Assembly (NCBI RefSeq): GCF_029760955.1
Contig: NZ_CP121682.1
Location: 4,278,001-4,342,000, forward strand
Direction: 5' to 3'
DNA from: Streptomyces cathayae
Lineage (GTDB): Bacteria > Actinomycetota > Actinomycetes > Streptomycetales > Streptomycetaceae
DNA: 64,000 nucleotides
Part shown: in pieces, positions 1 through 64,000 of the stretch
How positions within the stretch are numbered: position 1 is the first letter of the stretch
Layout of the letters: each line of letters opens with the position of its first letter
Program-made: the position numbers and the translations under genes
The notes under the pieces: generated by a model
Told to the model about the DNA's origin: nothing
Database searches by the model: none
Seen by the model: the letters and a program-made list of their open reading frames with translations, nothing else

Positions 1-1
1 C

Positions 2-643
2 GATCCGCTGGCCGGGGAGCGGGGCTTCCACCGCCGGCTGAAAGACCAACTGGTCACCCTGGTGGCCGAACTGCCCGGGAGCTCCCAACTGCTGGCACGA
101 CAGCTGGGACTGCCGGACGCCGACCGCCTTCGGCAGATCCTCTCCCGGCACGAGGTGAGCCACCGGAAGCCGTCCCTGCTGCACGGAGATCTCAACCCGT
201 GGAACCTGGTCCGCAGGGGAGACGCCTTCGCACTGACCCTCATCGACTGGGAGATGGCCCTGGTCGGCGACCCGCTCCACGACCTGGTGCGGCACATGCA
301 TCTGACGCCCACCCGCCCGGAGATCCGCGAGCGGATGTTCCGCCGCTGGGAACGCGGGCTGCCGTCCGAGTACACCCGTGACTGGCGGAAGGACTGGCAG
401 GTGTACCGCCTGCTGGAGATCGTGCGCTCCGCCTACGTCGACCTCGATCGCATCGTGACCGGCGCGAGCCTGGACGCCTCCAACGTCCGGCGCGCGGTGG
501 GCTCCTACGCGGTCACCCTGGCCGTCGCGACCGGCTCCCTGGGCCTGCCCGTCCGCACCACCGCCACCCCGTATCTGGCGCGCGCCCTGGTGCAGTCGGG
601 TGCGGTGCGGGGTGGTGCGTCCCGGTCCGGGAGCCGAGGCTGA
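2..643 (+). CDS. Phosphotransferase (APH/choline kinase fold), C-terminal part
   Basis: The reading frame is open from the first bases of the window, so the start lies upstream and only about 213 codons are visible. The fragment holds the catalytic signature of aminoglycoside/homoserine-type phosphotransferases: HGDLNPWNL (catalytic loop Asp and Asn), then about 20 residues later IDWE in the place of the metal-binding DFG-like Asp. That half of the fold transfers the gamma-phosphate of ATP to a small-molecule hydroxyl; the substrate cannot be told. The C-terminal part is helical and ends in a basic Gly/Ser/Arg tail. The stop is 72 bases before the next start, so the two genes could be co-transcribed. 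An antibiotic-resistance role is possible but not shown. Confidence 0.8.
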   Translation, partial: DPLAGERGFHRRLKDQLVTLVAELPGSSQLLARQLGLPDADRLRQILSRHEVSHRKPSLLHGDLNPWNLVRRGDAFALTLIDWEMALVGDPLHDLVRHMHLTPTRPEIRERMFRRWERGLPSEYTRDWRKDWQVYRLLEIVRSAYVDLDRIVTGASLDASNVRRAVGSYAVTLAVATGSLGLPVRTTATPYLARALVQSGAVRGGASRSGSRG

Positions 644-715
644 TTGTCAGTGGTGGGTGAGACGGTAGGAGCATCGAGTCGGAGATCCGGAAAGCCGGAA
701 AGAGGGGGATCTGCC

Positions 716-1756
716 ATGTCTGGAACCCAGAACTACATCAACCACGTTGCCCTTGTCCTGGATGCCAGTTCGTCCATGTCGCACCTGAGCGGCAAGGTCG
801 TCGAAGTCGCCGACCAGCAGATCGCGTACCTCGCCCGCCGGTCCAGGGAACTGGACCAGGAGACCCGCGTCACGGTGTACGTCTTCGCCGACAAGGTGGA
901 GTGCGTCATCTACGACAAGGACGTGCTGCGGATGCCGTCGCTGAAGCAGATGTACCGGGTCGGGGGGATGACGGCTCTGCTGGCGGCCGCACTGAAGTCC
1001 CAGCGGGAGCTGGCGCAGACGGCCCAACTGTACGGCGACCACAGCTTCCTGACGTTCGTCCTCACCGACGGACAGGAGAACGCGAGCCACCGCTGCCCGG
1101 ACGCCCCTGCCAGGAGTCAGCGTGAACTGATAGGTGCCGTGGCCGAGATGTTCCAGACCCAGAAGGACAACTGGACGCTGGCTGTCCTGGTGCCGGACCA
1201 GATGGGCAAGCGCGAGGCCATGCAGTGCGGCTTCCCGAAGGACAACATCGCCATCTGGGACGCCACGAGCACGCAGGGGCTGGAGGAGGCCGGGCAGGTC
1301 ATCCAGCAGGCCACCGAGAAGTTCATGGTGGGCCGCACCCAGGGCATCCGGGGCTCGCGGGCGGTGTTCTCCACGGGTGCGGACGCGGTCAACAAGGACA
1401 CCATCAAGGCGGCCGGCCTCTCCCCGGTGGATCCGTCGAAGTACCAGCTGATCCCGGTGGCCCGTGACGCGGGGATCAAGGAGTGGGTCCTCGAATGCGG
1501 GCACGCCTACCGTACCGGTGGTGCGTTCTACCAGCTGAGCAAGTCGGAGAAGGTCCAGGCGCAGAAGCAGATCGCGGTGCTGGAGAAGAAGACGGACCGG
1601 GTGTACACGGGACCCGAGGCCCGCGCCCTGCTCGGCCTGCCGGACGTGGAGGTCCGCGTCAAGCCGGACCACAACGACGACTTCACGATCTTCGTGCAGA
1701 GCACCAGCGTGAACCGGAAGCTCGTGGCGCACACCCGGCTGCTGCTCATGCTCTGA
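716..1756 (+). CDS. VWA-domain protein
   Basis: This 346-residue cytosolic protein opens with a von Willebrand factor A domain. The metal-ion-dependent adhesion motif DASSS sits at residues 16-20, a Thr (GGMTAL) near 84 and an Asp (LTDGQE) near 115, so the MIDAS looks complete. There is no signal peptide or membrane segment. Residues from about 200 form a second, unrecognised basic region. The frame stays open upstream to 644, but the ATG at 716 is preceded by an AGAGGGGG ribosome site and begins where homology-like sequence begins. Related Streptomyces VWA proteins are often near tellurium-resistance genes, but none are seen here. A stem-loop follows the stop at 1807-1833. The partner it binds is unknown. 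Confidence 0.82.
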   Translation: MSGTQNYINHVALVLDASSSMSHLSGKVVEVADQQIAYLARRSRELDQETRVTVYVFADKVECVIYDKDVLRMPSLKQMYRVGGMTALLAAALKSQRELAQTAQLYGDHSFLTFVLTDGQENASHRCPDAPARSQRELIGAVAEMFQTQKDNWTLAVLVPDQMGKREAMQCGFPKDNIAIWDATSTQGLEEAGQVIQQATEKFMVGRTQGIRGSRAVFSTGADAVNKDTIKAAGLSPVDPSKYQLIPVARDAGIKEWVLECGHAYRTGGAFYQLSKSEKVQAQKQIAVLEKKTDRVYTGPEARALLGLPDVEVRVKPDHNDDFTIFVQSTSVNRKLVAHTRLLLML

Positions 1757-1806
1757 GGAAGGCGAAGGAAGGCGAAAGAGGGGTCGCCGGCGCAGGAAAG
1801 CAAAAA

Positions 1807-1833
1807 GGCAAGGAGGTTCGCCCACTCCTTGCC
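1807..1833 (+). terminator. Stem-loop after the VWA gene
   Basis: Nine-base inverted repeat GGCAAGGAG / CTCCTTGCC with a 9-base loop, 50 bases past the stop codon. It lacks a clear T-run, as is usual in Streptomyces terminators. It separates the VWA gene from the rox promoter region. Confidence 0.55.
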
Positions 1834-1848
1834 ACTCTCAACGTATAG

Positions 1849-3528
<1,680 letters not shown>

Positions 3529-3634
3529 ACCACCGGACCTTCCCGACGCGTCGCGTGAGCCGGTACGCGTCGGCTTCACGGATGAGTTCCCGGGAGCGGA
3601 ACCGGTGCAACTCGAGGTGCATGCCGCTCACCGC

Positions 3635-4714
3635 TCACCGTTGGAGCGCCACGACATCGGCGACCAGGCAACTGACGTTGTCGGGACCGCCGGAGCCGTT
3701 GGCCAGGGCGATGAGTCCACGGACCGCCTGCTCGGGTTCCCCGGTCCCGGAGAGCACCCGGTGGATCTCCTCGGCCGGTACGACGGCCGGCAGACCGTCG
3801 GAGCAGAGCAGGTACCGGTCCCCCCGCCGGGCGTCGTGCAGGCGCATGTCGGGGGTGGCGTCGGCTCCTCGGCCCAGGGCTCGTACCAGCAGCGACCGCT
3901 GGGGGTGGGAGGCGGCCTCTTCCGGGCTGAGGCGTCCTTCGTCGACCATCGACTGCACCACGGTGTGGTCGTGGGTGATCCGGGACAGCTCTCCGTCGCG
4001 CAGGAGGTACGCCCGGGAGTCGCCGATGTGGACGAGGGCCAGCTGGGAGCCGGTCCAGAGCATCGCGGTGAGTGTGGTGCCGTCCTCTTCGGATGAGGGG
4101 CCGTTCCCGGCGGCGCCGTGCACCGCGTGCTCGGCCCGGTCGATCGCGTCCTCGAGGACGTTGAGGAGAGGGCCCGCCGGGATGCCGTCGGTTTCGAGGG
4201 GCTTGAGCGCGTCGACGGCGGCCGCGCTCGCCACGGCTCCTCGGCCGCCGTAGCCGTCGGCGACGGCGAGCAGGCGGGAACCGGCGTAAACGGTGTCCTG
4301 GTTGCTCTCGCGGACCAGGCCCGTGTCGGACAGTGCGGCGTAACGGATTCCCAGGGGCTCGGTGACCGGGGGCATGGCGGGGTCCTTCCTGGAGAGATGG
4401 TCGATGAGGAAGACGGCCAGGTCCCGCCGTGCGGCGGTGTCGGCTTCGAACTGGGCCCGGAATGCGCGGATCTCCTGGGCCGCCGGGCCCGCCTCCAGCG
4501 TGCAGACGTGCTGGATGCGGGCGAGGGGCATTCCCAGGCGCCGGAGCCAGGCGACCAGCCGGGCCCGGTCCAGTTGTTCCGGTGCGTAGGAGCGGTAGCC
4601 GGTCACCGGGTCGACGCGGGCGGGGGTCAGCAGGCCGAGTTCGTCGTACAGGCGCAGTGCCTTCGGCGACAGCCGGGACACCTTCGCGAACGCCCCGATG
4701 GTCAGCAGCCCCAT
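3635..4714 (-). CDS. MerR-type regulator fused to a PP2C phosphatase
   Basis: A 359-residue fusion. Residues 1-70 are a MerR winged helix (LLTIGAFAKVSRLSPKALRLYDELGLL), followed by a helical dimerisation segment to about 110. Residues 118-356 form a PP2C Ser/Thr phosphatase with its metal ligands in place: ESNQD, AVADGYGGRG, IGDSRAYLL, LCSDGL and GGPDNV. MerR proteins usually end in an effector-binding domain; here the phosphatase takes that place, so DNA binding could be tied to dephosphorylation of a partner or to a metal/protein signal. The gene converges on rox, 106 bases apart, and diverges from the lipoprotein gene at 5027 across a 312-base gap. Similar fusions occur in other streptomycetes, but no target is known to me. 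Confidence 0.85.
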   Translation of the reverse strand: MGLLTIGAFAKVSRLSPKALRLYDELGLLTPARVDPVTGYRSYAPEQLDRARLVAWLRRLGMPLARIQHVCTLEAGPAAQEIRAFRAQFEADTAARRDLAVFLIDHLSRKDPAMPPVTEPLGIRYAALSDTGLVRESNQDTVYAGSRLLAVADGYGGRGAVASAAAVDALKPLETDGIPAGPLLNVLEDAIDRAEHAVHGAAGNGPSSEEDGTTLTAMLWTGSQLALVHIGDSRAYLLRDGELSRITHDHTVVQSMVDEGRLSPEEAASHPQRSLLVRALGRGADATPDMRLHDARRGDRYLLCSDGLPAVVPAEEIHRVLSGTGEPEQAVRGLIALANGSGGPDNVSCLVADVVALQR

Positions 4715-5026
4715 GCTCGTTCCTCCTCGTGCCGGGCACCTCGCCCGGCCCCACCGATGCTGTGCCCTCCCCCAAGGTGAAGGTCAACCAAGGCTGCTCG
4801 CGCCGCCCTCGGCGGCGTTCCGTGAGGGCGGGACCCTGTCACATTCGCGCTACGGCAGCGTCACCGAACGGTGCGGGGTTTCCGGGAAGTGGGAGCCCCG
4901 GTACGAGAGATCGCCCGCTTGTGCCCCGATAAGCCCCTTGTCCTGAAAGGTTCGAGCGGCCGTGCGTCTCGGCGCCGCCCGGATTCGCCCCCGGGGTGTG
5001 TCGGTGGCGACGCTTACGCTCGTTTT
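4715..5026. other. Divergent intergenic region
   Basis: This 312-base stretch separates the MerR-PP2C gene (leftward) from the lipoprotein gene (rightward). It must hold both promoters. No convincing ORF, MerR-type long-spacer palindrome or other clear motif was seen by eye. Confidence 0.5.
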
Positions 5027-5740
5027 ATGCGATACCCCAAGATTCTGATCGGCCTGGCCGCGGCCGGCCTGCTCGCCGCGGGCTGCGGCTCGGACGGCGA
5101 CTCCTCCGGCGCCGGCGACCGCCCCGCCGACGCCGGCGACCGTCCCGCCGGTTCGGGCGATGGCCGGAAGGCGCTGCCGGTCGCCGTCGACGGTCCGCAG
5201 GAGGACGTGGTCGACAGCAGCGGCGACGCCAAGCTCAAGGTCACCCCGGCTCCCGAGAACGGCGCGCCCTTCACCCAGAAGGTGGAGCACAAGCTGCGCG
5301 AGACCGTCCTCCGCGGCGTCATGGTGCCGGGCGAGACCAGCGCCGAGTGTGCCGACGGCGTGACCCAGAAGGCCGGCGCGGTCAGCCAGTGTGTCGTGAC
5401 GTACGAGGGGGCCGAGATCCCCTACGAGGTCAAGATCAGCGACAAGTACACCGAAGGCAGCATGTTCACCTTCTACGACACCACGCCCAAGAAGGGCCTG
5501 CTGGTGGCGAAGTCGGTCTACAACACGCTGCACGAGAGGTACAGCGCCGAAGCCGGGTACACGGGCAGCAGCAAGCTCGCCTGCGAGGAGATTCCCGTCG
5601 CCAAGACGGTCGACCTGAACTCCGACACCGGTTACACGTGCCAGTACTGGACCGAGACCGCCAACGACGGCGAGGGCGGCTACACGACCCTGCGGGTCAT
5701 GATGGGCGTCCGGGGCCCCGGCTTCGAACAGGCCGGGTGA
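5027..5740 (+). CDS. Secreted lipoprotein, DUF4333-like
   Basis: A 237-residue protein with a lipoprotein signal peptide: a basic start (MRYPK), a hydrophobic core and the lipobox LLAAGC with the lipidated Cys at residue 20. An Asp/Gly/Ala-rich linker runs to about residue 50. The mature part has Cys pairs around ECADGV...KAGAVSQCVVTYEG, which resembles DUF4333 domains (Cys, then about 14 residues, then Cys before a beta-strand), plus two later Cys residues. The start was taken at the ATG at 5027 because the signal peptide begins there although the frame is open to 4871. It should sit on the outer face of the cell membrane. No enzyme motif is visible. The next gene, convergent, is also a lipoprotein. 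Confidence 0.75.
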   Translation: MRYPKILIGLAAAGLLAAGCGSDGDSSGAGDRPADAGDRPAGSGDGRKALPVAVDGPQEDVVDSSGDAKLKVTPAPENGAPFTQKVEHKLRETVLRGVMVPGETSAECADGVTQKAGAVSQCVVTYEGAEIPYEVKISDKYTEGSMFTFYDTTPKKGLLVAKSVYNTLHERYSAEAGYTGSSKLACEEIPVAKTVDLNSDTGYTCQYWTETANDGEGGYTTLRVMMGVRGPGFEQAG

Positions 5741-5843
5741 CGCACCGGCGGGCGCAGCGCACCGCGGCCACGCACCCACGGGGTGGCGGCTCTTCGGCCC
5801 ACACGGGCGGAGAACCCCCACCCCGTCCGCACTGCGCGTGCCG

Positions 5844-6290
5844 TCAGTGGATGGTGTACTCGCACAGGTGCTTGCCGTCGACACCGCCCGGGTCCTCGAC
5901 GACCTTTTTCCCGTCGACGGTGATCGAGCAGGGAGCCGCACCGAGCCGGCCGTCGGACAGCTTCACCGGCCCCGGCGCGACGGACACGATGGTCCCGACC
6001 TTGAGTTGGGTGCTGGTCAGGGTGAGGCTTTCCGACTTCTTCCACGGCAGCGTGACCTGCTCGAAGTGGTTCGTGTCGAGGTTGTAGTAGATGCTGGACC
6101 TGCCCTCGCCGCCGACTTCGAGGGTGACCTCGTACGTCTTGTCCTGGCCCTCGGAGGCCGGCTCGGACGACGACGTGCTCGTTCCCTTGTCGGCGCGCTC
6201 CTTCTCGGCGTCGCCGCCTCCGCCGCTGCCGCACGCGGTCATCAGCCCGACTGCCGCGATGAGCGCCGTCATGGTCATGGCTCTGCGCAT
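5844..6290 (-). CDS. MmpS-like lipoprotein
   Basis: A 148-residue lipoprotein with signal MRRAMTMTALIAAVGLMTAC and the lipidated Cys at residue 20. After a charged Ser/Glu linker, the mature domain reads YEVTLEV..., SIYYNLD, QVTLPWKKS, then CSITVDGK and a final Cys (HLCEYTIH). That pattern of Y-V, I-x-Y, V-x-LPW, C-x-I-x-VDG and C is the one seen in mycobacterial MmpS accessory proteins, which partner MmpL exporters. No mmpL gene is nearby, so a transport role is only inferred. The ATG at 6290 starts the signal peptide; the longer frame to 6479 has no signal and was not chosen. It converges on the lipoprotein at 5027. Confidence 0.7.
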   Translation of the reverse strand: MRRAMTMTALIAAVGLMTACGSGGGGDAEKERADKGTSTSSSEPASEGQDKTYEVTLEVGGEGRSSIYYNLDTNHFEQVTLPWKKSESLTLTSTQLKVGTIVSVAPGPVKLSDGRLGAAPCSITVDGKKVVEDPGGVDGKHLCEYTIH

Positions 6291-6654
6291 GTGTGTGTTC
6301 CCCCGTGGTGTGGATGTGACCCGGTGCGAGGAACGGGTCGTGCGAAGCATCGTAGGTGTGCGGTCCCTGGCGTCGGAGGGCGGGCTGACAGCCGGCCCGA
6401 AGAGCGCTCGGTCGCGGGTGTGGCTGAGCGCCACGGTCGGCCAGTTTGGGCACGGCAGTTGGCCAGCATGAAATAGCACCCGCGCTGGTGTGACCGGGGT
6501 CGCATGGGGTGTTCTGGGGATTTGTGCCGGACTGCGGCCAGCCCGGGACCGAGAGGTGAAGTTGTTGCCGTCACCTCAAGGAGTTCGGCCAGTGACGTTT
6601 TTTCAGCGAAATGATCTACGCGAAGCGGCATGAACCACTCCATGCGGCAACCGC
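6291..6654. other. Intergenic region upstream of the IS remnant
   Basis: About 360 bases between the MmpS-like gene and the decayed transposase. It contains the MmpS-like promoter region and probably the worn left end of the insertion sequence near 6560-6640, where a short T-run and A-rich patch (GACGTTTTTTCAGCGAAATGA) break the GC-rich background. No terminal inverted repeat could be paired by eye. Confidence 0.4.
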
Positions 6655-7290
6655 GCGCTCGGCCCGTTCCGCCACGCCGTGCTGGTGCTGCGCTGGTTCC
6701 GCGAACGCGGATGCGTCCACTGCCTGGCCCGCGACGCCGGCGTCTCCCGGGCCACCGGCTACCGCTACCTGCACGAAGGCATCGACGTCCTCGCCGCCCC
6801 GGCCCCGGACCTGCACCAGGTCCTGGACCAGTGCCGACGCGCGGGGATGACCCACGTGATCCTCGACGGCACTCTCGTCGAAACGGACCGCCTCGCCGGC
6901 GTCCGCGACAACGGCAACGACTGGTGTTTCAGCCAAAAACACAAGGCGTTCGGCGGCAACGTCCAGTTCCTGGCCGCCCCGGACGGCACCCCGCTGTGGA
7001 TCTCCGACGTCGAACCCGGCTCCACCCCCGACATCACCGCCGCCCGCATCCACGCGTTCCCCGCCCTGGGCAAGGCGGCGGCCGACGGCCTGCCCACCCT
7101 GGCCGACAAGGGCTACATCGGCGCCGGCATCGGCAGCCTCGTCCCGGTCCGCCGCCCGAAGGGCCAGTCAGAACAGGCTCTGCACACCGACATGCGCACC
7201 ACCAACAGCCTGATCAGAGGCGTCCGGGCCCTCGGCGAACGCGCCGCCGCCCGAGAGGGAATCGAAATGTTCACGGGTTTCGACAGCAGC
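6655..7290 (+). pseudogene. Degenerate IS5/DDE_4-type transposase
   Basis: The frame from about 6655 reads ALGPFRHAVLVLRWFRERG, then a helix-turn-helix (RDAGVSRATGYRYLHEGI) and the catalytic core VILDGTLVETDR, SQKHKAFGGNVQF, DVEPGSTPDI and LADKGYIGAG, which is the usual order in Streptomyces IS5-family transposases (DDE_Tnp_4). It is broken at both ends. Upstream the frame hits a stop at about 6628 and the usual first 40 residues are lost. Downstream the last region (usually ALGERANALLK...WKVL and a terminal helix) diverges after ALGERAAA. The catalytic Asp pair is present but the C-terminal Glu region is gone. A remnant of an old insertion, not expected to be active. Confidence 0.8.
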
Positions 7291-7368
7291 ACTGGCGCGG
7301 AGAGGTTGCTGCTGGGGTGCGATGGCCGACGCCGTCGGGGTCCAGTGCTCCGCATCGGTGCGCCGGCT

Positions 7369-7689
7369 TCAGGCAGGTGGAAGTGGCTTTGTGACGGTGA
7401 CCGTGCCGGTCCACCAGTCCGGTTGATCGGGTCCGTGCCAGAGGACGTCGAGCCGGCGGTGGGCGAGTTCCGCCACCTTCCGAACCAGGGCCGCCTGCGC
7501 GATGTCCGGCTCGGACCAGGGCGGAGGACCGGCGAGCGCGCCGTCGGCGATGCCGGCCGGCCCGGTGAAGTGGACGGCGCACCTCCATCCGTCCGGGATC
7601 CGGTACGGGACGAGGCTGGTCGGCGTCCCGAGGGTGCGCCAGTACGACCGCCGTTCGCTCGCCCTGTCGGCACGGTACTGCGGACTCAC
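7369..7689 (-). CDS. Small hypothetical protein
   Basis: A 106-residue soluble protein with an acidic Pro/Trp-rich character: VPYRIPDGWRCAVHFTG, a central helix (AALVRKVAELAHRRLDVLW) and a Trp-rich end (DQPDWWTGTVTV). I do not recognise the family. The composition looks like a real folded protein, unlike the antisense frames here. It lies between the transposase remnant and the acetyltransferase gene, with which it is divergent (101 bases apart). The start at 7689 is the first ATG; no strong ribosome site was seen, so a later start is possible. Confidence 0.5.
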   Translation of the reverse strand: MSPQYRADRASERRSYWRTLGTPTSLVPYRIPDGWRCAVHFTGPAGIADGALAGPPPWSEPDIAQAALVRKVAELAHRRLDVLWHGPDQPDWWTGTVTVTKPLPPA

Positions 7690-7790
7690 CGCCCATGCGG
7701 CGCGTCCGGCGTCACCGGGGACGTACGCGCCCCCCGACCGTCCGGATAAACGGATGGTCGGGGCGAGCGTGACGCGGCAGGATGCTCCGC

Positions 7791-8351
7791 ATGACCTTGC
7801 CCACCCCCGAGCTGCACACCGCCCGCCTGCGACTGCGGCCGTTCACCGACGCCGACGCGGCGCCGCTCTACGCGCTGCACAGCAGCGCCCACGTGCTGCG
7901 TTACTGGGACTCCCCGCCGTGGACCGAACCGGCCCGCGCCCAGCGCTTCATCGCGACCTGCCGGACGATCGAGGAGGAAGGCACGGGAGCGCGGGTGGCC
8001 GTCGACCGCGTCTTGGACGGCGCGTTCATCGGCTGGTGCGGCCTGACCAGCTGGAACCCGGACTTCCGCAGCGCGTCCCTGGGCTACGTCTTCGACGCCG
8101 CCGCGTGGGGCCACGGCTACGCCACGGAGACCGCGCACGCCGTCCTGCGGTGGGCGTTCGACACCCTGGACCTGAACCGCGTCCAGGCCGAGACCGACAC
8201 CCGCAACGTGGCGTCCGCCCGGGTCCTGGAGAAGCTCGGCTTCGTCCGCGAAGGCACCCTCCGCGAGGACTGCGTCGTCAACGGCGACGTCTCCGACTCC
8301 TGGGTGTTCGGCCTCCTCCGCCGCGAGTGGCACCCGACGGCCGGCCGCTAG
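7791..8351 (+). CDS. GNAT N-acetyltransferase, RimJ/RimL type
   Basis: A 186-residue Acetyltransf_3 protein. It opens with LHTARLRLRPFTDADAAPLYAL and has the acetyl-CoA-binding region GYVFDAAAWGHGYATETAHAVLRWAFDTL, with the pyrophosphate-binding loop at GHGYATE. It ends with the NVASARVLEKLGFVREGTLR signature of enzymes that acetylate protein N-termini or small-molecule amines. Length and layout are normal for the family. The ATG at 7791 follows GGCAGGA by eight bases and is preferred over the one at 7782. The substrate cannot be predicted. The gene stands between an insertion-sequence scar and a transporter fragment. Confidence 0.85.
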   Translation: MTLPTPELHTARLRLRPFTDADAAPLYALHSSAHVLRYWDSPPWTEPARAQRFIATCRTIEEEGTGARVAVDRVLDGAFIGWCGLTSWNPDFRSASLGYVFDAAAWGHGYATETAHAVLRWAFDTLDLNRVQAETDTRNVASARVLEKLGFVREGTLREDCVVNGDVSDSWVFGLLRREWHPTAGR

Positions 8352-8601
8352 GACCCGAGACCTGCCCGCCTTTCGGTCCGCACCCCCCACCGAGGTCACC
8401 GTGGGCCGCTCCGGCGCGCTCAACGTCTTCGCTTGCCCCACCGATCCCGACCATCCGCACCGCTGGAGCCTCCAGTAGCTCGTAAGGTCCGCCTGGAGCG
8501 GCAACATTCTCATCGGCGTGCGCGGGTGCTGTCGCTTCTCGTGAACATCGAACACGCCGCGGCCCGGGTGCCTCCCGAAGCACTGAACAACTGCTGCCGC
8601 A

Positions 8602-8815
8602 ACCGGTGAACAAAGCCAGCTCATCGCCGTGTCGGTCGCGGCCGGCATGGTGCGGGGCGATCTCACCCTCCTGCAGGCCACCGCCATCACCGACCGCTGG
8701 GGCACCGCCCACTACGGACGCCTCTCCGGTCTACTCGCAGCACCAGCGACCGCTGCGGCAGCCCTGGCTCCCTTCACCGGAGCCGCCCTCACCGCACCCC
8801 TCGGCGGCTTGGGAA
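8602..8815 (+). pseudogene. MFS transporter fragment
   Basis: In one frame the stretch LIAVSVAAGMVRGDLTLLQATAITDRWG...GRLSGLLAAPATAAAALAPFTGAALTAPLGG matches the shape of the tenth to eleventh helices of a 12-helix major facilitator. It includes the TDRWG-x3-YGRLSG loop typical of actinobacterial drug-efflux-like MFS proteins. There is no upstream half (the frame has no start or earlier helices before about 8600) and it runs out into unrelated sequence after PLGG. About 70 residues of an original 400 remain. It lies just before the palindrome and regulator at 8855-8908. Confidence 0.65.
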
Positions 8816-8854
8816 CCGGCCATCCGCCGTGCTCGGTCACAGCGGGCGTGGCGC

Positions 8855-8882
8855 ACTATTGCAAGCGAGTGCTTGCAATAGT
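8855..8882 (+). promoter_or_regulatory. Perfect palindrome, probable operator of the XRE gene
   Basis: Twelve-base perfect arms ACTATTGCAAGC / GCTTGCAATAGT around a GAGT spacer, 26 bases before the XRE start codon. It contains TTGCAA on both strands and overlaps where the promoter should be. This suggests autoregulation by the HTH protein downstream. It could also fold as a short hairpin in the leader. Confidence 0.6.
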
Positions 8883-8907
8883 TAGCGGGGTGGGGCAGGG
8901 TGGGGGT

Positions 8908-9519
8908 ATGGCGTCACTCAATGTCGGCAATCTTGGTGAGTACCTCCGTGAGCAGCGGCGCAACGCGCAGTTGTCGCTGCGGCAGCTCGCCGACGCCGCC
9001 GGGGTGTCCAATCCGTATCTGAGCCAGATCGAGCGCGGGCTGCGCAAGCCGAGCGCGGAGGTGTTGCAGCAGGTCGCCAAGGCGCTGCGGATCTCCGCCG
9101 AGACGCTGTACGTGCGCGCCGGCATCCTCGACGCCGAGCGGGACCGGGAGGAAGTGGAGACGCGGGCCGTCATCCTCGCCGATCCCACGCTGAGCGAGCG
9201 TCAGAAGCAGGTACTGCTCCAGATCTACGAGTCCTTCCGCAAGGAGAACGGGTTTGGGGGCGCCGAGGACGGTGAGGCGACCGGGACCGTCGGTGCCGCT
9301 GACGCCGGCGGGGTGGCTCAAGGGGCGGAGAGCCCGGAGGTTTCCGGAGGTGCCGACGGGAGCGGCGGCTCCGGCGGTGGTTCCGCGATACGTCGGGGCG
9401 GCCGTAAGGCCGGTGGCGGTACGGGCGCCGGGCGCCGGGGTTCCTCCGGCGACACCACCAGCACCACCAGTAACAGCAGCACCAGCAGTGGCATCGATCC
9501 GCAGCGGACGGACGGCTGA
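8908..9519 (+). CDS. XRE-family transcriptional regulator
   Basis: A 203-residue protein. Residues 5-65 form a Cro/CI helix-turn-helix (LGEYLREQRRNAQLSLRQLA, then GVSNPYLSQIERG), followed by a helical segment to about 110 (TLSERQKQVLLQIYESFRKE). The rest is a low-complexity Gly/Ser/Thr tail. The ATG at 8908 follows GGGTGGGGGT; the open frame upstream to 8629 is the MFS fragment and is not part of the gene. It precedes the HbhA-like gene by 75 bases and the DUF2516 gene, an order I recall as common in streptomycetes, so they may be co-expressed. The palindrome at 8855-8882 is the likely operator. Confidence 0.85.
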   Translation: MASLNVGNLGEYLREQRRNAQLSLRQLADAAGVSNPYLSQIERGLRKPSAEVLQQVAKALRISAETLYVRAGILDAERDREEVETRAVILADPTLSERQKQVLLQIYESFRKENGFGGAEDGEATGTVGAADAGGVAQGAESPEVSGGADGSGGSGGGSAIRRGGRKAGGGTGAGRRGSSGDTTSTTSNSSTSSGIDPQRTDG

Positions 9520-9594
9520 GCCGGACCAGGGCACCGGCCGCCGCCGCGGATCACACAGACCCTCAGCCGAAACGAATCCGGGAGGACCATCACC

Positions 9595-10209
9595 ATGGCC
9601 ATCACCGACGACCTGCGCAAGACCTTCAGCAACCCGACCCCGCTCTACTTCGCCGCCGGCACCGCCGACCTCGCCCTGCAGCAGGCCAGGAAGGTTCCGG
9701 GCCTGGTCGAGCAGATCCGTGCCGAGGCGCCGTCGCGCATCGAGGCCGTCCGCAACACCGACCCCAAGGCCGTCCAGGAGAAGGCGACCGTCCGGGTCAG
9801 GGAGACGCAGGAGACCGTCCAGACCAAGGTCGGCGAGTTCTTCGGCTCGCTCGACACCGACCTGAAGAAGTTCGGCGAGACCGCCCAGGACCTGGCCCTG
9901 CGCGGGGTCGGCGTCGCGGCCGAGTACGCGGTCAAGGCCCGTGAGACCTACGAGAAGGTCGCCGAGCACGGTGAGCAGGCCGTGAAGACCTGGCGCGGCG
10001 AGGCCGCCGAGGGCATCGAGGACGTCGCCGTCGCCGTCGAGGACGTCGCCGTGGCCGTCGAGCCGAAGCCCGAGGCCGTGACCAGGCCGAAGCTGGAGTC
10101 GGTCGAGACCAAGGAGGGCGACCTCGGCGAGGCGGCCAGGCCCGGGGCCAAGAAGGCCTCGACGCGCAAGCCCACGACGGCCAAGAAGCCGACGCCGCCC
10201 GCCAAGTAG
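9595..10209 (+). CDS. HbhA-like helical protein with Lys/Ala/Pro tail
   Basis: A 204-residue protein that starts MAITDDLRKTFSNPTPLYFAAG and continues as long amphipathic helices rich in Ala, Glu, Lys and Val. It has an exact tandem repeat EDVAVAV at about residues 142-155 and ends in a Lys/Ala/Pro/Thr tail (KKASTRKPTTAKKP). This plan, an N-terminal coiled coil plus a basic C-terminal tail, is that of heparin-binding hemagglutinin homologues of mycobacteria; in Streptomyces the function is unknown. There is no signal peptide. The ribosome site GGGAGGA lies eight bases before the ATG. A terminator-like stem follows at 10246-10278. Confidence 0.75.
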   Translation: MAITDDLRKTFSNPTPLYFAAGTADLALQQARKVPGLVEQIRAEAPSRIEAVRNTDPKAVQEKATVRVRETQETVQTKVGEFFGSLDTDLKKFGETAQDLALRGVGVAAEYAVKARETYEKVAEHGEQAVKTWRGEAAEGIEDVAVAVEDVAVAVEPKPEAVTRPKLESVETKEGDLGEAARPGAKKASTRKPTTAKKPTPPAK

Positions 10210-10245
10210 GACCGAGCGGCAGCGGTGCCGGCGGGTGACAGCGGT

Positions 10246-10278
10246 ACGGGCCGGGCACTCTCGCGGTGTCCGGCCCGT
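10246..10278 (+). terminator. Stem-loop after the HbhA-like gene
   Basis: Thirteen-base arms ACGGGCCGGGCAC / GTGTCCGGCCCGT with a single mismatch and a 7-base loop, 36 bases past the stop. A likely factor-independent terminator of the XRE-HbhA unit. Confidence 0.65.
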
Positions 10279-10340
10279 TCTCCTGGGTAGCCGGCCGGTG
10301 GTTACGGGTACGGTGACCGCGTAAGGACGAGCCGAGTCGG

Positions 10341-10691
10341 GTGGTGGACGTTGTGCTGATGCAGGGCTTCGCGGGGTTGATGTGGCTGCTGAACATGGCC
10401 CTGGTCGTGTTCAGCGGCTTCGCGTTGATCGACGCGGCCATCCGCCGGGAGGACGCCTACCGCGCGGCGGACAAGAAGACCAAGCCGTTCTGGCTGATCA
10501 TCCTCGGGCTCGCCTTCGTGGTGAACCTGATCTTCAACGTCCTGTCGTTCCTGCCGATCATCGGGCTGATCGCGACCATCGTGTACATGGTCGACGTCCG
10601 TCCCGCCCTGCGCGGCCTCTCCGGCGGCGGGCGCAGCCGGCGGGGCTCCAGCAGCGACGGCCCCTACGGCCCGTACAACGGCGGACGGTAG
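10341..10691 (+). CDS. DUF2516 membrane protein
   Basis: A 116-residue protein with two clear transmembrane helices, residues 7-29 (GFAGLMWLLNMALVVFSGFA) and about 52-82 (WLIILGLAFVVNLIF and the following hydrophobic stretch), joined by a charged loop RREDAYRAADKKTK. A Gly/Ser/Arg/Tyr tail ends in GPYNGGR. This is the layout of DUF2516, found across actinomycetes with unknown role. GTG codons at 10341 and 10344 are both possible starts. It converges on the RsbU-like phosphatase 30 bases away. Confidence 0.8.
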   Translation: MVDVVLMQGFAGLMWLLNMALVVFSGFALIDAAIRREDAYRAADKKTKPFWLIILGLAFVVNLIFNVLSFLPIIGLIATIVYMVDVRPALRGLSGGGRSRRGSSSDGPYGPYNGGR

Positions 10692-10721
10692 GGAGAGGGC
10701 AGCGGGCCGGCCTCCTCACCG

Positions 10722-12125
10722 TCACGGCCGCGGTGGTGGCACCCGGTCCAGGAGCAGTACCGCCACGTCGTCCGTCAGCTCCCCGCCGTTGAGGTCGCGG
10801 ACCTCGTTGACGGCCGCCCGCAGCAGTTCCTCGCCCCGCAGGCCGTTCGTGAGCTGGCGGTGGACCATGCCGACCATGCCGTCCTGGCCGAGCCGTTCCC
10901 CGCTGTCGCCGACCCGGCCCTCGATCAGACCGTCCGTGTAGAGCATCAGGCTCCACTCCGTGCCCAGCTCCACCTCCGTACGCGGCCAGCGGGCGCCGGA
11001 CAGCAGCCCGAGCGCCGGGCCGTTGTTCTCGTACGGCAGCAGTTGCGCCGGTCGGCCCGGCCGGGCGAGGAGCGGGGAGGGGTGGCCGGCCAGGCACAGG
11101 CCCGCCTGGCGGCCGTCGGGGGAGATGTCCACCGCGCAGAGGGTCGCGAAGATCTCGTCGTCCGCGCGCTCGTGCTCCAGCACCTGCTGCAGTGTGCCCA
11201 GCAGCTCGTCCCCGCACAGGCCCGCCAGGGTCAGCGCGCGCCAGGCGATGCGCAGCTCCACGCCGAGGGCGGCCTCGTCCGGGCCGTGGCCGCAGACGTC
11301 GCCGATCATGGCGTGCACCGTGCCGTCCGGGGTGCGGACGACGTCGTAGAAGTCACCGCCGAGCAGAGCGCGCGAACGGCCCGGACGGTAGCGGGCGGCG
11401 AAGTGGAGCGGGGAGCCGTCCAGGAGCGGGGTCGGCAGCAGGCCGCGTTCCAGGCGGGCGTTCTCCTGGGCGTGCAGCCTGCCCTCGGCGAGCCGCCGCT
11501 CGGCGGTGTCGGAACGCTTGCGTTCCACCGCGTACCGGATCGCCCTGCTCAGCAGCCGGCCGTCCAGCTCGTCACGGAAGAGGTAGTCCTGGGCGCCCAC
11601 GCGCACCGCCTCCGCGCCGCGCTCGGCGTCGCCCGACGCGGTCAGCGCGAGGACGGCGTGCCGGGGCGCGAGCTCCAGCACGTGCTTGAGCACGGCGAGC
11701 TCGTCGTCGTCACCGGAGCCGCCACCGCTGTTGCCACCGCCGTTGCCGTTGCCGCCCGCCCGGCTGCCGGGTGCGGGCAGCGCGAGGTCCAGCAGGATGC
11801 AGTGGACGTCGTCGGTCAGCAGCCGCGCGGCCTCGGTGAGGTTGCGGGCGGTGCGCACGCGGATCGGCTTGCCGGTCTGGTCGAGCAGGTCCGGCACGAT
11901 CGGCAGGCCCGCCGGGTCGTCCTCGATCAGCAGCAGTGTGAGGTTGGTGGGGGCGGTCGAGGTCGCCTCGTTCCTGGTGTCGTTCTCGGCGTGCCCCGTC
12001 GTGTGCGGGGCCGTCGCTCCGGCCTCCGAGGTGTCCTCGGCGGAGCCACCGTTGGGTGATGCGGCGTGCGCCTGACCGCTTTCCGCGGCCGGGAGCGTTC
12101 TCTGCCGCGGTACGGGTGCGGGCAT
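10722..12125 (-). CDS. Response-regulator PP2C phosphatase (RsbU/SpoIIE type)
   Basis: A 467-residue protein. A receiver-like domain spans about 61-210, with the acidic pocket LLLIEDD and the phospho-acceptor region CILLDLALP near residue 109. Directly after that Asp is a Gly/Asn/Ser-rich insert of about 25 residues not usual for receivers. A helical linker (RLAEGRLHAQENARLERGLL) leads to a SpoIIE/PP2C_2 phosphatase with GGDFYDVV, GDVCGHGPDEAAL, LAGHPSPLL and TDDVAVLLL. Such proteins dephosphorylate anti-anti-sigma factors. The ATG at 12125 follows AAGGAACCCGG; the open frame to 12323 has lower-quality sequence. It lies downstream of the NlpC/P60 gene on the same strand after a 305-base gap. 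Confidence 0.85.
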   Translation of the reverse strand: MPAPVPRQRTLPAAESGQAHAASPNGGSAEDTSEAGATAPHTTGHAENDTRNEATSTAPTNLTLLLIEDDPAGLPIVPDLLDQTGKPIRVRTARNLTEAARLLTDDVHCILLDLALPAPGSRAGGNGNGGGNSGGGSGDDDELAVLKHVLELAPRHAVLALTASGDAERGAEAVRVGAQDYLFRDELDGRLLSRAIRYAVERKRSDTAERRLAEGRLHAQENARLERGLLPTPLLDGSPLHFAARYRPGRSRALLGGDFYDVVRTPDGTVHAMIGDVCGHGPDEAALGVELRIAWRALTLAGLCGDELLGTLQQVLEHERADDEIFATLCAVDISPDGRQAGLCLAGHPSPLLARPGRPAQLLPYENNGPALGLLSGARWPRTEVELGTEWSLMLYTDGLIEGRVGDSGERLGQDGMVGMVHRQLTNGLRGEELLRAAVNEVRDLNGGELTDDVAVLLLDRVPPPRP

Positions 12126-12430
12126 TCTTCCGGGTTCCTTCCCTCCCCCCGAGGGCGTGGCGGGGGCGCGGGGTCTCGGCCCGTGTACCCCGTGCTCTCC
12201 CCTTCGGATGAGCCGGGGGCGCCCCTTCCAGCGGGGACGATAGCGGGTGTCGGCGCCGCAGCGGAATGGTGTGCGGCACGCCGCTCGGCCATCAGCCGGT
12301 GTCATATGCCGCGTTATGGGCACCAGTTGGACACGTCGGCGATGCAGCCGGGATGACGAACGTCACGCACACGGGGGTACGGTCACGCCATCGGCGTGGA
12401 CTGGGTCACAAGGCGCAGCTCACAGGGCGC
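12126..12430. other. Intergenic region between two leftward genes
   Basis: A 305-base gap upstream of the RsbU-like gene. It is partly AT-richer near 12300-12360 and probably carries that gene's promoter. No ORF, repeat or clear operator was recognised. Confidence 0.4.
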
Positions 12431-13606
12431 TCAGTTCGCGCCCGTTTTCCTGCCGTCCTTTCCGTTTTCACTGCTCTTGTCGCCCTCGTCGCTTTCGTTC
12501 TTGTTGTCGGCCTCGCCGGTATTCGGGTCCGGGCGGACCACCCCGAGGATCGGCATCGAGCCGGCTCCCGCGATCGTGATCGTCCGTCCCGGGCGCGGGG
12601 CGTGGACGATGGCTCCGTCTCCGACGTACATGCCGACATGGCTGGCGTCCTTGAAGTAGATGACGAGGTCACCGGGCCGCATCTCCGCGACGGCGACGCG
12701 CGTCAGCCGCTTCCACTGCTCCTGAGAGGTGCGCGGGATGCCCTGCCCGCCCGCTTTCCACGCCTGTGAGGTCAGGCCCGAGCAGTCGTACGTCTTCGGG
12801 CCCTCGGCGCCCCACTCGTACGGCTTGCCGATCTGCGCGGTGGCGTACGCGACGGCCTTCCTGCCCTGCTCGGTCGCCTGTGCCCCGACGCCGTCGAGGA
12901 CGCCGGAGTCCAGCCAGGCGGACTGGGCCTTCTCGGCGGCCCGCCGCTCCAGCTCGGCCAGCCGTTCCTTCTCCTCCTGCTCCAGCTCGGACTCGATCTT
13001 CTCGGCCGCCGCGATCTGCTTCTCGATCTTCCTCTGCGCCTTGGCCTTGGCCTTGCGGCCCGATTCCAGCTTCCGCAACTGGGTGCCGGCGTCCTGCGCG
13101 TACTGCTCCAAGTCCTCCTGGGCCCGCCTCGTCTCGCTGAGCAGGCCCTTGGTCGCGTGCTGGCCCTGGCGGATCCGGCCCGCGCCGACGAGGAACTCCT
13201 GCGGGTCGTCGCTCAGCATCAGGTGGGCCTCGGGCGGGAGTCCGCCACCGCGGTACTGGGAGGCGGCCGCGGCGCCCGCGCGGTCCTTCAGCTCGTCCAG
13301 CCTCTTTCTGCCCTCGGCGATCTTCTTGGCCAGCCGGGCGATCTCGGTGGACTGCTGCTCCGCCTTCTCCTCGGCGGCGTTGTACTCCTCGGTGGCCACC
13401 GCCGCGGCGCGGTAGAGCCCGTCGAGCTTCTTGCGTACGGCTTCGAGGTCCTTGGACGGCGCGACATCGGCGCTCGCGCTCGGAGCGGGGGCAGGGGGCG
13501 GCGGGGGAGTGGGGGCCGCGAACGCCGCGCCCGGTGCCGCCAGCACGGTGATCGCGCAGACCACGGCCACTGCCGTCGTGGTCAGCAAGCGCCTGCCCGT
13601 CTTCAT
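12431..13606 (-). CDS. Secreted NlpC/P60 peptidoglycan endopeptidase
   Basis: A 391-residue RipA/RipB-like cell-wall hydrolase. A Sec signal peptide (MKTGRRLLTTTAVAVVCAIT to AAFA) is followed by a Pro-rich patch and a long coiled coil from about 50 to 240, which usually keeps the enzyme autoinhibited. The NlpC/P60 domain starts near 262. The catalytic Cys is in YDCSGLTSQAW, the His in SHVGMYVGDG and the third residue near IVHAPRPG. It cleaves D-Glu/meso- or LL-diaminopimelate bonds in stem peptides. An acidic Lys/Glu/Asp tail follows. The ATG at 13606 follows GAGGGG; the frame to 13717 lacks a signal and was not chosen. Confidence 0.88.
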   Translation of the reverse strand: MKTGRRLLTTTAVAVVCAITVLAAPGAAFAAPTPPPPPAPAPSASADVAPSKDLEAVRKKLDGLYRAAAVATEEYNAAEEKAEQQSTEIARLAKKIAEGRKRLDELKDRAGAAAASQYRGGGLPPEAHLMLSDDPQEFLVGAGRIRQGQHATKGLLSETRRAQEDLEQYAQDAGTQLRKLESGRKAKAKAQRKIEKQIAAAEKIESELEQEEKERLAELERRAAEKAQSAWLDSGVLDGVGAQATEQGRKAVAYATAQIGKPYEWGAEGPKTYDCSGLTSQAWKAGGQGIPRTSQEQWKRLTRVAVAEMRPGDLVIYFKDASHVGMYVGDGAIVHAPRPGRTITIAGAGSMPILGVVRPDPNTGEADNKNESDEGDKSSENGKDGRKTGAN

Positions 13607-13769
13607 GCCCCGCCCCTCAACTGATCGACCGTCAGCAACGTCCTTCGCCAGGGGATGTTGCCATGCCGGCTCCCGAAGTGACAGAGGTGACACTTCCCGG
13701 CTTCCCCGCTCCGTCACGGCGCTCGCCCCGTCGATGTGACGAACGGCTCACGGAGATCGTTCCCGGAGT

Positions 13770-14609
13770 TCACCCCCGTGGAGCCAAGGCCTCCCACCGC
13801 ACCGTGACTTCGCCCTGCCGCCACCGGGCCGGCCCGTCCGCCACCGGCCAGTCGGCGGTCAGATCCCGCACCGTGCGGATCCAGCGCTGGCGGGCGCCGT
13901 ACGAGGCGTAGGGCGCGGCGGCGGCCCAGGCGCGGTCGAAGTCGCGCAGGAAGGCGTGCACCGGTTCGCCGGGGACGTTGCGGTGGATGAGGGCCTTCGG
14001 CAGGCGTTCCGCCAGGTCCGAGGGGCGTTCCAGGGAGCCGAGCCGGGTCGCGAAGGTGACCGTGCGCGGCCCCTCCGGGCCGAGGGCGACCCAGACGTGC
14101 CGCCGCCCGATCTCGTCGCAGGTCCCCTCGACCAGCAGCCCGCCGCGCGAGCCGCTCGCCGGTTCGGCCGGGGCGAGCCGTGCGCACAGCCGTTGCCAGG
14201 CGGCGGCGACCTCGGCCTCGTCGTACTGGCGCAGGACGTTCGCCGCGCGGATCAGCGTCGGCCGTCCGGGGAGCGGGATCTCGAAGCCGCCGTGCCGGAA
14301 GGCCAGCCCCTCACGCTCGTACGGGCGGGCCGCCGCGACCCGGGCCGGTTCGATCTCGACGCCGACCACCTGCGTGCGGGGGGCCGCGGTGCGCAGGCGG
14401 TGCAGCAGTTCGACCGCCGTCCAGGGGGCGGCGCCGTAGCCGAGGTCGACGGCGACGGGGTGGTCGGCGCGGCGCAGTGCGGTGCCGTGTGTGGCCGCGA
14501 TCCAGCGGTCCATGCGGCGCAGGCGGTTGGGGTTGGTCGTCCCGCGCGTCACCGCGCCCACGACGGGGGGCCTCCGGGAACGGGGGAGGGCGGCGGCGCG
14601 GGCGGTCAT
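13770..14609 (-). CDS. Class I SAM-dependent methyltransferase, unknown substrate
   Basis: A 279-residue protein with motif I VAVDLGYGAAPWTAVELLH near residue 52 and an acidic second strand VVGVEIEPARV, the pattern of a Rossmann methyltransferase. Gly-x-Gly in motif I is DLGYGAAP, slightly unusual. The C-terminal half has Trp/Arg-rich stretches (DFDRAWAAAAPYASYGARQRW) that I do not recognise. It sits divergently from mshA with about 250 bases between the starts, next to the NlpC/P60 gene. From memory this neighbour of mshA is conserved in streptomycetes, but no link to mycothiol is known to me. Confidence 0.72.
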   Translation of the reverse strand: MTARAAALPRSRRPPVVGAVTRGTTNPNRLRRMDRWIAATHGTALRRADHPVAVDLGYGAAPWTAVELLHRLRTAAPRTQVVGVEIEPARVAAARPYEREGLAFRHGGFEIPLPGRPTLIRAANVLRQYDEAEVAAAWQRLCARLAPAEPASGSRGGLLVEGTCDEIGRRHVWVALGPEGPRTVTFATRLGSLERPSDLAERLPKALIHRNVPGEPVHAFLRDFDRAWAAAAPYASYGARQRWIRTVRDLTADWPVADGPARWRQGEVTVRWEALAPRG

Positions 14610-14760
14610 GCGTACGAGGGTATGCGGGCGGCCGGCCCCGGCCGGAACCGGCCGGGGAGGACCCGTGGGCGACGGCTCCCGCGCTCACGCGCCCGGCACT
14701 CGAACGGTTGAGCGATCGCCGGTAATGATTCGGCAAAGACCCGATCCGGAGAGGCCGCCC

Positions 14761-14788
14761 GGAAATGGGAGCGGGCCCCTTTGGTGTT
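14761..14788 (+). promoter_or_regulatory. Candidate sigma-R promoter of mshA
   Basis: GGAAAT at 14761-14766 and GTT at 14786-14788, with a 19-base spacer, fit the sigma-R consensus GGAAT-N18/19-GTT. The site lies about 75-100 bases before the mshA start. From memory, mshA belongs to the disulfide-stress sigma-R regulon in S. coelicolor, which makes the match more credible than chance. Confidence 0.5.
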
Positions 14789-14861
14789 GGGGAGCTGGAG
14801 GGCCCGCACGCCCCCAAAAGCCATGCCCGAACGTCAGGCCCGCAACGAGGAGGAACGCCAC

Positions 14862-16199
14862 GTGAGCCAGTACATCGCCAGGCTCGGGCGGCGCTCCCCC
14901 GCCGTACCCCCGCGGCTGCGGCTGCACCGCAGGCCCCGCCGCGTGGCGATGCTCTCCGTGCACACGTCCCCGCTGCACCAGCCGGGAACCGGCGACGCCG
15001 GCGGCATGAACGTCTACATCGTGGAACTCGCGCAGTGCCTCGCCGCGATCAACATCGAGGTCGAGATCTTCACGCGCGCGACCACCGCCGCCCTCCCGCC
15101 CTCCGTCGAGCTCGCGCCCGGCGTCCTCGTCCGGCACGTCGACGCCGGCCCCTACGAGGGCCTGGCCAAGGAGGAGCTGCCCGCCCAGCTGTGCGCCTTC
15201 ACGCACGGGGTGATGCAGGCGTGGGCCGGCCACCGGCCCGGGTACTACGACCTGGTCCACTCCCACTACTGGCTCTCCGGCCACGTCGGCTGGCTCGCCG
15301 CCCAGCGCTGGGGCGTCCCCCTGGTGCACGCCATGCACACCATGGCCAAGGTCAAGAACGCCAACCTCGCCGCCGGCGACACACCCGAGCCGGCCGCCCG
15401 GGTCATCGGCGAGACCCAGATAGTGGCCGCCGCGGACCGGCTGATCGCCAACACCGCCGGAGAGGCCGAGGAACTCGTACAGCACTACGCGGCCGACCCG
15501 GACAAGGTCGCCGTCGTCCACCCCGGCGTCAACCTGTCCCGCTTCCGCCAGGCCGACGGACGAGCCGCCGCCCGCGCCCGCCTGGGCCTGCCCCAGGACG
15601 CCCTGATCCCGCTCTTCGCGGGCCGCATCCAGCCGCTGAAAGCCCCCGACGTGCTGCTCCGCGCGGTCGCCGCGCTGCTCGCCGAACGCCCCGAACTGCG
15701 CTCCCGGCTCTGCGTCCCCGTGGTCGGCGGCCCCAGCGGCAGCGGCCTCGCCAAGCCCGAGGGGCTGCAGAAACTCGCCGCCCGCCTGGGCATCGCCGAC
15801 GTCGTACGGTTCTGTCCGCCGGTCGGGCAGGAACAGCTCGCGGACTGGTTCCGGGCCGCGTCCGTCCTCGTCATGCCCTCCTACAGCGAGTCCTTCGGCC
15901 TGGTCGCCATAGAGGCGCAGGCCGCCGGCACCCCGGTGCTCGCCGCCTCGGTCGGCGGACTGCCGGTGGCCGTACGGGACGGACACACCGGCTTCCTCGT
16001 CCAGGGGCACGACCCCGAGGCCTACGCGCGCGTCCTGCTCGAGTTCGCCGACCGGCCCGACCTCGCCGACCGGATGGGCGAGGCCGCCGCCCGGCACGCG
16101 CAGTCCTTCGGCTGGGACAGGTCGGCCGCCGCCACGGCCGACGTCTACACGGCCGCGACGCAGGCCCACCGCCGTCACGTACGCTCCCAGCATGGCTGA
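14862..16199 (+). CDS. mshA: D-inositol-3-phosphate glycosyltransferase (mycothiol step 1)
   Basis: A 445-residue GT-B, GT4-family enzyme that transfers GlcNAc from UDP-GlcNAc to 1L-myo-inositol-1-phosphate, the first committed step of mycothiol synthesis. Diagnostic stretches are [20 protein letters not shown] (UDP and inositol-phosphate loop), [33 protein letters not shown] and the retaining-GT E-x7-E motif in [17 protein letters not shown]. Start choice: GTG at 14862 follows GAGGAGGAA by seven bases; the in-frame ATG at 14823 is an alternative. The stop overlaps the YbjN gene start by eight bases, so the two are translationally coupled. A sigma-R-like promoter lies upstream. Confidence 0.95.
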
Positions 16200-16704
16200 A
16201 GCGGAACAGCAGCAGGCGGCGGCACAGGTCGTCGAGGGCGTCCTCAAGGACGCCGGACTCGACTGGGAGAGCCCCAGGGCCGGCACGTACGCCGTGAAGC
16301 TCCCCGGCACCCGCAAACTGTCCACGACGGTCTCCCTCATTGTCGGCCGGCACTCGCTCTCCCTCAACGCCTTCGTCATCCGGCACCCCGACGAGAACGA
16401 GGCCGCCGTCCACCGCTGGCTCCTGGAGCGCAACCTCAAGCTGTACGGCGTGGGTTACGCCGTGGACCCGCTCGGCGACATCTACGTCACCGGCCGCTTC
16501 CCGCTGCCCGCCGTGACCCCGGACGAGGTCGACCGGCTGCTCGGTCAGGTCCTGGAGGCCGCCGACGGCAGCTTCAACACCCTGCTGGAGCTGGGTTTCG
16601 CCACCGCGATCCGCAAGGAGCACGTCTGGCGGGTGTCGCGCGGGGAGTCGACGCGGAACCTGGACGCGTTCACCCGGCTCATCGAGCGCCCCTCGGACGA
16701 GTAG
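16192..16704 (+). CDS. YbjN-domain protein
   Basis: A 170-residue soluble protein with the two-layer YbjN / T3SS-chaperone-like fold pattern: a helical start ([20 protein letters not shown]), then strands [60 protein letters not shown] and a C-terminal helix pair. The start codon lies inside the last codons of mshA in another frame, a coupling kept in other actinomycetes as I recall. Its role is unknown; YbjN in E. coli is linked to stress and motility control. Short tandem GCAGGTCG repeats follow the stop. Confidence 0.85.
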
Positions 16705-16710
16705 GGACCG

Positions 16711-16757
16711 CGCAGGTCGGTGCAGGTCGGCGTAGGCCAGCGCAGGTCGCCGTAGGG
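16711..16757 (+). repeat. Short GCAGGTCG-type repeats between convergent genes
   Basis: Three copies of GCAGGTCG and two of CGTAGGSC-like units are interleaved in 47 bases between the YbjN stop and the AraC stop. They look like a small degenerate tandem array. No strong hairpin was seen, so termination here is uncertain. Confidence 0.4.
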
Positions 16758-17576
16758 CTACCGGCCTCCCGCGCGGTAACGGCCCGGTGTGACACCGACC
16801 AACTTCCGGAAATGCCGGGTGAGATGGGCCTGGTCGTAGAAACCGGTGGCCACCGCGACCTCGCTCGGTGGCCCGCCGTCGAGCAGCAGCCGACGGGCCC
16901 GGCCCACCCGGCGGGACGTCAGGTACTGGTGCGGTGCGATGCCGTAGGCGCCGCTGAACGCCCGGACGAGATGCGCGGGATGCGCGGACAGCAGCCCCGC
17001 GGCCTCCGCCAGGCCGATCCCCTCCACGACCCGCGCGTCGAGCAACTCCCGCAGTCGGCAAGCGAGGACGGGGTCCCGCCGGGGCGCCCGCGCGGCATCG
17101 TCCCGGGACCGCAGATGGGCCCGCAGCCGCTCCCCGACGAGCGTCAGCCTGCTCTCCGCCTCCAGTTCGTCGCCGGGCCCCACGAGCGCCGTGTGCACCT
17201 GCCCGACGCGCCGCCGCAGCAGCGGATCACGCAGGTCGGGCCGGTCGACGGCGGCCCCGATCAGATCGTCCCCGAGGTGGGTGCCGTCGAGGTAGAGCAC
17301 CCGCTTGCGGAAGCCGTCCGGGGTGGCGGCGGCGCCGTTGTGCGGGACGTGCGGCGGCAGCAGGGACACGGTGTCGTGCGGGGTGCCGTGCTCGTGCCGG
17401 TCCAGGTCGTACCGCACGGCGCCGTCGTCGACGATCAGCAGCGTCCAGGCGTCGTGGACGTGCATCGGGTAGGCGTACTCGGTGAAACGGGCGTGGAAGA
17501 CCTCCACGACGCCCGGGACCCGGGGCCGCCAGGCGGAGACGGTCCGCTCGGGACGCCCGGCGTGCTCTGCGGCCAT
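16758..17576 (-). CDS. AraC-family transcriptional regulator
   Basis: A 272-residue regulator. Residues 20-150 form a cupin-type sensing domain (FTEYAYPMHVHDAWTLLIVD, with His-x-His for the binding pocket; PPHVPHNG). The last 100 residues are the two helix-turn-helices of the AraC class (LAEAAGLLSAHPAHLVRAFS and PPSEVAVATGFYDQAHLTRH). The ATG at 17576 was chosen because the family consensus starts there; upstream frame is within the divergent promoter. It faces a DUF2000 gene with 49 bases between the starts, a common divergent pair in which the regulator probably controls the DUF2000 gene. Confidence 0.88.
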   Translation of the reverse strand: MAAEHAGRPERTVSAWRPRVPGVVEVFHARFTEYAYPMHVHDAWTLLIVDDGAVRYDLDRHEHGTPHDTVSLLPPHVPHNGAAATPDGFRKRVLYLDGTHLGDDLIGAAVDRPDLRDPLLRRRVGQVHTALVGPGDELEAESRLTLVGERLRAHLRSRDDAARAPRRDPVLACRLRELLDARVVEGIGLAEAAGLLSAHPAHLVRAFSGAYGIAPHQYLTSRRVGRARRLLLDGGPPSEVAVATGFYDQAHLTRHFRKLVGVTPGRYRAGGR

Positions 17577-17625
17577 GCAAACAACGTACAAGACGGGGAC
17601 GTACGCCGATCGGCAGTCTCGAGGC

Positions 17626-18042
17626 ATGAGCACACGCTTCGACACGAAGATCGCCGTCCTGCTGCGCGAGGACCTGGAGACCTGGCAGCGCCTCAACGTC
17701 ACCGCCTTCCTGGTCAGCGGCCTGGGCACCCAGGTCCCCGAGGTGATCGGGGAACCCTACGAGGACGCGGACCAGGTGTCCTACCTGCCGATGTTCCGCC
17801 AGCCGGTGCTGGTCTTCGAGGGCACCAAGGAGACCCTGAAGGCGGCGCACACCCGCGCCCTCTCCCGCGCCCTGCCGCGCGCGCTGTTCACCTCGGACCT
17901 CTTCTCCACGGGTCACGACGAGGCCAACCGCGCGGCGGTCCGCGCCGTCGGCACCCCCGACCTGGACCTGGTCGGCCTGGCGGTCCACGGCCCGAGGAAC
18001 GCGGTGGACAAGACCCTGAAGGGAGCCCGGATGCACCCGTGA
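17626..18042 (+). CDS. DUF2000 family protein
   Basis: A 138-residue protein of the DUF2000 family (peptidyl-tRNA-hydrolase-like fold): STRFDTKIAVLLREDLETWQ, LNVTAFLVSG, SYLPMFRQPVLVFEG and FSTGHDEANRAAVRAV. Members are small cytosolic proteins without a known reaction and are usually paired with an AraC regulator, as here. The ATG at 17626 follows GAGG. It converges with the PIN toxin gene 14 bases away. Confidence 0.85.
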   Translation: MSTRFDTKIAVLLREDLETWQRLNVTAFLVSGLGTQVPEVIGEPYEDADQVSYLPMFRQPVLVFEGTKETLKAAHTRALSRALPRALFTSDLFSTGHDEANRAAVRAVGTPDLDLVGLAVHGPRNAVDKTLKGARMHP

Positions 18043-18056
18043 GCGGTGCGGACGGA

Positions 18057-18479
18057 TCACACCTTCTTGACGACGACCGTGTCCGGGACCAGCTTCTCCA
18101 CGTCGTCCACGTCCGATGTGAAGACCGTGACCTGCCCCTTCTGTTGACGCGCGACCACCGCGAGTACCGCGTCGATCGCGTACTTGTGGCCGTGCAGCCG
18201 CGCGTCGGCCAGGAGCCGACGGGCCTGTCGCGCCTCGTCCCTGCCGATCTCCACGACCTTGAGCCGCGAGAGCACCCAGTCCCAGCGCTGCTCGGTCGTT
18301 CTGCCGTCGTACGCCTCGATCAGCGTCATCGGGGAGGTCACCACCTCCGCTTCGCCCTGGGCCGCGAGGTCGAGGCGGGCGATCATCCCCCGATCGCCCC
18401 GTACGGCCAGGGACAGGGCCTCGCAGTCGAGCACGAAGACCCGGAGCGGCCGCCCGCGCCCACTGCTCCCCTTCCTCAC
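18057..18479 (-). CDS. PIN-domain toxin (VapC-like)
   Basis: A 140-residue PIN-domain ribonuclease. The acidic metal ligands are visible: Asp in VFVLDCEALS near residue 18, Glu in LIEAYDG, Asp in YAIDAVLAVVA and Asp in FTSDVDDVEKL, the usual D-E-D-D order. VapC toxins cut tRNA or rRNA when released from their antitoxin. The gene starts inside the last codons of the antitoxin gene (ATGA overlap), giving coupled translation in antitoxin-then-toxin order. Confidence 0.87.
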   Translation of the reverse strand: MRKGSSGRGRPLRVFVLDCEALSLAVRGDRGMIARLDLAAQGEAEVVTSPMTLIEAYDGRTTEQRWDWVLSRLKVVEIGRDEARQARRLLADARLHGHKYAIDAVLAVVARQQKGQVTVFTSDVDDVEKLVPDTVVVKKV

Positions 18480-18754
18480 GCGGCCTCTCCCGCGTGAGAG
18501 CTGTGGACCCTGCGACGCCGCTCGTGCTCGGCGTCGAGGTCCTCCAGTTCCGCGAGCGCGGCCGCGTGCTCCTCGTCCGTGACCGGGCCGTGCTCCTCCT
18601 GGAGCCAGTCGGCCAGTTCCCGGAGCCGGTCACGGTCCTGCTTGAGGCGCAGCGCATCGGCGATGTACGCGGACAGTCCGCGCTCGGCGGCTTCCCCGCG
18701 GATCTCCTCCAGGAGGTCCTCGGGGATCGTCACGGTCACTTTCTTGGTAGCCAT
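18476..18754 (-). CDS. Antitoxin of the PIN module
   Basis: A 92-residue protein. The first part TKKVTVTIPEDLLEEIRGEA is a ribbon-helix-helix-like DNA-binding segment (strand then helix); the rest is a charged helix (LRELADWLQEEHG...ELEDLDAEHERRRR) that should wrap the PIN toxin. The ATG at 18754 follows GGAG; the longer frame to 19084 is antisense to the endonuclease gene and is rejected. A direct repeat of GTATGG around the start may be the operator for autoregulation. Confidence 0.82.
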   Translation of the reverse strand: MATKKVTVTIPEDLLEEIRGEAAERGLSAYIADALRLKQDRDRLRELADWLQEEHGPVTDEEHAAALAELEDLDAEHERRRRVHSSHAGEAA

Positions 18755-18785
18755 ACAGGAGACCATACTCGTGGTGTCGGTGTGC

Positions 18786-19682
18786 TTACCAGGCTGCGGC
18801 GGCCGGACGCGGGTCGCCCTGGAAGACCTGTGTGAGGTGCCAGGCGCGGTGCGGTGCCGCGACGGGGGCGGTTCCCGGCTGCGGGCCGAGAAGGGGCCGT
18901 CCGGAGAGTTCGGTGACCTGCGCGCGGGCCGCGCCGCCGTGCCCGACGAAACGCTGCGAGACCAGGATGCGGTGCTGGTCGCCGACGCCGAGGACACCCT
19001 TGTCGAAGAGCTTGTGGTGCAGCGCGCACAGGCACAGCCCGTTGTCGACGTCGTCCGGACCGTCGAACGCCCACCAGCGCACATGCGCCGCCTCCAGCCC
19101 CACGGGCACGCTCCCGATCCGGCCGTCGTAACCGCAGAAGGCGCACCGGTGCTCGTACGCGGTCAGCACCAGCTCCCGCATCCGGCGGTCCCGCTGCCGC
19201 CGGACGGCCGTGAGGCGGGTCGCCTCCGCGGGCTCCAGCTCCAGGCCGACGGCCTCGCACAGTTCGCCGTGCAGCGAGGGCGGGAAGTTGGCGTCGAGCA
19301 GCACCCGTGCCATCCGGCCGAGCAGCGACGGCTCCCGCCGCAACGCCACCCGCAACTCCGGCACGAGCCGCCCGGCGGCGTGCGTCGCCCGCAACTCCCG
19401 CACCCCGGTACCTGGGCTACCGTCCCCGCGATCGCTCCGCACCTCCCACACCCCGTCACCGACCAGGTGGTGGAACGGATAGGCGGGCGTGGTCGGCCGG
19501 GGCGGCCCGTACTCGGCCAGCAGCCGCTTCAGGTCCTCCTCGACCGCGCTGTAGGCCAACTCGCCGTCGGTGTCCTCCTGAAACCGGCCGAGAGCGTACA
19601 GCAGGAGCAACGGTTTGTGCGGGGCCCGGACCCCGCCCCTGCTCCACTGCCTCAACTCCGCCGCACGCTCTGCCCAGTCCAT
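18786..19682 (-). CDS. Phosphorothioate-DNA-dependent type IV endonuclease (SBD-HNH)
   Basis: A 298-residue protein. The N-terminal half matches the sulfur-binding domain of ScoMcrA/SprMcrA-type enzymes: RQWSRGGVRAPHKPLLLLYA, then AYPFHHLVGDGVWEV. The C-terminal half is a zinc-bound HNH nuclease: HRCAFCGYDG, LEAAHVRWW, DVDNGLCLCALHHKLFD. These enzymes bind phosphorothioate-modified DNA through the sulfur and cut nearby, restricting DNA from dnd-positive donors. The ATG at 19682 starts the conserved region. No dnd genes are visible, as expected, because a host with Dnd modification would be self-cut. It lies 31 bases upstream of the antitoxin start on the same strand, so the three genes may form one defence unit. 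Confidence 0.85.
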   Translation of the reverse strand: MDWAERAAELRQWSRGGVRAPHKPLLLLYALGRFQEDTDGELAYSAVEEDLKRLLAEYGPPRPTTPAYPFHHLVGDGVWEVRSDRGDGSPGTGVRELRATHAAGRLVPELRVALRREPSLLGRMARVLLDANFPPSLHGELCEAVGLELEPAEATRLTAVRRQRDRRMRELVLTAYEHRCAFCGYDGRIGSVPVGLEAAHVRWWAFDGPDDVDNGLCLCALHHKLFDKGVLGVGDQHRILVSQRFVGHGGAARAQVTELSGRPLLGPQPGTAPVAAPHRAWHLTQVFQGDPRPAAAAW

Positions 19683-19798
19683 GGGCCGTGATCGTAACGG
19701 CGGTCCGGCGGGCGGCCGGATCGTATGCCGAGTACGTGCGGTGCCGAGGTGCTCCGGCCGGCCCCGTGGGTGAACGGGACGTCCCCACCCGGTCAGGC

Positions 19799-20155
19799 TC
19801 AGTGGTTTCGGCTGCCGGTCCGTGTGCGGATGCGGCACGTCAGGGTGAAGACGACCAGGGCCGCCGTCGCGCCGAGTCCGGTGGCCAGTGCGTCACCGAC
19901 GTACCGGCCCCAGTCCGGGCGCAGGAGGTCGACGGCCCCGAACAGGACGACGAACCCGGTGAGGCCCGCCGCGACCGCGGCCGGCCAGACACGGTGGCGC
20001 GTCCAGAACCACTGGACGAGGCCCAGGCCCAGGAGGGGCGCGACCGTGAGGCCCGGGTCCTCCAGGGCGGCGAACACGGCATACCCCAGGCCGCTGATCA
20101 CCCAGCAGGCCAGGGCCACGAGCAGGGCCTCGCCCCAGGAGACGCGCCGGTTCAC
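19799..20155 (-). CDS. Small integral membrane protein
   Basis: A 118-residue protein with four predicted membrane helices: ALLVALACWVISGLGYAVFA, VAPLLGLGLVQWFW, VWPAAVAAGLTGFVVLFGAV and ATGLGATAALVVFTLTC. The GTG at 20155 is chosen because it overlaps the stop of the upstream gene (GTGA), giving translational coupling to that membrane protein. I do not recognise the family. The two probably form a small membrane operon. Confidence 0.65.
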   Translation of the reverse strand: MNRRVSWGEALLVALACWVISGLGYAVFAALEDPGLTVAPLLGLGLVQWFWTRHRVWPAAVAAGLTGFVVLFGAVDLLRPDWGRYVGDALATGLGATAALVVFTLTCRIRTRTGSRNH

Positions 20156-20517
20156 ACCCGCCGCCCCTCGTTCGCCACCCGGCCGGCGCGGCGCTCCCGC
20201 CACCGCCGGACCGTCCCGGCCACCAGGGGGAAGAGCACCAGCGGACCGGCGATCCAGCGGATCAGAATCAACGGCCAGGCCGGTTCCTCACCGGCTGTCC
20301 GGCCCACCTCTTGCGCGGTAAGACTCACCCCCAGCACCAGGTAGCCGAGGCCCCAGGCGCGGACGAGCCACCTGGGCCCCTGCACGCTCACCGGAGCCTT
20401 CCGGGGCCGACGCAGGGACGTCCATCCCAGCCAGGTGCAACCCGCCGCCACAACCAGCATCAACACGCCCAGGGCCGTGTCCGCCGGCTCTGCCATGGGT
20501 TCGATCATCTGCTCCAC
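20152..20517 (-). CDS. Integral membrane protein
   Basis: A 121-residue protein with three likely membrane helices: TALGVLMLVVAAGCTWLGW, RWLVRAWGLGYLVLGVSLTA and WPLILIRWIAGPLVLFPLVA, followed by a basic cytosolic tail RRWRERRAGR. Met codons at 20517, 20505 and 20496 could all be starts. Its stop overlaps the next gene by four bases. Family not recognised; function unknown. Confidence 0.65.
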   Translation of the reverse strand: MEQMIEPMAEPADTALGVLMLVVAAGCTWLGWTSLRRPRKAPVSVQGPRWLVRAWGLGYLVLGVSLTAQEVGRTAGEEPAWPLILIRWIAGPLVLFPLVAGTVRRWRERRAGRVANEGRRV

Positions 20518-20703
20518 CGCCTCACGCGCTCCCGGGCAGGGCCGTGACCGGCGTGATCGACAGCCCGACCGGAATGATCATCCGTCATGATGACCGCTCG
20601 CTCGGGCCCACGTACCTGCCCGGTACGGCAAAGAGACCATGCCGTGGCCTTCCGGCCCCCGACAGCGCCGACCACCCCTCACCTCCGGCGGATCACCGCC
20701 TGC

Positions 20704-21006
20704 TCAAGAGCCGTCCCATATCCCCAGACGCCTGAGCCGACGCTGCCGGAGCCGCTCCAAGACAGCAGTGAGCCCGAAGAGGAGTCCCATCAGCAGTCCG
20801 AAGATCACGGCGAACAGAAGAGAATCGGGCTCTCCCTCGGGCGCTGTCAGCCAGAAGAGGAGCGTGAAGGGGACGGCCATGCAGAGACCGGCCCCGACCA
20901 GGTGACGGGCCACCCATTGCTGGAGCCGGGTCGGAGGCTGCTGCCCGCCCAGGACCCGGTCCAGAGCCCAGAACGCTTCAGCCATAGACCGCCGCTGCTT
21001 CGCCAT
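20704..21006 (-). CDS. Small membrane protein
   Basis: A 100-residue protein. A helical start with Arg/Trp (AEAFWALDRVLGGQQ) leads to two membrane helices, residues 36-54 (VGAGLCMAVPFTLLFWLTA) and 62-83 (LLFAVIFGLLMGLLFGLTAV), and a basic tail (LERLRQRRLRRLG). The shape, with a short acidic loop between helices, recalls small Streptomyces proteins of unknown role. It is monocistronic, with a 186-base gap to the next leftward gene. Confidence 0.65.
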   Translation of the reverse strand: MAKQRRSMAEAFWALDRVLGGQQPPTRLQQWVARHLVGAGLCMAVPFTLLFWLTAPEGEPDSLLFAVIFGLLMGLLFGLTAVLERLRQRRLRRLGIWDGS

Positions 21007-21277
21007 GGCAGAAGAATAGGACGGCCGATCGCCGTTCCCTTGTTCGCCAACTCATGGCAGGGCAAAGGCTTTTCGGCTTTTCTTACGTGCCGTGAAGCCA
21101 CCGGTGACTCGCCGGGCCTCCACCGGCGACTCCCCTGCCGTCTTCGGTGAGTGCATCGAAATGTGCACGGGTCTCGAACAGCACCGGTACCGAAGGAATA
21201 CGGGATGTGGTCGGCACGCCACGGCAGGGGCAGCCGGCCCGCCGGGCTCGGCAGGGAGGACCATAGGGTTCTGTCCC

Positions 21278-22213
21278 GTGCACCAGCTTGAGATTTCCGA
21301 CCTGATCACGGCGGTGGATCCACACAGCGGCCACCGGCTCCCGGTCCGGCGCGCCGAGGTGATCCGGCAGCTCCGCGAGAGCGGAGACGAACACGCGGCC
21401 CGGATCGTCGCCGGGCTGCCCACGGACCAGGACGGCGTACTCGACCCGTACGCCGTGGACCGCCTGCTCGTCAGCGTGCACACCGAGCTCCAGCGCCTGA
21501 ACGAGGAACTGCGGACCGGCGAACGGCTGGTCCACCTGCTCGGCCCGCTCTTCACCGCGATTCGGTCGGCCACCGGGCAGCCCGGTCCGTACCGTCTGGT
21601 CGACGTCGGTTGCGGCCTGGGCTACCTGGTCCGCTGGCTGGCGACGACCAACGCCCTCGGCTCGGACGTCGAGTTGGTCGGGGTGGACCTCGACGCCACG
21701 CTGGTCGGCGAGGCGGACCGCCTCGCCCGGGAGGAGGGGCTCGACTGCCGTTTCGTCCACGGAAACGCCTTCGGCCTGCCGGAGGCCGCGACCGTCTACG
21801 TCTCCACCGGCGTGCTGCACCATTTCCGTGGTCCCGCCCTGGACGAGTTCTTCCAGGCCCAGGCCGCCTCAGCGGCGCACGCCTTCTGCCACTTCGACAT
21901 CGCCGCGACCCGTCTCGCGCCCCTCGGCGCCTGGATCTTCCACCGTGCCCGGATGCGCAACCCGCTCGGCCGCCACGACGGTGTCGTCTCCGCACGGCGC
22001 GCGCACAGCGACGAGACACTGTTGCGCGCCGCCGAAGTACCCGGCATCCGCGCCCTGCTGTACGAGCCGCGCGGTGCGGTGAACCCGTTCTGCACCACGT
22101 TGCGCCCGGTCATCGGGGTGCGCCCGCACCTGGAGGCGCCGCTTCGCCGAGTCCTCGGGCGGGACGCACGCCGTATGGTCGGCCCGGAGCACCTCGCCGA
22201 GGCCACCCGATGA
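21278..22213 (+). CDS. Class I SAM-dependent methyltransferase
   Basis: A 311-residue enzyme. A helical N-terminal segment precedes motif I, VDVGCGLGYLVRWLA (about residue 108), then VELVGVDLDATLV (acidic end of strand 2) and a post-motif VYVSTGVLHHFRG. The end (NPFCTTLRPVIGVRPHLE, LRRVLGRDARRM) is unlike common small methyltransferases. GTG at 21278 is taken as start because HQLEISDLITAVDP begins the conserved part; no strong ribosome site is close, and the frame is open to 21092. Its stop overlaps the membrane-protein start at 22210 (ATGA), so the two are coupled. The substrate is unknown. Confidence 0.78.
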   Translation: MHQLEISDLITAVDPHSGHRLPVRRAEVIRQLRESGDEHAARIVAGLPTDQDGVLDPYAVDRLLVSVHTELQRLNEELRTGERLVHLLGPLFTAIRSATGQPGPYRLVDVGCGLGYLVRWLATTNALGSDVELVGVDLDATLVGEADRLAREEGLDCRFVHGNAFGLPEAATVYVSTGVLHHFRGPALDEFFQAQAASAAHAFCHFDIAATRLAPLGAWIFHRARMRNPLGRHDGVVSARRAHSDETLLRAAEVPGIRALLYEPRGAVNPFCTTLRPVIGVRPHLEAPLRRVLGRDARRMVGPEHLAEATR

Positions 22214-22728
22214 CACCCGCCATACCGCTCATACTCCTGCTCCTCGGTCTGGTCGATGCGGCGTGCAGCGGCTTCCGCGCCTACGCCGGCAGCGACGCCC
22301 GCATCCGCAAACAACGGGCCACCACCCGAGCAGCCCTGCGTGGACTGGCCGTCGGGGCCTTCCTGTTGCTCGCCCCCACCCTGACCGCCGCCCTCCTGCT
22401 GCTGACCACACGCGACCAGGCCCGGACCTACGACACTCTGACGGCCGGTGGCCTCGGCTACCTGCTCCCGCTCACCGTCTACGCCACCGTCGTACTGCTT
22501 TCGCTCGCCGCCTACTTCACCCTGCCGTTCCGCGCCAGCACCCTCGCGATGGTCATCGGCCTCGGCCCGCTGACCCTGCTGCGCCCGCTCGCCGTTGCCG
22601 CCGCCTGCCTCGGCGCGGTCCTCAACGGCGGCGGCGGTTCCGCCCTGCTGGTCGGCACGATCGCGGGCGCCGCCGTACTGTGCGTCGAACCCGCGGTGCA
22701 CCGACGCTGGTACCACCACGTGCGGTAG
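22210..22728 (+). CDS. Integral membrane protein coupled to the methyltransferase
   Basis: A 172-residue protein with five hydrophobic segments: IPLILLLLGLVDAACSGFRA, LAVGAFLLLAPTLTAALLLL, YLLPLTVYATVVLLSLAAYF, LAMVIGLGPLTLLRPLAVAA and ALLVGTIAGAAVLCVE. The ATG overlaps the stop of the methyltransferase gene, so equal expression is likely and the pair may act together at the membrane. Family not recognised. Confidence 0.72.
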   Translation: MTPAIPLILLLLGLVDAACSGFRAYAGSDARIRKQRATTRAALRGLAVGAFLLLAPTLTAALLLLTTRDQARTYDTLTAGGLGYLLPLTVYATVVLLSLAAYFTLPFRASTLAMVIGLGPLTLLRPLAVAAACLGAVLNGGGGSALLVGTIAGAAVLCVEPAVHRRWYHHVR

Positions 22729-22826
22729 AGAACCTGGGCGATGCCGTACGGGTGCCACCGAGCGTCACGGCGATGGCCGACAAGCGGTGCTGCTCCTTCG
22801 AGGAACGCGAGGCGGCGGGTGGGTGA

Positions 22827-23165
22827 CTACGCCAGACCCAGGATCACGCGCACGCAGTCCTCCACACGCCGCAGCTCGCTCGGGGCCAGCAGGCCCAGGC
22901 GCCGTCGCAGCCTCGGCTTGTCCACGGTGTGCAGGTCGGTGCAGTTCACGTACGACTCGTCGTACTTGGTCACCCCGCAGTCGGAACCGACCGGGACGTG
23001 GGTGGAGGCGGGGCCGGGCGTTCCGGTGATCACGGCGACGGTCAGCGCCGACAGCGGTTCGGCGATCCGGTTCACCGTGAGGACGACCACGGGGTGCGGG
23101 CCGATGGGGCCGGGGAGGGCACACCCCCATACTTCGCCCCGCAGGGCGGAGCCGGTGTTCACCAC
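22827..23165 (-). CDS. MazF/PemK-type toxin
   Basis: A 112-residue protein of the CcdB/MazF barrel type. It starts with SALRGEVWGCALPG (RGEVW/D is the usual opening), has VVVLTVNRIA for the core strands and THVPVGSDCGVTKYDESYVNCTDLHTVDKPRL, the region that includes the substrate-binding Thr/Ser and the ending LRRVEDCVRVILGLA. MazF toxins cut mRNA or tRNA at short motifs. The gene begins seven bases inside the antitoxin gene's end, in the classic antitoxin-toxin order. Confidence 0.85.
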   Translation of the reverse strand: MVNTGSALRGEVWGCALPGPIGPHPVVVLTVNRIAEPLSALTVAVITGTPGPASTHVPVGSDCGVTKYDESYVNCTDLHTVDKPRLRRRLGLLAPSELRRVEDCVRVILGLA

Positions 23166-23524
23166 TCGGTCTCGTCCGCTGCCGCCAGTTCGTCCGCCGT
23201 GGCGGGCGCGACGCCCTCGGGGGTCGGGGCCCGGGTGCCGCGGTAGAAGTCGCGGATCTCCTGAGCGGCGGCGACCTCGGTCGCCTCGCGGGAGAGCAGC
23301 CGAAGCCCTTCGCGCAGGGCGTCGGAGAGCGAGTGCAGCTGGAGGGTCTGCATCACCTGCTGCAGGTCCGCCATCTCATCCGGGCGCAGCCGCACCTGGG
23401 CCACGCTGGTCGCACCACTGTCGCCCTGCTTCCGGCGCGTCTGGGGGGCCCGGGCCGCGGTCGAGGTGCGCCTTTTGGCCGTGGCATCCGCGGTGTGGCT
23501 CTTCTGCCCGGTCTTCGAGGTCAT
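23159..23524 (-). CDS. Antitoxin of the MazF module
   Basis: A 121-residue protein. A basic Thr/Ala-rich N-terminal tail is followed by a ribbon-helix-helix-like segment SVAQVRLRPDEMADLQQVMQ, then LSDALREGLRLLSREA, and an acidic end (ADELAAADETEW) suited to blocking the toxin. ATG at 23524 follows GAGGCAGGA; the possible start at 23560 would lie in the palindrome ATGTAGTACAT, which more likely is the operator. It overlaps the toxin gene by seven bases. Confidence 0.8.
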   Translation of the reverse strand: MTSKTGQKSHTADATAKRRTSTAARAPQTRRKQGDSGATSVAQVRLRPDEMADLQQVMQTLQLHSLSDALREGLRLLSREATEVAAAQEIRDFYRGTRAPTPEGVAPATADELAAADETEW

Positions 23525-23549
23525 TCCTGCCTCCCTTCGTGTATGACAA

Positions 23550-23560
23550 ATGTAGTACAT
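23550..23560 (-). promoter_or_regulatory. Palindrome upstream of the MazF-module antitoxin
   Basis: ATGTAGTACAT, a palindrome apart from its centre base, 26 bases before the antitoxin ATG in locally AT-rich DNA. Antitoxins with ribbon-helix-helix domains repress their own promoter, so this is a likely operator. Confidence 0.45.
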
Positions 23561-23610
23561 CCAGTCTCCTCCTCGTGTCCGAGCTGGTCAAGCGCCCTTA
23601 AGTCGTCGGC

Positions 23611-24537
23611 TCAGGCTGCGCTGGGGAGAGCCTTCTCGCGTCGTCGGCAGTCCCGGCAGTGTCCGGGCTGTGGTGCGCGGAAGGCGCGCTCGCAGCCGTC
23701 GCAGGTCTGGAAGGGCAGGACGGCCGGACGGCCAGGGGCCAGGGGGAGCGGTGCCGGGGGCGGTGCGGGCAGGGGCGTTTCGCGGAGCCGGAAGGCGAGG
23801 ATGCCCGCCGGGCGGGTCAGGAAGTGGTCGGGGAGCCGTGCCGTGAGGTGTGCGGTGATCTGGGAGGGGACGACCCCGGCCGCCAGCCACGCGGTGACGG
23901 CCGGCGCCAGACGTACGGCTTCCCGTTCAGACAGGACCAGGCGCGGATCGACGCGGCGGAGGGAGGCCAGGACGGCGACCGCTTTCGGGTCGGCGTCGGC
24001 GAGTGCGGGGGCCGGGCTCTCGGTCACCTCACGGCTGGGGGCGGGCGCCCCCTCTTGCGGGACCGGGACCGGGACCGGGACCGGGCCCGGAGTCGGGGCC
24101 GGTGCAAGGGCCGTGGCCTGCGGGACGGTGGGGGGCTTCCGGGGCCGGGGCGGCTCGGGTGGGTCGTCCGGGTCCGGCTGCGGTGTGCCGCCGGGGACGT
24201 CGTAGAAGTACGTGCGGGTGCGGATCTGGCCGGTGGGCATGCGTTCGCAGCGGCGTTCCAGGTAGCCGGCGGTTTCCAGTTCGCGGAGGGCGCGGGAGAT
24301 GAGGATCTCGCCCTCGGTGAAGTGCGCGCACAGGGCGGCGATGCTGACGGGGGTGCCGGTGGGCAGGGAGAGGATGTAGACCGCGACGCCGACGGTGACG
24401 GCGCTGCCACGCCGTTGGGCGAGGGCGTTGGAGATCACGGTGAAGTCGGCGGTGAGCCGGGTGCGTACGTGGATCACGCCGGAGGTCGGAGCTCCGGCAT
24501 CGGCGCGCAGGCGCGCATTAGACTGCGGGTCAGCCAT
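23611..24537 (-). CDS. Winged-helix protein with C-terminal Cys zinc finger
   Basis: A 308-residue protein. The first 110 residues form a winged helix (FTVISNALAQRRGSAVTVGVAVYIL, CAHFTEGEILISRALRELETAGYLERR) like replication-initiator or regulator HTH domains. A Pro-rich linker with repeated PVPV units follows; then a helical region (SLRRVDPRLVLSEREAVRLAPAVTAWLAAG). The end holds a zinc-finger-like CDGCERAF...GHCRDCRRRE. The plan recurs in many streptomycetes, often near DUF397/HTH genes, and the exact role is unknown. The ATG at 24537 begins the conserved start; the frame to 24666 is weaker. Confidence 0.72.
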   Translation of the reverse strand: MADPQSNARLRADAGAPTSGVIHVRTRLTADFTVISNALAQRRGSAVTVGVAVYILSLPTGTPVSIAALCAHFTEGEILISRALRELETAGYLERRCERMPTGQIRTRTYFYDVPGGTPQPDPDDPPEPPRPRKPPTVPQATALAPAPTPGPVPVPVPVPQEGAPAPSREVTESPAPALADADPKAVAVLASLRRVDPRLVLSEREAVRLAPAVTAWLAAGVVPSQITAHLTARLPDHFLTRPAGILAFRLRETPLPAPPPAPLPLAPGRPAVLPFQTCDGCERAFRAPQPGHCRDCRRREKALPSAA

Positions 24538-24818
24538 CGGGAAGGTGCTTCTTCCTGATCGGTCAGGCCCTCGTTCCGGGACGGCAATCCCGGCCGGGGG
24601 CCGTCTCTGTTTGCGGTTGGTGTCGCGAACGTAACCGCCCGTGACCCGCCCCTGCAAGCCGGTCACCCGGACGGGTGACGCGGGCTTTTCGCCGGGGAGG
24701 GTGGGTGGGCGGGTAGTTCTTTCCCCCGGTTCTTTCAGGAGGTCAGTGGCCCACCGGACCCTCGCGGACGAGGAACCGGCGGGCCGGGAAGACGCGACGC
24801 GACCGGTACCCGGCCGCC

Positions 24819-25037
24819 TCAGATCCGGTGCGGACCGGCCTTCAACTCCCCTATGAATGCCGCCCAGGAGCCGTCTGCGAAGCAGAGAGCGGGACCGTTC
24901 GGGACCTTGCTGTCACGGACGGGGACGGCGCCGGGGAATCCGTCCGCCACCTCCACGCAGTCGCCCCCCGCCTGATTGCTGTAGCTGCTCCTGCGCCAGA
25001 CGGCGCCGTTCAGATCGGGACGGGACGTTCGCGCCAC
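24819..25037 (-). CDS. DUF397 protein (whiJ-associated type)
   Basis: A 72-residue member of DUF397: LNGAVWRRSSYSNQAGGDCVEVAD, VPVRDSKVPNGPALCFADGSWAAFI. These small proteins accompany HTH regulators of the WhiJ/DUF5753 family and are thought to counteract them during development. The GTG start at 25037 follows GGAGGG and lies inside the 3' end of the HTH gene in another frame, so the overlap (about 125 bases) is unusually long. Translation is probably coupled. Confidence 0.85.
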   Translation of the reverse strand: MARTSRPDLNGAVWRRSSYSNQAGGDCVEVADGFPGAVPVRDSKVPNGPALCFADGSWAAFIGELKAGPHRI

Positions 25038-25857
25038 GGTAGCTGCCCTCCATCGCGGTCCGAATCATGCCGAGCGACATGAGCGGGGGCAGGGCCACTG
25101 CCCGTAGCCGATCGTAAATCACTTTGTAGCGACTGACGTTGTCCGGTTCCTCGATGAGTTGGCCATAGTCCGAACCCTCTGTGTAGGCGACCTCCGAGCC
25201 GTCCGGGAGGGCGAGAATCGTCAGTGAGCCGCCCATCGCCTCGTGTCCGCCCTGGTCGAACGGCAACACCTGCACGGTGATGCGGCGCTCCGCTGCGGTT
25301 TTGAGCAGCCGCTCCAACTGCCTTCGCATCACGGAAGAGTTGCCGATCGGACGCCTCAGTACCGCCTCGTCCAGGATTGCGCACAGCTCCGGCCGATCAG
25401 GTGAGCCGAGCCTTTCCTGGCGTCCCATCCGGGCTGCGACACGCTCCTCCAACTGCTCATTGTCGTCGAGCAGCGCATCCAGGCTCAGGACCGCTCGCGC
25501 ATAGTCCTTCGTCTGTAGCAGGCCGGGAACCACATGAGCGGCGTACTGCCTGATCGACACCGCTCGCTCCGAGTACGCCATGAACTTCCGTGACCAGTCG
25601 GGGAAAGTCTCCCGGTACACATACGGCCACAGGTCGACCAGCAGGTTGTCGGCGTCGAGAGCGGCGTCGAGGGCGCGTGCCAGTTCCCGTGTGGGCTTCG
25701 CCCCCGAGGTGCGTTCGATCTGGGTGATCCGGGATCCCACCACGTGGGTCCTCGCGCCGAGTTCGGCCTGGGTCAGCCCGGCCGCCGTGCGGAGCTTGCG
25801 TACCCGGGAGCCGAACAGGGCGGCCATGGAGGTACTGGGATCAATTCCTTTGGCCAA
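24913..25857 (-). CDS. WhiJ-like HTH regulator with DUF5753
   Basis: A 314-residue regulator. Residues 12-65 are a Cro/CI HTH (LFGSRVRKLRTAAGLTQAEL, GARTHVVGSRITQIERTSG); residues 85-275 are DUF5753 (AVSIRQYAAHVVPGLLQTKDYAR, EERVAARMGRQERL, ILDEAVLRR, ITVQVLPFDQGGHEAMGGS). Family members usually end about where this one reads MIRTAMEG; here a further 40 basic Arg/Gly residues run on over the DUF397 gene. Either the natural stop has been lost or the tail is real. It forms a whiJ-like triad with DUF397 and the divergent ATPase at 25946. Targets are probably developmental. Confidence 0.87.
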   Translation of the reverse strand: MAKGIDPSTSMAALFGSRVRKLRTAAGLTQAELGARTHVVGSRITQIERTSGAKPTRELARALDAALDADNLLVDLWPYVYRETFPDWSRKFMAYSERAVSIRQYAAHVVPGLLQTKDYARAVLSLDALLDDNEQLEERVAARMGRQERLGSPDRPELCAILDEAVLRRPIGNSSVMRRQLERLLKTAAERRITVQVLPFDQGGHEAMGGSLTILALPDGSEVAYTEGSDYGQLIEEPDNVSRYKVIYDRLRAVALPPLMSLGMIRTAMEGSYRGANVPSRSERRRLAQEQLQQSGGGRLRGGGGRIPRRRPRP

Positions 25858-25945
25858 AGCGTCACTTCCATCCCTTACCAGCCGAAAGGTAATGCTGCGT
25901 CACCTTCCGAGCGTAGGGTGATTCCGCGACTCTTGGGTACGGAAC

Positions 25946-26494
25946 GTGACGACTCGTGCGCATCGCGGGACGTCTCAGGGCTCGACAGGTAAGGACGGGC
26001 ACGCCGTGCTGACAGGAACGACCACCGCGGGTGACGGTTCCGGAAGGGACACCGGTGTCACTCGACTCCAGGAGCAAACAGCCCAGTTCGCCTCCACGCC
26101 CCACGGCGCGCGGCTCGCTCGCCGCCTCGCCGTGCGATGCATGGAGGAGTGGGGGCACTCGTCGGCCTCGGACGTGTCGGGCACGGTCGCCCTGGTCGTC
26201 GGCGAGCTCGTCGCGAACGCGGTGCGGCACGGCCGCGTCCCGGGGCACGACTTCCGGCTCCGGCTCGTCCTCGACGAGGCTGCGGGCCTGGTGCGGATCG
26301 AGGTCGCCGACGCCGCCGCCGGGAGACGGCCGCCGACGGCTCTGCCCTCCTCGTGCCCCGACGGCGAGTCCGGCCGGGGCCTGCTCCTGGTGGACGCGCT
26401 GGCCGAGCGCTGGGGCTGGGAGCCCCGTGAGGCCGTGGGCAAGACGGTCTGGGCAGAGGTGCCGGTCGCCGGGGCTCACTGCCGCCCGCGGTGA
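25946..26494 (+). CDS. RsbW-like ATP-binding protein (anti-sigma factor type)
   Basis: A 182-residue HATPase_c_2 protein. The N box VVGELVANAVRHG (Asn that chelates Mg) and G1 box VRIEVADAAAG, then GESGRGLLLVDALAERWGW as the G2 region, give a complete ATP-binding GHKL fold. Such proteins act as anti-sigma kinases or as WhiJ-locus partners (AbaA-orfC like). Start: GTG at 25946, or 26006 which is preceded by AAGGAC at a better distance. It is divergent from the WhiJ-like gene, 88 bases apart, completing the triad. The sequence covers the end of a degraded SDR gene on the other strand. Confidence 0.85.
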   Translation: MTTRAHRGTSQGSTGKDGHAVLTGTTTAGDGSGRDTGVTRLQEQTAQFASTPHGARLARRLAVRCMEEWGHSSASDVSGTVALVVGELVANAVRHGRVPGHDFRLRLVLDEAAGLVRIEVADAAAGRRPPTALPSSCPDGESGRGLLLVDALAERWGWEPREAVGKTVWAEVPVAGAHCRPR

Positions 26495-26893
26495 CCTTCT
26501 CGACGGTGTCGACGACTGTACGGCCCACCTCGGGGGTGTTGCCGTACCTCTCGAGCAGGAAGCCGATCACCTCCTCGGGCCGGCCCGGCGCACGCCGGCC
26601 GCGCGGGCCAGATCCAGGATGCGCGGGCCGGTCTCCAGCGGGGCGAAGAGAGTCCCGTCGAAGGTGATCAGGTGGAGGCCGGTGACGCCCTCCAGGGCCG
26701 GGGCCAGGCTGTCGGGCTCGGTCAGATCGCCCTGGACGACTTCGACGTCCGCAGGGAGGGAGGCTCGTGCCGGGTCCCGGGTGAGGGCGCGTACCGCGTG
26801 ACCGCGGGCGAGCAGCTCGGCGACGACCCGACGGCCGACGGTGCCGGTGGCACCGGTGACGAGGACCTTCTGCGTCCGCTGTGCCTGTGTCAT
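26490..26893 (-). pseudogene. Truncated NmrA/SDR-type NAD(P)-binding protein
   Basis: The first 99 residues are a good Rossmann start: KVLVTGATGTVGRRVVAELL (GATGTVG dinucleotide loop), VRALTRDPARASLPADVEVV, GDLTEPDSLAPALEGVTGL and PRILDLARAAGVRR. They then break, and a second frame resumes directly with PEEVIGFLLERYGNTPEVG and TVVDTVEKVT, the usual C-terminal part of an NmrA-like protein. About 150 middle residues and the final tail (usually G-x-PARTF...W) are lost. Its 3' end abuts the ATPase gene's 3' end. An internal deletion with a frame change is the simplest reading. Confidence 0.68.
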
Positions 26894-26953
26894 GGCACGA
26901 CCGTGGGAAGTATCGCGGTCGGATTCTGTCCGCGTGGGTGCCGGAGGGGTGCG

Positions 26954-27934
26954 TCAGGTGGGCAGCGCGGTGAGCCAGTCGGTCAGGAGCCGGTTGACCT
27001 CGGCGGGGCGTTCCTGCTGGATCCAGTGGCCGCAGCCGTTGAGCAGGTGGGAGGAGACCAGGCCCGGCAGCGTGACCGGATACGCCTCGATCGCTTTGGC
27101 CAGCCAGGTGGTGGAGGCGTCGAGACCGCCGCCGATGAACAGGGACGGCTGGGTGACGGGGGCGCCGTCGAAGGCGGCGAGGTCCTCCCAGTCGCGGTCC
27201 ATGTTCCGGTAGCGGTTGAGCGCTCCGGTGAAGCCGGTGCGCTCGAACTCCCCGGCGTAGACGTCGAGATCGCTCTCGCCGAGCCAGGCGGGCCGCCGGC
27301 CGACGGGGAACCGGTCGCGCATCGTCCCGCCCTTGCTGACGAAGTGCGGGTCGGGGGCTCCGGGCGCGGGCATGGTGTCGGGGGACAGGGCCGCGTACAA
27401 GCCCGCGAGCCAGCCGCGTACGTCGGGCTCGATCTCGGCCTCGGCGCGGCCCGGCTCCTGGAAGTACGAGACGTAGAACTCCTCGTCCCCGCCCATCCGG
27501 GCGAAGACCTCGCTGGGGCGGGTGGCGCCGCGCGGGGTATAGGGAATGCTCAGCAGTCCCACCGCGCGGAAGACGTCCGGCCTGAGCAGGGCGGAGTTCG
27601 CGGCGATGGGCGCGCCCCAGTCGTGGCCGACGACCACCGCCGACTCCTCGCCCAGGGCGTGCACCACCGTGACGTTGTCCTCCACCAGGGCGAGCATCCG
27701 GTACGCGTCCGTCGCGGCGGGCTTGGAGGAGCGGCCGTAGCCGCGGACGTCGAGGGCGACCGCGCGGTACCCCGCCGCCGCGAGCACCGGCAGCTGGTGG
27801 CGCCACGAGTACCAGGATTCAGGGAAGCCGTGCACGAGCAGCACCAGCGGCCCGGTTCCCTGCTCCGCGAGGTGGATCCGGCCTCCGGGCGAGGTGATCG
27901 ACCGGTGGGTGATCCCCGCGGCGTTCTGGTCCAT
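26954..27934 (-). CDS. Epoxide hydrolase / alpha-beta hydrolase
   Basis: A 326-residue alpha/beta-hydrolase of the soluble epoxide hydrolase group. The oxyanion motif is [10 protein letters not shown] (residue 35 on), the nucleophile Asp lies in [13 protein letters not shown] (D in the HDWG elbow, as in epoxide hydrolases and haloalkane dehalogenases), and the His ends [13 protein letters not shown]. The cap has a Tyr pair region ([26 protein letters not shown]) that would open the epoxide. It converts epoxides to diols. The ATG follows GGAGGAGGA by four bases. The gene stands alone; the degenerate SDR lies downstream. Confidence 0.88.
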
Positions 27935-28250
27935 GCGTCCTCCTCCAGGGCCGGTGGTCTCCTCTGGAGCCGATCACGCGAAAGAGCCGGCCGAGAGGAC
28001 GAGCCCGTTTGCCGACCCGGCGGACCCGGACCACGCCCGCTGGAACCTGCCCCCCTGTCGGTCGGGGAAACCTGGCCGCGCTTCCCCAGGGCCCACCCGC
28101 GCCCGATCGGTTCCGGAGAGGAGACGGTCGATTCGGTCGAGCCGTGACCGCACCGGTGGACGGGATCCTCACAGGAGCCCGCAGCCATCCGCGGGAGGGG
28201 CGCCCCGGGCTTGTTGGCCGGTCGTACTGATGTCTGGATACGCTCGCAAG

Positions 28251-28607
28251 ATGATGGAGAACCTTCCCCCCTGTCCGAAATGTTCCTGCGAGTACACCTA
28301 CGAGATGAATTCCCTTGTCGTGTGCCCGGAGTGCGCACACGAATGGGACCCCGAGAGCGGCGCGGAGAGCGAGGGTGCCGTCGCGGAGCGCGTCGTGAAG
28401 GACGCCGTCGGAAACGTGCTGCAGGACGGCGACACCGTGGTCGTCGTCAAGACGCTCAAGGTCAAGGGGAGCCCGACGGGTATCAAGGCCGGCACCAAGG
28501 TGCGCAACATCCGGCTGATCGACGGGGTCGACGGCCACGACATCGACTGCAAGGTCGAGGGCTTCGGGGCGATGCAGCTCAAGTCCGGTGTGGTGAAGAA
28601 GGGCTGA
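28251..28607 (+). CDS. PhnA/YjdM-type zinc-ribbon protein
   Basis: A protein of about 118 residues: a zinc ribbon [29 protein letters not shown] (two CxxC pairs, split here by the intervening strand), then the PhnA domain [38 protein letters not shown] and a final [15 protein letters not shown]. coli YjdM of this family is widely annotated alkylphosphonate-related but its function is not settled. ATG codons at 28230, 28251 and 28254 are possible; the second or third fits the family start (ENLPPCPKC). Confidence 0.87.
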
Positions 28608-29300
28608 CCGAAGGTGACCGCCGGAGGGCGTCGGACACTGCTGATCCCTCGCCCCCCGGCGGGCCCACCCGGCGGTCGAGGAGGCTCGCCGTGCGCGGTG
28701 CCGGGACGGGTGCCCGCGCCCACGGGCGTGACACGCCTGTCCCATGGCGTGAGCACTTCGGCCGCCACTGTCCGGATGCCGCTCGTTCGAGCGCCCGGGT
28801 GACACTTTCCCGCCGACTGCTCACGCTTTTCCGGAAGGGGTCCGTGTCCGGCCGCCCCGCGGCATCGGGACCGCCGGTCACCCCTCCCGTTCGGTCCGTT
28901 CGCGGCCGCCCGACGGGTGATTGCAGCCGGTCCGGTGTCACCGCTCGTACGGAACGGGGTGCCGTCGCCGTCGGTGTGCACCGTGCCGCCGGTCAAGCCG
29001 ATGGTGCTGTCGCCATGAGCGCCATGCTGAACGGCAAGGCGCGCTCTGTCCGCTTTTCCCATTCCGCCAGGTTTGCTCGCCATTTCACTTGACGGCCGAC
29101 TTGGCTGCCGAAAGCGCCGTCGGGGCGGGTGGGTAACCTCGTGAATCTCGCACCGTTTCTCTGTGCTCGCCATGTTTCGCCGGTGGCGTGGGAGGGCCCT
29201 TCTGCTGTTCCTCCAAGGGTAATTGAACGGCAGTTGAGTGATCGTTTTCGTGGTAGAGTTTCAATGAATTCACAGAACGCCGCGAAAAAAGGGGAATGGC
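28608..29300. other. Intergenic region with repeat copy R1
   Basis: A 693-base stretch with no supported ORF. It holds repeat R1 (28728-28858) and, toward 29215-29290, an AT-richer segment (AATTGAACGGCAGTTGAGTG, GTAGAGTTTCAATG) that probably carries the promoter of the orphan gene at 29301. Several leftward and rightward frames are open but lack a protein-like pattern. Confidence 0.5.
28728..28858 (+). repeat. Diverged direct repeat, copy R1
   Basis: About 131 bases that recur in the same orientation at 30784-30914. Shared islands include GTGACAC, GAGCACTTCGGCC versus GAACACTTCGGCC, CTACTGTCCGGATG-like, GAGCGCCC, TGCTCACG, TTTTCC and GGGGTCCGT-TCCGGCCGCCCC. By eye about three quarters of positions agree. 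The pair flanks the orphan gene at 29301 and the small membrane gene at 30048. Confidence 0.6.
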
Positions 29301-29900
29301 GTGAACACCGAGAAGGTCACGGCTCGACGTCTTACGGCCGAAGAGGTTTCGGAGTTGGGCCCCCAGGACGGAATCTTCGTCTCGGCAGAGATGGACGACC
29401 TTTCTCTCGACTGCTACGCTCCGGCTTCCCTCACGGAGCCGGGTCAGAAGTTCGAGGGGGGATCCTTCACCGCGAGGACGATATTCGGTCAGGAAATCCG
29501 TGTCCTCCCGGACAATTCCGAAGAGCCCGGGATCTGGGTCGCCGACGAAGCGGGAGAGGAAATCGAGGTTCTGCAGAATGCCGGCGTCCTCCTGAACCTC
29601 GCTCTCTTCGTTCCCAACGGGAACAGGGAGTCCCTGGAGTCGCTCTACTCCGCCGCCCGGGACGCCTTCGGTGCGGGGATCGTCCAGCGCTGGAGCGAGG
29701 AAGTCGTCGCGGTTCCGGATGTCAAGGTCGACTTGTTCGAGGAGCCGGCCCGGGGGCGGAAGAACGCGAACGGCCAGAACCGAGACCGCCGGGCCCTGGA
29801 CATCTACCCGACCCGAGTGCGCTTCATGGAGCCCAGCGACGGCTGGAAGTTCATTGTCGAACCGCACAAAGAGATCGTCGATGAAACGCCGACGATCTGA
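29301..29900 (+). CDS. Orphan hypothetical protein
   Basis: A 199-residue acidic soluble protein that I do not recognise. It opens MNTEKVTARRLTAEEVSELG, then repeats of beta-strand-like stretches (GIFVSAEMDDLSLDCYAP, FTARTIFGQEIRVLPDN, GIWVADEAGEEIEVLQNAGV) and a C-terminal TRVRFMEPSDGWKFIVEPHK. There is no signal peptide. The GTG start follows AAAAGGGGAA and a lower-GC leader. Codon use is less GC-biased than neighbours, hinting at recent acquisition. A stem-loop terminator follows (29933-29958). It lies between repeats R1 and R2. Confidence 0.65.
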   Translation: MNTEKVTARRLTAEEVSELGPQDGIFVSAEMDDLSLDCYAPASLTEPGQKFEGGSFTARTIFGQEIRVLPDNSEEPGIWVADEAGEEIEVLQNAGVLLNLALFVPNGNRESLESLYSAARDAFGAGIVQRWSEEVVAVPDVKVDLFEEPARGRKNANGQNRDRRALDIYPTRVRFMEPSDGWKFIVEPHKEIVDETPTI

Positions 29901-29932
29901 CCTGATGGCAGGTTAGCCTCGGTCTTTCGCGG

Positions 29933-29958
29933 GAGCCCGTCAGCTTGCTGGCGGGCTC
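29933..29958 (+). terminator. Terminator of the orphan gene
   Basis: Twelve-base arms GAGCCCGTCAGC / GCTGGCGGGCTC with one mismatch and a TT loop, followed by TTCTTCG. It lies 32 bases past the stop of the gene at 29301. A good factor-independent terminator. Confidence 0.75.
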
Positions 29959-30047
29959 TTCTTCGTCTGTCGGGACGTACGGACAGGCCGCCGGCCTGAT
30001 TGCCGCCTTGAGTGAGGCGGATGTCCGAAGGTGCCGCTGTACGCGCT

Positions 30048-30365
30048 TTATGCCTCTTCCAGGGCTTCTCCGAACTCGCGCAGTACTTTGCCGTGGCGGC
30101 TGCGGGCGAGTTCGTGCCCGACGCCTATGGCGAGCGCGATGGGCCACTCGATGAGTTCGAGTGCCGTGAGGATGCCGAGGCCCGCGAGGAAGGCGAGCTG
30201 GTCGATAGGCGGCAGTTCGATCCGCAGACCGTCTATGTGGACGGTCATCGTGTTGCTCGATACGACGTGCTCAGCCGCGGCGCGGGGTCCGCGGGGCTTC
30301 GTGATCGGAATCGGCGCACTGGAAGGCGCGGTGTCGAGGCCTGTCCTGCTTGCCTGCACGGTCAT
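30048..30365 (-). CDS. Small hypothetical membrane-associated protein
   Basis: A 105-residue protein. The N-terminal 40 residues are Ala/Pro/Arg-rich and perhaps variable. The second part TVHIDGLRIELPPIDQLAFLAGLGILTALELIEWPIALAIGVGHE is one amphipathic-to-hydrophobic stretch (a probable membrane helix at about 58-80), and the end ARSRHGKVLREFGEALEEA is charged. I have the impression that this shape recurs in streptomycetes but cannot name a family. An in-frame ATG at 30248 may be the real start. It converges on the orphan gene's terminator. Confidence 0.6.
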   Translation of the reverse strand: MTVQASRTGLDTAPSSAPIPITKPRGPRAAAEHVVSSNTMTVHIDGLRIELPPIDQLAFLAGLGILTALELIEWPIALAIGVGHELARSRHGKVLREFGEALEEA

Positions 30366-31015
30366 GGTGTATTCCGTTTCATCGGCCGGTGCCGGGCATC
30401 CGCTCGATGTCCTTTTTCCACGCTAGCCCCGTACGGTCCGGTGCCCCAGTCCGGTGCCCCAGTCCGGAGAGCGCGTAACCGGATACCGCGTGGCCTGGTC
30501 CAACGCTGACCTGCATGTTTCCGGACGACCCTCTGCCGTTCCCCCGAATCCCCGCTCCGTCCGACATGTCAGGGGCATGGTGTCATTCGTAGCTCAGGCG
30601 AGCTCAGCTCAAGAGGTGAGGCAGAAATCGGCGACGACGCGGAGCCAGAGCGAAACATCTGCCTGTCGCCGCGCTCGCCGCCGTGCCTGTCGCACAGCCC
30701 GACGGTCGGTCGGGCTGTGGTCTGCCCTTGGCGGACGTCTCGGTTGAGCCGGAAACAACACCGTCGGTATCTCCGTCCAGGAGGTGACACCCCGTCCGAA
30801 AACCGTGAACACTTCGGCCTCTACTGTCCGGATGTGGCTCATTTGAGCGCCCACATGACAATTGGCCGCTGATTGCTCACGTTTTCCGTGGAGGGGTCCG
30901 TCTCCGGCCGCCCCCACAGCCCGGACAGGTCCAGCCGGACGCGTGGGCCGAGGCACGTCCGTTGTCGGCGGGGGCGGTTATGGTGCGTCCGCCATCGATG
31001 GCAATCCTCCGGGGG
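30366..31015. other. Gene-poor stretch with repeat copy R2
   Basis: About 650 bases without a supported gene. It holds repeat R2 (30784-30914) and a GCC/CGC-repetitive patch near 30660-30720. Frames open on both strands have low-complexity Arg/Pro products typical of shadow ORFs. Confidence 0.5.
30784..30914 (+). repeat. Diverged direct repeat, copy R2
   Basis: Second copy of the 131-base repeat (see 28728-28858), same orientation, about 2,056 bases to the right. Its better-kept parts are the 5' GTGACACC, the central ACTGTCCGGATG and the 3' GGGGTCCGTCTCCGGCCGCC. Confidence 0.6.
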
Positions 31016-31150
31016 GTGGGAGCCAAGACAGGACTGCTGGTGTACGCCGACGGCGAGGTACCGGGTTTGCTGCGACCTCGGCGACAGGTGGTGTCGTGTG
31101 GAGGTGCCAGGGCGACGGCTGAGGATCCAGGGGCGGCTCCAGGACAGTGA
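31016..31150 (+). pseudogene. N-terminal fragment resembling DUF6928
   Basis: From GTG at 31016 the frame reads VGAKTGLLVYADGEVPGLLRPRRQ, close to the usual beginning MGAKTALLVYADGDPAxLLR of DUF6928-family proteins. It then runs into low-complexity sequence and stops next to the first copy of the gpmA-end repeat (31152). A full-length gene would have 200 or more residues. It was probably cut by an integration or deletion event at that site. The match rests on 20 residues, so it is tentative. Confidence 0.45.
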
Positions 31151-31151
31151 G

Positions 31152-31360
31152 AAGCCCCTGCTCCGGCGGGAGAACCGTCGGTAGGGGGCTTATGCGTGCG
31201 GGCTTACTTCTTCTTTCCCTGGGTCTTGCCGGGGATCTTGGCGACCTTCGTTTTCGCTGCTCAGGGGCGGTGGGCTCGTACGCCTGGTGGTCGTCGTCGG
31301 TCGTCATCGGTCACTGCCGAGCGGCCTCGGACGGCCCGGAGACGGACGGCCCAGTCGTGG
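31152..31360 (-). repeat. gpmA-end/att-like copy A
   Basis: Reading leftward: an attachment-like flank, the core TTACTTCTTCTTTCCCTGG at 31204-31222 (the same 19 bases as the end of gpmA at 43164, one mismatch), then the terminator stem AAGCCCCT...AGGGGGCTT at 31152-31191. To the right it shares about 150 bases at roughly nine in ten positions with copy C at 35496-35645. The flank ends in a TCGGACGGCCCGGAGACGG motif. Interpreted as a left-hand attachment site left by site-specific integration at the 3' end of gpmA. Confidence 0.75.
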
Positions 31361-31375
31361 ATCACATGAACGGCT

Positions 31376-31861
31376 TCAGCCGACGGACGTAGCCCGCCAC
31401 TGCGCGGTGATGCACCCCTCTTCCATGTCCCACCATTCCTTGGCCACGCCATGGTTGAGCAGCCTCCGCACCTTGGAGAGATCGGCGGTGGGCGGGACGT
31501 CCAGGGCGACCATGCGGAACCGTTCTGTGCCCTTGCCGCAGACTCCGAGTTCGTGAAACGCGTTGATCACGCTCTGCCGTGCAGCTCCAGAGCCGCCGTC
31601 GCGGAACACGATGAGGCGGATGGTGCAGTTCTCGGAACGACGAACTACCTCCCCCGCCCATCGCACGCCTTCGTCATCGGGCTCGGTGGCCACGACGTCT
31701 CCGCAGGCGATGCCTCGGACGAACCAGGGGATGTTGTCGAGCCGTGCGGTGCCATCGCCTTGGTCGACCGCCCACAGGCTCTCCACCGATGCCGGGGGCC
31801 AGTCATCTTCGATCTCAAGCCGGAAGTGCACCTTCACGTACGGGCCCTCGGGGTTCGTCAT
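31376..31861 (-). CDS. DUF4265 protein
   Basis: A 161-residue soluble protein. PYVKVHFRLEIEDDWPPASV, ESLWAVDQGDGTARLDNIPW and VRGIACGDVV give the DUF4265 pattern (a KV-x-F-x-L start, then SLWA and the D-N-I/P-F/W core). The remainder SENCTIRLIVFRD...INAFHELG, MVALDVPPTADLSKVRRLLN is consistent. Members are common in actinomycete accessory DNA; some serve as immunity-like partners, but the role here is unknown. It is the first gene inside the island, next to att-like copy A, and reads toward it. ATG at 31861 is the family start. Confidence 0.83.
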   Translation of the reverse strand: MTNPEGPYVKVHFRLEIEDDWPPASVESLWAVDQGDGTARLDNIPWFVRGIACGDVVATEPDDEGVRWAGEVVRRSENCTIRLIVFRDGGSGAARQSVINAFHELGVCGKGTERFRMVALDVPPTADLSKVRRLLNHGVAKEWWDMEEGCITAQWRATSVG

Positions 31862-32628
31862 GGTGCCCAGGATGCAGAACCCTGACGCGCCGGCCGCAGA
31901 TGGGTGACCGATGACGTCCGCTCAGGGCTGGACAGGGATTGGTCCTTGCCCCAGCCGACGACAGTCAGCCACGAGGGCGAGGAGGCCGACCGATCCCGCG
32001 TGCGTATGCCTCGCTGCGCCCCCACCGGCCTCCGCCACGCTGCCGGTGCCGTCGACCGGAGCAAGCCACGACGGTCGCCCCGCAACGACGATGCCTGAGC
32101 CATCAGCTTGGGAAGCGGGGAGCATCTGCGGCGGCCTCAGGGCCTGAGCTGGGTAAACGACCGGGACACCGTTCAGCCGGGCCTGGTTGCTTTGACCATG
32201 GTTCCCCGCTGTTCCCCGCTCGATCTGGTGCGCTTGTGGTGCGTGTGGACGCCACTGCTGAGTCAGCCCGCGTCGTTGGGTCAGTCAGCCCGATGTCGGT
32301 GGCCTCCGGTCGAGGAGCAGGTGGAAGGTGTATCCCTCGTCGCAGAACACCACGTCAAGGTTCGACTCCCGGCTGAACGGCCGTGAACGGGGCTGACCGA
32401 GACGGAAAGCGAGACGGGCGCGGCGGTCGTTGTCGGTACAGCCTCGTACTGGGCCGTACTCGGCTGTTCGGCCGACGAAGCGAGATGCCGTGCCGGGCGT
32501 CGCGAGCGTCGAAGGCCTTCGACCTGTGACCATGGAGCGTTCATTAAAAGTGATCGACGAGGAGCTCCAGGGCGCGGGGGTCGATATGGCGCCGCGTGGG
32601 GTGCTCGTGGAAACGTGCTGTAGGTGAT
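31862..32628. other. Gene-poor stretch inside the island
   Basis: About 770 bases. A leftward frame at 32285-32440 reads RPFSRESNLDVVFCDEGYTF then HLLLDRRPPTSG, which looks like the end of a real protein but has no credible beginning; it may be a decayed gene. The rest (31904-32280) has only weak shadow frames. It also contains the promoter region of the DUF4239 gene. Confidence 0.45.
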
Positions 32629-33429
32629 GTGGTGGACTGGTTGACCTCGCTGCCGGCGGTGGTGCTGGTTGTGGGCGGGCTCTTACTTGCCTTACTGGTC
32701 GCGGCCGTGGCGCGGATCGGCGTCCGGGCGCTCGTACCGGTCGAGGAACAGGACCGGGTGCCGCAGATCGCCACGCCCCTGATGCCGACACTCGGCGCCG
32801 CCTTCGCGATCTTCGCGGCCCTCTCACTGGCCAGCGAGGCCGGCTACCTGCGCGCAGCGGAGGGACTGGTGAGCGACGAGGCGGCCGCGGCCTCCCGCCT
32901 GGCATGGGCGGCGACAAGTCCGCGAGTCCAGTCGGAGCCGATCCACGCGGCGCTGCTGGACTACCTGCGGACCACGCGTGTCAGGGAGTGGAAGAGTCCG
33001 ACAGCGGCGTCCGGTGACGACCCGCCCACCGCTCGCGCGATCGCACAGCTGGAGCGGAGCGTGCGCACCGAGGCGGCCCGACCCGAGGTGGGAAGCACGA
33101 CGGGCACGGAGCTGGTGGTTTCCCTGGACGATGTCACCAATAGTCGTCGTGCCCGCATCGCGGCCGCCTCACGCGAGGTTCCCACGCTCTACGTCGTCAC
33201 GCTTGCGGTCAGCGGGCTGGCCTTGATCGTGAACTCCGGCGCACTGGTCTTCCGCAGCAGCCTGCGAACGTCACTGCTCGTCGTGGGTGTGGCGAGTGTG
33301 GTCGGGCTGAGCCTGGCGTTGCTCTTCGCACTCAGCGTGCCCTGGAGTGGACCGTTGATCGTCAGTGGGCATCCACTCGACGCCGTCATCGGGGACCTGA
33401 AGTCCGGCTTCTTCCACCGCGGGCCTTAG
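32629..33429 (+). CDS. DUF4239-type membrane protein with two TTA codons
   Basis: A 266-residue protein with four hydrophobic segments in the DUF4239/bestrophin-like layout: one near residues 8-27 (AVVLVVGGLLLALLVAAVAR), one near 50-68 (LMPTLGAAFAIFAALSLASE), then a long soluble helical domain (residues 80-180), and two close to the end (LYVVTLAVSGLALIVNSGAL and TSLLVVGVASVVGLSLALLF). The first helix uses TTA for leucine twice (32683 and 32692), rare codons read only by the bldA tRNA, so expression may be limited to late growth. GTG at 32629 or 32632 could start it. It ends just before att-like copy B. Confidence 0.78.
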   Translation: MVDWLTSLPAVVLVVGGLLLALLVAAVARIGVRALVPVEEQDRVPQIATPLMPTLGAAFAIFAALSLASEAGYLRAAEGLVSDEAAAASRLAWAATSPRVQSEPIHAALLDYLRTTRVREWKSPTAASGDDPPTARAIAQLERSVRTEAARPEVGSTTGTELVVSLDDVTNSRRARIAAASREVPTLYVVTLAVSGLALIVNSGALVFRSSLRTSLLVVGVASVVGLSLALLFALSVPWSGPLIVSGHPLDAVIGDLKSGFFHRGP

Positions 33430-33455
33430 GCGGCAGGCGCGATCAGTGCGCAGAC

Positions 33456-33655
33456 AAGCCCCCTGCCTACGGAAAACCCGCAGGCAGGGGTTCGATCAAT
33501 ACTGCTTACTTCTTCTTGCCCTGGGTCTGGCGGGCCCGTTTCTCGCCCCTGGTCAGAAAGCCGCATACCTCGCTTGACCTGCCGTCGGGCGGTCGTTGTC
33601 GGTCGTCGTTGGTTCTCTTCGGAGGGCCCGGAGAGGGCCCGGCTCAAGCCGCCAA
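33456..33655 (-). repeat. gpmA-end/att-like copy B
   Basis: Core TTACTTCTTCTTGCCCTGG at 33506-33524, identical to the end of gpmA, followed leftward by the terminator stem CCCCTGCCT...AGGCAGGGG at 33461-33490. The right-hand flank (GGTCGTTGTCGGTCGTCGTT, GGGCCCGGAGAGGGCCCGG) is related to but more diverged from copies A and C. It marks the junction between two island segments. Confidence 0.75.
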
Positions 33656-33864
33656 CGGGCCCGCCGTTCACTGCGCTGCCCTCTCGGACGGTACGGACGT
33701 GCGTGAAGCCCTGCGCGGCGTGCGCCGTCAGGTAGGGGTCTCGCACGGTGCGCGCGTGTGAACTCGTGAAGTTCGCGGCGCCGGGCAGCAGTGGAACGGT
33801 TCGGTGTCCGTCGGCGTCTCCCCTTTCCGGGGCATGGTGGCTGTGCCCTGGGGAGGGGGGCCGG

Positions 33865-34596
33865 GTGCGTACGGGCGACTTCGCCAAGTGGGCAAGGCAT
33901 TTCGAGGACGAGCGCGAGCGCAGGCGCGCCCAGGGCGACCCGGACTGGGGGCAGGGGGCGACGCTGCATCCGGCGGTGTGGGCCGGCATTCAGCGCTTCC
34001 AGGTCGGCGAGGACGGTGACGGCGCCAACCTCGTCGGCAAAGCGGAGGAGGCCGGCGACGGCGACTACGCACGGGCAGTCCGGCTCTTCGTCGCCGAGGA
34101 GCAGAACCACGCCCGTCTCCTCGCCCGGCTGCTGGCCGCGGGTGGTGTACCGACACTGACCGGCCACTGGAGCGACACGGTCTTCGTACGGCTGCGGCGT
34201 CTCCTGGGCCTGCGCATGGAACTGTTGGTGCTGATGATCGCGGAAGTGGTGGCGCTGCGTTATTACCGGGCCCTGCGCGACGGCACCGACGACTCGCTCA
34301 CCTCGGATGTGGCGGGGCGGATCCTGTCCGACGAGCAGCGCCACGTGCCGTTCCACTGCGAGCGACTGCACGCCTCCCTGGCGGAGCTGCCTCGCGCAAC
34401 GCGCCGCCCGGTGATGGCCCTGTGGCGACTTCTTCTGCTCGCGGCCTCCCTCGTCGTCGCCGCCGACCACGGTCCGGCGCTGCGACGACTCGGCATCGGA
34501 CGCCTGCGATTCGTGGCCGATGTCGCGGCCTCGTCCGGCGCGGTCGTCTCCGCGGTGCTGGCGCCCCACCCGGATGCATGGACGAGCGCGGGCTGA
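33865..34596 (+). CDS. Ferritin-like diiron protein
   Basis: A 243-residue helical protein with two ExxH-type iron-ligand motifs: AEEQNHARLLARLL near residue 75 and SDEQRHVPFHCERLH near 157, plus EEAGDGDYARAVRLF and MIAEVVALRYYRALRDG supplying further carboxylates. This is the four-helix ferritin/rubrerythrin-like pattern, which holds a diiron centre. The C-terminal third is more hydrophobic (VMALWRLLLLAASLVVAADH), perhaps membrane-associated. The GTG at 33865 follows GGGGAGGGGGG; the frame upstream to 33748 covers att-like copy B and was excluded. It is the only clear gene on the plus strand in this island segment. Confidence 0.7.
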   Translation: MRTGDFAKWARHFEDERERRRAQGDPDWGQGATLHPAVWAGIQRFQVGEDGDGANLVGKAEEAGDGDYARAVRLFVAEEQNHARLLARLLAAGGVPTLTGHWSDTVFVRLRRLLGLRMELLVLMIAEVVALRYYRALRDGTDDSLTSDVAGRILSDEQRHVPFHCERLHASLAELPRATRRPVMALWRLLLLAASLVVAADHGPALRRLGIGRLRFVADVAASSGAVVSAVLAPHPDAWTSAG

Positions 34597-34629
34597 CAAC
34601 AGACAGCCCACCGCCTCCCGCTCACCTCT

Positions 34630-35100
34630 TCAGGAGCGAGGTCGGGCGATCACCGGCCGGGCCTGCTGGTTCCTTGCCCTGAGCCGATCTCCTGCGGTGG
34701 CCTCCTCGGCGCCGCGATTCCCCGTGGCTCCCCGCCTGCTCTGGCACGACAGTGGCACGAGCGGCTGTGTGTACGCGGCTACGGAGACGTAGCGCGCTTC
34801 CTGAGTCGGGAGAATCGTCGCCAGGTCCCCCCACAAGTTGATCAAGAGCAGAGCGGATCCCGCGATCGGCCAGCCTACGGATCCACCGTCGCGGTAGGTC
34901 TCGATGCCTACGGACAGCACCAGTACACCGACCACGAGCCCGACCACCAGATCGACGAGGGGGTTTACCTGCCTCGCGATCTTTGGGGGGAGGGTGTCTA
35001 TCCACGCCGCGATTTTTGTGAGGCGGATGTCCATCCGCCTCGCGATCTTTGCAAGGTTGACCACGGCTTGATCGTGGCAGACGGCCGCTCTCGTCGCCAT
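34630..35100 (-). CDS. Small membrane protein with helical repeat
   Basis: A 156-residue protein. The start ATRAAVCHDQAVVNLAKIARRMDIRLTKIAAWIDTLPPKIARQV has three K-I-A units in about 33 residues (LAKIARRMD, LTKIAAWID, PPKIARQV), suggesting a short coiled coil. Two hydrophobic helices follow: VDLVVGLVVGVLVLSVGIE and WPIAGSALLLINLWGDLATI. The tail is basic and low-complexity. The start at 35100 is uncertain (frame open to 35244). Family not recognised. It sits between the ferritin-like gene and att-like copy C. Confidence 0.5.
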   Translation of the reverse strand: MATRAAVCHDQAVVNLAKIARRMDIRLTKIAAWIDTLPPKIARQVNPLVDLVVGLVVGVLVLSVGIETYRDGGSVGWPIAGSALLLINLWGDLATILPTQEARYVSVAAYTQPLVPLSCQSRRGATGNRGAEEATAGDRLRARNQQARPVIARPRS

Positions 35101-35411
35101 ACCCTCGCCACGACCTGCGCCTTGGAGCCGACCGCCCCGGCCACGACGTGTTCTGACCTCATGCCGCCGGCCCACCCGTACCAGGGCGCGCGTCGGCGCA
35201 GCGCGGGCGGAGCGGAGCGCAGCCGGAGCTCGGTGTCCGTGCACGACGGGCCGTCGACTGGAATCACGGTCACCCTCCCGTTGTTCGTGCTACCGCCGAC
35301 ATGGGCCGCCGAGCAGCGCGACCTTCTCACCCGGGTGCGTGAGGTCTGTCCCCGTGAGGTGGTCGAGACGTCGCCCGGTGCGTGGACGTGGCGGCGTGAC
35401 CGCCACTCCTG

Positions 35412-35645
35412 ACGGCCCAGAGACGGCCCCAGGACAGCAGCGATAAGCCCCCTACTCGCGAAGAAGTCGCAGGTAGGGGGCTCAAAGAGTTCGGGCTACT
35501 TCTTCTTGCCCTGGGTCTTGCCGGGGATCTTGGTGACCTGCGTTTTCCCTGCTCAGGGGTAGTGGACTCGTACGCCTGGTGGTCGTCGTTGGTCGTCATT
35601 GGCCACCGCTGAGCGGCTTCGGACGGCCCAGAGACGGCCCGGGGG
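35412..35645 (-). repeat. gpmA-end/att-like copy C
   Basis: Core CTACTTCTTCTTGCCCTGG at 35496-35514 (one mismatch to gpmA), with terminator stem AAGCCCCCTAC...GTAGGGGGCT at 35445-35482. Both flanks carry the motif GACGGCCCAGAGACGGCCC: left at 35411-35430 and right at about 35624-35642, as expected for a junction shared by two elements. The right flank is about 90 per cent alike copy A's by eye. Confidence 0.75.
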
Positions 35646-35655
35646 CGATCATTCG

Positions 35656-36369
35656 TCATTCTCCCGCGGGGCCGACATCCTGGGCGAGGTAGCGCAGGGC
35701 GCGCATCACCGTGTCCGCCTCCTCGCCGTGCAATTCCCGGCTGGGTCCCCCGAGGGCGGCATTCCGGGCGGCGATGTCGCGCAGGGCCCGCAGCGCGGTG
35801 TCCGCCTCCTCGAGCTGCAACTGCCGGCTGGGCCCCGCCGCCTGGAGATCGCTTCCCATGGCAACGGAGATCGCTTCCCGGGCCGGGAGGAACTCGATCG
35901 GGGCCGAGTACGCGGCCAGGTCGTTCACGCGGACCAGGCGCAGCTCGCTGGGTTCTGTCCCGGAGCCGGACAGGACCACTTCGGTGCTCTCGACACGGCC
36001 CCGGGCGACCCAGTAAGGGTTGCTGCTGTTCCGCCAGAGTTCGAACGTCACGGGTTTCCCCTCTGCGGTGATGGTGACGGGTTCGGAGGCCGGCAGACTG
36101 GCCGGAGGTCCCTCACCGGGGTGGCAGTAGTCCTCCAAAGCGTCCGCCAGGGCCTCGCTGGCCTTTGCATTGCCGGAGGAGGCGCTGAAGACCGTGACGT
36201 GCTCGACCTGGGGGTCGAAGTGCGGAGAGCCGAACCACAGGTACACATGGAGGTCGCCGGTGACGTGGTTGTGGCCGCTCCCCGTGAACTGCCGTGATTC
36301 CGGCCAGTCGGCATCGACAGCGACGACCCTGAAGCCATCTGCCGAGCCAGGGGTGCCTTGATCGTTCAT
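35656..36369 (-). CDS. Hypothetical protein with C-terminal tandem repeat
   Basis: A 237-residue soluble protein, not recognised. The first 150 residues look beta-rich (DGFRVVAVDADWPESRQF, VTGDLHVYLWFGSPHFDPQV, EHVTVFSASSGNAKASEALA). The end carries two copies of a helical unit of about 28 residues: GPSRQLQLEEADTALRALRD and GPSRELHGEEADTVMRALRY. The ATG at 36369 follows a GGAGATC ribosome site. It is the first gene of the third island segment. Confidence 0.6.
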   Translation of the reverse strand: MNDQGTPGSADGFRVVAVDADWPESRQFTGSGHNHVTGDLHVYLWFGSPHFDPQVEHVTVFSASSGNAKASEALADALEDYCHPGEGPPASLPASEPVTITAEGKPVTFELWRNSSNPYWVARGRVESTEVVLSGSGTEPSELRLVRVNDLAAYSAPIEFLPAREAISVAMGSDLQAAGPSRQLQLEEADTALRALRDIAARNAALGGPSRELHGEEADTVMRALRYLAQDVGPAGE

Positions 36370-36672
36370 GGGATCTCCTTGTGCTCGTCCGTGATCGGGC
36401 ATCGTGCCATGCACGAGACCGGGGCCAACGGGTTGGGCCTGGGCTGGTCGGTGCACTACCACTCTCACGGGACCGGTCTCACCAGGTTCTGACAGCGGAG
36501 CGCATGGGGCGCCTCTTTGGGAGAGTGCTGGCGCCCTCGACACCCGCTTTAGGAGTTCGATCCCCCTGTGGAGCGACCTGCCTGAACGGGGTTCGGCGGT
36601 CGCTCGTGGATCCGGCTGGGGCTGCTTCGGTGTGCCATCGTTCGTCGCCGTTGATGAAGCTCCTATAGACCG

Positions 36673-37737
36673 TCAAGCGCTCTGTGTGAGTGGTTTCGGT
36701 GTGTGGTGGGGACGGGTGAGGTGCTGGTAGACCTCGCGGGCGATGAAGCGTTTGAGGCAGCGGAGGATGTCCTTCTTGGACATGCCTTCGGCGGTGCGGC
36801 GGGCGACGTAGTTCCGGGTCCGCTGGTCGTAGCGCATGCGGACCAGCGCGATCATGTGGAGTGCGTGGTTGGCCCGGCGGTCGCCGCCGCGGTTGAGGCG
36901 GTGCCGGTTGGTGCGGCCCGAGCTGGCCTGGACGGGGGCTGCCGCGCACAGGTGCGCGAACGATGCTTCCGAGGTGAGCCGCTCGGGGTTGTCGCCGGCG
37001 GTGATCAGGAGCTGGGCGGCGGTCTCGGTGCCTACTCCGGACAGCGCGACCAGCGAGGGTGCTGCTTCGGCCACCAGCGACTTCAGTTCGGCATCGGCGT
37101 CGGCGATCTCCTCGGTGAGGTACTGGTGGCGGCGGGCCAGACGCCGCAGGGCGATCCTGACCGCGCAGGCCGGGTCGCGGGTGTCCGCGCCGGGCCGGGA
37201 CCGTGACAGCTGCTTGATCAGCTCGGCGGGGGCCAGTGTGCGCAGCCGCTCACGGACTTCGCCCGGCGCGGTGATGATGAGGGTGCGGATCTGGTTGATG
37301 ATCTGTGTGCGGGCCTTGACGGCCGAGCGGCGGACCACTCGCAACGCGCGGATGGCCTCCACGATGCCATCGCGGGTCTTGGGGGTCCCGCCAGCCCGGC
37401 CGGAGAGTACTGCTGTCGCCGCGGCGAAGGCGTCTACGGGATCGGACTTGCCATTGGCCCTGCGGGCTCGTCGGTCGGGGCGGTCCACCTCGATCACGGT
37501 GACCTGGTTCGCCCGCAGCACCCGGGCAAGTTCGGAGCCGTAGGCGCCGGTGCCCTCGACACCGACGGCCATGACCTCGCCGTGCGAGCGAAGCCACTGC
37601 AGTAGCCGACGGTAGCCGTCGTGAGTGGTGGGAAATGTCTCGGTGGCCAGGTGCCGGCCGATGGAGTCGATCACTGCGGCCTGGTGGAAGTCGGTGTGGG
37701 TGTCGACGCCGCCGATCACCGTTGTCTCTTCTGCCAT
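36673..37737 (-). CDS. IS110-family transposase (DEDD)
   Basis: A 354-residue IS110 recombinase. The RuvC-like catalytic residues are seen in GGVDTHTDFHQAA (D), GVEGTGAYG (E) and ANGKSDPVDAFAAATA (D, D). The C-terminal Transposase_20 domain follows with LSGVGTETAAQLL and FAHLCAAAPVQASSGRTNRH (catalytic Ser in ASSG), RGGDRRANHALHMI. Enzymes of this family insert through a bridge RNA made from their own non-coding end. The protein is intact, so the element may be active. It has no clear terminal inverted repeats, as usual. The bridging RNA would lie upstream, at 37738-37990. Confidence 0.92.
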   Translation of the reverse strand: MAEETTVIGGVDTHTDFHQAAVIDSIGRHLATETFPTTHDGYRRLLQWLRSHGEVMAVGVEGTGAYGSELARVLRANQVTVIEVDRPDRRARRANGKSDPVDAFAAATAVLSGRAGGTPKTRDGIVEAIRALRVVRRSAVKARTQIINQIRTLIITAPGEVRERLRTLAPAELIKQLSRSRPGADTRDPACAVRIALRRLARRHQYLTEEIADADAELKSLVAEAAPSLVALSGVGTETAAQLLITAGDNPERLTSEASFAHLCAAAPVQASSGRTNRHRLNRGGDRRANHALHMIALVRMRYDQRTRNYVARRTAEGMSKKDILRCLKRFIAREVYQHLTRPHHTPKPLTQSA

Positions 37738-37990
37738 GCTGATGAGTGCTGTCCTTCCGTGCGACGCATGAGGGATGGCACGCGCCGGTCGGGCGGGAGG
37801 ACAAGACTGTGATGGGACCTTTGGCCGGGCTCCTATGAGGTCACAAACGCCCGACCGGCCGCGCGCAGGGCGGCGCCACCCGAGTCGGCCGACATGTCAT
37901 CAACAAGACAGCCTGTGCGTCGGTCAGTCGGCGGGTCAGACCGCCTCGGGCAGCACCACCGACATCCTCACAGTCAGCTGGTGATGTCAG
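37738..37990 (-). ncRNA. Candidate IS110 bridge-RNA region
   Basis: The non-coding stretch upstream of the IS110 transposase contains a perfect 12-base inverted repeat, GCCGGTCGGGCG (37784-37795) and CGCCCGACCGGC (37848-37859), with a 52-base loop region. In IS110/IS621-type elements this end encodes the bridge RNA whose loops pair with target and donor DNA. The loop sequence GGCTCCTATGAGG at about 37827-37839 recurs in part (GCTCCTAT) at 36658-36665, next to the other end of the element, so it may mark a donor or target pairing. The RNA itself is inferred, not shown. Confidence 0.45.
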
Positions 37991-37999
37991 TGCGACGGG

Positions 38000-38326
38000 C
38001 TATGCCCTGATGGGCAACGCTCGTGCCTGCTGGCGGGCTTGGGCCCTCAGCTTCTTGAGGCGGTCATGGAACGCGTTGTGGCAGTTCTGGTCGAGGTTCA
38101 GCGGCAGGTCGAGTTGAGATATGAGCTCCGACTCCAGGGCCCACGGCTCGGCATGCTCGATCCAGCACACTCGGGCGTTCTCGGCCATCCAGCGGCTGAG
38201 GGTGGCTTCCCCTGCCTTGCCAAAGGTCAGGCGCTTGCCGCTGCCTACACGGCGCAGGCGCAGCGCCGAGCCGCACCTGCGGACCACGGCTTTGAGGTGG
38301 CATGAGAGGCCCAGCGACAAGCGCAA
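38000..38326 (-). pseudogene. GIY-YIG nuclease-family remnant
   Basis: The 108 residues LRRVGSGKRLTFGKAGEATL, SRWMAENARVCWIEHAEPWA, LESELISQLDLPLNLDQNCH, NAFHDRLKKLRAQARQQA are the C-terminal part of a GIY-YIG family protein common in streptomycetes. The N-terminal nuclease core (GIY...YIG, Arg, Glu) is missing; the sequence upstream changes to the end of the methylase gene without it. The fragment lies between the IS110 element and the methylase, and was probably cut during an insertion or deletion. Confidence 0.7.
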
Positions 38327-38350
38327 CTGTGACGACTGAGGCCGTCTTCG

Positions 38351-39268
38351 CTACGCCTTGCCCAGTTCTAGTTGCTCGACTAGGCGCTTGCGTTTAGAGG
38401 TCATCCAGCGGTAGTTGCCCTCACCGATTATTCCGGTTACTTCAGGGAGGATGAGCCGGTGTCCAAAAATGGCATATTCGACACCAGTGCGCTGTATCTG
38501 AGCCGTGTGTAGAATATTAAATTCGACACAACGAAAGCCCTTGTATAGCTTTTCTGTGATCCGCTTGTCCGCGTCGTAAGTAAGTAGCCATCGGAGTGGC
38601 GTCTGACGCAGCAGGGTGGCCAATTCCTGATGGTCGGCGTCTGCAAGGGAGTCCATGTAAAGTCGATCCCCTTGTACCAGATAAGGAGGGTCGACGTATA
38701 GAAGGACGTCGTCACTCTGAGGTTCTAGTGAGCTAATGAAATGACGGGCGTCCATCTCGGACAAAGTGACGCGGGATGAGTAGGTGCCGAGGTGGCGGAT
38801 CCTGCCAATCAAGTTCTCTCGATTAAATCGGGCGTCAATCTTCCATTTGCCTGTTTGATCGAGTCCTCCGATGGGGCGAGCCCGCAGGATCCCAGACCGA
38901 TTGCATCGGTTCAAAAAGAAGGTGGAAAAGCCCAGCTCGATATCGCTTTTCCCGGCCGGATTTCGATAGATTTCCGAGTGGTGGTGCCAGGCGTCAATGC
39001 TTACTTCTTCAGTTTCAATGACTGAAGCAAATTGTTCCGTATGCTCAAAAATGCATCGCCATAGGGCGGAGATGCCAGGGTCGAGGTCGTTGATGTAAAT
39101 GTGGTCGACCTTGTTGTCGACGAGGAGACGCAGAGCTGCGCCCGCGCCCCCTGCGAATGCTTCTGCATAAGCTTTGGGACGCGGGCGTTGTCGCGCAATC
39201 AGCTGTGCGATATAGGGGGCCAGCCTTGCTTTTCCTCCTGGGTATCGGAGGGGGCTGATGTACCTCAT
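38351..39268 (-). CDS. DNA adenine methylase (Dam/D12 class)
   Basis: A 305-residue N6-adenine methyltransferase of the D12 (alpha) class. It begins with the SAM-binding loop SPLRYPGGKARLAPYIAQLI, has YAEAFAGGAGAALRLL (motif I-like), then FFLNRCNRSGILRARPIGG, and the catalytic motif LLYVDPPYLVQGDRLY (DPPY). It methylates adenine in a short target, perhaps for protection or signalling. The stop lies well short of the GIY-YIG remnant; the start overlaps the stop of the ParB-like gene by four bases (ATGA). Codon use is AT-richer than surroundings (CTA, AAA, ATA frequent), a sign of transfer. Confidence 0.9.
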   Translation of the reverse strand: MRYISPLRYPGGKARLAPYIAQLIARQRPRPKAYAEAFAGGAGAALRLLVDNKVDHIYINDLDPGISALWRCIFEHTEQFASVIETEEVSIDAWHHHSEIYRNPAGKSDIELGFSTFFLNRCNRSGILRARPIGGLDQTGKWKIDARFNRENLIGRIRHLGTYSSRVTLSEMDARHFISSLEPQSDDVLLYVDPPYLVQGDRLYMDSLADADHQELATLLRQTPLRWLLTYDADKRITEKLYKGFRCVEFNILHTAQIQRTGVEYAIFGHRLILPEVTGIIGEGNYRWMTSKRKRLVEQLELGKA

Positions 39269-40626
39269 CGCTTCTTCTTTTCAAGCAATTCGTCAGCCTT
39301 GTTCAAGAGGGGGCCGTATGCCAGGCTCAATTTCCGCACCTCGGAAGTAAGTGGGTTGCTCTGCCAGGAGTGAATGAAGGCGTGGAGGGTCTTCAGTACC
39401 AAGGCTCCGTCTTCCTCCTGCGAGAGTCTCCATGCGTTCGCGAGGAGAGGTTCGTTCTTTTCTGGGTCTACCTGATGAAGGACAGCGCCGATTCTACCCT
39501 TGAGCGAGTCCTTGTTCCGCCGCCATCCCAGCTGCTCGTAGACCTCGGTGACCACGATGTCCACCACGGCCCTGACCATAATAGACGCCACGTTGGGCAT
39601 CTCGTCGATCTTGATCTGCTGGGCCTCCTCCAACACCTCAGAGCTCCGCAGGCTCACATGCCGAAGCTTCACACCTTGGAAGAGTCTTTTTTCGAAGTCG
39701 GCCCGCTTCCTTCGGGTCGGCTTCTTATCTTCGGTGGTGTCATTATCGGCAACACTGACCTTAGAGTTGCCTTCAGTGGTGTTGGTGGACTTGGAGTACT
39801 TCTCCGGTTCCTCAAGCCGATCGGCCAGCTTCGGCAGGTAATCCTCAACGCCCTGCAGGTAGTCTTCCCTCTGCCTCTTGGAGTAGATCTGGTCCACAGA
39901 CACAGGACCCGCTAGGTCGCTGAAGAGCCGGCTAAGGATGGGGTGAAGCCGCGCTGACGGAAAACTGCTCAGCACGACATCTCCCTCGACGGAGATGCCG
40001 AGTCGATTCCGGACGGTGGGGTCGGCGATCATTCTGCCGAGATTCGTGATCCGCTTTTCACGCACGATCCGTGCGTTGGCGAGCAACTCGAGATCGTCGG
40101 GAAACCATGCGTGCACAGCTTCGATAAACAGCCGTGCCTTCTCTGTCGGGGTAGCCCGACCCTTGAACCGGCTGGCCTCGCCGGGGTTCCACGGGACTGT
40201 CCCTACACCATTGTTCTCGCCGGTGTGCTTGAGCTTGATCCAATGCTCCGCCTGCATCCGGCTCTCTGCGATGACGCACGCGAGTCGACGTGGCACCTCT
40301 CCATTCCTTGCAATGGCGGCGAACTGCTTCCGCAGTTTTTCTGTAGGAGCCAGCGCAGGGTTGTGGAGGAGCATGAGGGCTGCCACTCTCCTGTTGCCTT
40401 CGAGCACCACGTTCCGGTCTCCGTCGACGAGAACGATGGTCAGGTCCGTGGGGTTAACCCCATGCTGCGAGATGTCCCGTGCCAGCCGCACAAGCTTCTC
40501 TGGATGGTTCTCAAGTAGAGCGGCAATGGACTGCTCAAGGCTGGAGGTCGGATGTGTGTGCCGCGGGTTTGTCTCATCGAGCGCCAAAGACGCCACATGC
40601 ATGCTTGCTTGCCTCATGCCACTCAT
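39265..40626 (-). CDS. ParB/Srx-fold protein, methylase partner
   Basis: A 453-residue protein with a ParB N-terminal fold: VASLALDETNPRHTHPTSSL, then LTIVLVDGDRNVVLEGNRRV (the EGNRR motif that stands for the ParB GERR/DGQQR loop) and AALMLLHNPALAP. Residues 130-260 include an H-rich stretch and helices (LELLANARIVREKRITNLGR). The C-terminal 200 residues are helical with a charged linker (TTEGNSKVSVADNDTTEDKK) and are not recognised. ParB/Srx folds occur in nucleases (DUF262 of GmrSD) and CTPases. It precedes the methylase with a four-base overlap, so the two form one unit. Which activity it has is not known. Confidence 0.75.
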   Translation of the reverse strand: MSGMRQASMHVASLALDETNPRHTHPTSSLEQSIAALLENHPEKLVRLARDISQHGVNPTDLTIVLVDGDRNVVLEGNRRVAALMLLHNPALAPTEKLRKQFAAIARNGEVPRRLACVIAESRMQAEHWIKLKHTGENNGVGTVPWNPGEASRFKGRATPTEKARLFIEAVHAWFPDDLELLANARIVREKRITNLGRMIADPTVRNRLGISVEGDVVLSSFPSARLHPILSRLFSDLAGPVSVDQIYSKRQREDYLQGVEDYLPKLADRLEEPEKYSKSTNTTEGNSKVSVADNDTTEDKKPTRRKRADFEKRLFQGVKLRHVSLRSSEVLEEAQQIKIDEMPNVASIMVRAVVDIVVTEVYEQLGWRRNKDSLKGRIGAVLHQVDPEKNEPLLANAWRLSQEEDGALVLKTLHAFIHSWQSNPLTSEVRKLSLAYGPLLNKADELLEKKKR

Positions 40627-40673
40627 AGTCCTAGCCCGCCCCCCGGCAGTGCATCACATTTATGAAATCTGGA

Positions 40674-40771
40674 TCATACCCTCCTGTGTTCTCTGGCAGC
40701 TAGACCGATGATTTCCAGCCAATGGCTGAAATTCATGTCATCTGGGTCGTCGGAGCTGAAGGGGGGCGGGG
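40674..40771 (-). pseudogene. 3' stub of a gene cut by the ISAs1-type element
   Basis: On the minus strand, directly upstream of the ParB-like gene, a frame ends with PPPFSSDDPDDMNFSHWLEI then IGLAAREHRRV and a stop at 40674. The protein-like pattern begins exactly at the end of the IS terminal repeat (40772). The IS thus seems to have removed the 5' part of a gene that lay 47 bases upstream of the ParB-like gene and could have belonged to the same operon. Its identity is unknown. The reading rests on only about 30 codons. Confidence 0.35.
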
Positions 40772-42210
40772 CAAGGCCCCGGGGAGAGTCGCGTTCGCCC
40801 GATTTGATCATGTGGCGGGCTCCGGACGCAGAGCGGGCACGGCGCTTGTAGATCATGGAGTTCTCTACGCTTCACGATCTGCAAGGTTGCCGTGCCCGCT
40901 GCCTCATCTTCTCTCACCGCTGCTGCGCCCGTCACGACGCCCCCGCCCGTCGGCCCGGCGGCGGTCGTGCCGCCCGGACTCCTGGATGCCCTGGCCCGCG
41001 TGCCCGACCCACGCGACCGCCGGGGCGACGTTTCCAGCTGACCACCTTGCTCGCCGTCGGCGTCTGCGCGATGACCTGTGCCGGGCACAACTCCCTTGTC
41101 TCCATCGCGGAATGGGCACGGCGGTGTGAGCAGGAGGTTTTGGCCAGGCTCGGTTGCCCGTACGATCCCTTCGCCGGGCGCTACCGCGCTCCGGGTGAAC
41201 GCACCCTGCGTGACGCGTTTGCCAGGGTCGATCCCGCGGCGCTGACCGCGGCCGGCTTCGCCCACCTGACTGCTCTGGCCACCGCACCCCTTGCGCCGGT
41301 GAACCCGGACGGCACCCGCGAGCGTGAACAGCGCCGCGCCCACCGCACCGCCCGACGCGTCCGTCCAGGCCACCAGAGCATCCGCAGACGTGCGATCGCC
41401 GTCGACGGTAAATGCCTGCGCGGTGCGGTACGCGCCGACGGATCGAAGGTGTTCGTGCTCAGCGCGGTGCGCCACGACGACGCGCTGACCGCGGCCCTGC
41501 GTGAGATCGGCGCGAAAACCAACGAAATCCCCGAGTTCGCCCCGCTGCTGGACCAGATCGCCGATACCGACCTCACCGACACGGTCGTCACCGTCGATGC
41601 CCTGCACGCCCGGACTGCCCATGCCCGCTACCTCGTGGAGCAGCGCAAAGCGCACTACCTGCTGTCCGTGAAGCACAACCAGCCCACCCTCGCCCGCCAG
41701 CTGGCGAAGCTGCCCTGGCGTGAGATACCCGTCCAAGACCGTTCCCGCGACCGCGGTCATGGCCGTGAGGAAGTACGCGAGGTCAAGGTCGCCAGCGTGG
41801 ACAACCTGCTGTTCCCGCACGCCAAACAGGTCGTACGCATCCACCGCAAGCGTCGCCGACTCGGCACGAAGAAGTGGAGCACCGAGACCGTCTACGCGGT
41901 CACCGACCTCGCCGCCCACCAGGCCGGCGCCGCCGAGATCGCCGCCTGGGCCCGCGGGCACTGGATGATCGAATCCACCGTCCACTGGTCCAAAGACGTC
42001 GTCTTCGGCGAGGACCTGAGCCAGGTCCGCCGCCACCGCACCCCCGTCGTCGTGAGTGTCTTCCGCGACCTGGCCCGCGCCGCCCTCCACCGGGCCGGCT
42101 GGGCCAACATCGCCAGTGGCCGCCGCGCTCACACCCGCCCCGAAGCCATCCTCACCCTCCACGGCATCCCATGATCAAACCGGGCGAACGCGACTCTCCC
42201 CGGGGCCTTG
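40772..42210 (+). mobile_element. ISAs1-type insertion sequence
   Basis: A 1.44-kb element bounded by long inverted repeats of 41 bases: CAAGGCCCCGGGGAGAGTCG... at 40772-40812 and its reverse complement at 42170-42210, with one mismatch seen. It carries one transposase gene (with a frameshift, see next entry). No target-site duplication is evident at the junctions. To the right it abuts the stub of a tyrosine integrase. Confidence 0.85.
40892..42174 (+). pseudogene. ISAs1-family transposase with frameshift
   Basis: The first 49 codons from GTG at 40892 (VPAASSSLTAAAPVTTPPPV to LLDALARVPDPRDRRG) are the usual ISAs1 start but end at a stop at 41039. The frame then resumes in another phase with RRFQLTTLLAVGVCAMTCAG and runs to 42174. 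The break is at about 41020-41030 (CGGGGCGACG), consistent with loss of one base. The rest is well kept: RRAIAVDGKCLRGAVRADGS, VVTVDALHARTAHARYLVEQ, HYLLSVKHNQPTL, WSTETVYAVTDL, HWMIESTVHWSKDVVFGEDL (DDE residues present). An inactive copy, or a sequencing indel. Confidence 0.78.
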
Positions 42211-42371
42211 ACGCCTCGGTGCTCCTGGACGCGGGGGAGAACATCAAGGCTCTCGCCGAGTACCTGGGCCACTCGGACCCGGGCCTGACGCTCCGCGTGT
42301 ACGCGCACCTGATGCCTACCAGTAGCGAGCGGACCCGGAGAGCGGTCCACAAGATCTATGACAAGAGCTGA
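42211..42371 (+). pseudogene. C-terminal stub of a tyrosine integrase
   Basis: After the IS end the plus-strand frame reads DASVLLDAGENIKALAEYLG then HSDPGLTLRVYAHLMPTSSE, RTRRAVHKIYDKS and a stop at 42371. ALAEYLGHSDPGLTLRVYAHLM is the last conserved box of phage-type integrases, with the His of LGHSD and the nucleophile Tyr in VYAHLMP. The rest of the integrase has been replaced by the ISAs1-type element. Its position between the island and gpmA fits an integrase that used the 3' end of gpmA as its attachment site. Confidence 0.8.
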
Positions 42372-42400
42372 TCAGATTAGGCGTAGTCCACCTCTATTCC

Positions 42401-42420
42401 ACTTCACTGTTTAGTGAAGT
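42401..42420 (+). terminator. Hairpin after the integrase stub
   Basis: Eight-base perfect arms ACTTCACT / AGTGAAGT around GTTT, 30 bases past the integrase stop. It is a likely terminator or protein-binding palindrome. Confidence 0.55.
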
Positions 42421-42519
42421 GCATTAGAAGCCGTATCCGTGATGGCTATACGGGAAGTGATAACCGACTCGTTATCTGTCTGTCTCGGTAGATAGATAAG
42501 TCATCAGTGTTACGTCGTC

Positions 42520-42613
42520 AGGCGGCAACTGTCGAGTCGGTTTCCAGTGGGAAACGTTTCTAGGCGGCAACTGCAGAGTCGGTTTCCAGGGGGAAACGTT
42601 TCCAGGCGGCAAC
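42520..42613 (+). repeat. 42-bp direct repeats (iteron-like)
   Basis: Two full units and a third partial one with a period of 42 bases, starting at 42520, 42562 and 42604. Each begins AGGCGGCAACTG and holds a palindrome GTTTCC...GGGAAACG (GGTTTCCAGTGGGAAACG in the first unit). They may be arm-type sites for the lost integrase/excisionase, or operators of the small gene at 42894. Confidence 0.75.
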
Positions 42614-42893
42614 CCTCTCACCTGGGAAGACGTTCCACACGAGGAAGACTTGATTCCATCCATGGAAGTAAGTAAAGTCCACCACCCAAGAAAGACTCTC
42701 GTACCCCCAACGGAGGGTGGAACGACACCCAAGGAAGACGCTTAGCAGGGAATTTGTGGTGCTCCCTCGGAAGGGGGGAGCGTCCTGCCTGTCGAATAGT
42801 GAAAGCCATCCCAGCCCTGGGGTGGCTCTCGTCTCCGTTGGCGCATTGCGAAGATCCGTAGCGGGATACCGAAACGCACAACTGGAGAAGGAC

Positions 42894-43076
42894 ATGTTGT
42901 CACGCCCTGGCCTCGCGCTCTACCTGGTTCCCCGAGAGCTCCCGTTCATCCTCATCGGCGGCGCGATCGGCGCCCTCGGTGCCTGGTCCGCAGCACCGAT
43001 GGTGGCCACTGCTGTGACGGCGTTCCTGGTGGCCTTCCAGGTGAAGGTCAAGATCCTCACGAAGCCTCGCTCGTAA
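42894..43076 (+). CDS. Small membrane protein
   Basis: A 60-residue protein: LSRPGLALYLVPRELPFILI (start), then GGAIGALGAWSAAPMVATAV and TAFLVAFQVKVKILTKPRS, giving one or two hydrophobic segments with a basic end. The ATG at 42894 follows GGAGAAGG by four bases, a good site. I do not recognise it. It is the last gene of the island before gpmA and could be part of the element. Confidence 0.6.
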   Translation: MLSRPGLALYLVPRELPFILIGGAIGALGAWSAAPMVATAVTAFLVAFQVKVKILTKPRS

Positions 43077-43084
43077 CCGAACAC

Positions 43085-43182
43085 GGCCCAGCGACGGCCC
43101 AAGGGCAGCAACAAGCCCCCTCCTGGCGGAAGAACCGCAGGTAGGGGGCTTGTTCGTGGGCGCTTACTTCTTCTTGCCCTGG
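43085..43182 (-). repeat. gpmA-end copy D, original att site
   Basis: The end of gpmA itself: core TTACTTCTTCTTGCCCTGG at 43164-43182 (codons for the last residues QGKKK and stop), then the terminator stem, then the motif ACGGCCCAGCGACGGCCC at 43084-43101, like that flanking copy C. It is the reference copy to which A, B and C correspond. Confidence 0.8.
43110..43154 (-). terminator. Terminator of gpmA
   Basis: Perfect 12-base arms AACAAGCCCCCT / AGGGGGCTTGTT around a 21-base loop, 10 bases past the gpmA stop (reading leftward). The same position in copies A, B and C carries a related stem with a changed loop, so the terminator travels with each integration. Confidence 0.85.
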
Positions 43183-43925
43183 TTCTTGACCGCTTCGATG
43201 GCGGCCGCGGCGGCGTCCGGGTCGAGGTAGGTGCCGCCGGGGTTGACCGGCTTGAAGTCGGCGTCGAGCTCGTAGGAGAGGGGGATGCCCGTCGGGATGT
43301 TCAGGCCCGCGATGTCGGCGTCGGAGACGCCGTCGAGGTGCTTGACCAGGGCGCGCAGGCTGTTGCCGTGGGCGGCGACCAGGACCGTGCGGCCGGTCAG
43401 GAGGTCGGGGACGATCGAGTCGAACCAGTACGGGAGCATCCGGACGACGACGTCCTTCAGGCACTCCGTGCGCGGACGCAGCTCCGGCGGGAGGGTCGCG
43501 TAGCGCGGGTCGTCGAACTGGGAGTACTCGGCGTCGGTGTCCAGCGGGGGCGGCGGGGTGTCGTAGGAGCGGCGCCACAGCATGAACTGCTCCTCGCCGA
43601 ACTCCGCGAGGGTCTGCGCCTTGTCCTTGCCCTGGAGGGCGCCGTAGTGACGCTCGTTCAGGCGCCAGCTGCGGCTGACCGGGATCCAGAGGCGGTCGGC
43701 GGACTCCAGCGCCAGCTGCGCGGTGCGGATCGCGCGCTTCTGGAGGGACGTGTGGACCACGTCGGGCAGCAGGCCGGCGTCCTTGAGCAGCTCGCCGCCG
43801 CGTGTCGCCTCCTTCTCGCCCTTCGGAGTGAGGTTGACGTCCACCCAGCCGGTGAACAGGTTCTTCGCGTTCCAGTCGCTCTCGCCGTGGCGGAGGAGGA
43901 TCAGCTTGTACGGTGCGTCGGCCAT
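43164..43925 (-). CDS. gpmA: 2,3-bisphosphoglycerate-dependent phosphoglycerate mutase
   Basis: A 253-residue enzyme that interconverts 3- and 2-phosphoglycerate in glycolysis. The catalytic His is in [12 protein letters not shown] near residue 13, the substrate loops in [34 protein letters not shown] (phosphate loop) and the second His in [16 protein letters not shown]. The start at 43925 (MADAPYK) matches the family; the frame to 43949 adds 8 residues. Its last codons form the att core used by the island, and the reading frame is intact, so integration has left the enzyme whole. The gene diverges from the MFS transporter. Confidence 0.97.
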
Positions 43926-44075
43926 GGGTCCGAGCGTAATCGAAGCCATGAGCGGGCCGTGCCCCCCGCTCGACGGGCGGACCGTCGGTGGGAACCGTTA
44001 ATCGAGTGGTGGACTCCTCCGGTTCCTTTGTAAGGTGTGCTCGCCGTTTCAGGTGCTTACATCGGGGGTTGCGTG

Positions 44076-45356
44076 GTGTCCGTCGTCCGTGTCCGGCGTG
44101 CGGTGCGGGAGACCGTGTCCGGACTGCCCCCGGCGTTCTGGTGGTTGTGGACGAGCACTCTCGTCAACCGGCTCGGTGCCTTCGTCGCCACCTTCATGGC
44201 GCTCTACCTCACCCTCGACCGCGGCTACTCCGCCACCTACGCCGGTCTCGTCGCCGCCGTGCACGGACTCGGCGGGGTGATCTCCTCGCTGGGCGCCGGG
44301 GTGATGACCGACCGGATCGGCCGGCGGCCCACGCTGCTCATCGCGCAGGCCTCCACCGCCGTGTCCGTGGCGGCCCTCGGTTTCGTGCGCGACCCCGTCT
44401 CCATCGCCGCCGTCGCCTTCCTCGTCGGCATGGCCAGCAACGCGTCCCGGCCCGCCGTCCAGGCGATGATGGCCGACATCGTCCGGCCCGAGGACCGTAT
44501 CCGCGCCTTCTCCCTCAACTACTGGGCCATCAACCTCGGCTTCGCTGTCTCCGCCACGGCTGCCGGGTTCATCGCCGAGTACAGCTACCTCGCCGGGTTC
44601 CTCGTCGAGGCCGTGATGACCATGGTGTGCGCCGTCGTCGTCTTCGTGAAGCTCCCCGAGTCGAAGCCCGTGCGGAGTGCCGAGGAGGCGCGGGAGGACT
44701 CCGTGGGGCTGGGGACCGTCCTGCGGGACGGACGGTTCATGGGGGTCGTCGGGCTCTCCTTCCTCGTCGCGCTGATCTTCATGCAGGGGTCCGTCGGACT
44801 GCCCGTCGCGATGGGTGCGGCCGGGTTCACCCCGGCCGAGTACGGCATGGCCATCGCGGTCAACGGTGTGCTGATCGTCGCGCTGCAGATCCCGGTGACC
44901 CGGTTCATCGAGCACCGGGACCCCGGACGGCTGCTGGTGATCTCCTCGCTCCTCGCCGGGTACGGCTTCGGCCTCACCGCCTTCGCCGGGTCGGTCGGCG
45001 TCTTCGCCCTCACCGTCTGCGTGTGGACGCTCGCCGAGATCGTCAACGCGCCCACCCAGACCGGGCTGGTCGTCCGGCTGTCGCCGACCCACGGGCGCGG
45101 GCGCTACCAGGGCATGTACACGATGTCCTGGGCCGTCGCCGCGCTCGTCGCCCCGCTGATGTCGGGGTTCGTCATCGACCGGTTCGGGGCGCGGTGGCTG
45201 TGGGGCCTGTGCGCCGTCATCGGCACCGTGGCCGGCCTCGGGTACGGGCTGCTGATGCGTGGTCTGCCGACCGAGGAGACCGCGACCGGCGAGGAGAAGG
45301 CCGACGGGGGCAAGGCCGGCGGGGTTCAGCAGGCGCCGGAGGTCAGTGCTCCCTGA
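44076..45356 (+). CDS. MFS transporter
   Basis: A 426-residue major facilitator with 12 membrane helices. The loop after helix 2 reads GVMTDRIGRRPTLLIAQAST (the G-x3-D-R-x-G-R-R motif), and later helices include VGLSFLVALIFMQGSVGLPV and AVAALVAPLMSGFVIDRFGA. The C-terminal tail is charged and cytosolic. GTG 44076 follows GGGGG at 7 bases; GTG 44073 is an alternative. The substrate is unknown; the gene neighbours gpmA in streptomycetes as I recall. It is convergent with the SCO4226-like gene. Confidence 0.85.
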   Translation: MSVVRVRRAVRETVSGLPPAFWWLWTSTLVNRLGAFVATFMALYLTLDRGYSATYAGLVAAVHGLGGVISSLGAGVMTDRIGRRPTLLIAQASTAVSVAALGFVRDPVSIAAVAFLVGMASNASRPAVQAMMADIVRPEDRIRAFSLNYWAINLGFAVSATAAGFIAEYSYLAGFLVEAVMTMVCAVVVFVKLPESKPVRSAEEAREDSVGLGTVLRDGRFMGVVGLSFLVALIFMQGSVGLPVAMGAAGFTPAEYGMAIAVNGVLIVALQIPVTRFIEHRDPGRLLVISSLLAGYGFGLTAFAGSVGVFALTVCVWTLAEIVNAPTQTGLVVRLSPTHGRGRYQGMYTMSWAVAALVAPLMSGFVIDRFGARWLWGLCAVIGTVAGLGYGLLMRGLPTEETATGEEKADGGKAGGVQQAPEVSAP

Positions 45357-45387
45357 GGGGCGCCGCCTCCGGCTGGGTCCGGTCCGC

Positions 45388-45639
45388 CTACTGCACCATC
45401 AGCGGCACCGCGTGGATCTCGTCGGCCTTGTGGCCGGTGCGCTCGTGGATGCGTTGCACCGCTTCGGCGGAGGGTGCCTCCGAGAGACAGTAGATCGTGC
45501 CGGAGTCCGGGTCCGCCCAGGCCTGCCGGAAGTAGACGCTCTCCTCCTCCTGTATCGCGAGGTCGGCCTCATGCGCCTGCCGCAACTGGTCCGCCGTGAT
45601 GCCCTGCATGCCGTGATGGATGTCCATGAACTGGGTCAT
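45388..45639 (-). CDS. SCO4226-type nickel-binding protein (DUF4242)
   Basis: An 83-residue DUF4242 protein: TQFMDIHHGMQGITADQLRQ, HEADLAIQEEESVYFRQAWA, YCLSEAPSAEAVQRIHERTG. From memory the S. coelicolor homologue SCO4226, next to phoU as here, binds nickel as a dimer. The His pair in DIHH and later His/Cys are candidate ligands. The ATG at 45639 follows GGAAGGAGG. It lies downstream of the Cys-rich peptide gene on the same strand, with a terminator between them. Confidence 0.85.
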   Translation of the reverse strand: MTQFMDIHHGMQGITADQLRQAHEADLAIQEEESVYFRQAWADPDSGTIYCLSEAPSAEAVQRIHERTGHKADEIHAVPLMVQ

Positions 45640-45730
45640 GGCCGCGTACCTCCTTCCCACTCCGGGCCGTACGTACCGACTCGGGGCGTGCGTACTTCCA
45701 TGCTGCGCCCGCACCGGCCGCCCGGCACAC

Positions 45731-45760
45731 CGAAGGCCCCGGCGGTCGCCGGGGCCTTCG
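45731..45760 (-). terminator. Terminator between the Cys-rich and SCO4226-like genes
   Basis: Perfect 14-base arms CGAAGGCCCCGGCG / CGCCGGGGCCTTCG with GT between. It lies 12 bases past the stop of the Cys-rich gene. Strong hairpin. Confidence 0.8.
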
Positions 45761-45771
45761 AACGGGCGTGC

Positions 45772-45933
45772 TCAACACTGGCAGGGGCTGCCCGACTGGC
45801 AGCCACAGCTGCAGCCGGAGCCGCAGCCGCACGCGGCGACCAGGGGCAGGCTCCTGATCTCGGCGGGCTGCTCCGTCTCCCGCTCCTGCGTGGGATCGGG
45901 CGTCGTGCCGGGGGAGCTGGGGGAATCGGCCAT
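45772..45933 (-). CDS. Small Cys-rich peptide
   Basis: A 53-residue protein whose last 19 residues hold seven Cys in C-x-C and C-x3-C steps (ACGCGSGCSCGCQSGSPCQC, counting from residue 34). The first part is acidic and Pro/Thr-rich (ADSPSSPGTTPDPTQERETE). There is no signal sequence. Such a tail looks like a metal-binding or metallothionein-like tag. The ATG at 45933 follows GAGGAGGGAC. Its position between phoU and the nickel-binding protein gene supports a metal link, but no function is known to me. Confidence 0.65.
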   Translation of the reverse strand: MADSPSSPGTTPDPTQERETEQPAEIRSLPLVAACGCGSGCSCGCQSGSPCQC

Positions 45934-46060
45934 GGGTCCCTCCTCGAGACTGGCGCCGTGCCTATGTCCATTGGATGCCCGTTCCAGCGGGCGCATCAAC
46001 GGCGCATCGGGGGCTCATGCGCGCTTTCGGCCGGTTCCCGCGCTCCCCCACGCGGTTCGG

Positions 46061-46762
46061 TCAGGCCTCCTGGGCCCCCGGCACCGGCTGGATGTCGGGC
46101 TGGACGTCCGGCTGGATCTCGTCCGCGTGCTCGCCCGTGACCAGGTAGACCACCCGCTTGGCGACCGAGACCGCGTGGTCGGCGTAGCGCTCGTAGTAGC
46201 GGCCCAGCAGCGTCACGTCGACGGCCGTCTCGATGCCGTGCTTCCAGCGGTCGTCCATCAGGTGCTGGAAGAGGGTGCGGTGCAGCAGGTCCATCTCGTC
46301 GTCGTCCTGCTCCAGCTGGAGCGCCAGGTCGACGTCCTTGGTGATGATCACCTCGGCCGCCTTGGCCATCAGGCGCTGGGCCAGCTGGCCCATCTCCAGG
46401 ATGGTCGCGTGCAGGTCGTGCGGGACCGCGCGCTCCGGGAAGCGCAGCCGGGCCAGCTTCGCCACGTGCTGGGCCAGGTCGCCGGACCGCTCCAGATCGG
46501 CCGACATGCGCAGCGAGGTCACGACGATCCGCAGATCGGTCGCCACCGGCTGCTGGCGCGCCAGCAGGGCTATCGCACGGGCCTCCAGGTCGTGCTGCAG
46601 TTCGTCGACCTTCTGGTCGGCCTCGATCACGTGCTCGGCGAGCTTCAGGTCGGTGTCGAGGATGGCGGTCGTGGCGCGTCCGATCGCCGACCCGACCAGT
46701 CGGGCCATCTCCACCAGACTGTCGCCGATCGAATCCAGTTCCTCGTGGTACGCGTCCCGCAT
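46061..46762 (-). CDS. phoU: Phosphate-uptake regulator
   Basis: A 233-residue PhoU protein made of two three-helix bundles with the metal-binding E(D)-x3-D repeats: EARAIALLARQQPVATDLRI, VVTSLRMSADLERSGDLAQH and the matching second half LLGRYYERYADHAVSVAKRV. It restrains PhoR signalling when phosphate is plentiful. The C-terminal tail has a short repeat DVQPDIQPVPG. The ATG at 46762 was chosen because the conserved start RDAYHEELDSIGDSLVEMAR begins there. It is divergent from phoR; the PHO box lies between. Confidence 0.96.
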   Translation of the reverse strand: MRDAYHEELDSIGDSLVEMARLVGSAIGRATTAILDTDLKLAEHVIEADQKVDELQHDLEARAIALLARQQPVATDLRIVVTSLRMSADLERSGDLAQHVAKLARLRFPERAVPHDLHATILEMGQLAQRLMAKAAEVIITKDVDLALQLEQDDDEMDLLHRTLFQHLMDDRWKHGIETAVDVTLLGRYYERYADHAVSVAKRVVYLVTGEHADEIQPDVQPDIQPVPGAQEA

Positions 46763-46925
46763 CAGGGTTCCTCTCGTACGTCTACTCGGGGCTTCGGGAG
46801 CCGGGCTCCCGTGGGGTTCCGGGGCGGGTGCTCCGCCACGCAGTCGACGGCGCGAACCCCGCGCGACCGACGGTGCGAAACTCCACGCTCCCACGTTCCG
46901 ATCCTTACGCGTCCGGTTCCGCCAC

Positions 46926-46958
46926 CCCAAATGAACCAACCCTGGCTCCAAGGTGAAC
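46926..46958 (-). promoter_or_regulatory. PHO box between phoU and phoR
   Basis: On the minus strand three 11-base units follow each other: GTTCACCTTGG, AGCCAGGGTTG and GTTCATTTGGG. The first and third match the PhoP direct-repeat consensus GTTCAYYYRGG and the middle one is weaker. This is the expected PhoP site in the phoU/phoR-phoP divergent promoter and supports autoregulation under phosphate limitation. Confidence 0.8.
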
Positions 46959-47031
46959 TCTGAGCGACGAGTGTTCGAGCTTGTCCTCCCGTGGCTGTGG
47001 CCACTGCTCGGCGCATGCCTAACCTGGACAC

Positions 47032-48414
47032 ATGGACGTGAACGCGGCGGTCGCCGCAGCGGCGGCGATCGCCGGATTGCTCACCGGCGCCATCGCCGTG
47101 CTGGCGTTCCGCTTCAGCGAGCGCGAACAGCGGCGCCCCACGCGTTCCTCGCTGCACACGGACCCGGTGCTTCCGCCGGGCGTGGACACCGTGCTCTCCG
47201 TGCTGCGCTCCTCCGCCGTCGTCCTGGACGAGGCGGACGGCGTGGTCAAGGCCAGCTCCGCTGCGTACGCCCTCGGGCTGGTCCGCGGCGGCAAGCTCGC
47301 CGTGGAACCCATGCTGCAGATGGCCCGCGACACCCGGCGGGACGGCGAGATACGGCAGGTCGAACTGGATCTGCCCCGCCGCGGCACCGGGCGCGGCGAG
47401 GCCCTCGCCGTCTCCGCGCGGGTGGCACCGCTCGGCTCCCGGCTCGTCCTGCTGCTCGTGGAGGACCTCACCGAGGCCCGCCGCATAGAGGCGGTGCGGC
47501 GCGACTTCGTCGCCAACGTCAGCCATGAGCTCAAGACCCCCGTCGGCGCGCTCTCCCTGCTCTCCGAAGCCGTCATGGACGCCTCCGACGACCCCGAGGC
47601 GGTGGAGCGCTTCGCCGGCCGGATGCAGGGCGAGGCCATCCGCCTCACCAATCTGGTGCAGGAGCTCATCGACCTCTCCCGCGTCCAGAACGACGACCCG
47701 CTCGAGGACGCCGAACCCGTCCCCGTGTACGAACTGGTCGCCGAGGCCGTCGACCGCTGCCGCCACGCGGCGGGCACCAAGCAGATCACCATGGCCTCGA
47801 ACGTGTGGGCGCCCGGCGGGCTCGAGGAGATCGAGGGGCGCGAAGGGCTCGCGGGGTCCGACCAGGAGGGCGGCGGGCAGCTGCCGAGCGCCGCCGACCT
47901 GCGCGTGTGGGGCAACCGCGGCCAGCTCGCCGCCGCCCTCGGCAACCTCGTCGAGAACGCCGTCAACTACTCGCCCGCCCGCACCCGGGTCGGCATAGCG
48001 GCCCGCAGGGTCGCCCAGTCGGGCGGGGCCCTGATCGAGATCGCCGTGACCGACCAGGGCATAGGGATCTCCGACAAGGAGAAGGAGCGCGTCTTCGAGC
48101 GCTTCTACCGCGTCGACCCGGCCCGCTCCCGCGCCACGGGTGGTACGGGTCTGGGCCTCGCGATCGTCAAGCACGTGGCCGCCTCGCACGGCGGGGAGGT
48201 CACGGTGTGGAGCGCCGAAGGCCAGGGCTCCACGTTCACCCTGCGGCTTCCCGAGGCCGCCGCGGCCCCCACCCGCGACCGCACCTCCCCGTCGTCCCGC
48301 CGGGACGAACCCGAAGACCTCGAGGACGAGGCCGGAGGGTCCACCCCCTCATCCCCCCGCACTTCCGATCCATCCGCGTACGAAACGCTTCCCTCCCCGG
48401 AGGTCCTTCCGTGA
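47032..48414 (+). CDS. phoR: PhoR (SenX3-like) sensor kinase
   Basis: A 460-residue sensor kinase. One membrane helix at residues 7-27 (VAAAAAIAGLLTGAIAVLAF), a PAS-like region at 50-140, then the HisKA box FVANVSHELKTPVGALSLLS with the phospho-accepting His at 165, the N box ALGNLVENAVNYSPA and the G boxes VTDQGIGISDKEKERVFERF and GGTGLGLAIVKHVA. It phosphorylates PhoP when phosphate is scarce. An acidic/Ser-rich tail follows. The stop overlaps the phoP start by four bases (GTGA). Confidence 0.96.
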   Translation: MDVNAAVAAAAAIAGLLTGAIAVLAFRFSEREQRRPTRSSLHTDPVLPPGVDTVLSVLRSSAVVLDEADGVVKASSAAYALGLVRGGKLAVEPMLQMARDTRRDGEIRQVELDLPRRGTGRGEALAVSARVAPLGSRLVLLLVEDLTEARRIEAVRRDFVANVSHELKTPVGALSLLSEAVMDASDDPEAVERFAGRMQGEAIRLTNLVQELIDLSRVQNDDPLEDAEPVPVYELVAEAVDRCRHAAGTKQITMASNVWAPGGLEEIEGREGLAGSDQEGGGQLPSAADLRVWGNRGQLAAALGNLVENAVNYSPARTRVGIAARRVAQSGGALIEIAVTDQGIGISDKEKERVFERFYRVDPARSRATGGTGLGLAIVKHVAASHGGEVTVWSAEGQGSTFTLRLPEAAAAPTRDRTSPSSRRDEPEDLEDEAGGSTPSSPRTSDPSAYETLPSPEVLP

Positions 48415-49091
48415 CCCGAGTGCTCGTCGTCGAGGACGAGGAGTCCTTTTCCGACGCCCTGTCGTACATGCTCCGCAAGGAGGGCTTCGAGGTCGCCGTC
48501 GCGGCCACGGGGCCCGACGGCCTCGACGAGTTCGAGCGCAACGGCGCCGACCTCGTCCTCCTCGACCTGATGCTGCCCGGCCTGCCGGGCACCGAGGTGT
48601 GCCGCCAGCTGCGCGGCCGTTCCAACGTCCCCGTCATCATGGTGACCGCCAAGGACAGCGAGATCGACAAGGTGGTCGGCCTGGAGATAGGCGCCGACGA
48701 CTACGTCACCAAGCCGTTCTCCTCGCGCGAACTGGTCGCCCGTATCCGCGCCGTGCTGCGCCGCAGGGGCGAGCCCGAGGAGGTCGCCCCCGCGGCCCTG
48801 GAGGCCGGTCCGGTCCGCATGGACGTCGACCGGCACGTGGTCACCGTGAGCGGTACCAAGGTCGACCTGCCGCTCAAGGAGTTCGACCTGCTGGAGATGC
48901 TGCTGCGCAACGCCGGGCGCGTGCTGACCCGGATGCAGCTCATCGACCGGGTCTGGGGCGCCGACTACGTGGGCGACACCAAGACCCTCGACGTCCACGT
49001 CAAGCGGCTGCGCGCCAAGATCGAGCCGGACCCGGGCGCACCGCGCTACCTGGTGACGGTCCGGGGGCTGGGCTACAAGTTCGAGCCCTGA
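48411..49091 (+). CDS. phoP: PhoP response regulator
   Basis: A 226-residue OmpR-type regulator. Receiver residues: acidic pair VLVVEDEE at 8-11, phospho-accepting Asp52 (LVLLDLMLPG), Thr/Ser and Lys in VPVIMVTAKD and YVTKPFSSREL. The DNA-binding winged helix spans about 130-226 (LKEFDLLEMLLRNAGRVLTR, VHVKRLRAKIEPDPGAPRYL). PhoP activates phosphate genes and represses nitrogen and antibiotic genes. GTG start overlaps the phoR stop. Two hairpins follow (49099-49126 and 49152-49197). Confidence 0.97.
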   Translation: MTRVLVVEDEESFSDALSYMLRKEGFEVAVAATGPDGLDEFERNGADLVLLDLMLPGLPGTEVCRQLRGRSNVPVIMVTAKDSEIDKVVGLEIGADDYVTKPFSSRELVARIRAVLRRRGEPEEVAPAALEAGPVRMDVDRHVVTVSGTKVDLPLKEFDLLEMLLRNAGRVLTRMQLIDRVWGADYVGDTKTLDVHVKRLRAKIEPDPGAPRYLVTVRGLGYKFEP

Positions 49092-49098
49092 GACCTCG

Positions 49099-49126
49099 GC
49101 CGGGCCACGGGCGGCCGTGGCCCGGC
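49099..49126 (+). terminator. First hairpin after phoP
   Basis: Perfect 12-base arms GCCGGGCCACGG / CCGTGGCCCGGC around GCGG, starting eight bases after the stop. Confidence 0.7.
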
Positions 49127-49151
49127 ACCCGTGGCCGGCGTTTTCTTCGGT

Positions 49152-49197
49152 ACGACGGTGGGCGGGATCCCTGCGCAGGGATCCCGCCCACCGTCGT
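49152..49197. terminator. Long palindrome between phoP and the lipoprotein gene
   Basis: A perfect 23-base inverted repeat, arms ACGACGGTGGGCGGGATCCC... at 49152-49174 and the complement at 49175-49197, with no spacer. It lies between convergent genes and can terminate both. The absence of a loop means the hairpin must open a few pairs at the tip. Confidence 0.8.
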
Positions 49198-49218
49198 GTG
49201 CGGCTGTGCCGCCGTTGT

Positions 49219-49884
49219 TCAGCTGCCGGCCGACTGGCTGGCCGAGGCCGCGTCGGACGGGGTGCCCGCCGGCTCCGAGGTCGCGGAGTCGTCCGGCGTG
49301 CCCGAGGCGTCGTCGGCGGGTGCGTCGGACGACTCCGCCGACGGTTGTGCCGGGGCGCCGGGCGCGGCAGGGATCTCGCTCGGGCCCCACTCGCTGAAGA
49401 AGGCCTCGGCCGGGTGGACGAACGCGCGCAGGCTCACGTCACCGGTCTTGCTGAAGGTGAACGTGACCGGCTGCGCGTTGCCGTCCTGGACGGCCTCACG
49501 GCTGCTGGGCAGGACGGCGGAGGCGTTGCCCGGGCCGCCGATGATGAGCGAGCCGCCGGCCGGGACGGTCAGGCTGCCGCCCTCGGCGGGGGTGAGCGCG
49601 ACGGTCTTGCCGGTGCCGGGGAGAGTGATCGACTCCAGCGTCTGGTCGGTGCGGCCCTCGTTGAACAGGGTCGCGGCGACGACCGCCGGGCCCGTGGACT
49701 CGCGGTCCGGCTGGGTGACGACGATGGCGTTCTGGACCTTGATGTCGCCCACGGACGTCGCGGCGTTGTCCGGCTGGATCTGGAGGGACTGGGCGTTGTT
49801 GCCAGACGTGCACGCGGAGAGCGAGGCGACTGAGAACGCGATGGCGGCGGCGGCGATGGCACCGCGTCGAAGGCTGCTGCTCAC
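49219..49884 (-). CDS. DUF461/PCuAC-like lipoprotein
   Basis: A 221-residue lipoprotein with signal SSLRRGAIAAAAIAFSVASL and lipobox SLSAC (Cys at 25). The mature domain is a beta-rich PCuAC-like fold: VGDIKVQNAIVVTQPD, STGPAVVAATLFNEGRTDQT, LESITLPGTGKTVALTP and VTFTFSKTGDVSLRAFVHPA. The usual His/Met copper ligands (H-x-M) of copper chaperones are not obvious here, so metal binding is doubtful. A long acidic Ser/Ala/Asp tail follows. It is anchored outside the membrane. It converges with phoP. Confidence 0.78.
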   Translation of the reverse strand: MSSSLRRGAIAAAAIAFSVASLSACTSGNNAQSLQIQPDNAATSVGDIKVQNAIVVTQPDRESTGPAVVAATLFNEGRTDQTLESITLPGTGKTVALTPAEGGSLTVPAGGSLIIGGPGNASAVLPSSREAVQDGNAQPVTFTFSKTGDVSLRAFVHPAEAFFSEWGPSEIPAAPGAPAQPSAESSDAPADDASGTPDDSATSEPAGTPSDAASASQSAGS

Positions 49885-50256
49885 GACGGCGGCAACTCCT
49901 TGACTCGAGCGAGCGGCGGCGACCGGTCGGCCGCCTTTAAGTGTCTGTCAGCGGCCTCAGGCTATCGAGCCGTTCCCGCGGACCCGCACCCGACCCTCCC
50001 TGTGAGGCCCGTGTTCCCCCGGGAAGGCGCGCGCGGACCGCGGCCGTCACTCGATCACCGGCCGTTTCCGCGAACGTCCACGGGGAGCGTGGCGGCTTGC
50101 GTAAGTGACTCGAGTAAGTGACTCGCCGGTCACTTCGGGCACGCACTCCTCCGACATTCACATAAGTGCGGCCGGGCTCGTCCGCGGCACCTTCTCGGAG
50201 AGGCGCGTATTTCGTGAAGGAATCCGGCGGCGGACCGGGAAATGCCGGGGCGGTCC

Positions 50257-50304
50257 GGAAATTGATCACCGGCCGCTCCTCCCGGAGGGCGTGTGATCAA
50301 TTCC
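50257..50304. promoter_or_regulatory. Inverted repeat TTGATCAC / GTGATCAA
   Basis: Arms GGAAATTGATCAC (50257-50269) and GTGATCAATTCC (50293-50304), alike except for one extra A, separated by 23 bases. It can form a hairpin or be a binding site for a dimeric regulator. A third GATCACCGGCCG-like copy lies at about 50053. Distance to carD is about 300 bases. Confidence 0.5.
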
Positions 50305-50544
50305 GGATTCGGCCGGAACCCTGCCGTGCACACCGAACGGAGTAGCGGAACTCGAGCGCCTGGGGGTGGACATATGGGTACGTTTCGCCACCTGCCGAGG
50401 CCTCCGGATGCGTGTACCGTACGCGTTTCCCTTGCCCTCGAGGGCCCCTCCGACCTGCGAATACATGCTTCCGCTCAGTGGTCACAGCACGTTCCTGATG
50501 CTGTTGTCAAGCCCCGAGAATGGCCCTGACCTGCGAAAACGTCA

Positions 50545-50573
50545 TTCAGAACACGTCGTATCCGTGTTACCCT
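50545..50573 (+). promoter_or_regulatory. Possible carD promoter
   Basis: TTCAGA and TACCCT with a 17-base spacer, ending 28 bases before the carD start. The -35 is only a partial match to TTGACA and the -10 to TAGRMT, so confidence is limited. Confidence 0.3.
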
Positions 50574-50601
50574 GGATAGCCACGGAAGGGGTACCTGTCA
50601 C

Positions 50602-51084
50602 ATGACGTTCAAGGTTGGCGACACCGTGGTCTATCCCCATCACGGGGCCGCGCTGATCGAGGCTATCGAAACTCGCCAGATCAAAGGCGTGGACAAGACC
50701 TACTTGGTGCTGAAGGTCGCCCAGGGTGACCTGACGGTGCGTGTGCCAGCGGACAATGCGGAGTTCGTCGGCGTACGTGATGTGGTCGGTCAGGACGGGT
50801 TGGACCGGGTCTTCGAGGTGCTGCGCGCACCGTACGCCGAGGAGCCCACGAACTGGTCCCGTCGTTACAAGGCAAACCTGGAGAAGCTCGCCTCGGGCGA
50901 TGTCATCAAGGTCGCGGAAGTCGTGCGTGACCTGTGGCGTCGCGAGCGTGAGCGCGGACTCTCCGCCGGTGAGAAGCGCATGCTCGCCAAGGCGCGCCAG
51001 ATTCTGGTCAGCGAACTCGCCCTCGCGGAGAAGACCAACGAGGACAAGGCCGAGGCTCTCCTCGACGAGGTTCTCGCCTCGTAA
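50602..51084 (+). CDS. carD: CarD-family RNA polymerase-binding regulator
   Basis: A 160-residue CarD/CdnL protein that stabilises open promoter complexes, chiefly at rRNA promoters. The N-terminal RNA-polymerase-interacting domain reads [20 protein letters not shown], then [20 protein letters not shown]; the C-terminal helical DNA-binding domain has [20 protein letters not shown] and the basic [20 protein letters not shown]. The ATG at 50602 follows GGAAGGGG. The gene lies upstream of ispD-ispF across a 477-base gap, a linkage conserved in actinomycetes as I recall. Confidence 0.96.
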
Positions 51085-51561
51085 GGCGAGACGGACGAAG
51101 CAGGCGGAGCTTTCACGTCGCCAGTACGTACATCGAAGTGCGTCGAACTGCCGCGGTGCCCGATGACGGATGTGATGTCGCCGGGCGCTGCGGCATGTCC
51201 GTATCCGGACAGCGCCCGTACTCCGCAGCCGGTCCGTGCGCCGCACCCCTGCGCCGTACACACCCGCTCGGTACGCCCCGCACATCCCTGCGCCGCGCAC
51301 TCCGGTGCCGCACGCTCCTGTGCCGCACCCCGCAGTGCTTCCCGGTCCGTGCGCCGCGCCGGGAACGTGTCACCACGCGTGTCCCCGCCCCTGGCGTGCG
51401 GGTCCGGGCGGCCGGCCCGACCAGAGTCACGGAAGGGGCTGGTCAAGGCGGTACGCCCGGCACTCCCCCCGCTCCGGGAGCAGGGGCTACGCCCAGGCCA
51501 TACCCACCCCGGCCCTGTCGTCAAACTCCCCGGGCCGAGCACACCAACCTGACAGGAACCG
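51085..51561. other. GC-rich repetitive gap between carD and ispD
   Basis: A 477-base stretch with many degenerate copies of CGCCGCAC and TGCGCCG-like units between 51230 and 51360. Open frames on both strands are Arg/Pro/Thr-rich and not gene-like. It should contain the ispD promoter near 51480-51550. Confidence 0.5.
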
Positions 51562-52359
51562 ATGTCTGACGAACCCCTCCTTCCGCCGACGCCGAACCCC
51601 GTGTCCGGCCCCGTGTCCGACCCTGCGACCGGCCCTGCGACCGCCCGCACGGCGGCCGTGATCCCGGCCGCCGGCCGGGGCGTGCGCCTCGGACCGGGAG
51701 CCCCCAAGGCGCTTCGCGCGCTGGGCGGCACGCCCATGCTCATCCACGCGATCCGGGCGATGGCCGCCTCCCGCGCCGTCTCCCTGGTCGTCGTCGTGGC
51801 CCCGCCGGAGGGCGCCGCGGAGGTCAGGACACTGCTCGACGCGTACGCGCTGCCCGACCGCACCGACTTCGTCGTCGTCCCCGGCGGGGAGACCCGCCAG
51901 GAGTCGGTGAAGCTCGGCCTCGACGCCCTGCCGCCCGGCTTCGACATCGTCCTGGTGCACGACGCGGCCCGCCCGCTGGTTCCCGTGGACACCGTGGACG
52001 CCGTCGTCGCGGCCGTCCGCGAGGGCGCCCCCGCCGTGGTCCCGGCGCTGCCGCTCGCCGACACCGTCAAGCAGGTCGAGCCGGCCGCCCCCGGCGAGCC
52101 GGAGCCCGTGGTCGCCACCCCCGACCGGTCCCTGCTGCGCGCCGTGCAGACCCCGCAGGGCTTCGACCGGGCCACCCTGGTGCACGCGCACGAGACGGTG
52201 ACCGACGACGTCACCGACGACGCGAGCATGGTCGAGCAGCTCGGCCGGACCGTCGTCACGGTCCCCGGCCACGAGGAGGCCTTCAAGGTGACCCGCCCCC
52301 TGGACCTCGTCCTCGCGGAGGCGGTCCTGGCCCGCAGGAGGCTCAACGATGGCTTCTGA
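51562..52359 (+). CDS. ispD: 2-C-methyl-D-erythritol 4-phosphate cytidylyltransferase
   Basis: A 265-residue enzyme of the MEP isoprenoid pathway that joins CTP and MEP. The nucleotide loop [20 protein letters not shown] (Arg and Lys at the catalytic site) begins near residue 30 after a Pro-rich N-terminal extension; later motifs are [28 protein letters not shown] and [15 protein letters not shown]. The last codons overlap the ispF start by 11 bases, so the two enzymes are coupled. The start follows GACAGGA. Confidence 0.95.
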
Positions 52360-52924
52360 ACCCCTGACCTCCGAGCCCCTGGCCTCCGAGCCGGACTCCG
52401 CATCGGTCTTCGCGTCGGCCTCCGAGTCGCACCCCGAGCCCCTGCCGGTGCTCCCGCGGGTCGGCATCGGCACCGACATCCACGCCTTCGAGGACGGCCG
52501 GGAGCTGTGGTGCGCCGGCCTCAAGTGGGAGGGCCAGGGCCCCGGACTCGCCGGGCACTCCGACGCCGACGTCGTGGCCCACGCCGCCTGCAACGCCCTG
52601 TTCTCCGCCGCCGGCCTCGGTGACCTGGGACAGCACTTCGGCACCGGGCGGCCCGAGTGGTCCGGCGCCTCCGGTGTGACCCTGCTGACCGAGGCCGCGC
52701 GGATCGTGCGGGCGGCCGGCTTCCGGATCGGCAACGTCGCGGTGCAGGTCGTGGGGGACCGGCCCAAGATCGGCAAGCGCCGGGACGAGGCCCAGCAGAT
52801 CCTCACCGAGGCCGCCGGCGCCCCGGTGTCGGTCTCCGGCGCCACCACCGACGGACTCGGGTTCCCCGGCCGCGGCGAAGGACTGATGGCCGTCGCCACC
52901 GCCCTCGTCGTCCACACCGGCTGA
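52349..52924 (+). CDS. ispF: 2-C-methyl-D-erythritol 2,4-cyclodiphosphate synthase
   Basis: A 191-residue enzyme that cyclises CDP-ME-2-phosphate. The metal site is in [15 protein letters not shown] (D and H) and [20 protein letters not shown] (the second His); DIGTGHPE-like residues appear as [10 protein letters not shown], and the C-terminal [17 protein letters not shown] is present. The N-terminal 35 residues are an acidic Ser/Glu repeat ([15 protein letters not shown]), an extension seen in streptomycetes. Translation is coupled to ispD. Confidence 0.95.
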
Positions 52925-52999
52925 CGCCCCGGGCCGGGAGGACGACACGGGCCGGTAAAGGGGCACGGGGCACCGTCCCGGGCCGACTACCCTGGAGGG

Positions 53000-54406
53000 G
53001 TGACCATTCGCCTGTACGACACCAACGCCCGGCAGATCCGTGACTTCACCCCGCTTCGGCCGGGGTGCGTCTCGATCTACCTGTGCGGTGCCACCGTGCA
53101 GGCGGCACCGCACATCGGGCACATCCGCTCGGGGCTGAACTTCGACATCATGCGCCGCTGGTTCGAGTACCGCGGCCTGGAGGTGACGTTCATCCGCAAC
53201 GTCACGGACATCGACGACAAGATCATCGCGAAGTCCGCGGAGCAGAACCGTCCCTGGTGGTCCATCGGCTACGAGAACGAGCGCGCCTTCACCGACGGCT
53301 ACCAGGTCCTCGGCTGCCTCCCCCCGACCTACGAGCCGCGCGCCACCGGCCACATCACCGAGATGGTCGAGATGATGCGCGGCCTCATCGAGCGCGGCCA
53401 CGCCTACGAGGCCGACGGCAACGTCTACTTCGCCGTCACCTCGTTCCCCGAGTACCTGGAACTGTCCAACCAGGAGCTCGAGAACCTGCTCCAGCCCTCC
53501 GGCGAGGGCGAGACCGGCAAGCGGGACCCGCGCGACTTCGCCATGTGGAAGGCGGCCAAGCCCGGCGAGCCGAGCTGGGAGACACCGTGGGGCCGCGGGC
53601 GTCCCGGCTGGCACCTGGAGTGCTCGGCGATGGCCCACAAGTACCTCGGCACCGTCTTCGACATCCACGGCGGCGGCCTCGACCTGGTCTTCCCGCACCA
53701 CGAGAACGAGATCGCCCAGGCCAAGGCCTACGGCGACGAGTTCGCCCGGTACTGGGTGCACAACGCCTGGGTCACCATGAGCGGCGAGAAGATGTCGAAG
53801 TCGCTCGGCAACAGCGTCCTGGTCTCCGAGATGGTCAAGCGCTGGCGGCCCATCGTGCTCCGCTACTACCTCGGCACCCCGCACTACCGCTCGATGATCG
53901 AGTACAGCGAGGACGCCCTGCGGGAGGCCGAGTCCGCGTTCGCGCGGATCGAGGGCTTCATCCAGCGGGTGGGCGAGCTGACCGGCACGCCCGGCGCCGT
54001 CGAGCCGGCCGCCGAGGTGCCGCCCGCCTTCGCCGAGGCCATGGACGACGACCTCGGCGTACCGCAGGCCCTGGCGGTGGTGCACACCACCGTCCGGCAG
54101 GGCAACAGCGCGCTGGCCGCCGACGACAAGGAAGCGGCCGTCGCCCGCCTCGCCGAGGTGCGCGCCATGCTCGCGGTCCTCGGCCTGGACCCCCTCGACG
54201 CGCACTGGGCCGGCGACGGCGACCGCGGCGAGGAACTGAACGGCGTCGTCGACACCCTCGTCCGCATGGTCCTCGACCAGCGCGAGGCCGCCCGCGCCCG
54301 CAAGGACTGGTCCACCGCGGACGCCATCCGGGACCAGCTCGGCCAGTCCGGGCTGGTCATCGAGGACGGCCCGCAGGGACCGCGCTGGAGCCTCGGCCCG
54401 CGCTGA
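53000..54406 (+). CDS. cysS: Cysteinyl-tRNA synthetase
   Basis: A 468-residue class I enzyme. The zinc Cys is in YLCGATVQAAPHIGH (Pro of the usual CGPT is Ala here, as in related actinomycetes), the HIGH box is PHIGHIRSGL, further zinc ligands are in HLECSAMAHKYLG and GLDLVFPHHENEI, and the KMSKS loop is GEKMSKSLGN. It charges tRNA-Cys; the paralogue MshC of mycothiol synthesis is shorter, so this one is CysS. The GTG start follows GGAGGGG. A terminator lies at 54464-54491. Confidence 0.96.
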   Translation: MTIRLYDTNARQIRDFTPLRPGCVSIYLCGATVQAAPHIGHIRSGLNFDIMRRWFEYRGLEVTFIRNVTDIDDKIIAKSAEQNRPWWSIGYENERAFTDGYQVLGCLPPTYEPRATGHITEMVEMMRGLIERGHAYEADGNVYFAVTSFPEYLELSNQELENLLQPSGEGETGKRDPRDFAMWKAAKPGEPSWETPWGRGRPGWHLECSAMAHKYLGTVFDIHGGGLDLVFPHHENEIAQAKAYGDEFARYWVHNAWVTMSGEKMSKSLGNSVLVSEMVKRWRPIVLRYYLGTPHYRSMIEYSEDALREAESAFARIEGFIQRVGELTGTPGAVEPAAEVPPAFAEAMDDDLGVPQALAVVHTTVRQGNSALAADDKEAAVARLAEVRAMLAVLGLDPLDAHWAGDGDRGEELNGVVDTLVRMVLDQREAARARKDWSTADAIRDQLGQSGLVIEDGPQGPRWSLGPR

Positions 54407-54463
54407 GGCAGACGGGGGAGCCGCCCGGAACCTCCTGGTTCTCCGGGTTCCCCAAGATCGGGT

Positions 54464-54491
54464 TGTGCCGTCCGGGCCTTCGGACGGCACA
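54464..54491 (+). terminator. Terminator after cysS
   Basis: Perfect 11-base arms TGTGCCGTCCG / CGGACGGCACA around GGCCTT, 58 bases past the stop. Confidence 0.75.
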
Positions 54492-54597
54492 CTTCACAGA
54501 CGTAACACACACGCACGCACGTGTGGGTGCCTGCGGACGGACGCACACCAGCCCGTACGCAGGACCGCACGGACGACTTCACGGAGACGGGTAGATC

Positions 54598-55539
54598 ATG
54601 GCCGCGAACAACCGCCGCATGTCCGGCAAGAAGGGCGCGCAGGTCGGCAGCGGCGGCCAGCGGCGCCGGAGCCTGGAGGGCAAGGGGCCCACGCCCCCCG
54701 CCGAGATGCGCAAGGGGCACGCCAAGCAGCGCGCCGCCCAGGCGAAGGCGCGCCGCGCCGCCGGACGCGCCCCGCAGCGGCGCGGCGGCGGCCGCTCGAC
54801 CTCGGAACTCGTCGTCGGACGCAACCCCGTCGTCGAGGCGCTGCGCGAGGGCGTGCCCGCCTCCACGCTGTACGTCCAGCAGTTCATCGACAACGACGAG
54901 CGGGTGCGCGAGGCGCTCCAGCTCGCGGCCGAGCGCGGCGGCATCAACCTCATGGAGGCCCCCCGCCCCGAACTCGACCGGATGACCAACGGGCTGAACC
55001 ACCAGGGCCTGGTCCTCCAGGTCCCGCCGTACGAGTACGCGCATCCGGAGGACCTCGTCGCGGGCGCCCACGACGAGGGCCGGGACCCGCTGATCGTCGC
55101 CCTCGACGGAGTCACCGACCCGCGCAACCTGGGCGCCGTCGTCCGCTCCGTCTCCGCCTTCGGCGGCCACGGCGTCATCGTCCCCGAGCGACGGGCCGCC
55201 GGGATGACCGCCGGTGCCTGGAAGACCTCCGCCGGCGCCGCCGCCCGTACGCCCGTCGCCCGCGCCACCAACCTGACGCGCGCCCTGGAGGCGTACAAGA
55301 AGGCGGGGATCACGGTCGTCGGGCTGGCCGCCGACGGGGAGGCCGAGATCGGCGAACTGGACGCGCTGGCGGGCCCGGTCGTGATCGTCGTCGGCAGCGA
55401 GGGCAAGGGACTGTCCCGACTGGTCGGCGAGACCTGTGACGTCCGGGTGCGGATCCCGATGCCGGGCGGCGCCGAATCGCTCAACGCCGGTGTGGCGGCC
55501 GGAGTCGTGCTGTACGAGGCGGCACGCCGCCGGGCCTGA
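54598..55539 (+). CDS. rlmB: 23S rRNA (guanosine-2'-O)-methyltransferase, SpoU family
   Basis: A 313-residue SPOUT methyltransferase. The basic N-terminal 70 residues ([20 protein letters not shown]) are a long RNA-binding extension. Then the substrate-binding domain [20 protein letters not shown], and the SPOUT knot with [20 protein letters not shown] (Asn-Arg catalytic), [14 protein letters not shown] and [20 protein letters not shown]. It methylates G2251-equivalent of 23S rRNA. The ATG at 54598 follows GGAGACGGG. Confidence 0.88.
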
Positions 55540-55657
55540 ACGGGCGTTCGACGCCATCACCCACACGGGGTGTTCCGGGTGGTCCGGACGAGCTTGACGG
55601 GGTCCGGACACATCCGGCGCGTCAAGGCAGTGTCCTATGACCACGTCACTCGGTTAG

Positions 55658-57442
55658 ATGAGTGTGGACACCAGAACACCCCGCACACCCACGGGGGACC
55701 GTTCGTCGGGAATCGACGACGCTCCCGCGCTGAGCATGGTGAAGGTGCCGAGCGATCCGGCGCAGATCATCGTCAATCACGCCAGTTTCCGCGTGCAGTT
55801 GGGCGTCTCGGCGCGACGCGCCCGGTCCCCGCGGATCGCACGGCACTTCAGCGTCACCCAGGGCGCGCCCCGCATCCCCGTCGTCACCACCATGGGTGCC
55901 CCGGGCGGGGCCGCGCCCCGGCGGCGCCCCGTCGTCTGGAGCGGTCGCTCCGCCCCCGACGACACCGGCGCGCACCGGCTTCTCCAGGCCGTGCGCCACG
56001 AAGGCGTCCGTCACCCGGAGGAACCGCTCACCGACGCCGGAGCGACCCGGGTCGTCCCCCGCGTCGGCGAGGGGTACGGGAGCGAGGGGTACGGCTACGC
56101 CGACGACCCGGCCGACACCCAGCCCATCGAAGTGCCCGTCATCGGCTCCCAGCGCAGCCACGGCGGCGCACCGCCCCTGCTGCCCCCCATGCGCCCCGTC
56201 GGCAGCGCCTACGACGAACCGTCCTACGGCGGCTACGGCGGCTACGGGGACTACGGCTACGACGAGCACGGTTACGGCGACCGGCCCGATGCCGACCGGC
56301 CCTACGACGAACAGGGCGGCGGCACCGGCGAGTTCGAGGGCGCCGCCGGCCACCGGGCCGACGGCCGGAAGTCCGGCGGCCGCCGGGCCAGGCGCCCGGG
56401 CGACGACCCGGCCCGGCACGCCTACTATCCCGGCCGCCGGATGAACCTCGGCGTCGTCCTGCTCCCGCTGCGCGTCGTCCTCGGCTTCATCTCCCTCTAC
56501 GCCGGCATGGGCAAACTCTGCGACCCCGTCTACTTCGACGGCGGCACACGCGGCTCCATGGTGACGTGGCTGAACACCCTGCACCCCTGGGAAGTCGCCC
56601 AGCCGCTCCAGCAGTTCGCCCTCGCGCACCCCGTCGGCGCCGGACTCGTCATCGCCTTCCTCCAGGTCATCGTCGGCGTCCTGACCGTCCTCGGCTGCTG
56701 GCAGCGCGTCGCCGCCGTCGTCGGCGCCGTGCTCTCCGCCGCACTGCTGGTCACCGTCAGCTGGAAGAGCGTCCCCGTCTACGACGCGCCCGACATCATC
56801 TACCTCGCCGCCTGGTCCCCGCTGGTCATCGCCGGTGCCCCCGTCTACTCCGTCGACGGCCGCCTCGTCGCCCGCGCCTGGCGCCGTCTCGGCCCCCGTA
56901 CCGACCTGTGGGACCTGCGCCGCTACGTCCTGCGCCGCGGCACCCTGATCACCGTCGTCGTCTGCGGGCTCACCCTGCTCGTCGGCTCGCTGCTCGGTGG
57001 GGCCGTGCGTGACTCCGACCGCGTGGTCGTCCCCGGGCCCGGCGAGGCCCCGCGCAACGAACTGCCCGGCTCCCCGCTCCCGGAGAAGCCCGGCAGGAGC
57101 AGGCAGGGGACCCCGTCCGCCTCCACCTCGCCCAGCCAGAGCGCCTCCGCCGGGACGACCGACCCGACCGACGGCACCGCCGGTACCGCCGGCACCGGCG
57201 CGACCCGGGACACCGGCGGCGCCGTCACCGGCGCGCCCAGCCAGACCCAGGGCACCGTCGGTGAGGCCCCGCCCCAGCAGTCCTCCCCGGTCGACCAGGC
57301 CCCGAGCACCAGCTCCGGCCCCACCTCCGGCGGCGGCACCACGGGCGGTGGCGGCGACGGCGGCACCCCGAGCGACAGCGGCGGGGACGAGGCCCCGTCC
57401 CCCGAGGAGCCCGGCCGGCTCGTGGGCGGCCTCCTGGGGTAG
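55658..57442 (+). CDS. Large DoxX-family membrane protein
   Basis: A 594-residue protein with a central DoxX/quinol-oxidase-like domain of four membrane helices from about 262 to 440: LPLRVVLGFISLYAGMGKLC, PVGAGLVIAFLQVIVGVLTV, VAAVVGAVLSAALLVTVSWK and YLAAWSPLVIAGAPVYSVDG. A 260-residue N-terminal Gly/Tyr/Asp-rich tail (SYGGYGGYGDYGYDEHGYGD) and a Ser/Thr/Gly tail of about 110 residues with a further helix (RRGTLITVVVCGLTLLVGSL) surround it. It follows rlmB in streptomycetes as I recall. A strong terminator follows. Function is unknown. Confidence 0.82.
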   Translation: MSVDTRTPRTPTGDRSSGIDDAPALSMVKVPSDPAQIIVNHASFRVQLGVSARRARSPRIARHFSVTQGAPRIPVVTTMGAPGGAAPRRRPVVWSGRSAPDDTGAHRLLQAVRHEGVRHPEEPLTDAGATRVVPRVGEGYGSEGYGYADDPADTQPIEVPVIGSQRSHGGAPPLLPPMRPVGSAYDEPSYGGYGGYGDYGYDEHGYGDRPDADRPYDEQGGGTGEFEGAAGHRADGRKSGGRRARRPGDDPARHAYYPGRRMNLGVVLLPLRVVLGFISLYAGMGKLCDPVYFDGGTRGSMVTWLNTLHPWEVAQPLQQFALAHPVGAGLVIAFLQVIVGVLTVLGCWQRVAAVVGAVLSAALLVTVSWKSVPVYDAPDIIYLAAWSPLVIAGAPVYSVDGRLVARAWRRLGPRTDLWDLRRYVLRRGTLITVVVCGLTLLVGSLLGGAVRDSDRVVVPGPGEAPRNELPGSPLPEKPGRSRQGTPSASTSPSQSASAGTTDPTDGTAGTAGTGATRDTGGAVTGAPSQTQGTVGEAPPQQSSPVDQAPSTSSGPTSGGGTTGGGGDGGTPSDSGGDEAPSPEEPGRLVGGLLG

Positions 57443-57458
57443 CCCGTCCGCGCGCTGA

Positions 57459-57502
57459 CGACGACGGGGTCCCGCACGGTGATGTGCGGGACCCCGTCGT
57501 CG
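57459..57502. terminator. Terminator between convergent DoxX and nucleotidyltransferase genes
   Basis: Perfect 19-base arms CGACGACGGGGTCCCGCAC / GTGCGGGACCCCGTCGTCG with a GGTGAT loop. Serves both directions. Confidence 0.85.
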
Positions 57503-57566
57503 TGTCCGGCGGCGGTCGTGTCCGGTGGCCGTCGGGTCCGGGTGGCGGTGGTGTCCGGACGGGGGA

Positions 57567-58298
57567 TCAGCGGTTCTGGGAGGCCAGCTCCTTCGACGCC
57601 TCGGTCAGGTCCTTCGCGGTGTCGATCGCCCGCCAGTAGGAGCCCTGCGGGATCGGGAACCCGGCCAGCCGGCGCTCACGGGCCAGCCGCGGGAACGTCG
57701 TACGCTCGTGGTCGCCACGCTCCGGCAACAGGTCGGCGAACCCGGGGGAGAAGACGTACACGCCCGCGTTGATCTCGACCGTCGACGGCGGGGCCTCGAT
57801 GAAGTCGGTGATGTGACCGAACCCGTCGGTCTGCACGGCACCCCACGGAAGGCGCGGGCGGGCCAGGGCGAGGGTCGCGACGGCGTCCCGCTCGGTGTGG
57901 AAGTCGGCCATGTCGCGCAGCGAGAAACGGGTCCAGATGTCACCGTTCGTGGCGTACCAGGGCCGGTCCGGGTGCGGGAGGCGGGCGGCGGCGTACTTCA
58001 GACCGCCGCCGCGGCCGAGCGGCTCCGTCTCGACGACGGTGGTGACGGAGAGGGGCAGATCGGCGCTCTCCAGCCACTTCTGCAGCACCTCGGCGAGATG
58101 GCCGCAGGAGACCACCACGTCCGTGACGCCCTCCTCGGCGAGCCAGGAGAGCTGATGGCCGATGATCGGGGTCCCCGTACCGGGGATCTCGACCATCGGC
58201 TTGGGCCGGTCGTCGGTGTACGGACGAAGCCGGGAACCCTGGCCGCCGGCCAGGACGACGGCTTGCACGGGCCGCGACGCGGCGCTCGGATCGGTCAT
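57567..58298 (-). CDS. NDP-sugar nucleotidyltransferase
   Basis: A 243-residue nucleotidyltransferase of the glucose-1-phosphate thymidylyl/mannose-1-phosphate guanylyl class. It opens with QAVVLAGGQGSRLRPYTDDRPKPMVEIPG, the signature loop (G-G-x-G-x-R-L then KP), followed by GHQLSWLAEEGVTDVVVSCG, NGDIWTRFSLRDMADFH and EINAGVYVFSPGFADLLP. The C-terminal domain typical of longer enzymes is absent. It makes an NDP-hexose for glycoconjugates; the sugar is unknown. ATG at 58298 begins the family start; longer open frame to 59111 is not coding. Confidence 0.87.
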   Translation of the reverse strand: MTDPSAASRPVQAVVLAGGQGSRLRPYTDDRPKPMVEIPGTGTPIIGHQLSWLAEEGVTDVVVSCGHLAEVLQKWLESADLPLSVTTVVETEPLGRGGGLKYAAARLPHPDRPWYATNGDIWTRFSLRDMADFHTERDAVATLALARPRLPWGAVQTDGFGHITDFIEAPPSTVEINAGVYVFSPGFADLLPERGDHERTTFPRLARERRLAGFPIPQGSYWRAIDTAKDLTEASKELASQNR

Positions 58299-58450
58299 GA
58301 TCGCACTGTACGTGGCAGCCGAGGGACCGGGCGGGCCGGGCGGCAGGCCCTCTCCCGCGGGCCTTGGTGCCGGGCCTTGGCGCGGGCTGCGGTGCCGGGC
58401 CGTGCTGCCGGGCTGCGGTGCCGGGCGGTGCTGCCGGGCCCCGGGCGGGC

Positions 58451-58921
58451 TCAGCCGTGGGCGGCGAGCACCCCCGACGCGAAGGAGGTGTCGCAGACCG
58501 GACGGGCGAAGGACTGGGCCTTGGTGGAGCCGTACATCCGGACCGCCTCCCTGCCCAGCGCACGTGCGATCGACGTGCAGTGCCGCGCCAGCGACGGACG
58601 GTCGTTCACCGCCTGCTGGAGATGGGTGAGGACGACGCCCGGGTTCTCCCTCCGCAACTCGACCAGGAGCGTGTCCCGCAGCACCTCGTGCGGGGCGCGC
58701 GCGGCGCCGCGAGAGGACGCGCCGGCCGAGGACGCGCCGGACACGGCCGTGTCCGCGGCGGCGAGCACCGGGCTCGAAGGGCTCCCCGACCAGTTGACGT
58801 GGGCGACCGCGAGGGTCCCGGAGAACACCAGGACGACGGGCAGGACGAAGGCGAGGGTGCGGCCGACCCGGCGGGCGGGGCCCCGGCCGCTTCGCGTCTG
58901 AGGCGTAGTGGAGTGCTTCAC
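58451..58921 (-). CDS. Secreted or membrane-anchored hypothetical protein
   Basis: A 156-residue protein with an N-terminal hydrophobic helix after a basic stretch: RRVGRTLAFVLPVVLVFSGT (signal peptide or anchor). The rest is extracytoplasmic: AAADTAVSGASSAG linker, then VLRDTLLVELRRENPGVVLT, HLQQAVNDRPSLARHCTSIA, RALGREAVRMYG and a second Cys in ARPVCDTSFASGV, a possible disulfide. I do not know its function. It lies 152 bases upstream of the nucleotidyltransferase start on the same strand, as a candidate co-operon member. Confidence 0.75.
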   Translation of the reverse strand: MKHSTTPQTRSGRGPARRVGRTLAFVLPVVLVFSGTLAVAHVNWSGSPSSPVLAAADTAVSGASSAGASSRGAARAPHEVLRDTLLVELRRENPGVVLTHLQQAVNDRPSLARHCTSIARALGREAVRMYGSTKAQSFARPVCDTSFASGVLAAHG

Positions 58922-59073
58922 GCGTGTGAGAGTAGCGTCCAGTGATGGAATGGGGGCATTCAGTCACTGGTTCGGGTGACATGGGCGGCACGTTCCCTGG
59001 GTAGCGCGTTGACGCACACTGCTCGAAAAGCTCCGAATGTCGGGGTGTTCGTCGACAGTACGGGCGCATTGCA

Positions 59074-59103
59074 GAGGGCCCCGCAGCGGTCTGCGGGGCC
59101 CTC
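59074..59103 (-). terminator. Terminator of msiK
   Basis: Perfect 13-base arms GAGGGCCCCGCAG / CTGCGGGGCCCTC around CGGT, 54 bases past the msiK stop. It is followed, reading leftward, by TGCAATG. Confidence 0.8.
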
Positions 59104-59156
59104 TTCATCAAGTCGGGTGAATCACCCGGGGTGGTGCGACGGTCCGGTCACGGCTC

Positions 59157-60245
59157 TCAGTCGGACAGGCGCGCGCCGGACGACGTCGAGAACACGTGCG
59201 TCTCACCGGACCGCGGCACGACGTGCAGCGTGCTGCCCTTCTCCGGCACGTTGCGGCCGCCGACGCGGACGACGAGGTCCTTGGACTCGCCGCCGACCTC
59301 GGTGGTGCCGTACACGAACGCGTCGGAGCCCAGCTCCTCGACCACGTTCACGGTGACCGCGAGACCCTGGTCGGACTCGGCACCGGCCACGTCGAAGTGC
59401 TCGGGGCGGACACCGACGGTGACGGTCTTGTCGGTGGCGGCGGCCAGCGCGTCACGGTCCACGGCCACCACCGAGTTGCCGAACTTCACGCCACCGTCCG
59501 TGATGGGCACCTCGACGAGGTTCATCGCGGGGGAGCCGATGAAGCCGGCCACGAAGAGGTTGGCGGGCCTGTCGTACATGTTGCGCGGGGTGTCGACCTG
59601 CTGGAGCAGACCGTCCTTGAGGACCGCCACCCGGTCGCCCATGGTGAGGGCCTCGACCTGGTCGTGGGTCACGTACACCGTGGTGATGCCGAGACGGCGC
59701 TGCAGGCTCGCGATCTGCGTACGGGTGGAGACACGGAGCTTGGCGTCCAGGTTGGACAGCGGCTCGTCCATGAGGAACACCTGCGGCTCACGCACGATGG
59801 CGCGGCCCATGGCGACACGCTGACGCTGACCGCCGGAGAGCGCCTTCGGCTTGCGGTCCAGGTACTCCGTCAGGTCGAGGATCTTCGCGGCCTCTTCGAC
59901 CTTCTGCCGGATCTCCGCCTTGTTGACGCCGGCGATCTTGAGCGCGAAGCCCATGTTGTCGGCGACCGTCATGTGCGGGTACAGGGCGTAGTTCTGGAAC
60001 ACCATGGCGATGTCCCGGTCCTTCGGCGGCAGGTGCGTGACGTCGCGGTCGCCGATGCGGATGGCGCCGCCGTTCACGTCCTCGAGCCCGGCGAGCATGC
60101 GGAGCGAGGTGGACTTGCCGCAACCGGACGGGCCGACGAGCACGAGGAACTCCCCGTCCTCGATGTCGATCTCGAGCGCGTCCACGGCGGGCTTGGTCGA
60201 ACCGGGGTAGATCCGGGTCGCCTTGTCGAACGTGACAGTGGCCAT
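59157..60245 (-). CDS. msiK: Shared ATPase of sugar ABC importers
   Basis: A 362-residue ABC ATPase of the MalK/UgpC class. Walker A is VGPSGCGKSTSLR, the signature LSGGQRQRVAMGRAI, Walker B VFLMDEPLSNLDAKL, the H loop VYVTHDQVEALTMGD; the C-terminal TOBE domain starts near residue 240 (FIGSPAMNLVEVPITDGGVK, VGVRPEHFDV). In streptomycetes one such ATPase (MsiK) powers many importers, including those for cellobiose, chitobiose and maltose, whose permease genes lie elsewhere. The gene stands alone, which fits MsiK. The ATG at 60245 begins the family start; the frame to 60386 is upstream sequence. Confidence 0.9.
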   Translation of the reverse strand: MATVTFDKATRIYPGSTKPAVDALEIDIEDGEFLVLVGPSGCGKSTSLRMLAGLEDVNGGAIRIGDRDVTHLPPKDRDIAMVFQNYALYPHMTVADNMGFALKIAGVNKAEIRQKVEEAAKILDLTEYLDRKPKALSGGQRQRVAMGRAIVREPQVFLMDEPLSNLDAKLRVSTRTQIASLQRRLGITTVYVTHDQVEALTMGDRVAVLKDGLLQQVDTPRNMYDRPANLFVAGFIGSPAMNLVEVPITDGGVKFGNSVVAVDRDALAAATDKTVTVGVRPEHFDVAGAESDQGLAVTVNVVEELGSDAFVYGTTEVGGESKDLVVRVGGRNVPEKGSTLHVVPRSGETHVFSTSSGARLSD

Positions 60246-60456
60246 GGTGAATGGGCCCCCTTCTACCGGCAGGAACGTGCCGGACGATCCGAGTAGGAAG
60301 GTGGTGCCACGACGGGATGTTCCGTTGTGGTTCCGAGTGGTGCAGTCCACGGAAGCGAACTGGCACAGGACGGTACCCGCGTTCACCTGATCTGTCAGTA
60401 CCCGAGGTCATGTGAACTTCGCGGAAACTTTCGCCGGCCGGTGTCGCCGGCCGGTG

Positions 60457-61482
60457 TCACCGCCCGGCCGCGTAACGCTCGGCGAGCACCGCCACGGCCT
60501 CCGCGACCGCCTGCCGCAGCCCCGGCGGACCGAGCACCTCCGCCTCGGTGCCGAGCCGGAGCAGATCGCCGACGGCGACCGCCTCCGACTCGACGGACAG
60601 CTCCACCTCGACCCGTCCCGCGCCGTCCGGCGGCCCCGCGTCCCGCAGCGCCCGGACGCCCGCCGCCCCGAACTGCATCGGCAGCAGCTTCTGTCCGCGG
60701 GGCGAGAGCCGCAGCCGCGCGGTGCCCTGCCGCAGCGCCCCCTCCAGCCGCCGGGAGGACTCCGCCCAGTACGCGGCGAGAGCGAACCCGGCGGGACGGG
60801 TGAACACCTCACCCGTCTCCTCCACCGCCTGGAAACGCGACACCCGGTAGGTGCGCACGATGCTCTCGGAGCTCTCGGAGCTCTTGGGGGCCTCGGAGTT
60901 CTCGGGGGCCCCGGCCAGCGCCACGAGGTACCAGATGCCGCCCTTCAGCACGAGCCCCAGGGGGCGGACCTCCCGGTGCACCTCGCCCCGCCAGCGCCGG
61001 TAACGGGTGCGCAGCACCCGCCGCTCCCACACCGCTCCGGCGATCCGTTCCAGGTGCGGCACCGGGTCCGCGTCGCGGAACCAGGCGGGGGCGTCCAGGT
61101 GGAACCGCTCACGCACCCGGCGCGCCTGCTCCGCGAGCGCGCCGGGCAGGGCGGCCTCAACCTTCAGCTGGGCACTCGCCAGTACGGCCCCCAGACCGAG
61201 GTCCCCGGCCGGCCCCGGCAGCCCGGCCAGGAACAGCGAACCGGCCTCCGCGTCGGTCAGCCCGGTCAGCCGGGTGCGGTACCCCTCCATCAGGCGGTAG
61301 CCGCCCTCCGGCCCGCGCTCACCCCGGACCGGCACCCCGGCCGCGCCGAGCGCCTCGACGTCCCGGTACACGGTGCGCACCGACACCTCCAGTTCCGCCG
61401 CGAGTTCGGGGGCGGTCATCAGTCCGCGGTTCTGCAGCAGCAGGAGCAGGGAGAGAAGCCGGTCGGCACGCACGGGAGGCAT
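60457..61482 (-). CDS. WYL-domain transcriptional regulator
   Basis: A 341-residue regulator. Residues 1-60 are a DeoR/HTH_11 winged helix (RADRLLSLLLLLQNRGLMTA, PELAAELEVSVRTVYRDVEA). The WYL domain is near 130-230 (RYRRWRGEVHREVRPLGLVL, KGGIWYLVALAGAPENSEAP) with the ligand-sensing motif GIWYLVA. The C-terminal part (WCX) has QKLLPMQFGAAGVRAL and VELSVESEAVAVGDLLRLG. The ATG at 61482 follows GGAGAATG; the longer frame upstream is not coding. It is divergent from the DUF3224 gene, 123 bases apart, and probably represses it. Confidence 0.87.
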   Translation of the reverse strand: MPPVRADRLLSLLLLLQNRGLMTAPELAAELEVSVRTVYRDVEALGAAGVPVRGERGPEGGYRLMEGYRTRLTGLTDAEAGSLFLAGLPGPAGDLGLGAVLASAQLKVEAALPGALAEQARRVRERFHLDAPAWFRDADPVPHLERIAGAVWERRVLRTRYRRWRGEVHREVRPLGLVLKGGIWYLVALAGAPENSEAPKSSESSESIVRTYRVSRFQAVEETGEVFTRPAGFALAAYWAESSRRLEGALRQGTARLRLSPRGQKLLPMQFGAAGVRALRDAGPPDGAGRVEVELSVESEAVAVGDLLRLGTEAEVLGPPGLRQAVAEAVAVLAERYAAGR

Positions 61483-61605
61483 TCTCCCGCGCCCCGGCCG
61501 TACCTGACAGGAGATGTCAGGTACGGCTCCCAGGATGGTCCCGCCGGGCCGCCGCGGCACGACCCTCGCCGACGGCACGACCGAACACGACAGAAGGAGC
61601 CCCCC

Positions 61606-62016
61606 ATGCCCACCACCCGGACCACCGGCCACTTCACCTTCGCCGACTGGAAGGAGGCCCCCGTGGGCCCGGAGGACACCCACCCCCGGCTCGCCCACGC
61701 CACCGTCACCAACGCCTTCACGGGCGGCATCGAGGCCGAGTCCACCACCTGCGACTACTCCATCTCCTACCTGACCGCCACGACCGGCTCCTTCGCGGGA
61801 ATGGAACTCCTCCGCGGCCGCCTCGACGGGCGCGAGGGCACCTTCGTCGTCGAGGAGCGCGGACGCTTCGACCCCGACGGGACCGTCCACTGCTCCTTCG
61901 AGGTCGTCGAGGGCTCGGGCACCGGCGAACTGGCCGGACTGCACGGCACCGGAGAGTTCACCTACCGGCACGGGGAGACGAAGGTGCCGTACACCTTCGC
62001 GTACGGCCTGGAGTGA
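61606..62016 (+). CDS. DUF3224 protein
   Basis: A 136-residue beta-barrel-type protein of DUF3224: GHFTFADWKEAPVG, THPRLAHATVTNAFTGGIEA, TTCDYSISYLTATTGSFAGM, FVVEERGRFDPDGTVHCSFE and GTGELAGLHGTGEFTYRHGE. The pattern is common in streptomycetes beside WYL regulators. The ATG at 61606 follows AGAAGGAG by seven bases. No enzymatic residues are evident; it may bind a small ligand. Confidence 0.88.
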   Translation: MPTTRTTGHFTFADWKEAPVGPEDTHPRLAHATVTNAFTGGIEAESTTCDYSISYLTATTGSFAGMELLRGRLDGREGTFVVEERGRFDPDGTVHCSFEVVEGSGTGELAGLHGTGEFTYRHGETKVPYTFAYGLE

Positions 62017-62109
62017 GCGGGCCGGGCCCGCCGCCCTCAAGCGCGTGGCCCGGCGAAAGCCGCTCTGTGTACAGTGGACCCGCCCTCGCGCGTTCCGCGC
62101 GTGCGCGGC

Positions 62110-62186
62110 GCCTCCTTAGCTCAGATGGCCAGAGCAACGCACTTGTAATGCGTAGGTCGTCGGTTCGAATCCGACAGGGGGCTCCA
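62110..62186 (+). tRNA. tRNA-Thr (UGU)
   Basis: A 77-base cloverleaf. The acceptor GCCTCCT pairs with AGGGGGC (one G-U pair), D arm GCTC-GAGC, anticodon stem ACGCA / TGCGT with loop CTTGTAA, and T arm GTCGG-TTCGAAT-CCGAC. The 3' end TCCA (discriminator T and CCA) is encoded. The anticodon TGT at 62144-62146 reads Thr ACA codons. Leftward frames over this gene (GFEPTTYALQVRCS) are a known artefact of tRNA antisense and are not genes. A terminator follows. Confidence 0.98.
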
Positions 62187-62188
62187 CT

Positions 62189-62227
62189 GAGAACCCCAGG
62201 CCGCATAGTTTGTGACCCGGGGTTCTC
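62189..62227 (+). terminator. Terminator of tRNA-Thr
   Basis: Perfect 9-base arms GAGAACCCC / GGGGTTCTC, two bases past the tRNA, with a 21-base loop, followed by TGTT. Good match for a tRNA terminator. Confidence 0.8.
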
Positions 62228-62508
62228 TGTTGCTCGGGGCACGGCGCGTCCCACGACGGGGTGCCGGCTCTACTCTTCGGGCTTCTTCCACCGGGCCTTC
62301 TTCTCGCCCTCGGCACCGCGCAGGGCCGCTCAGGAAAGCAGGAACGCCGCACCCGCCGGTTGCGCCTGCCCGGAGAGCTGCGGCAGCGCGCGTGCCGAAC
62401 CACGTCGTTCGGCACCCGGACGAGAGCGTGGTCCTGGGACGGTGGGTACGTGGGGTACGAGGCCGCTCATCGACCCCGACGAGGAGCGCGTGGCGCCGCG
62501 ACGGGCCC
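62228..62508. other. Intergenic region after tRNA-Thr
   Basis: About 280 bases between the tRNA terminator and the YeiH-like stop. Open frames on both strands have no recognisable content. No integration remnant (att repeat of the tRNA 3' end) was found here. Confidence 0.5.
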
Positions 62509-63588
62509 TCAGGTCGTCAGCATGACCCCGGCGTACGCTGCGGCCGCGACGACCAGCCACGAACCCAGGCCGAGCAGTGCCATCCGCGGGCCGCCGGAAC
62601 GGGCCAGGGTCGGCAGGTGCACGGCGCTGCCGAGGCCGAGCAGGGCGGCGGCGAGCAACAGTTCCTGCACGGTGTCCGCGGCGTCGAGCACTCCGCTGCC
62701 GAGCAGTCCGGTGCTGCGCAGTACGACCATCGCCAGGAATCCCACGACGAACAGGGGCAGCAGGGCGGGCCGGCGGCCGTCGCCGTCCACGGGGTGCCCG
62801 GCGTTCTTGCGGCGGCTCAGTGCCACTCCCGCGACCAGCGGCGCCAGCATCGCGACCCGGATCAGCTTGACCAGGACCCCCTCGGTCAGCGCCTGCGGCC
62901 CGGCGGTCTGGGCGGTGGCGACGACCTGCCCGACATCGTGCACGCCGGCGCCGACCCAGCGCCCGAACTCCGTCGCGTCCAGGCCGAGCGGGGTCTTGAG
63001 CAGCGGCAGTACGGCGATGGCGAGGGTGCCGCAGAGCGTCACCAGGGCGACCGACGAGGCGACCTCCGCTTCGTACCGCTTGTCGCCCCTGTCCTTGCCG
63101 AGCATGCCGCTGACCGCGCCGATCGCGGAGGCGCCGCAGATCGAGTAGCCGGTGGCGACGAGCAGCGACAGGCTGTCGGAGAGGCCGATCCTGCGGCCCA
63201 GCCACTGCGTCCCGAAGAACGTGACCAGGACGACGCCGACCACCATGACCAGGGTCTGCCAGCCGAGTCCGGCCACGTCGCCGAGGCTCAGTCTCAGGCC
63301 GAGCAGCACGATGCCGAGCCGCATCAGCCGCTTGCCCGCCATGGACAAACCGGGCCGGGCGGCACCGCGTACGAGAGGAGCGACTCCCGGCAGATGCGCC
63401 ACGACGACGCCGAGCACGACGGCCGCGGTGAGCACCGGTACGGCGGGCACCAGCGCGTGCACCCCGAAGGCCGCCGCCACACCGATGGCGGCGAGCGCGA
63501 GGCCCGGCACGACGCTTTCTTCATGCGGGGCGGCGGGGGGCGGGGCGCGGTGCACGGACGTGCGGCGTTCGGGGCCGGAGAGAACCAT
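62509..63588 (-). CDS. YeiH-family (UPF0324) membrane transporter
   Basis: A 359-residue membrane protein with about ten helices. The family pattern is clear: LSMAGKRLMRLGIVLLGLRL, the conserved central loop LLVATGYSICGASAIGAVSG (ICGASAI), RYEAEVASSVALVTLCGTLA and GLDATEFGRWVGAGVHDVGQVVA (HDVGQV). Such proteins are annotated as putative sulfate exporters; evidence for substrate is limited. The ATG at 63588 follows GGAGA. It is divergent from a LysR gene, 71 bases apart, a usual pairing in which the regulator controls the transporter. Confidence 0.9.
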   Translation of the reverse strand: MVLSGPERRTSVHRAPPPAAPHEESVVPGLALAAIGVAAAFGVHALVPAVPVLTAAVVLGVVVAHLPGVAPLVRGAARPGLSMAGKRLMRLGIVLLGLRLSLGDVAGLGWQTLVMVVGVVLVTFFGTQWLGRRIGLSDSLSLLVATGYSICGASAIGAVSGMLGKDRGDKRYEAEVASSVALVTLCGTLAIAVLPLLKTPLGLDATEFGRWVGAGVHDVGQVVATAQTAGPQALTEGVLVKLIRVAMLAPLVAGVALSRRKNAGHPVDGDGRRPALLPLFVVGFLAMVVLRSTGLLGSGVLDAADTVQELLLAAALLGLGSAVHLPTLARSGGPRMALLGLGSWLVVAAAAYAGVMLTT

Positions 63589-63659
63589 GGCTTTCAGCGT
63601 GCGCCGGGTGGGCGGTGCCCACTAGATGTGATCTCGTGGGCAGGTCATAGGGTTTTCCT

Positions 63660-64000
63660 ATGACTCCTGAGGCCTCCGACGCGCATCCACGACCGCTCCC
63701 CGATCTGCACGCCCTGCAACTGCTGGTCTGCGTCGCCGAGACCGGGAGCCTGGGGCGGGCTGCCGTGCGGCTGCGCATCAGCCAGCCCTCCGCGAGCGCC
63801 CGGATGCGCACGCTGGAGCGGCGTCTGGGCCTGCGACTGCTCGACCGCTCCACCTCGGGCTCCCGGCTCACCCCGGCCGGTGCCGTGGTCGGCGACTGGG
63901 CGCGCTCCCTGCTCGAACAGGCCGAGGCGCTGGTCGAGGGCGCCGCCGCGCTGCGATCCCGGCAGGACCACCGGCTCCTGGTGACCGCGAGCCTGACCAT
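63660..64000 (+). CDS. LysR-family regulator, N-terminal part
   Basis: The gene starts at the ATG at 63660 and runs off the window edge, so only about 113 residues are seen. They form the LysR winged helix: LHALQLLVCVAETGSLGRAA, RISQPSASARMRTLERRLGL, RLLDRSTSGSRLTPAGAVVG. The linker helix follows (EQAEALVEGAAALRSRQDHR) and the effector domain begins (LLVTASLT). It is divergent from the YeiH-like transporter and probably controls it. Confidence 0.9.
   Translation, partial: MTPEASDAHPRPLPDLHALQLLVCVAETGSLGRAAVRLRISQPSASARMRTLERRLGLRLLDRSTSGSRLTPAGAVVGDWARSLLEQAEALVEGAAALRSRQDHRLLVTASLT

Follow-up and report, generated by a model that had tools for sequence, protein, structure and literature searches.

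Gene Content of the Locus

Two genes on the reverse strand of the window, by which we mean the whole stretch of 64,000 nucleotides that was analysed, encode a ParB-like protein of 453 aa (protein A, 39265-40626 (-)) and a D12-class adenine-N6 DNA methylase of 305 aa (protein B, 38351-39268 (-)). According to the ORF coordinates, the stop codon of A and the start codon of B share an ATGA overlap at 39265-39268 (-). Pfam assigned B to MethyltransfD12 (PF02086, E 1.8e-16, 61.1 bits against a cut-off of 22), and both DPPY and FAGGAGA are present in its translation; the NCBIfam Dam model scored 54.5 bits, under its cut-off of 114.85. A preliminary description of this DNA had proposed a D12 methylase with DPPY overlapping a 453-residue ParB-fold protein with EGNRR, and the open reading frames, the PF02086 match and the position of EGNRR at residues 76-80 of A agree with it. 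The pair is also AT-richer than the chromosome, as had been noted, with a GC content of 0.575, 0.564 and 0.617 in the three 1-kb windows over it compared with 0.65-0.76 in most other 1-kb windows.

Comparison with the PADLOC defence catalogue identified both proteins. A matched the PD-Lambda-5_A model PDLC04007 with an E value of 1.1e-193 (642.5 bits), residues 4-452 aligning with positions 1-453 of the 454 in the profile; 26 families were matched, and among the matches listed (25) all are PD-Lambda-5_A. B matched the PD-Lambda-5_B model PDLC04018 over residues 2-278 (E 1.1e-107, 357.7 bits), as well as type II methylase models (PDLC03358, 248.7 bits). Neither frame is disrupted and both come close to full length against the PADLOC models; the pair is almost certainly a copy of the catalogued two-gene anti-phage system PD-Lambda-5. 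The earlier proposal of a modification/defence cassette carried by a mobile element is borne out, and the accompanying statement that no described system with this pair was known is overturned by the matches. Elsewhere, the PHROGs families matched by A have no assigned function (best phrog_9592, E 7e-65), NCBIfam yielded nothing useful for it, and Pfam gave no family match to the A of the window at E 1.

Domain Architecture of Protein A

The AlphaFold model of A (pLDDT 87.5, pTM 0.51) comprises a ParB/sulfiredoxin-fold N-terminus, a helical middle and a HEPN-like C-terminus. The N-terminal domain (about residues 1-157, 40156-40626 (-)) has the ParB/sulfiredoxin (Srx) fold with its G-x-R-R loop, and the GNRR of that loop (residues 77-80, 40387-40398 (-)) is invariant in 57/57 aligned homologues. 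Structural comparison of residues 5-148 gave partition ParB and Noc proteins as best matches, which supports the fold that had been assigned from the start. A sequence search of solved structures returned nothing convincing for A, the ParB-like 6ryk appearing at E 0.57 only, and a search of viral structures placed an uncharacterised Vibrio phage protein on top (E 4.7e-8), followed by proteins named ParB or GmrSD, none of them better than E 7.6e-4. The most frequent Pfam family among the 57 homologues was GmrSD_N (5/57, best E 2.8e-4), with ParB_N in 1/57. The GmrS-type kinship suggested earlier thus finds weak support in the N-terminal matches, while the C-terminus resembles HEPN and not HNH.

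A HEPN fold is probable, on the predicted model, in the C-terminal part of A (residues 322-453, 39268-39663 (-)); the preliminary description had missed it, and it came to light in the structural comparison, at Z-values near 8, which unrelated helical bundles can also reach. At a threshold of E 0.001, Foldseek gave zero matches with the isolated domain; no HEPN chain came out of a profile search of solved sequences with the C-terminal part, and Pfam HEPN-family matches among the homologues (DUF4145 in 3/57, Csm6 HEPN in 1/57) did not rise above those of unrelated families. Twelve residues of A are invariant across the 57 diverse homologues. Arg352 (39571-39573 (-)), a candidate active-site residue, and His419 (39370-39372 (-)), a candidate catalytic histidine, are each conserved in 57/57, and their order in the sequence would place them in a putative HEPN active site. 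The usual HEPN motif, R-x4-6-H, occurs in only 2/57 homologues and is absent from the A of the window; the domain may therefore lack activity, or Arg352, the acidic residue 356 and His419 may take the place of the motif.

The Surrounding Mobile Element

The pair is flanked by two insertion sequences. One, of IS110 type, lies at 36673-37737 (PF01548/PF02371), and the other, which we take to be of ISAs1 type, occupies 40772-42210 (+), lies 145 bp upstream of A, carries the Pfam domains DDE_Tnp_1_assoc and DDE_Tnp_1 at 40855-42174 and is bounded by 41-nt inverted ends (40772-40812 and 42170-42210, 98%). What remains of a tyrosine integrase, a C-terminal stub of 53 aa, follows at 42210-42371 (+) and aligns with positions 137-169 of the 172 in PF00589 (E 0.0018, 18.5 bits, under the family cut-off of 27.1). 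Four 64-nt copies of an att-like repeat are present, at 31165-31228, 33467-33530, 35457-35520 and 43125-43188, the other three being 63, 67 and 86% identical to the copy at 31165. The repeat at 43125-43188 (-) overlaps the gene at 43164-43949 (-), presumably gpm, at its 3′ end, and its exact 13-nt core recurs at 33512 and 35502. The four repeats look like an accretion of att-like ends and suggest serial integration at one site. The repeats, the two insertion sequences and the integrase stub had all been noted in the preliminary description and are upheld here. Between the repeats lie genes for a DUF4265 protein (31376-31861 (-)) and a bestrophin-like protein (32596-33429 (+)).

A Streptomyces copy of the pair (L021) resides in an element of about 8 kb, which extends from an att-like copy near 5017-5230 to gpm and carries a GntR-UTRA regulator, B, A, a NUDIX protein and a 412-aa integrase. 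Relative to this element, the window has kept A and B, 73% identical in DNA, and, past the insertion sequence, the integrase end over 136 aligned bases (42211-42346, 83% identical). As the integrase end alone is left there, the insertion sequence together with a deletion seems to have taken most of the integrase. The interrupted gene is thus best read as the integrase and the two-gene system is probably complete, at variance with the earlier view that the ISAs1-type element had apparently cut an upstream third gene and left a possibly incomplete copy. The 31-aa open frame before the insertion sequence, ending at 40674, was not recognised, and at the DNA level it is single-copy in the genome. 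Between A and the insertion sequence, a block at 40656-40678 (-) looks, by eye, shared with L021 and a further Streptomyces copy, L017; it is a possible promoter region, and a sigma-70 scan over the pair did not find a promoter.

Distribution and Pairing of the Two Genes

At E 0.001, PDLC04007 matched 7/392 genomes of the genus and 7/396 of the phylum, our own genome being counted in both. The genus matches include a divergent one in G1052 (E 6.3e-25) and one over 45 positions only in G899 (E 1.2e-4), and those in G470, G575 and G657 of the phylum extend over the first half or less. A search with the A protein itself matched 2/394 family genomes, own genome included, which holds a single copy. 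Relatives of A were found in 6/50,697 phage records and 5/72,556 plasmid records, all below 60% identity.

A profile scan of viral contigs gave 123 relatives of A, of which the best 80 were analysed, near-identical loci (such as L034/L035, L040-L043 and L104-L106) each being counted singly. A B-type methylase is present in 72 of these 80 loci, on the same strand as A in 58 and on the opposite strand in 14 (L037, L058, L101, L103 and L108 are examples of the latter). The estimated gap between the stop codon of A and the start codon of B in the 58 same-strand loci ranges from -4 to 94 bases, with six at -4, and one lies at 468. Eight viral loci are without B: A reaches the contig end in five (L063, L064, L074, L107, L109), and the other three (L104-L106), at about 365 aa, make up a divergent group. 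Among 13 genome loci, B adjoins A in 10, lies 3.9 kb upstream in L020 and is missing from L027 and L029. The two families thus occur together, and the preliminary description withstands this check, under which separate occurrence would have refuted it. By eye, Vsr- and Dcm-like genes are found near L027; the best PADLOC match at L029 is the candidate PDC-M38A (223.7 bits), adjoined by an Mrr_cat protein.

The distances among A proteins correlate with those among their B partners (r 0.78, 65 pairs, excluding L020 and all loci with no usable B; 0/1000 permutations as high), which fits co-inheritance and does not tell coevolution and common descent apart. Both genes gave low dN/dS values, 0.138/1.37 (L017) and 0.171/1.91 (L021) for A and 0.102/1.47 and 0.120/2.74, respectively, for B; with dS near saturation these ratios are rough, and they say nothing on whether the copy in the window is still used.

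We also searched the neighbourhoods for a third system gene, such as the preliminary description had envisaged, and found none conserved across the loci. A GIY-YIG_2 remnant that the preliminary description does not mention, situated between the methylase and the IS110-type element (38000-38326 (-)), was rejected as a candidate: it covers only positions 78-152 of the Pfam profile and contains one stop when extended, and no counterpart 3′ of B was seen in the first 70 residues of the ORFs called in L017 and L021. The genome has a second, longer GIY-YIG_2 match at another place (C1:1966695-1967057). Closely similar 280-aa genes stand just 3′ of the methylase in L018 (7619-8461 (-)) and L019 (7560-8402 (-)), with an RNxxxH motif and a HEPN-like appearance by eye; neither Pfam nor PADLOC matched the L018 gene, and the L019 copy matched Pfam DUF4145 at E 0.12.

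The same-genus locus L020 (G1041, 4212-10737) has an operon-like row of a D12 methylase, a HerA helicase (PF01935, E 6.3e-13), a 485-aa protein and an A that is 58% identical to that of the window. The 485-aa protein is, at a guess by eye, NurA-like; A is followed by an ORF that resembles a transposase by eye, with no start of B visible past the A stop. Six genomes were hit, and in each of the five further loci inspected (G433 left out) HerA and a 485-aa relative stand together while A is absent; a B-like methylase is present in L119, L120, L121 and L123 and absent in L122. HerA, the 485-aa relative and a B-like methylase without PD-Lambda-5_A may make up a defence system of their own. Scanning viral sequences with the 485-aa protein gave zero relatives. 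We did not retain the HerA variant as a class of PD-Lambda-5 and take L020 to be one possible hybrid or decayed copy.

Discussion

PD-λ-5 was discovered in an E. coli screen whose authors labelled it RM+Abi (Vassallo et al., 2022, PMC9519451), and the E. coli system came from a P2-like prophage, as stated in an Actinobacteria survey that describes PD-Lambda-5 as often prophage-encoded (PMC10482375). The dual RM/Abi view is repeated in PMC10799925, PMC11811056 places the system among HEPN systems, and PMC12629846 and PMC12824646 report it in islands and prophages. The copy described here is alike in having both genes adjacent, near full length and carried on a mobile element, the likeness being measured against the PADLOC models and not the founding E. 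coli proteins, and differs in residing on a Streptomyces gpm-site integrative element instead of a P2-like prophage. Among the matches listed in a literature search from 2022 on, we found no paper naming both PD-lambda-5 and ParB. The 2013 table of Anantharaman et al. lists HEPN-ParB fusions (Saro_3948) and HEPN operons with genes for a ParB nuclease and a DNA methylase (MAE_28990), by description the same domain combination (PMC3710099). The ParB fusions are described in that table as mostly active, whereas 55/57 homologues of A lack R-x4-6-H; some HEPN families, such as c2405, are given in that work as retaining H and lacking R. GmrSD/DUF262 type IV enzymes, as described, share a ParB/Srx-like NTP-binding domain with a D-G-Q-Q-R motif, a link that for A consists of the weak GmrSD_N matches; A differs in that its C-terminus is HEPN-like in place of HNH and its partner is a methylase.

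Overall, we are confident in describing the locus as a PD-Lambda-5 anti-phage pair on a decayed integrative element at the gpm 3′ end, with a mechanism that can be proposed; the copy is real and intact-looking, inside an element that is decaying. The mechanism we favour, although we would put it at somewhat short of an even chance, is methylation-gated sensing by the ParB/Srx domain coupled to a HEPN-type suicide effector. B would methylate a specific adenine site genome-wide in the host, and the ParB/Srx domain of A would bind nucleotide and DNA and monitor incoming DNA without the mark, or the loss of B activity, possibly also nicking unmarked DNA. Detection would free the HEPN-like domain, which would cut host or phage RNA and halt the infection at the expense of the cell, so that restriction-like sensing would be tied to abortive infection within two proteins. 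A similar logic, a HEPN ribonuclease restrained by a modification system, is described for PrrC and the PrrI R-M system (PMC3710099), but the sensor here would be a ParB/Srx domain in place of an ABC ATPase, and hsdMSR genes are absent.

A compact R-M system, with the ParB/Srx domain as the nuclease that cuts DNA and the HEPN-like domain serving only for dimerisation or docking, would accord with the lack of R-x4-6-H in nearly all homologues, with the type II methylase matches of B and with reports of ParB-fold nucleases in R-M-linked and conflict proteins. We regard it as possible but rather unlikely, since the invariance of Arg352 and His419 goes beyond the needs of a docking module and the original label includes Abi next to RM (PMC9519451). 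The carriage on phage records, plasmids, viral contigs and an integrative element, and the frequency of HEPN domains among the toxins of toxin-antitoxin systems (PMC3710099), could also point to a methylation-dependent addiction module that mainly retains mobile elements, with phage defence as a by-product. That the E. coli member came from selection for phage defence and protects broadly (PMC9519451) makes this unlikely as the main role, and the addiction and defence readings are not exclusive.

Decay of the island itself, seen in the integrase stub, the two insertion sequences, the GIY-YIG remnant and the proximity of one insertion sequence to the start of A, raises the question of whether the pair is an inert remnant. 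We consider this quite improbable given two intact frames of near full length, the low dN/dS and an upstream block common to two other copies that falls within the retained 145 bp. A partition or regulatory role of the ParB-like protein without any part in defence would be in keeping with the partition ParB and Noc proteins as best structural matches of its N-terminal domain, but its C-terminus is HEPN-like, its partner is a methylase, and a motif search of ORFs above 150 aa within 3 kb found a ParA-like Walker motif in 0/94 loci, some of which end earlier at contig ends. This reading, which linkage to parA would have favoured in the preliminary description, is largely refuted and now appears extremely remote.

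The pair is therefore no novelty in the defence catalogues, contrary to what was first thought, and the combination of ParB, HEPN and methylase was tabulated in 2013 without the PD-Lambda-5 name (PMC3710099). What PD-Lambda-5 gains is domain detail, the linkage of a ParB/Srx domain with a HEPN-like one, where the mechanism in the literature, in the passages that treat it, stops at ‘RM+Abi’; the 12 invariant residues of A are direct targets for mutation. It is tempting to speculate, though we hold this more specific version to be doubtful, that A is a nucleotide-switched methylation sensor, whose ParB-like clamp would load where the mark of B is absent and activate a HEPN-type ribonuclease whose active site is rearranged, with Arg352 and the acidic residue 356 on one helix and His419 on another standing in for R-x4-6-H. 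If so, a ParB-type clamp, and not an ABC or AAA ATPase, would couple the detection of unmarked DNA to suicide.
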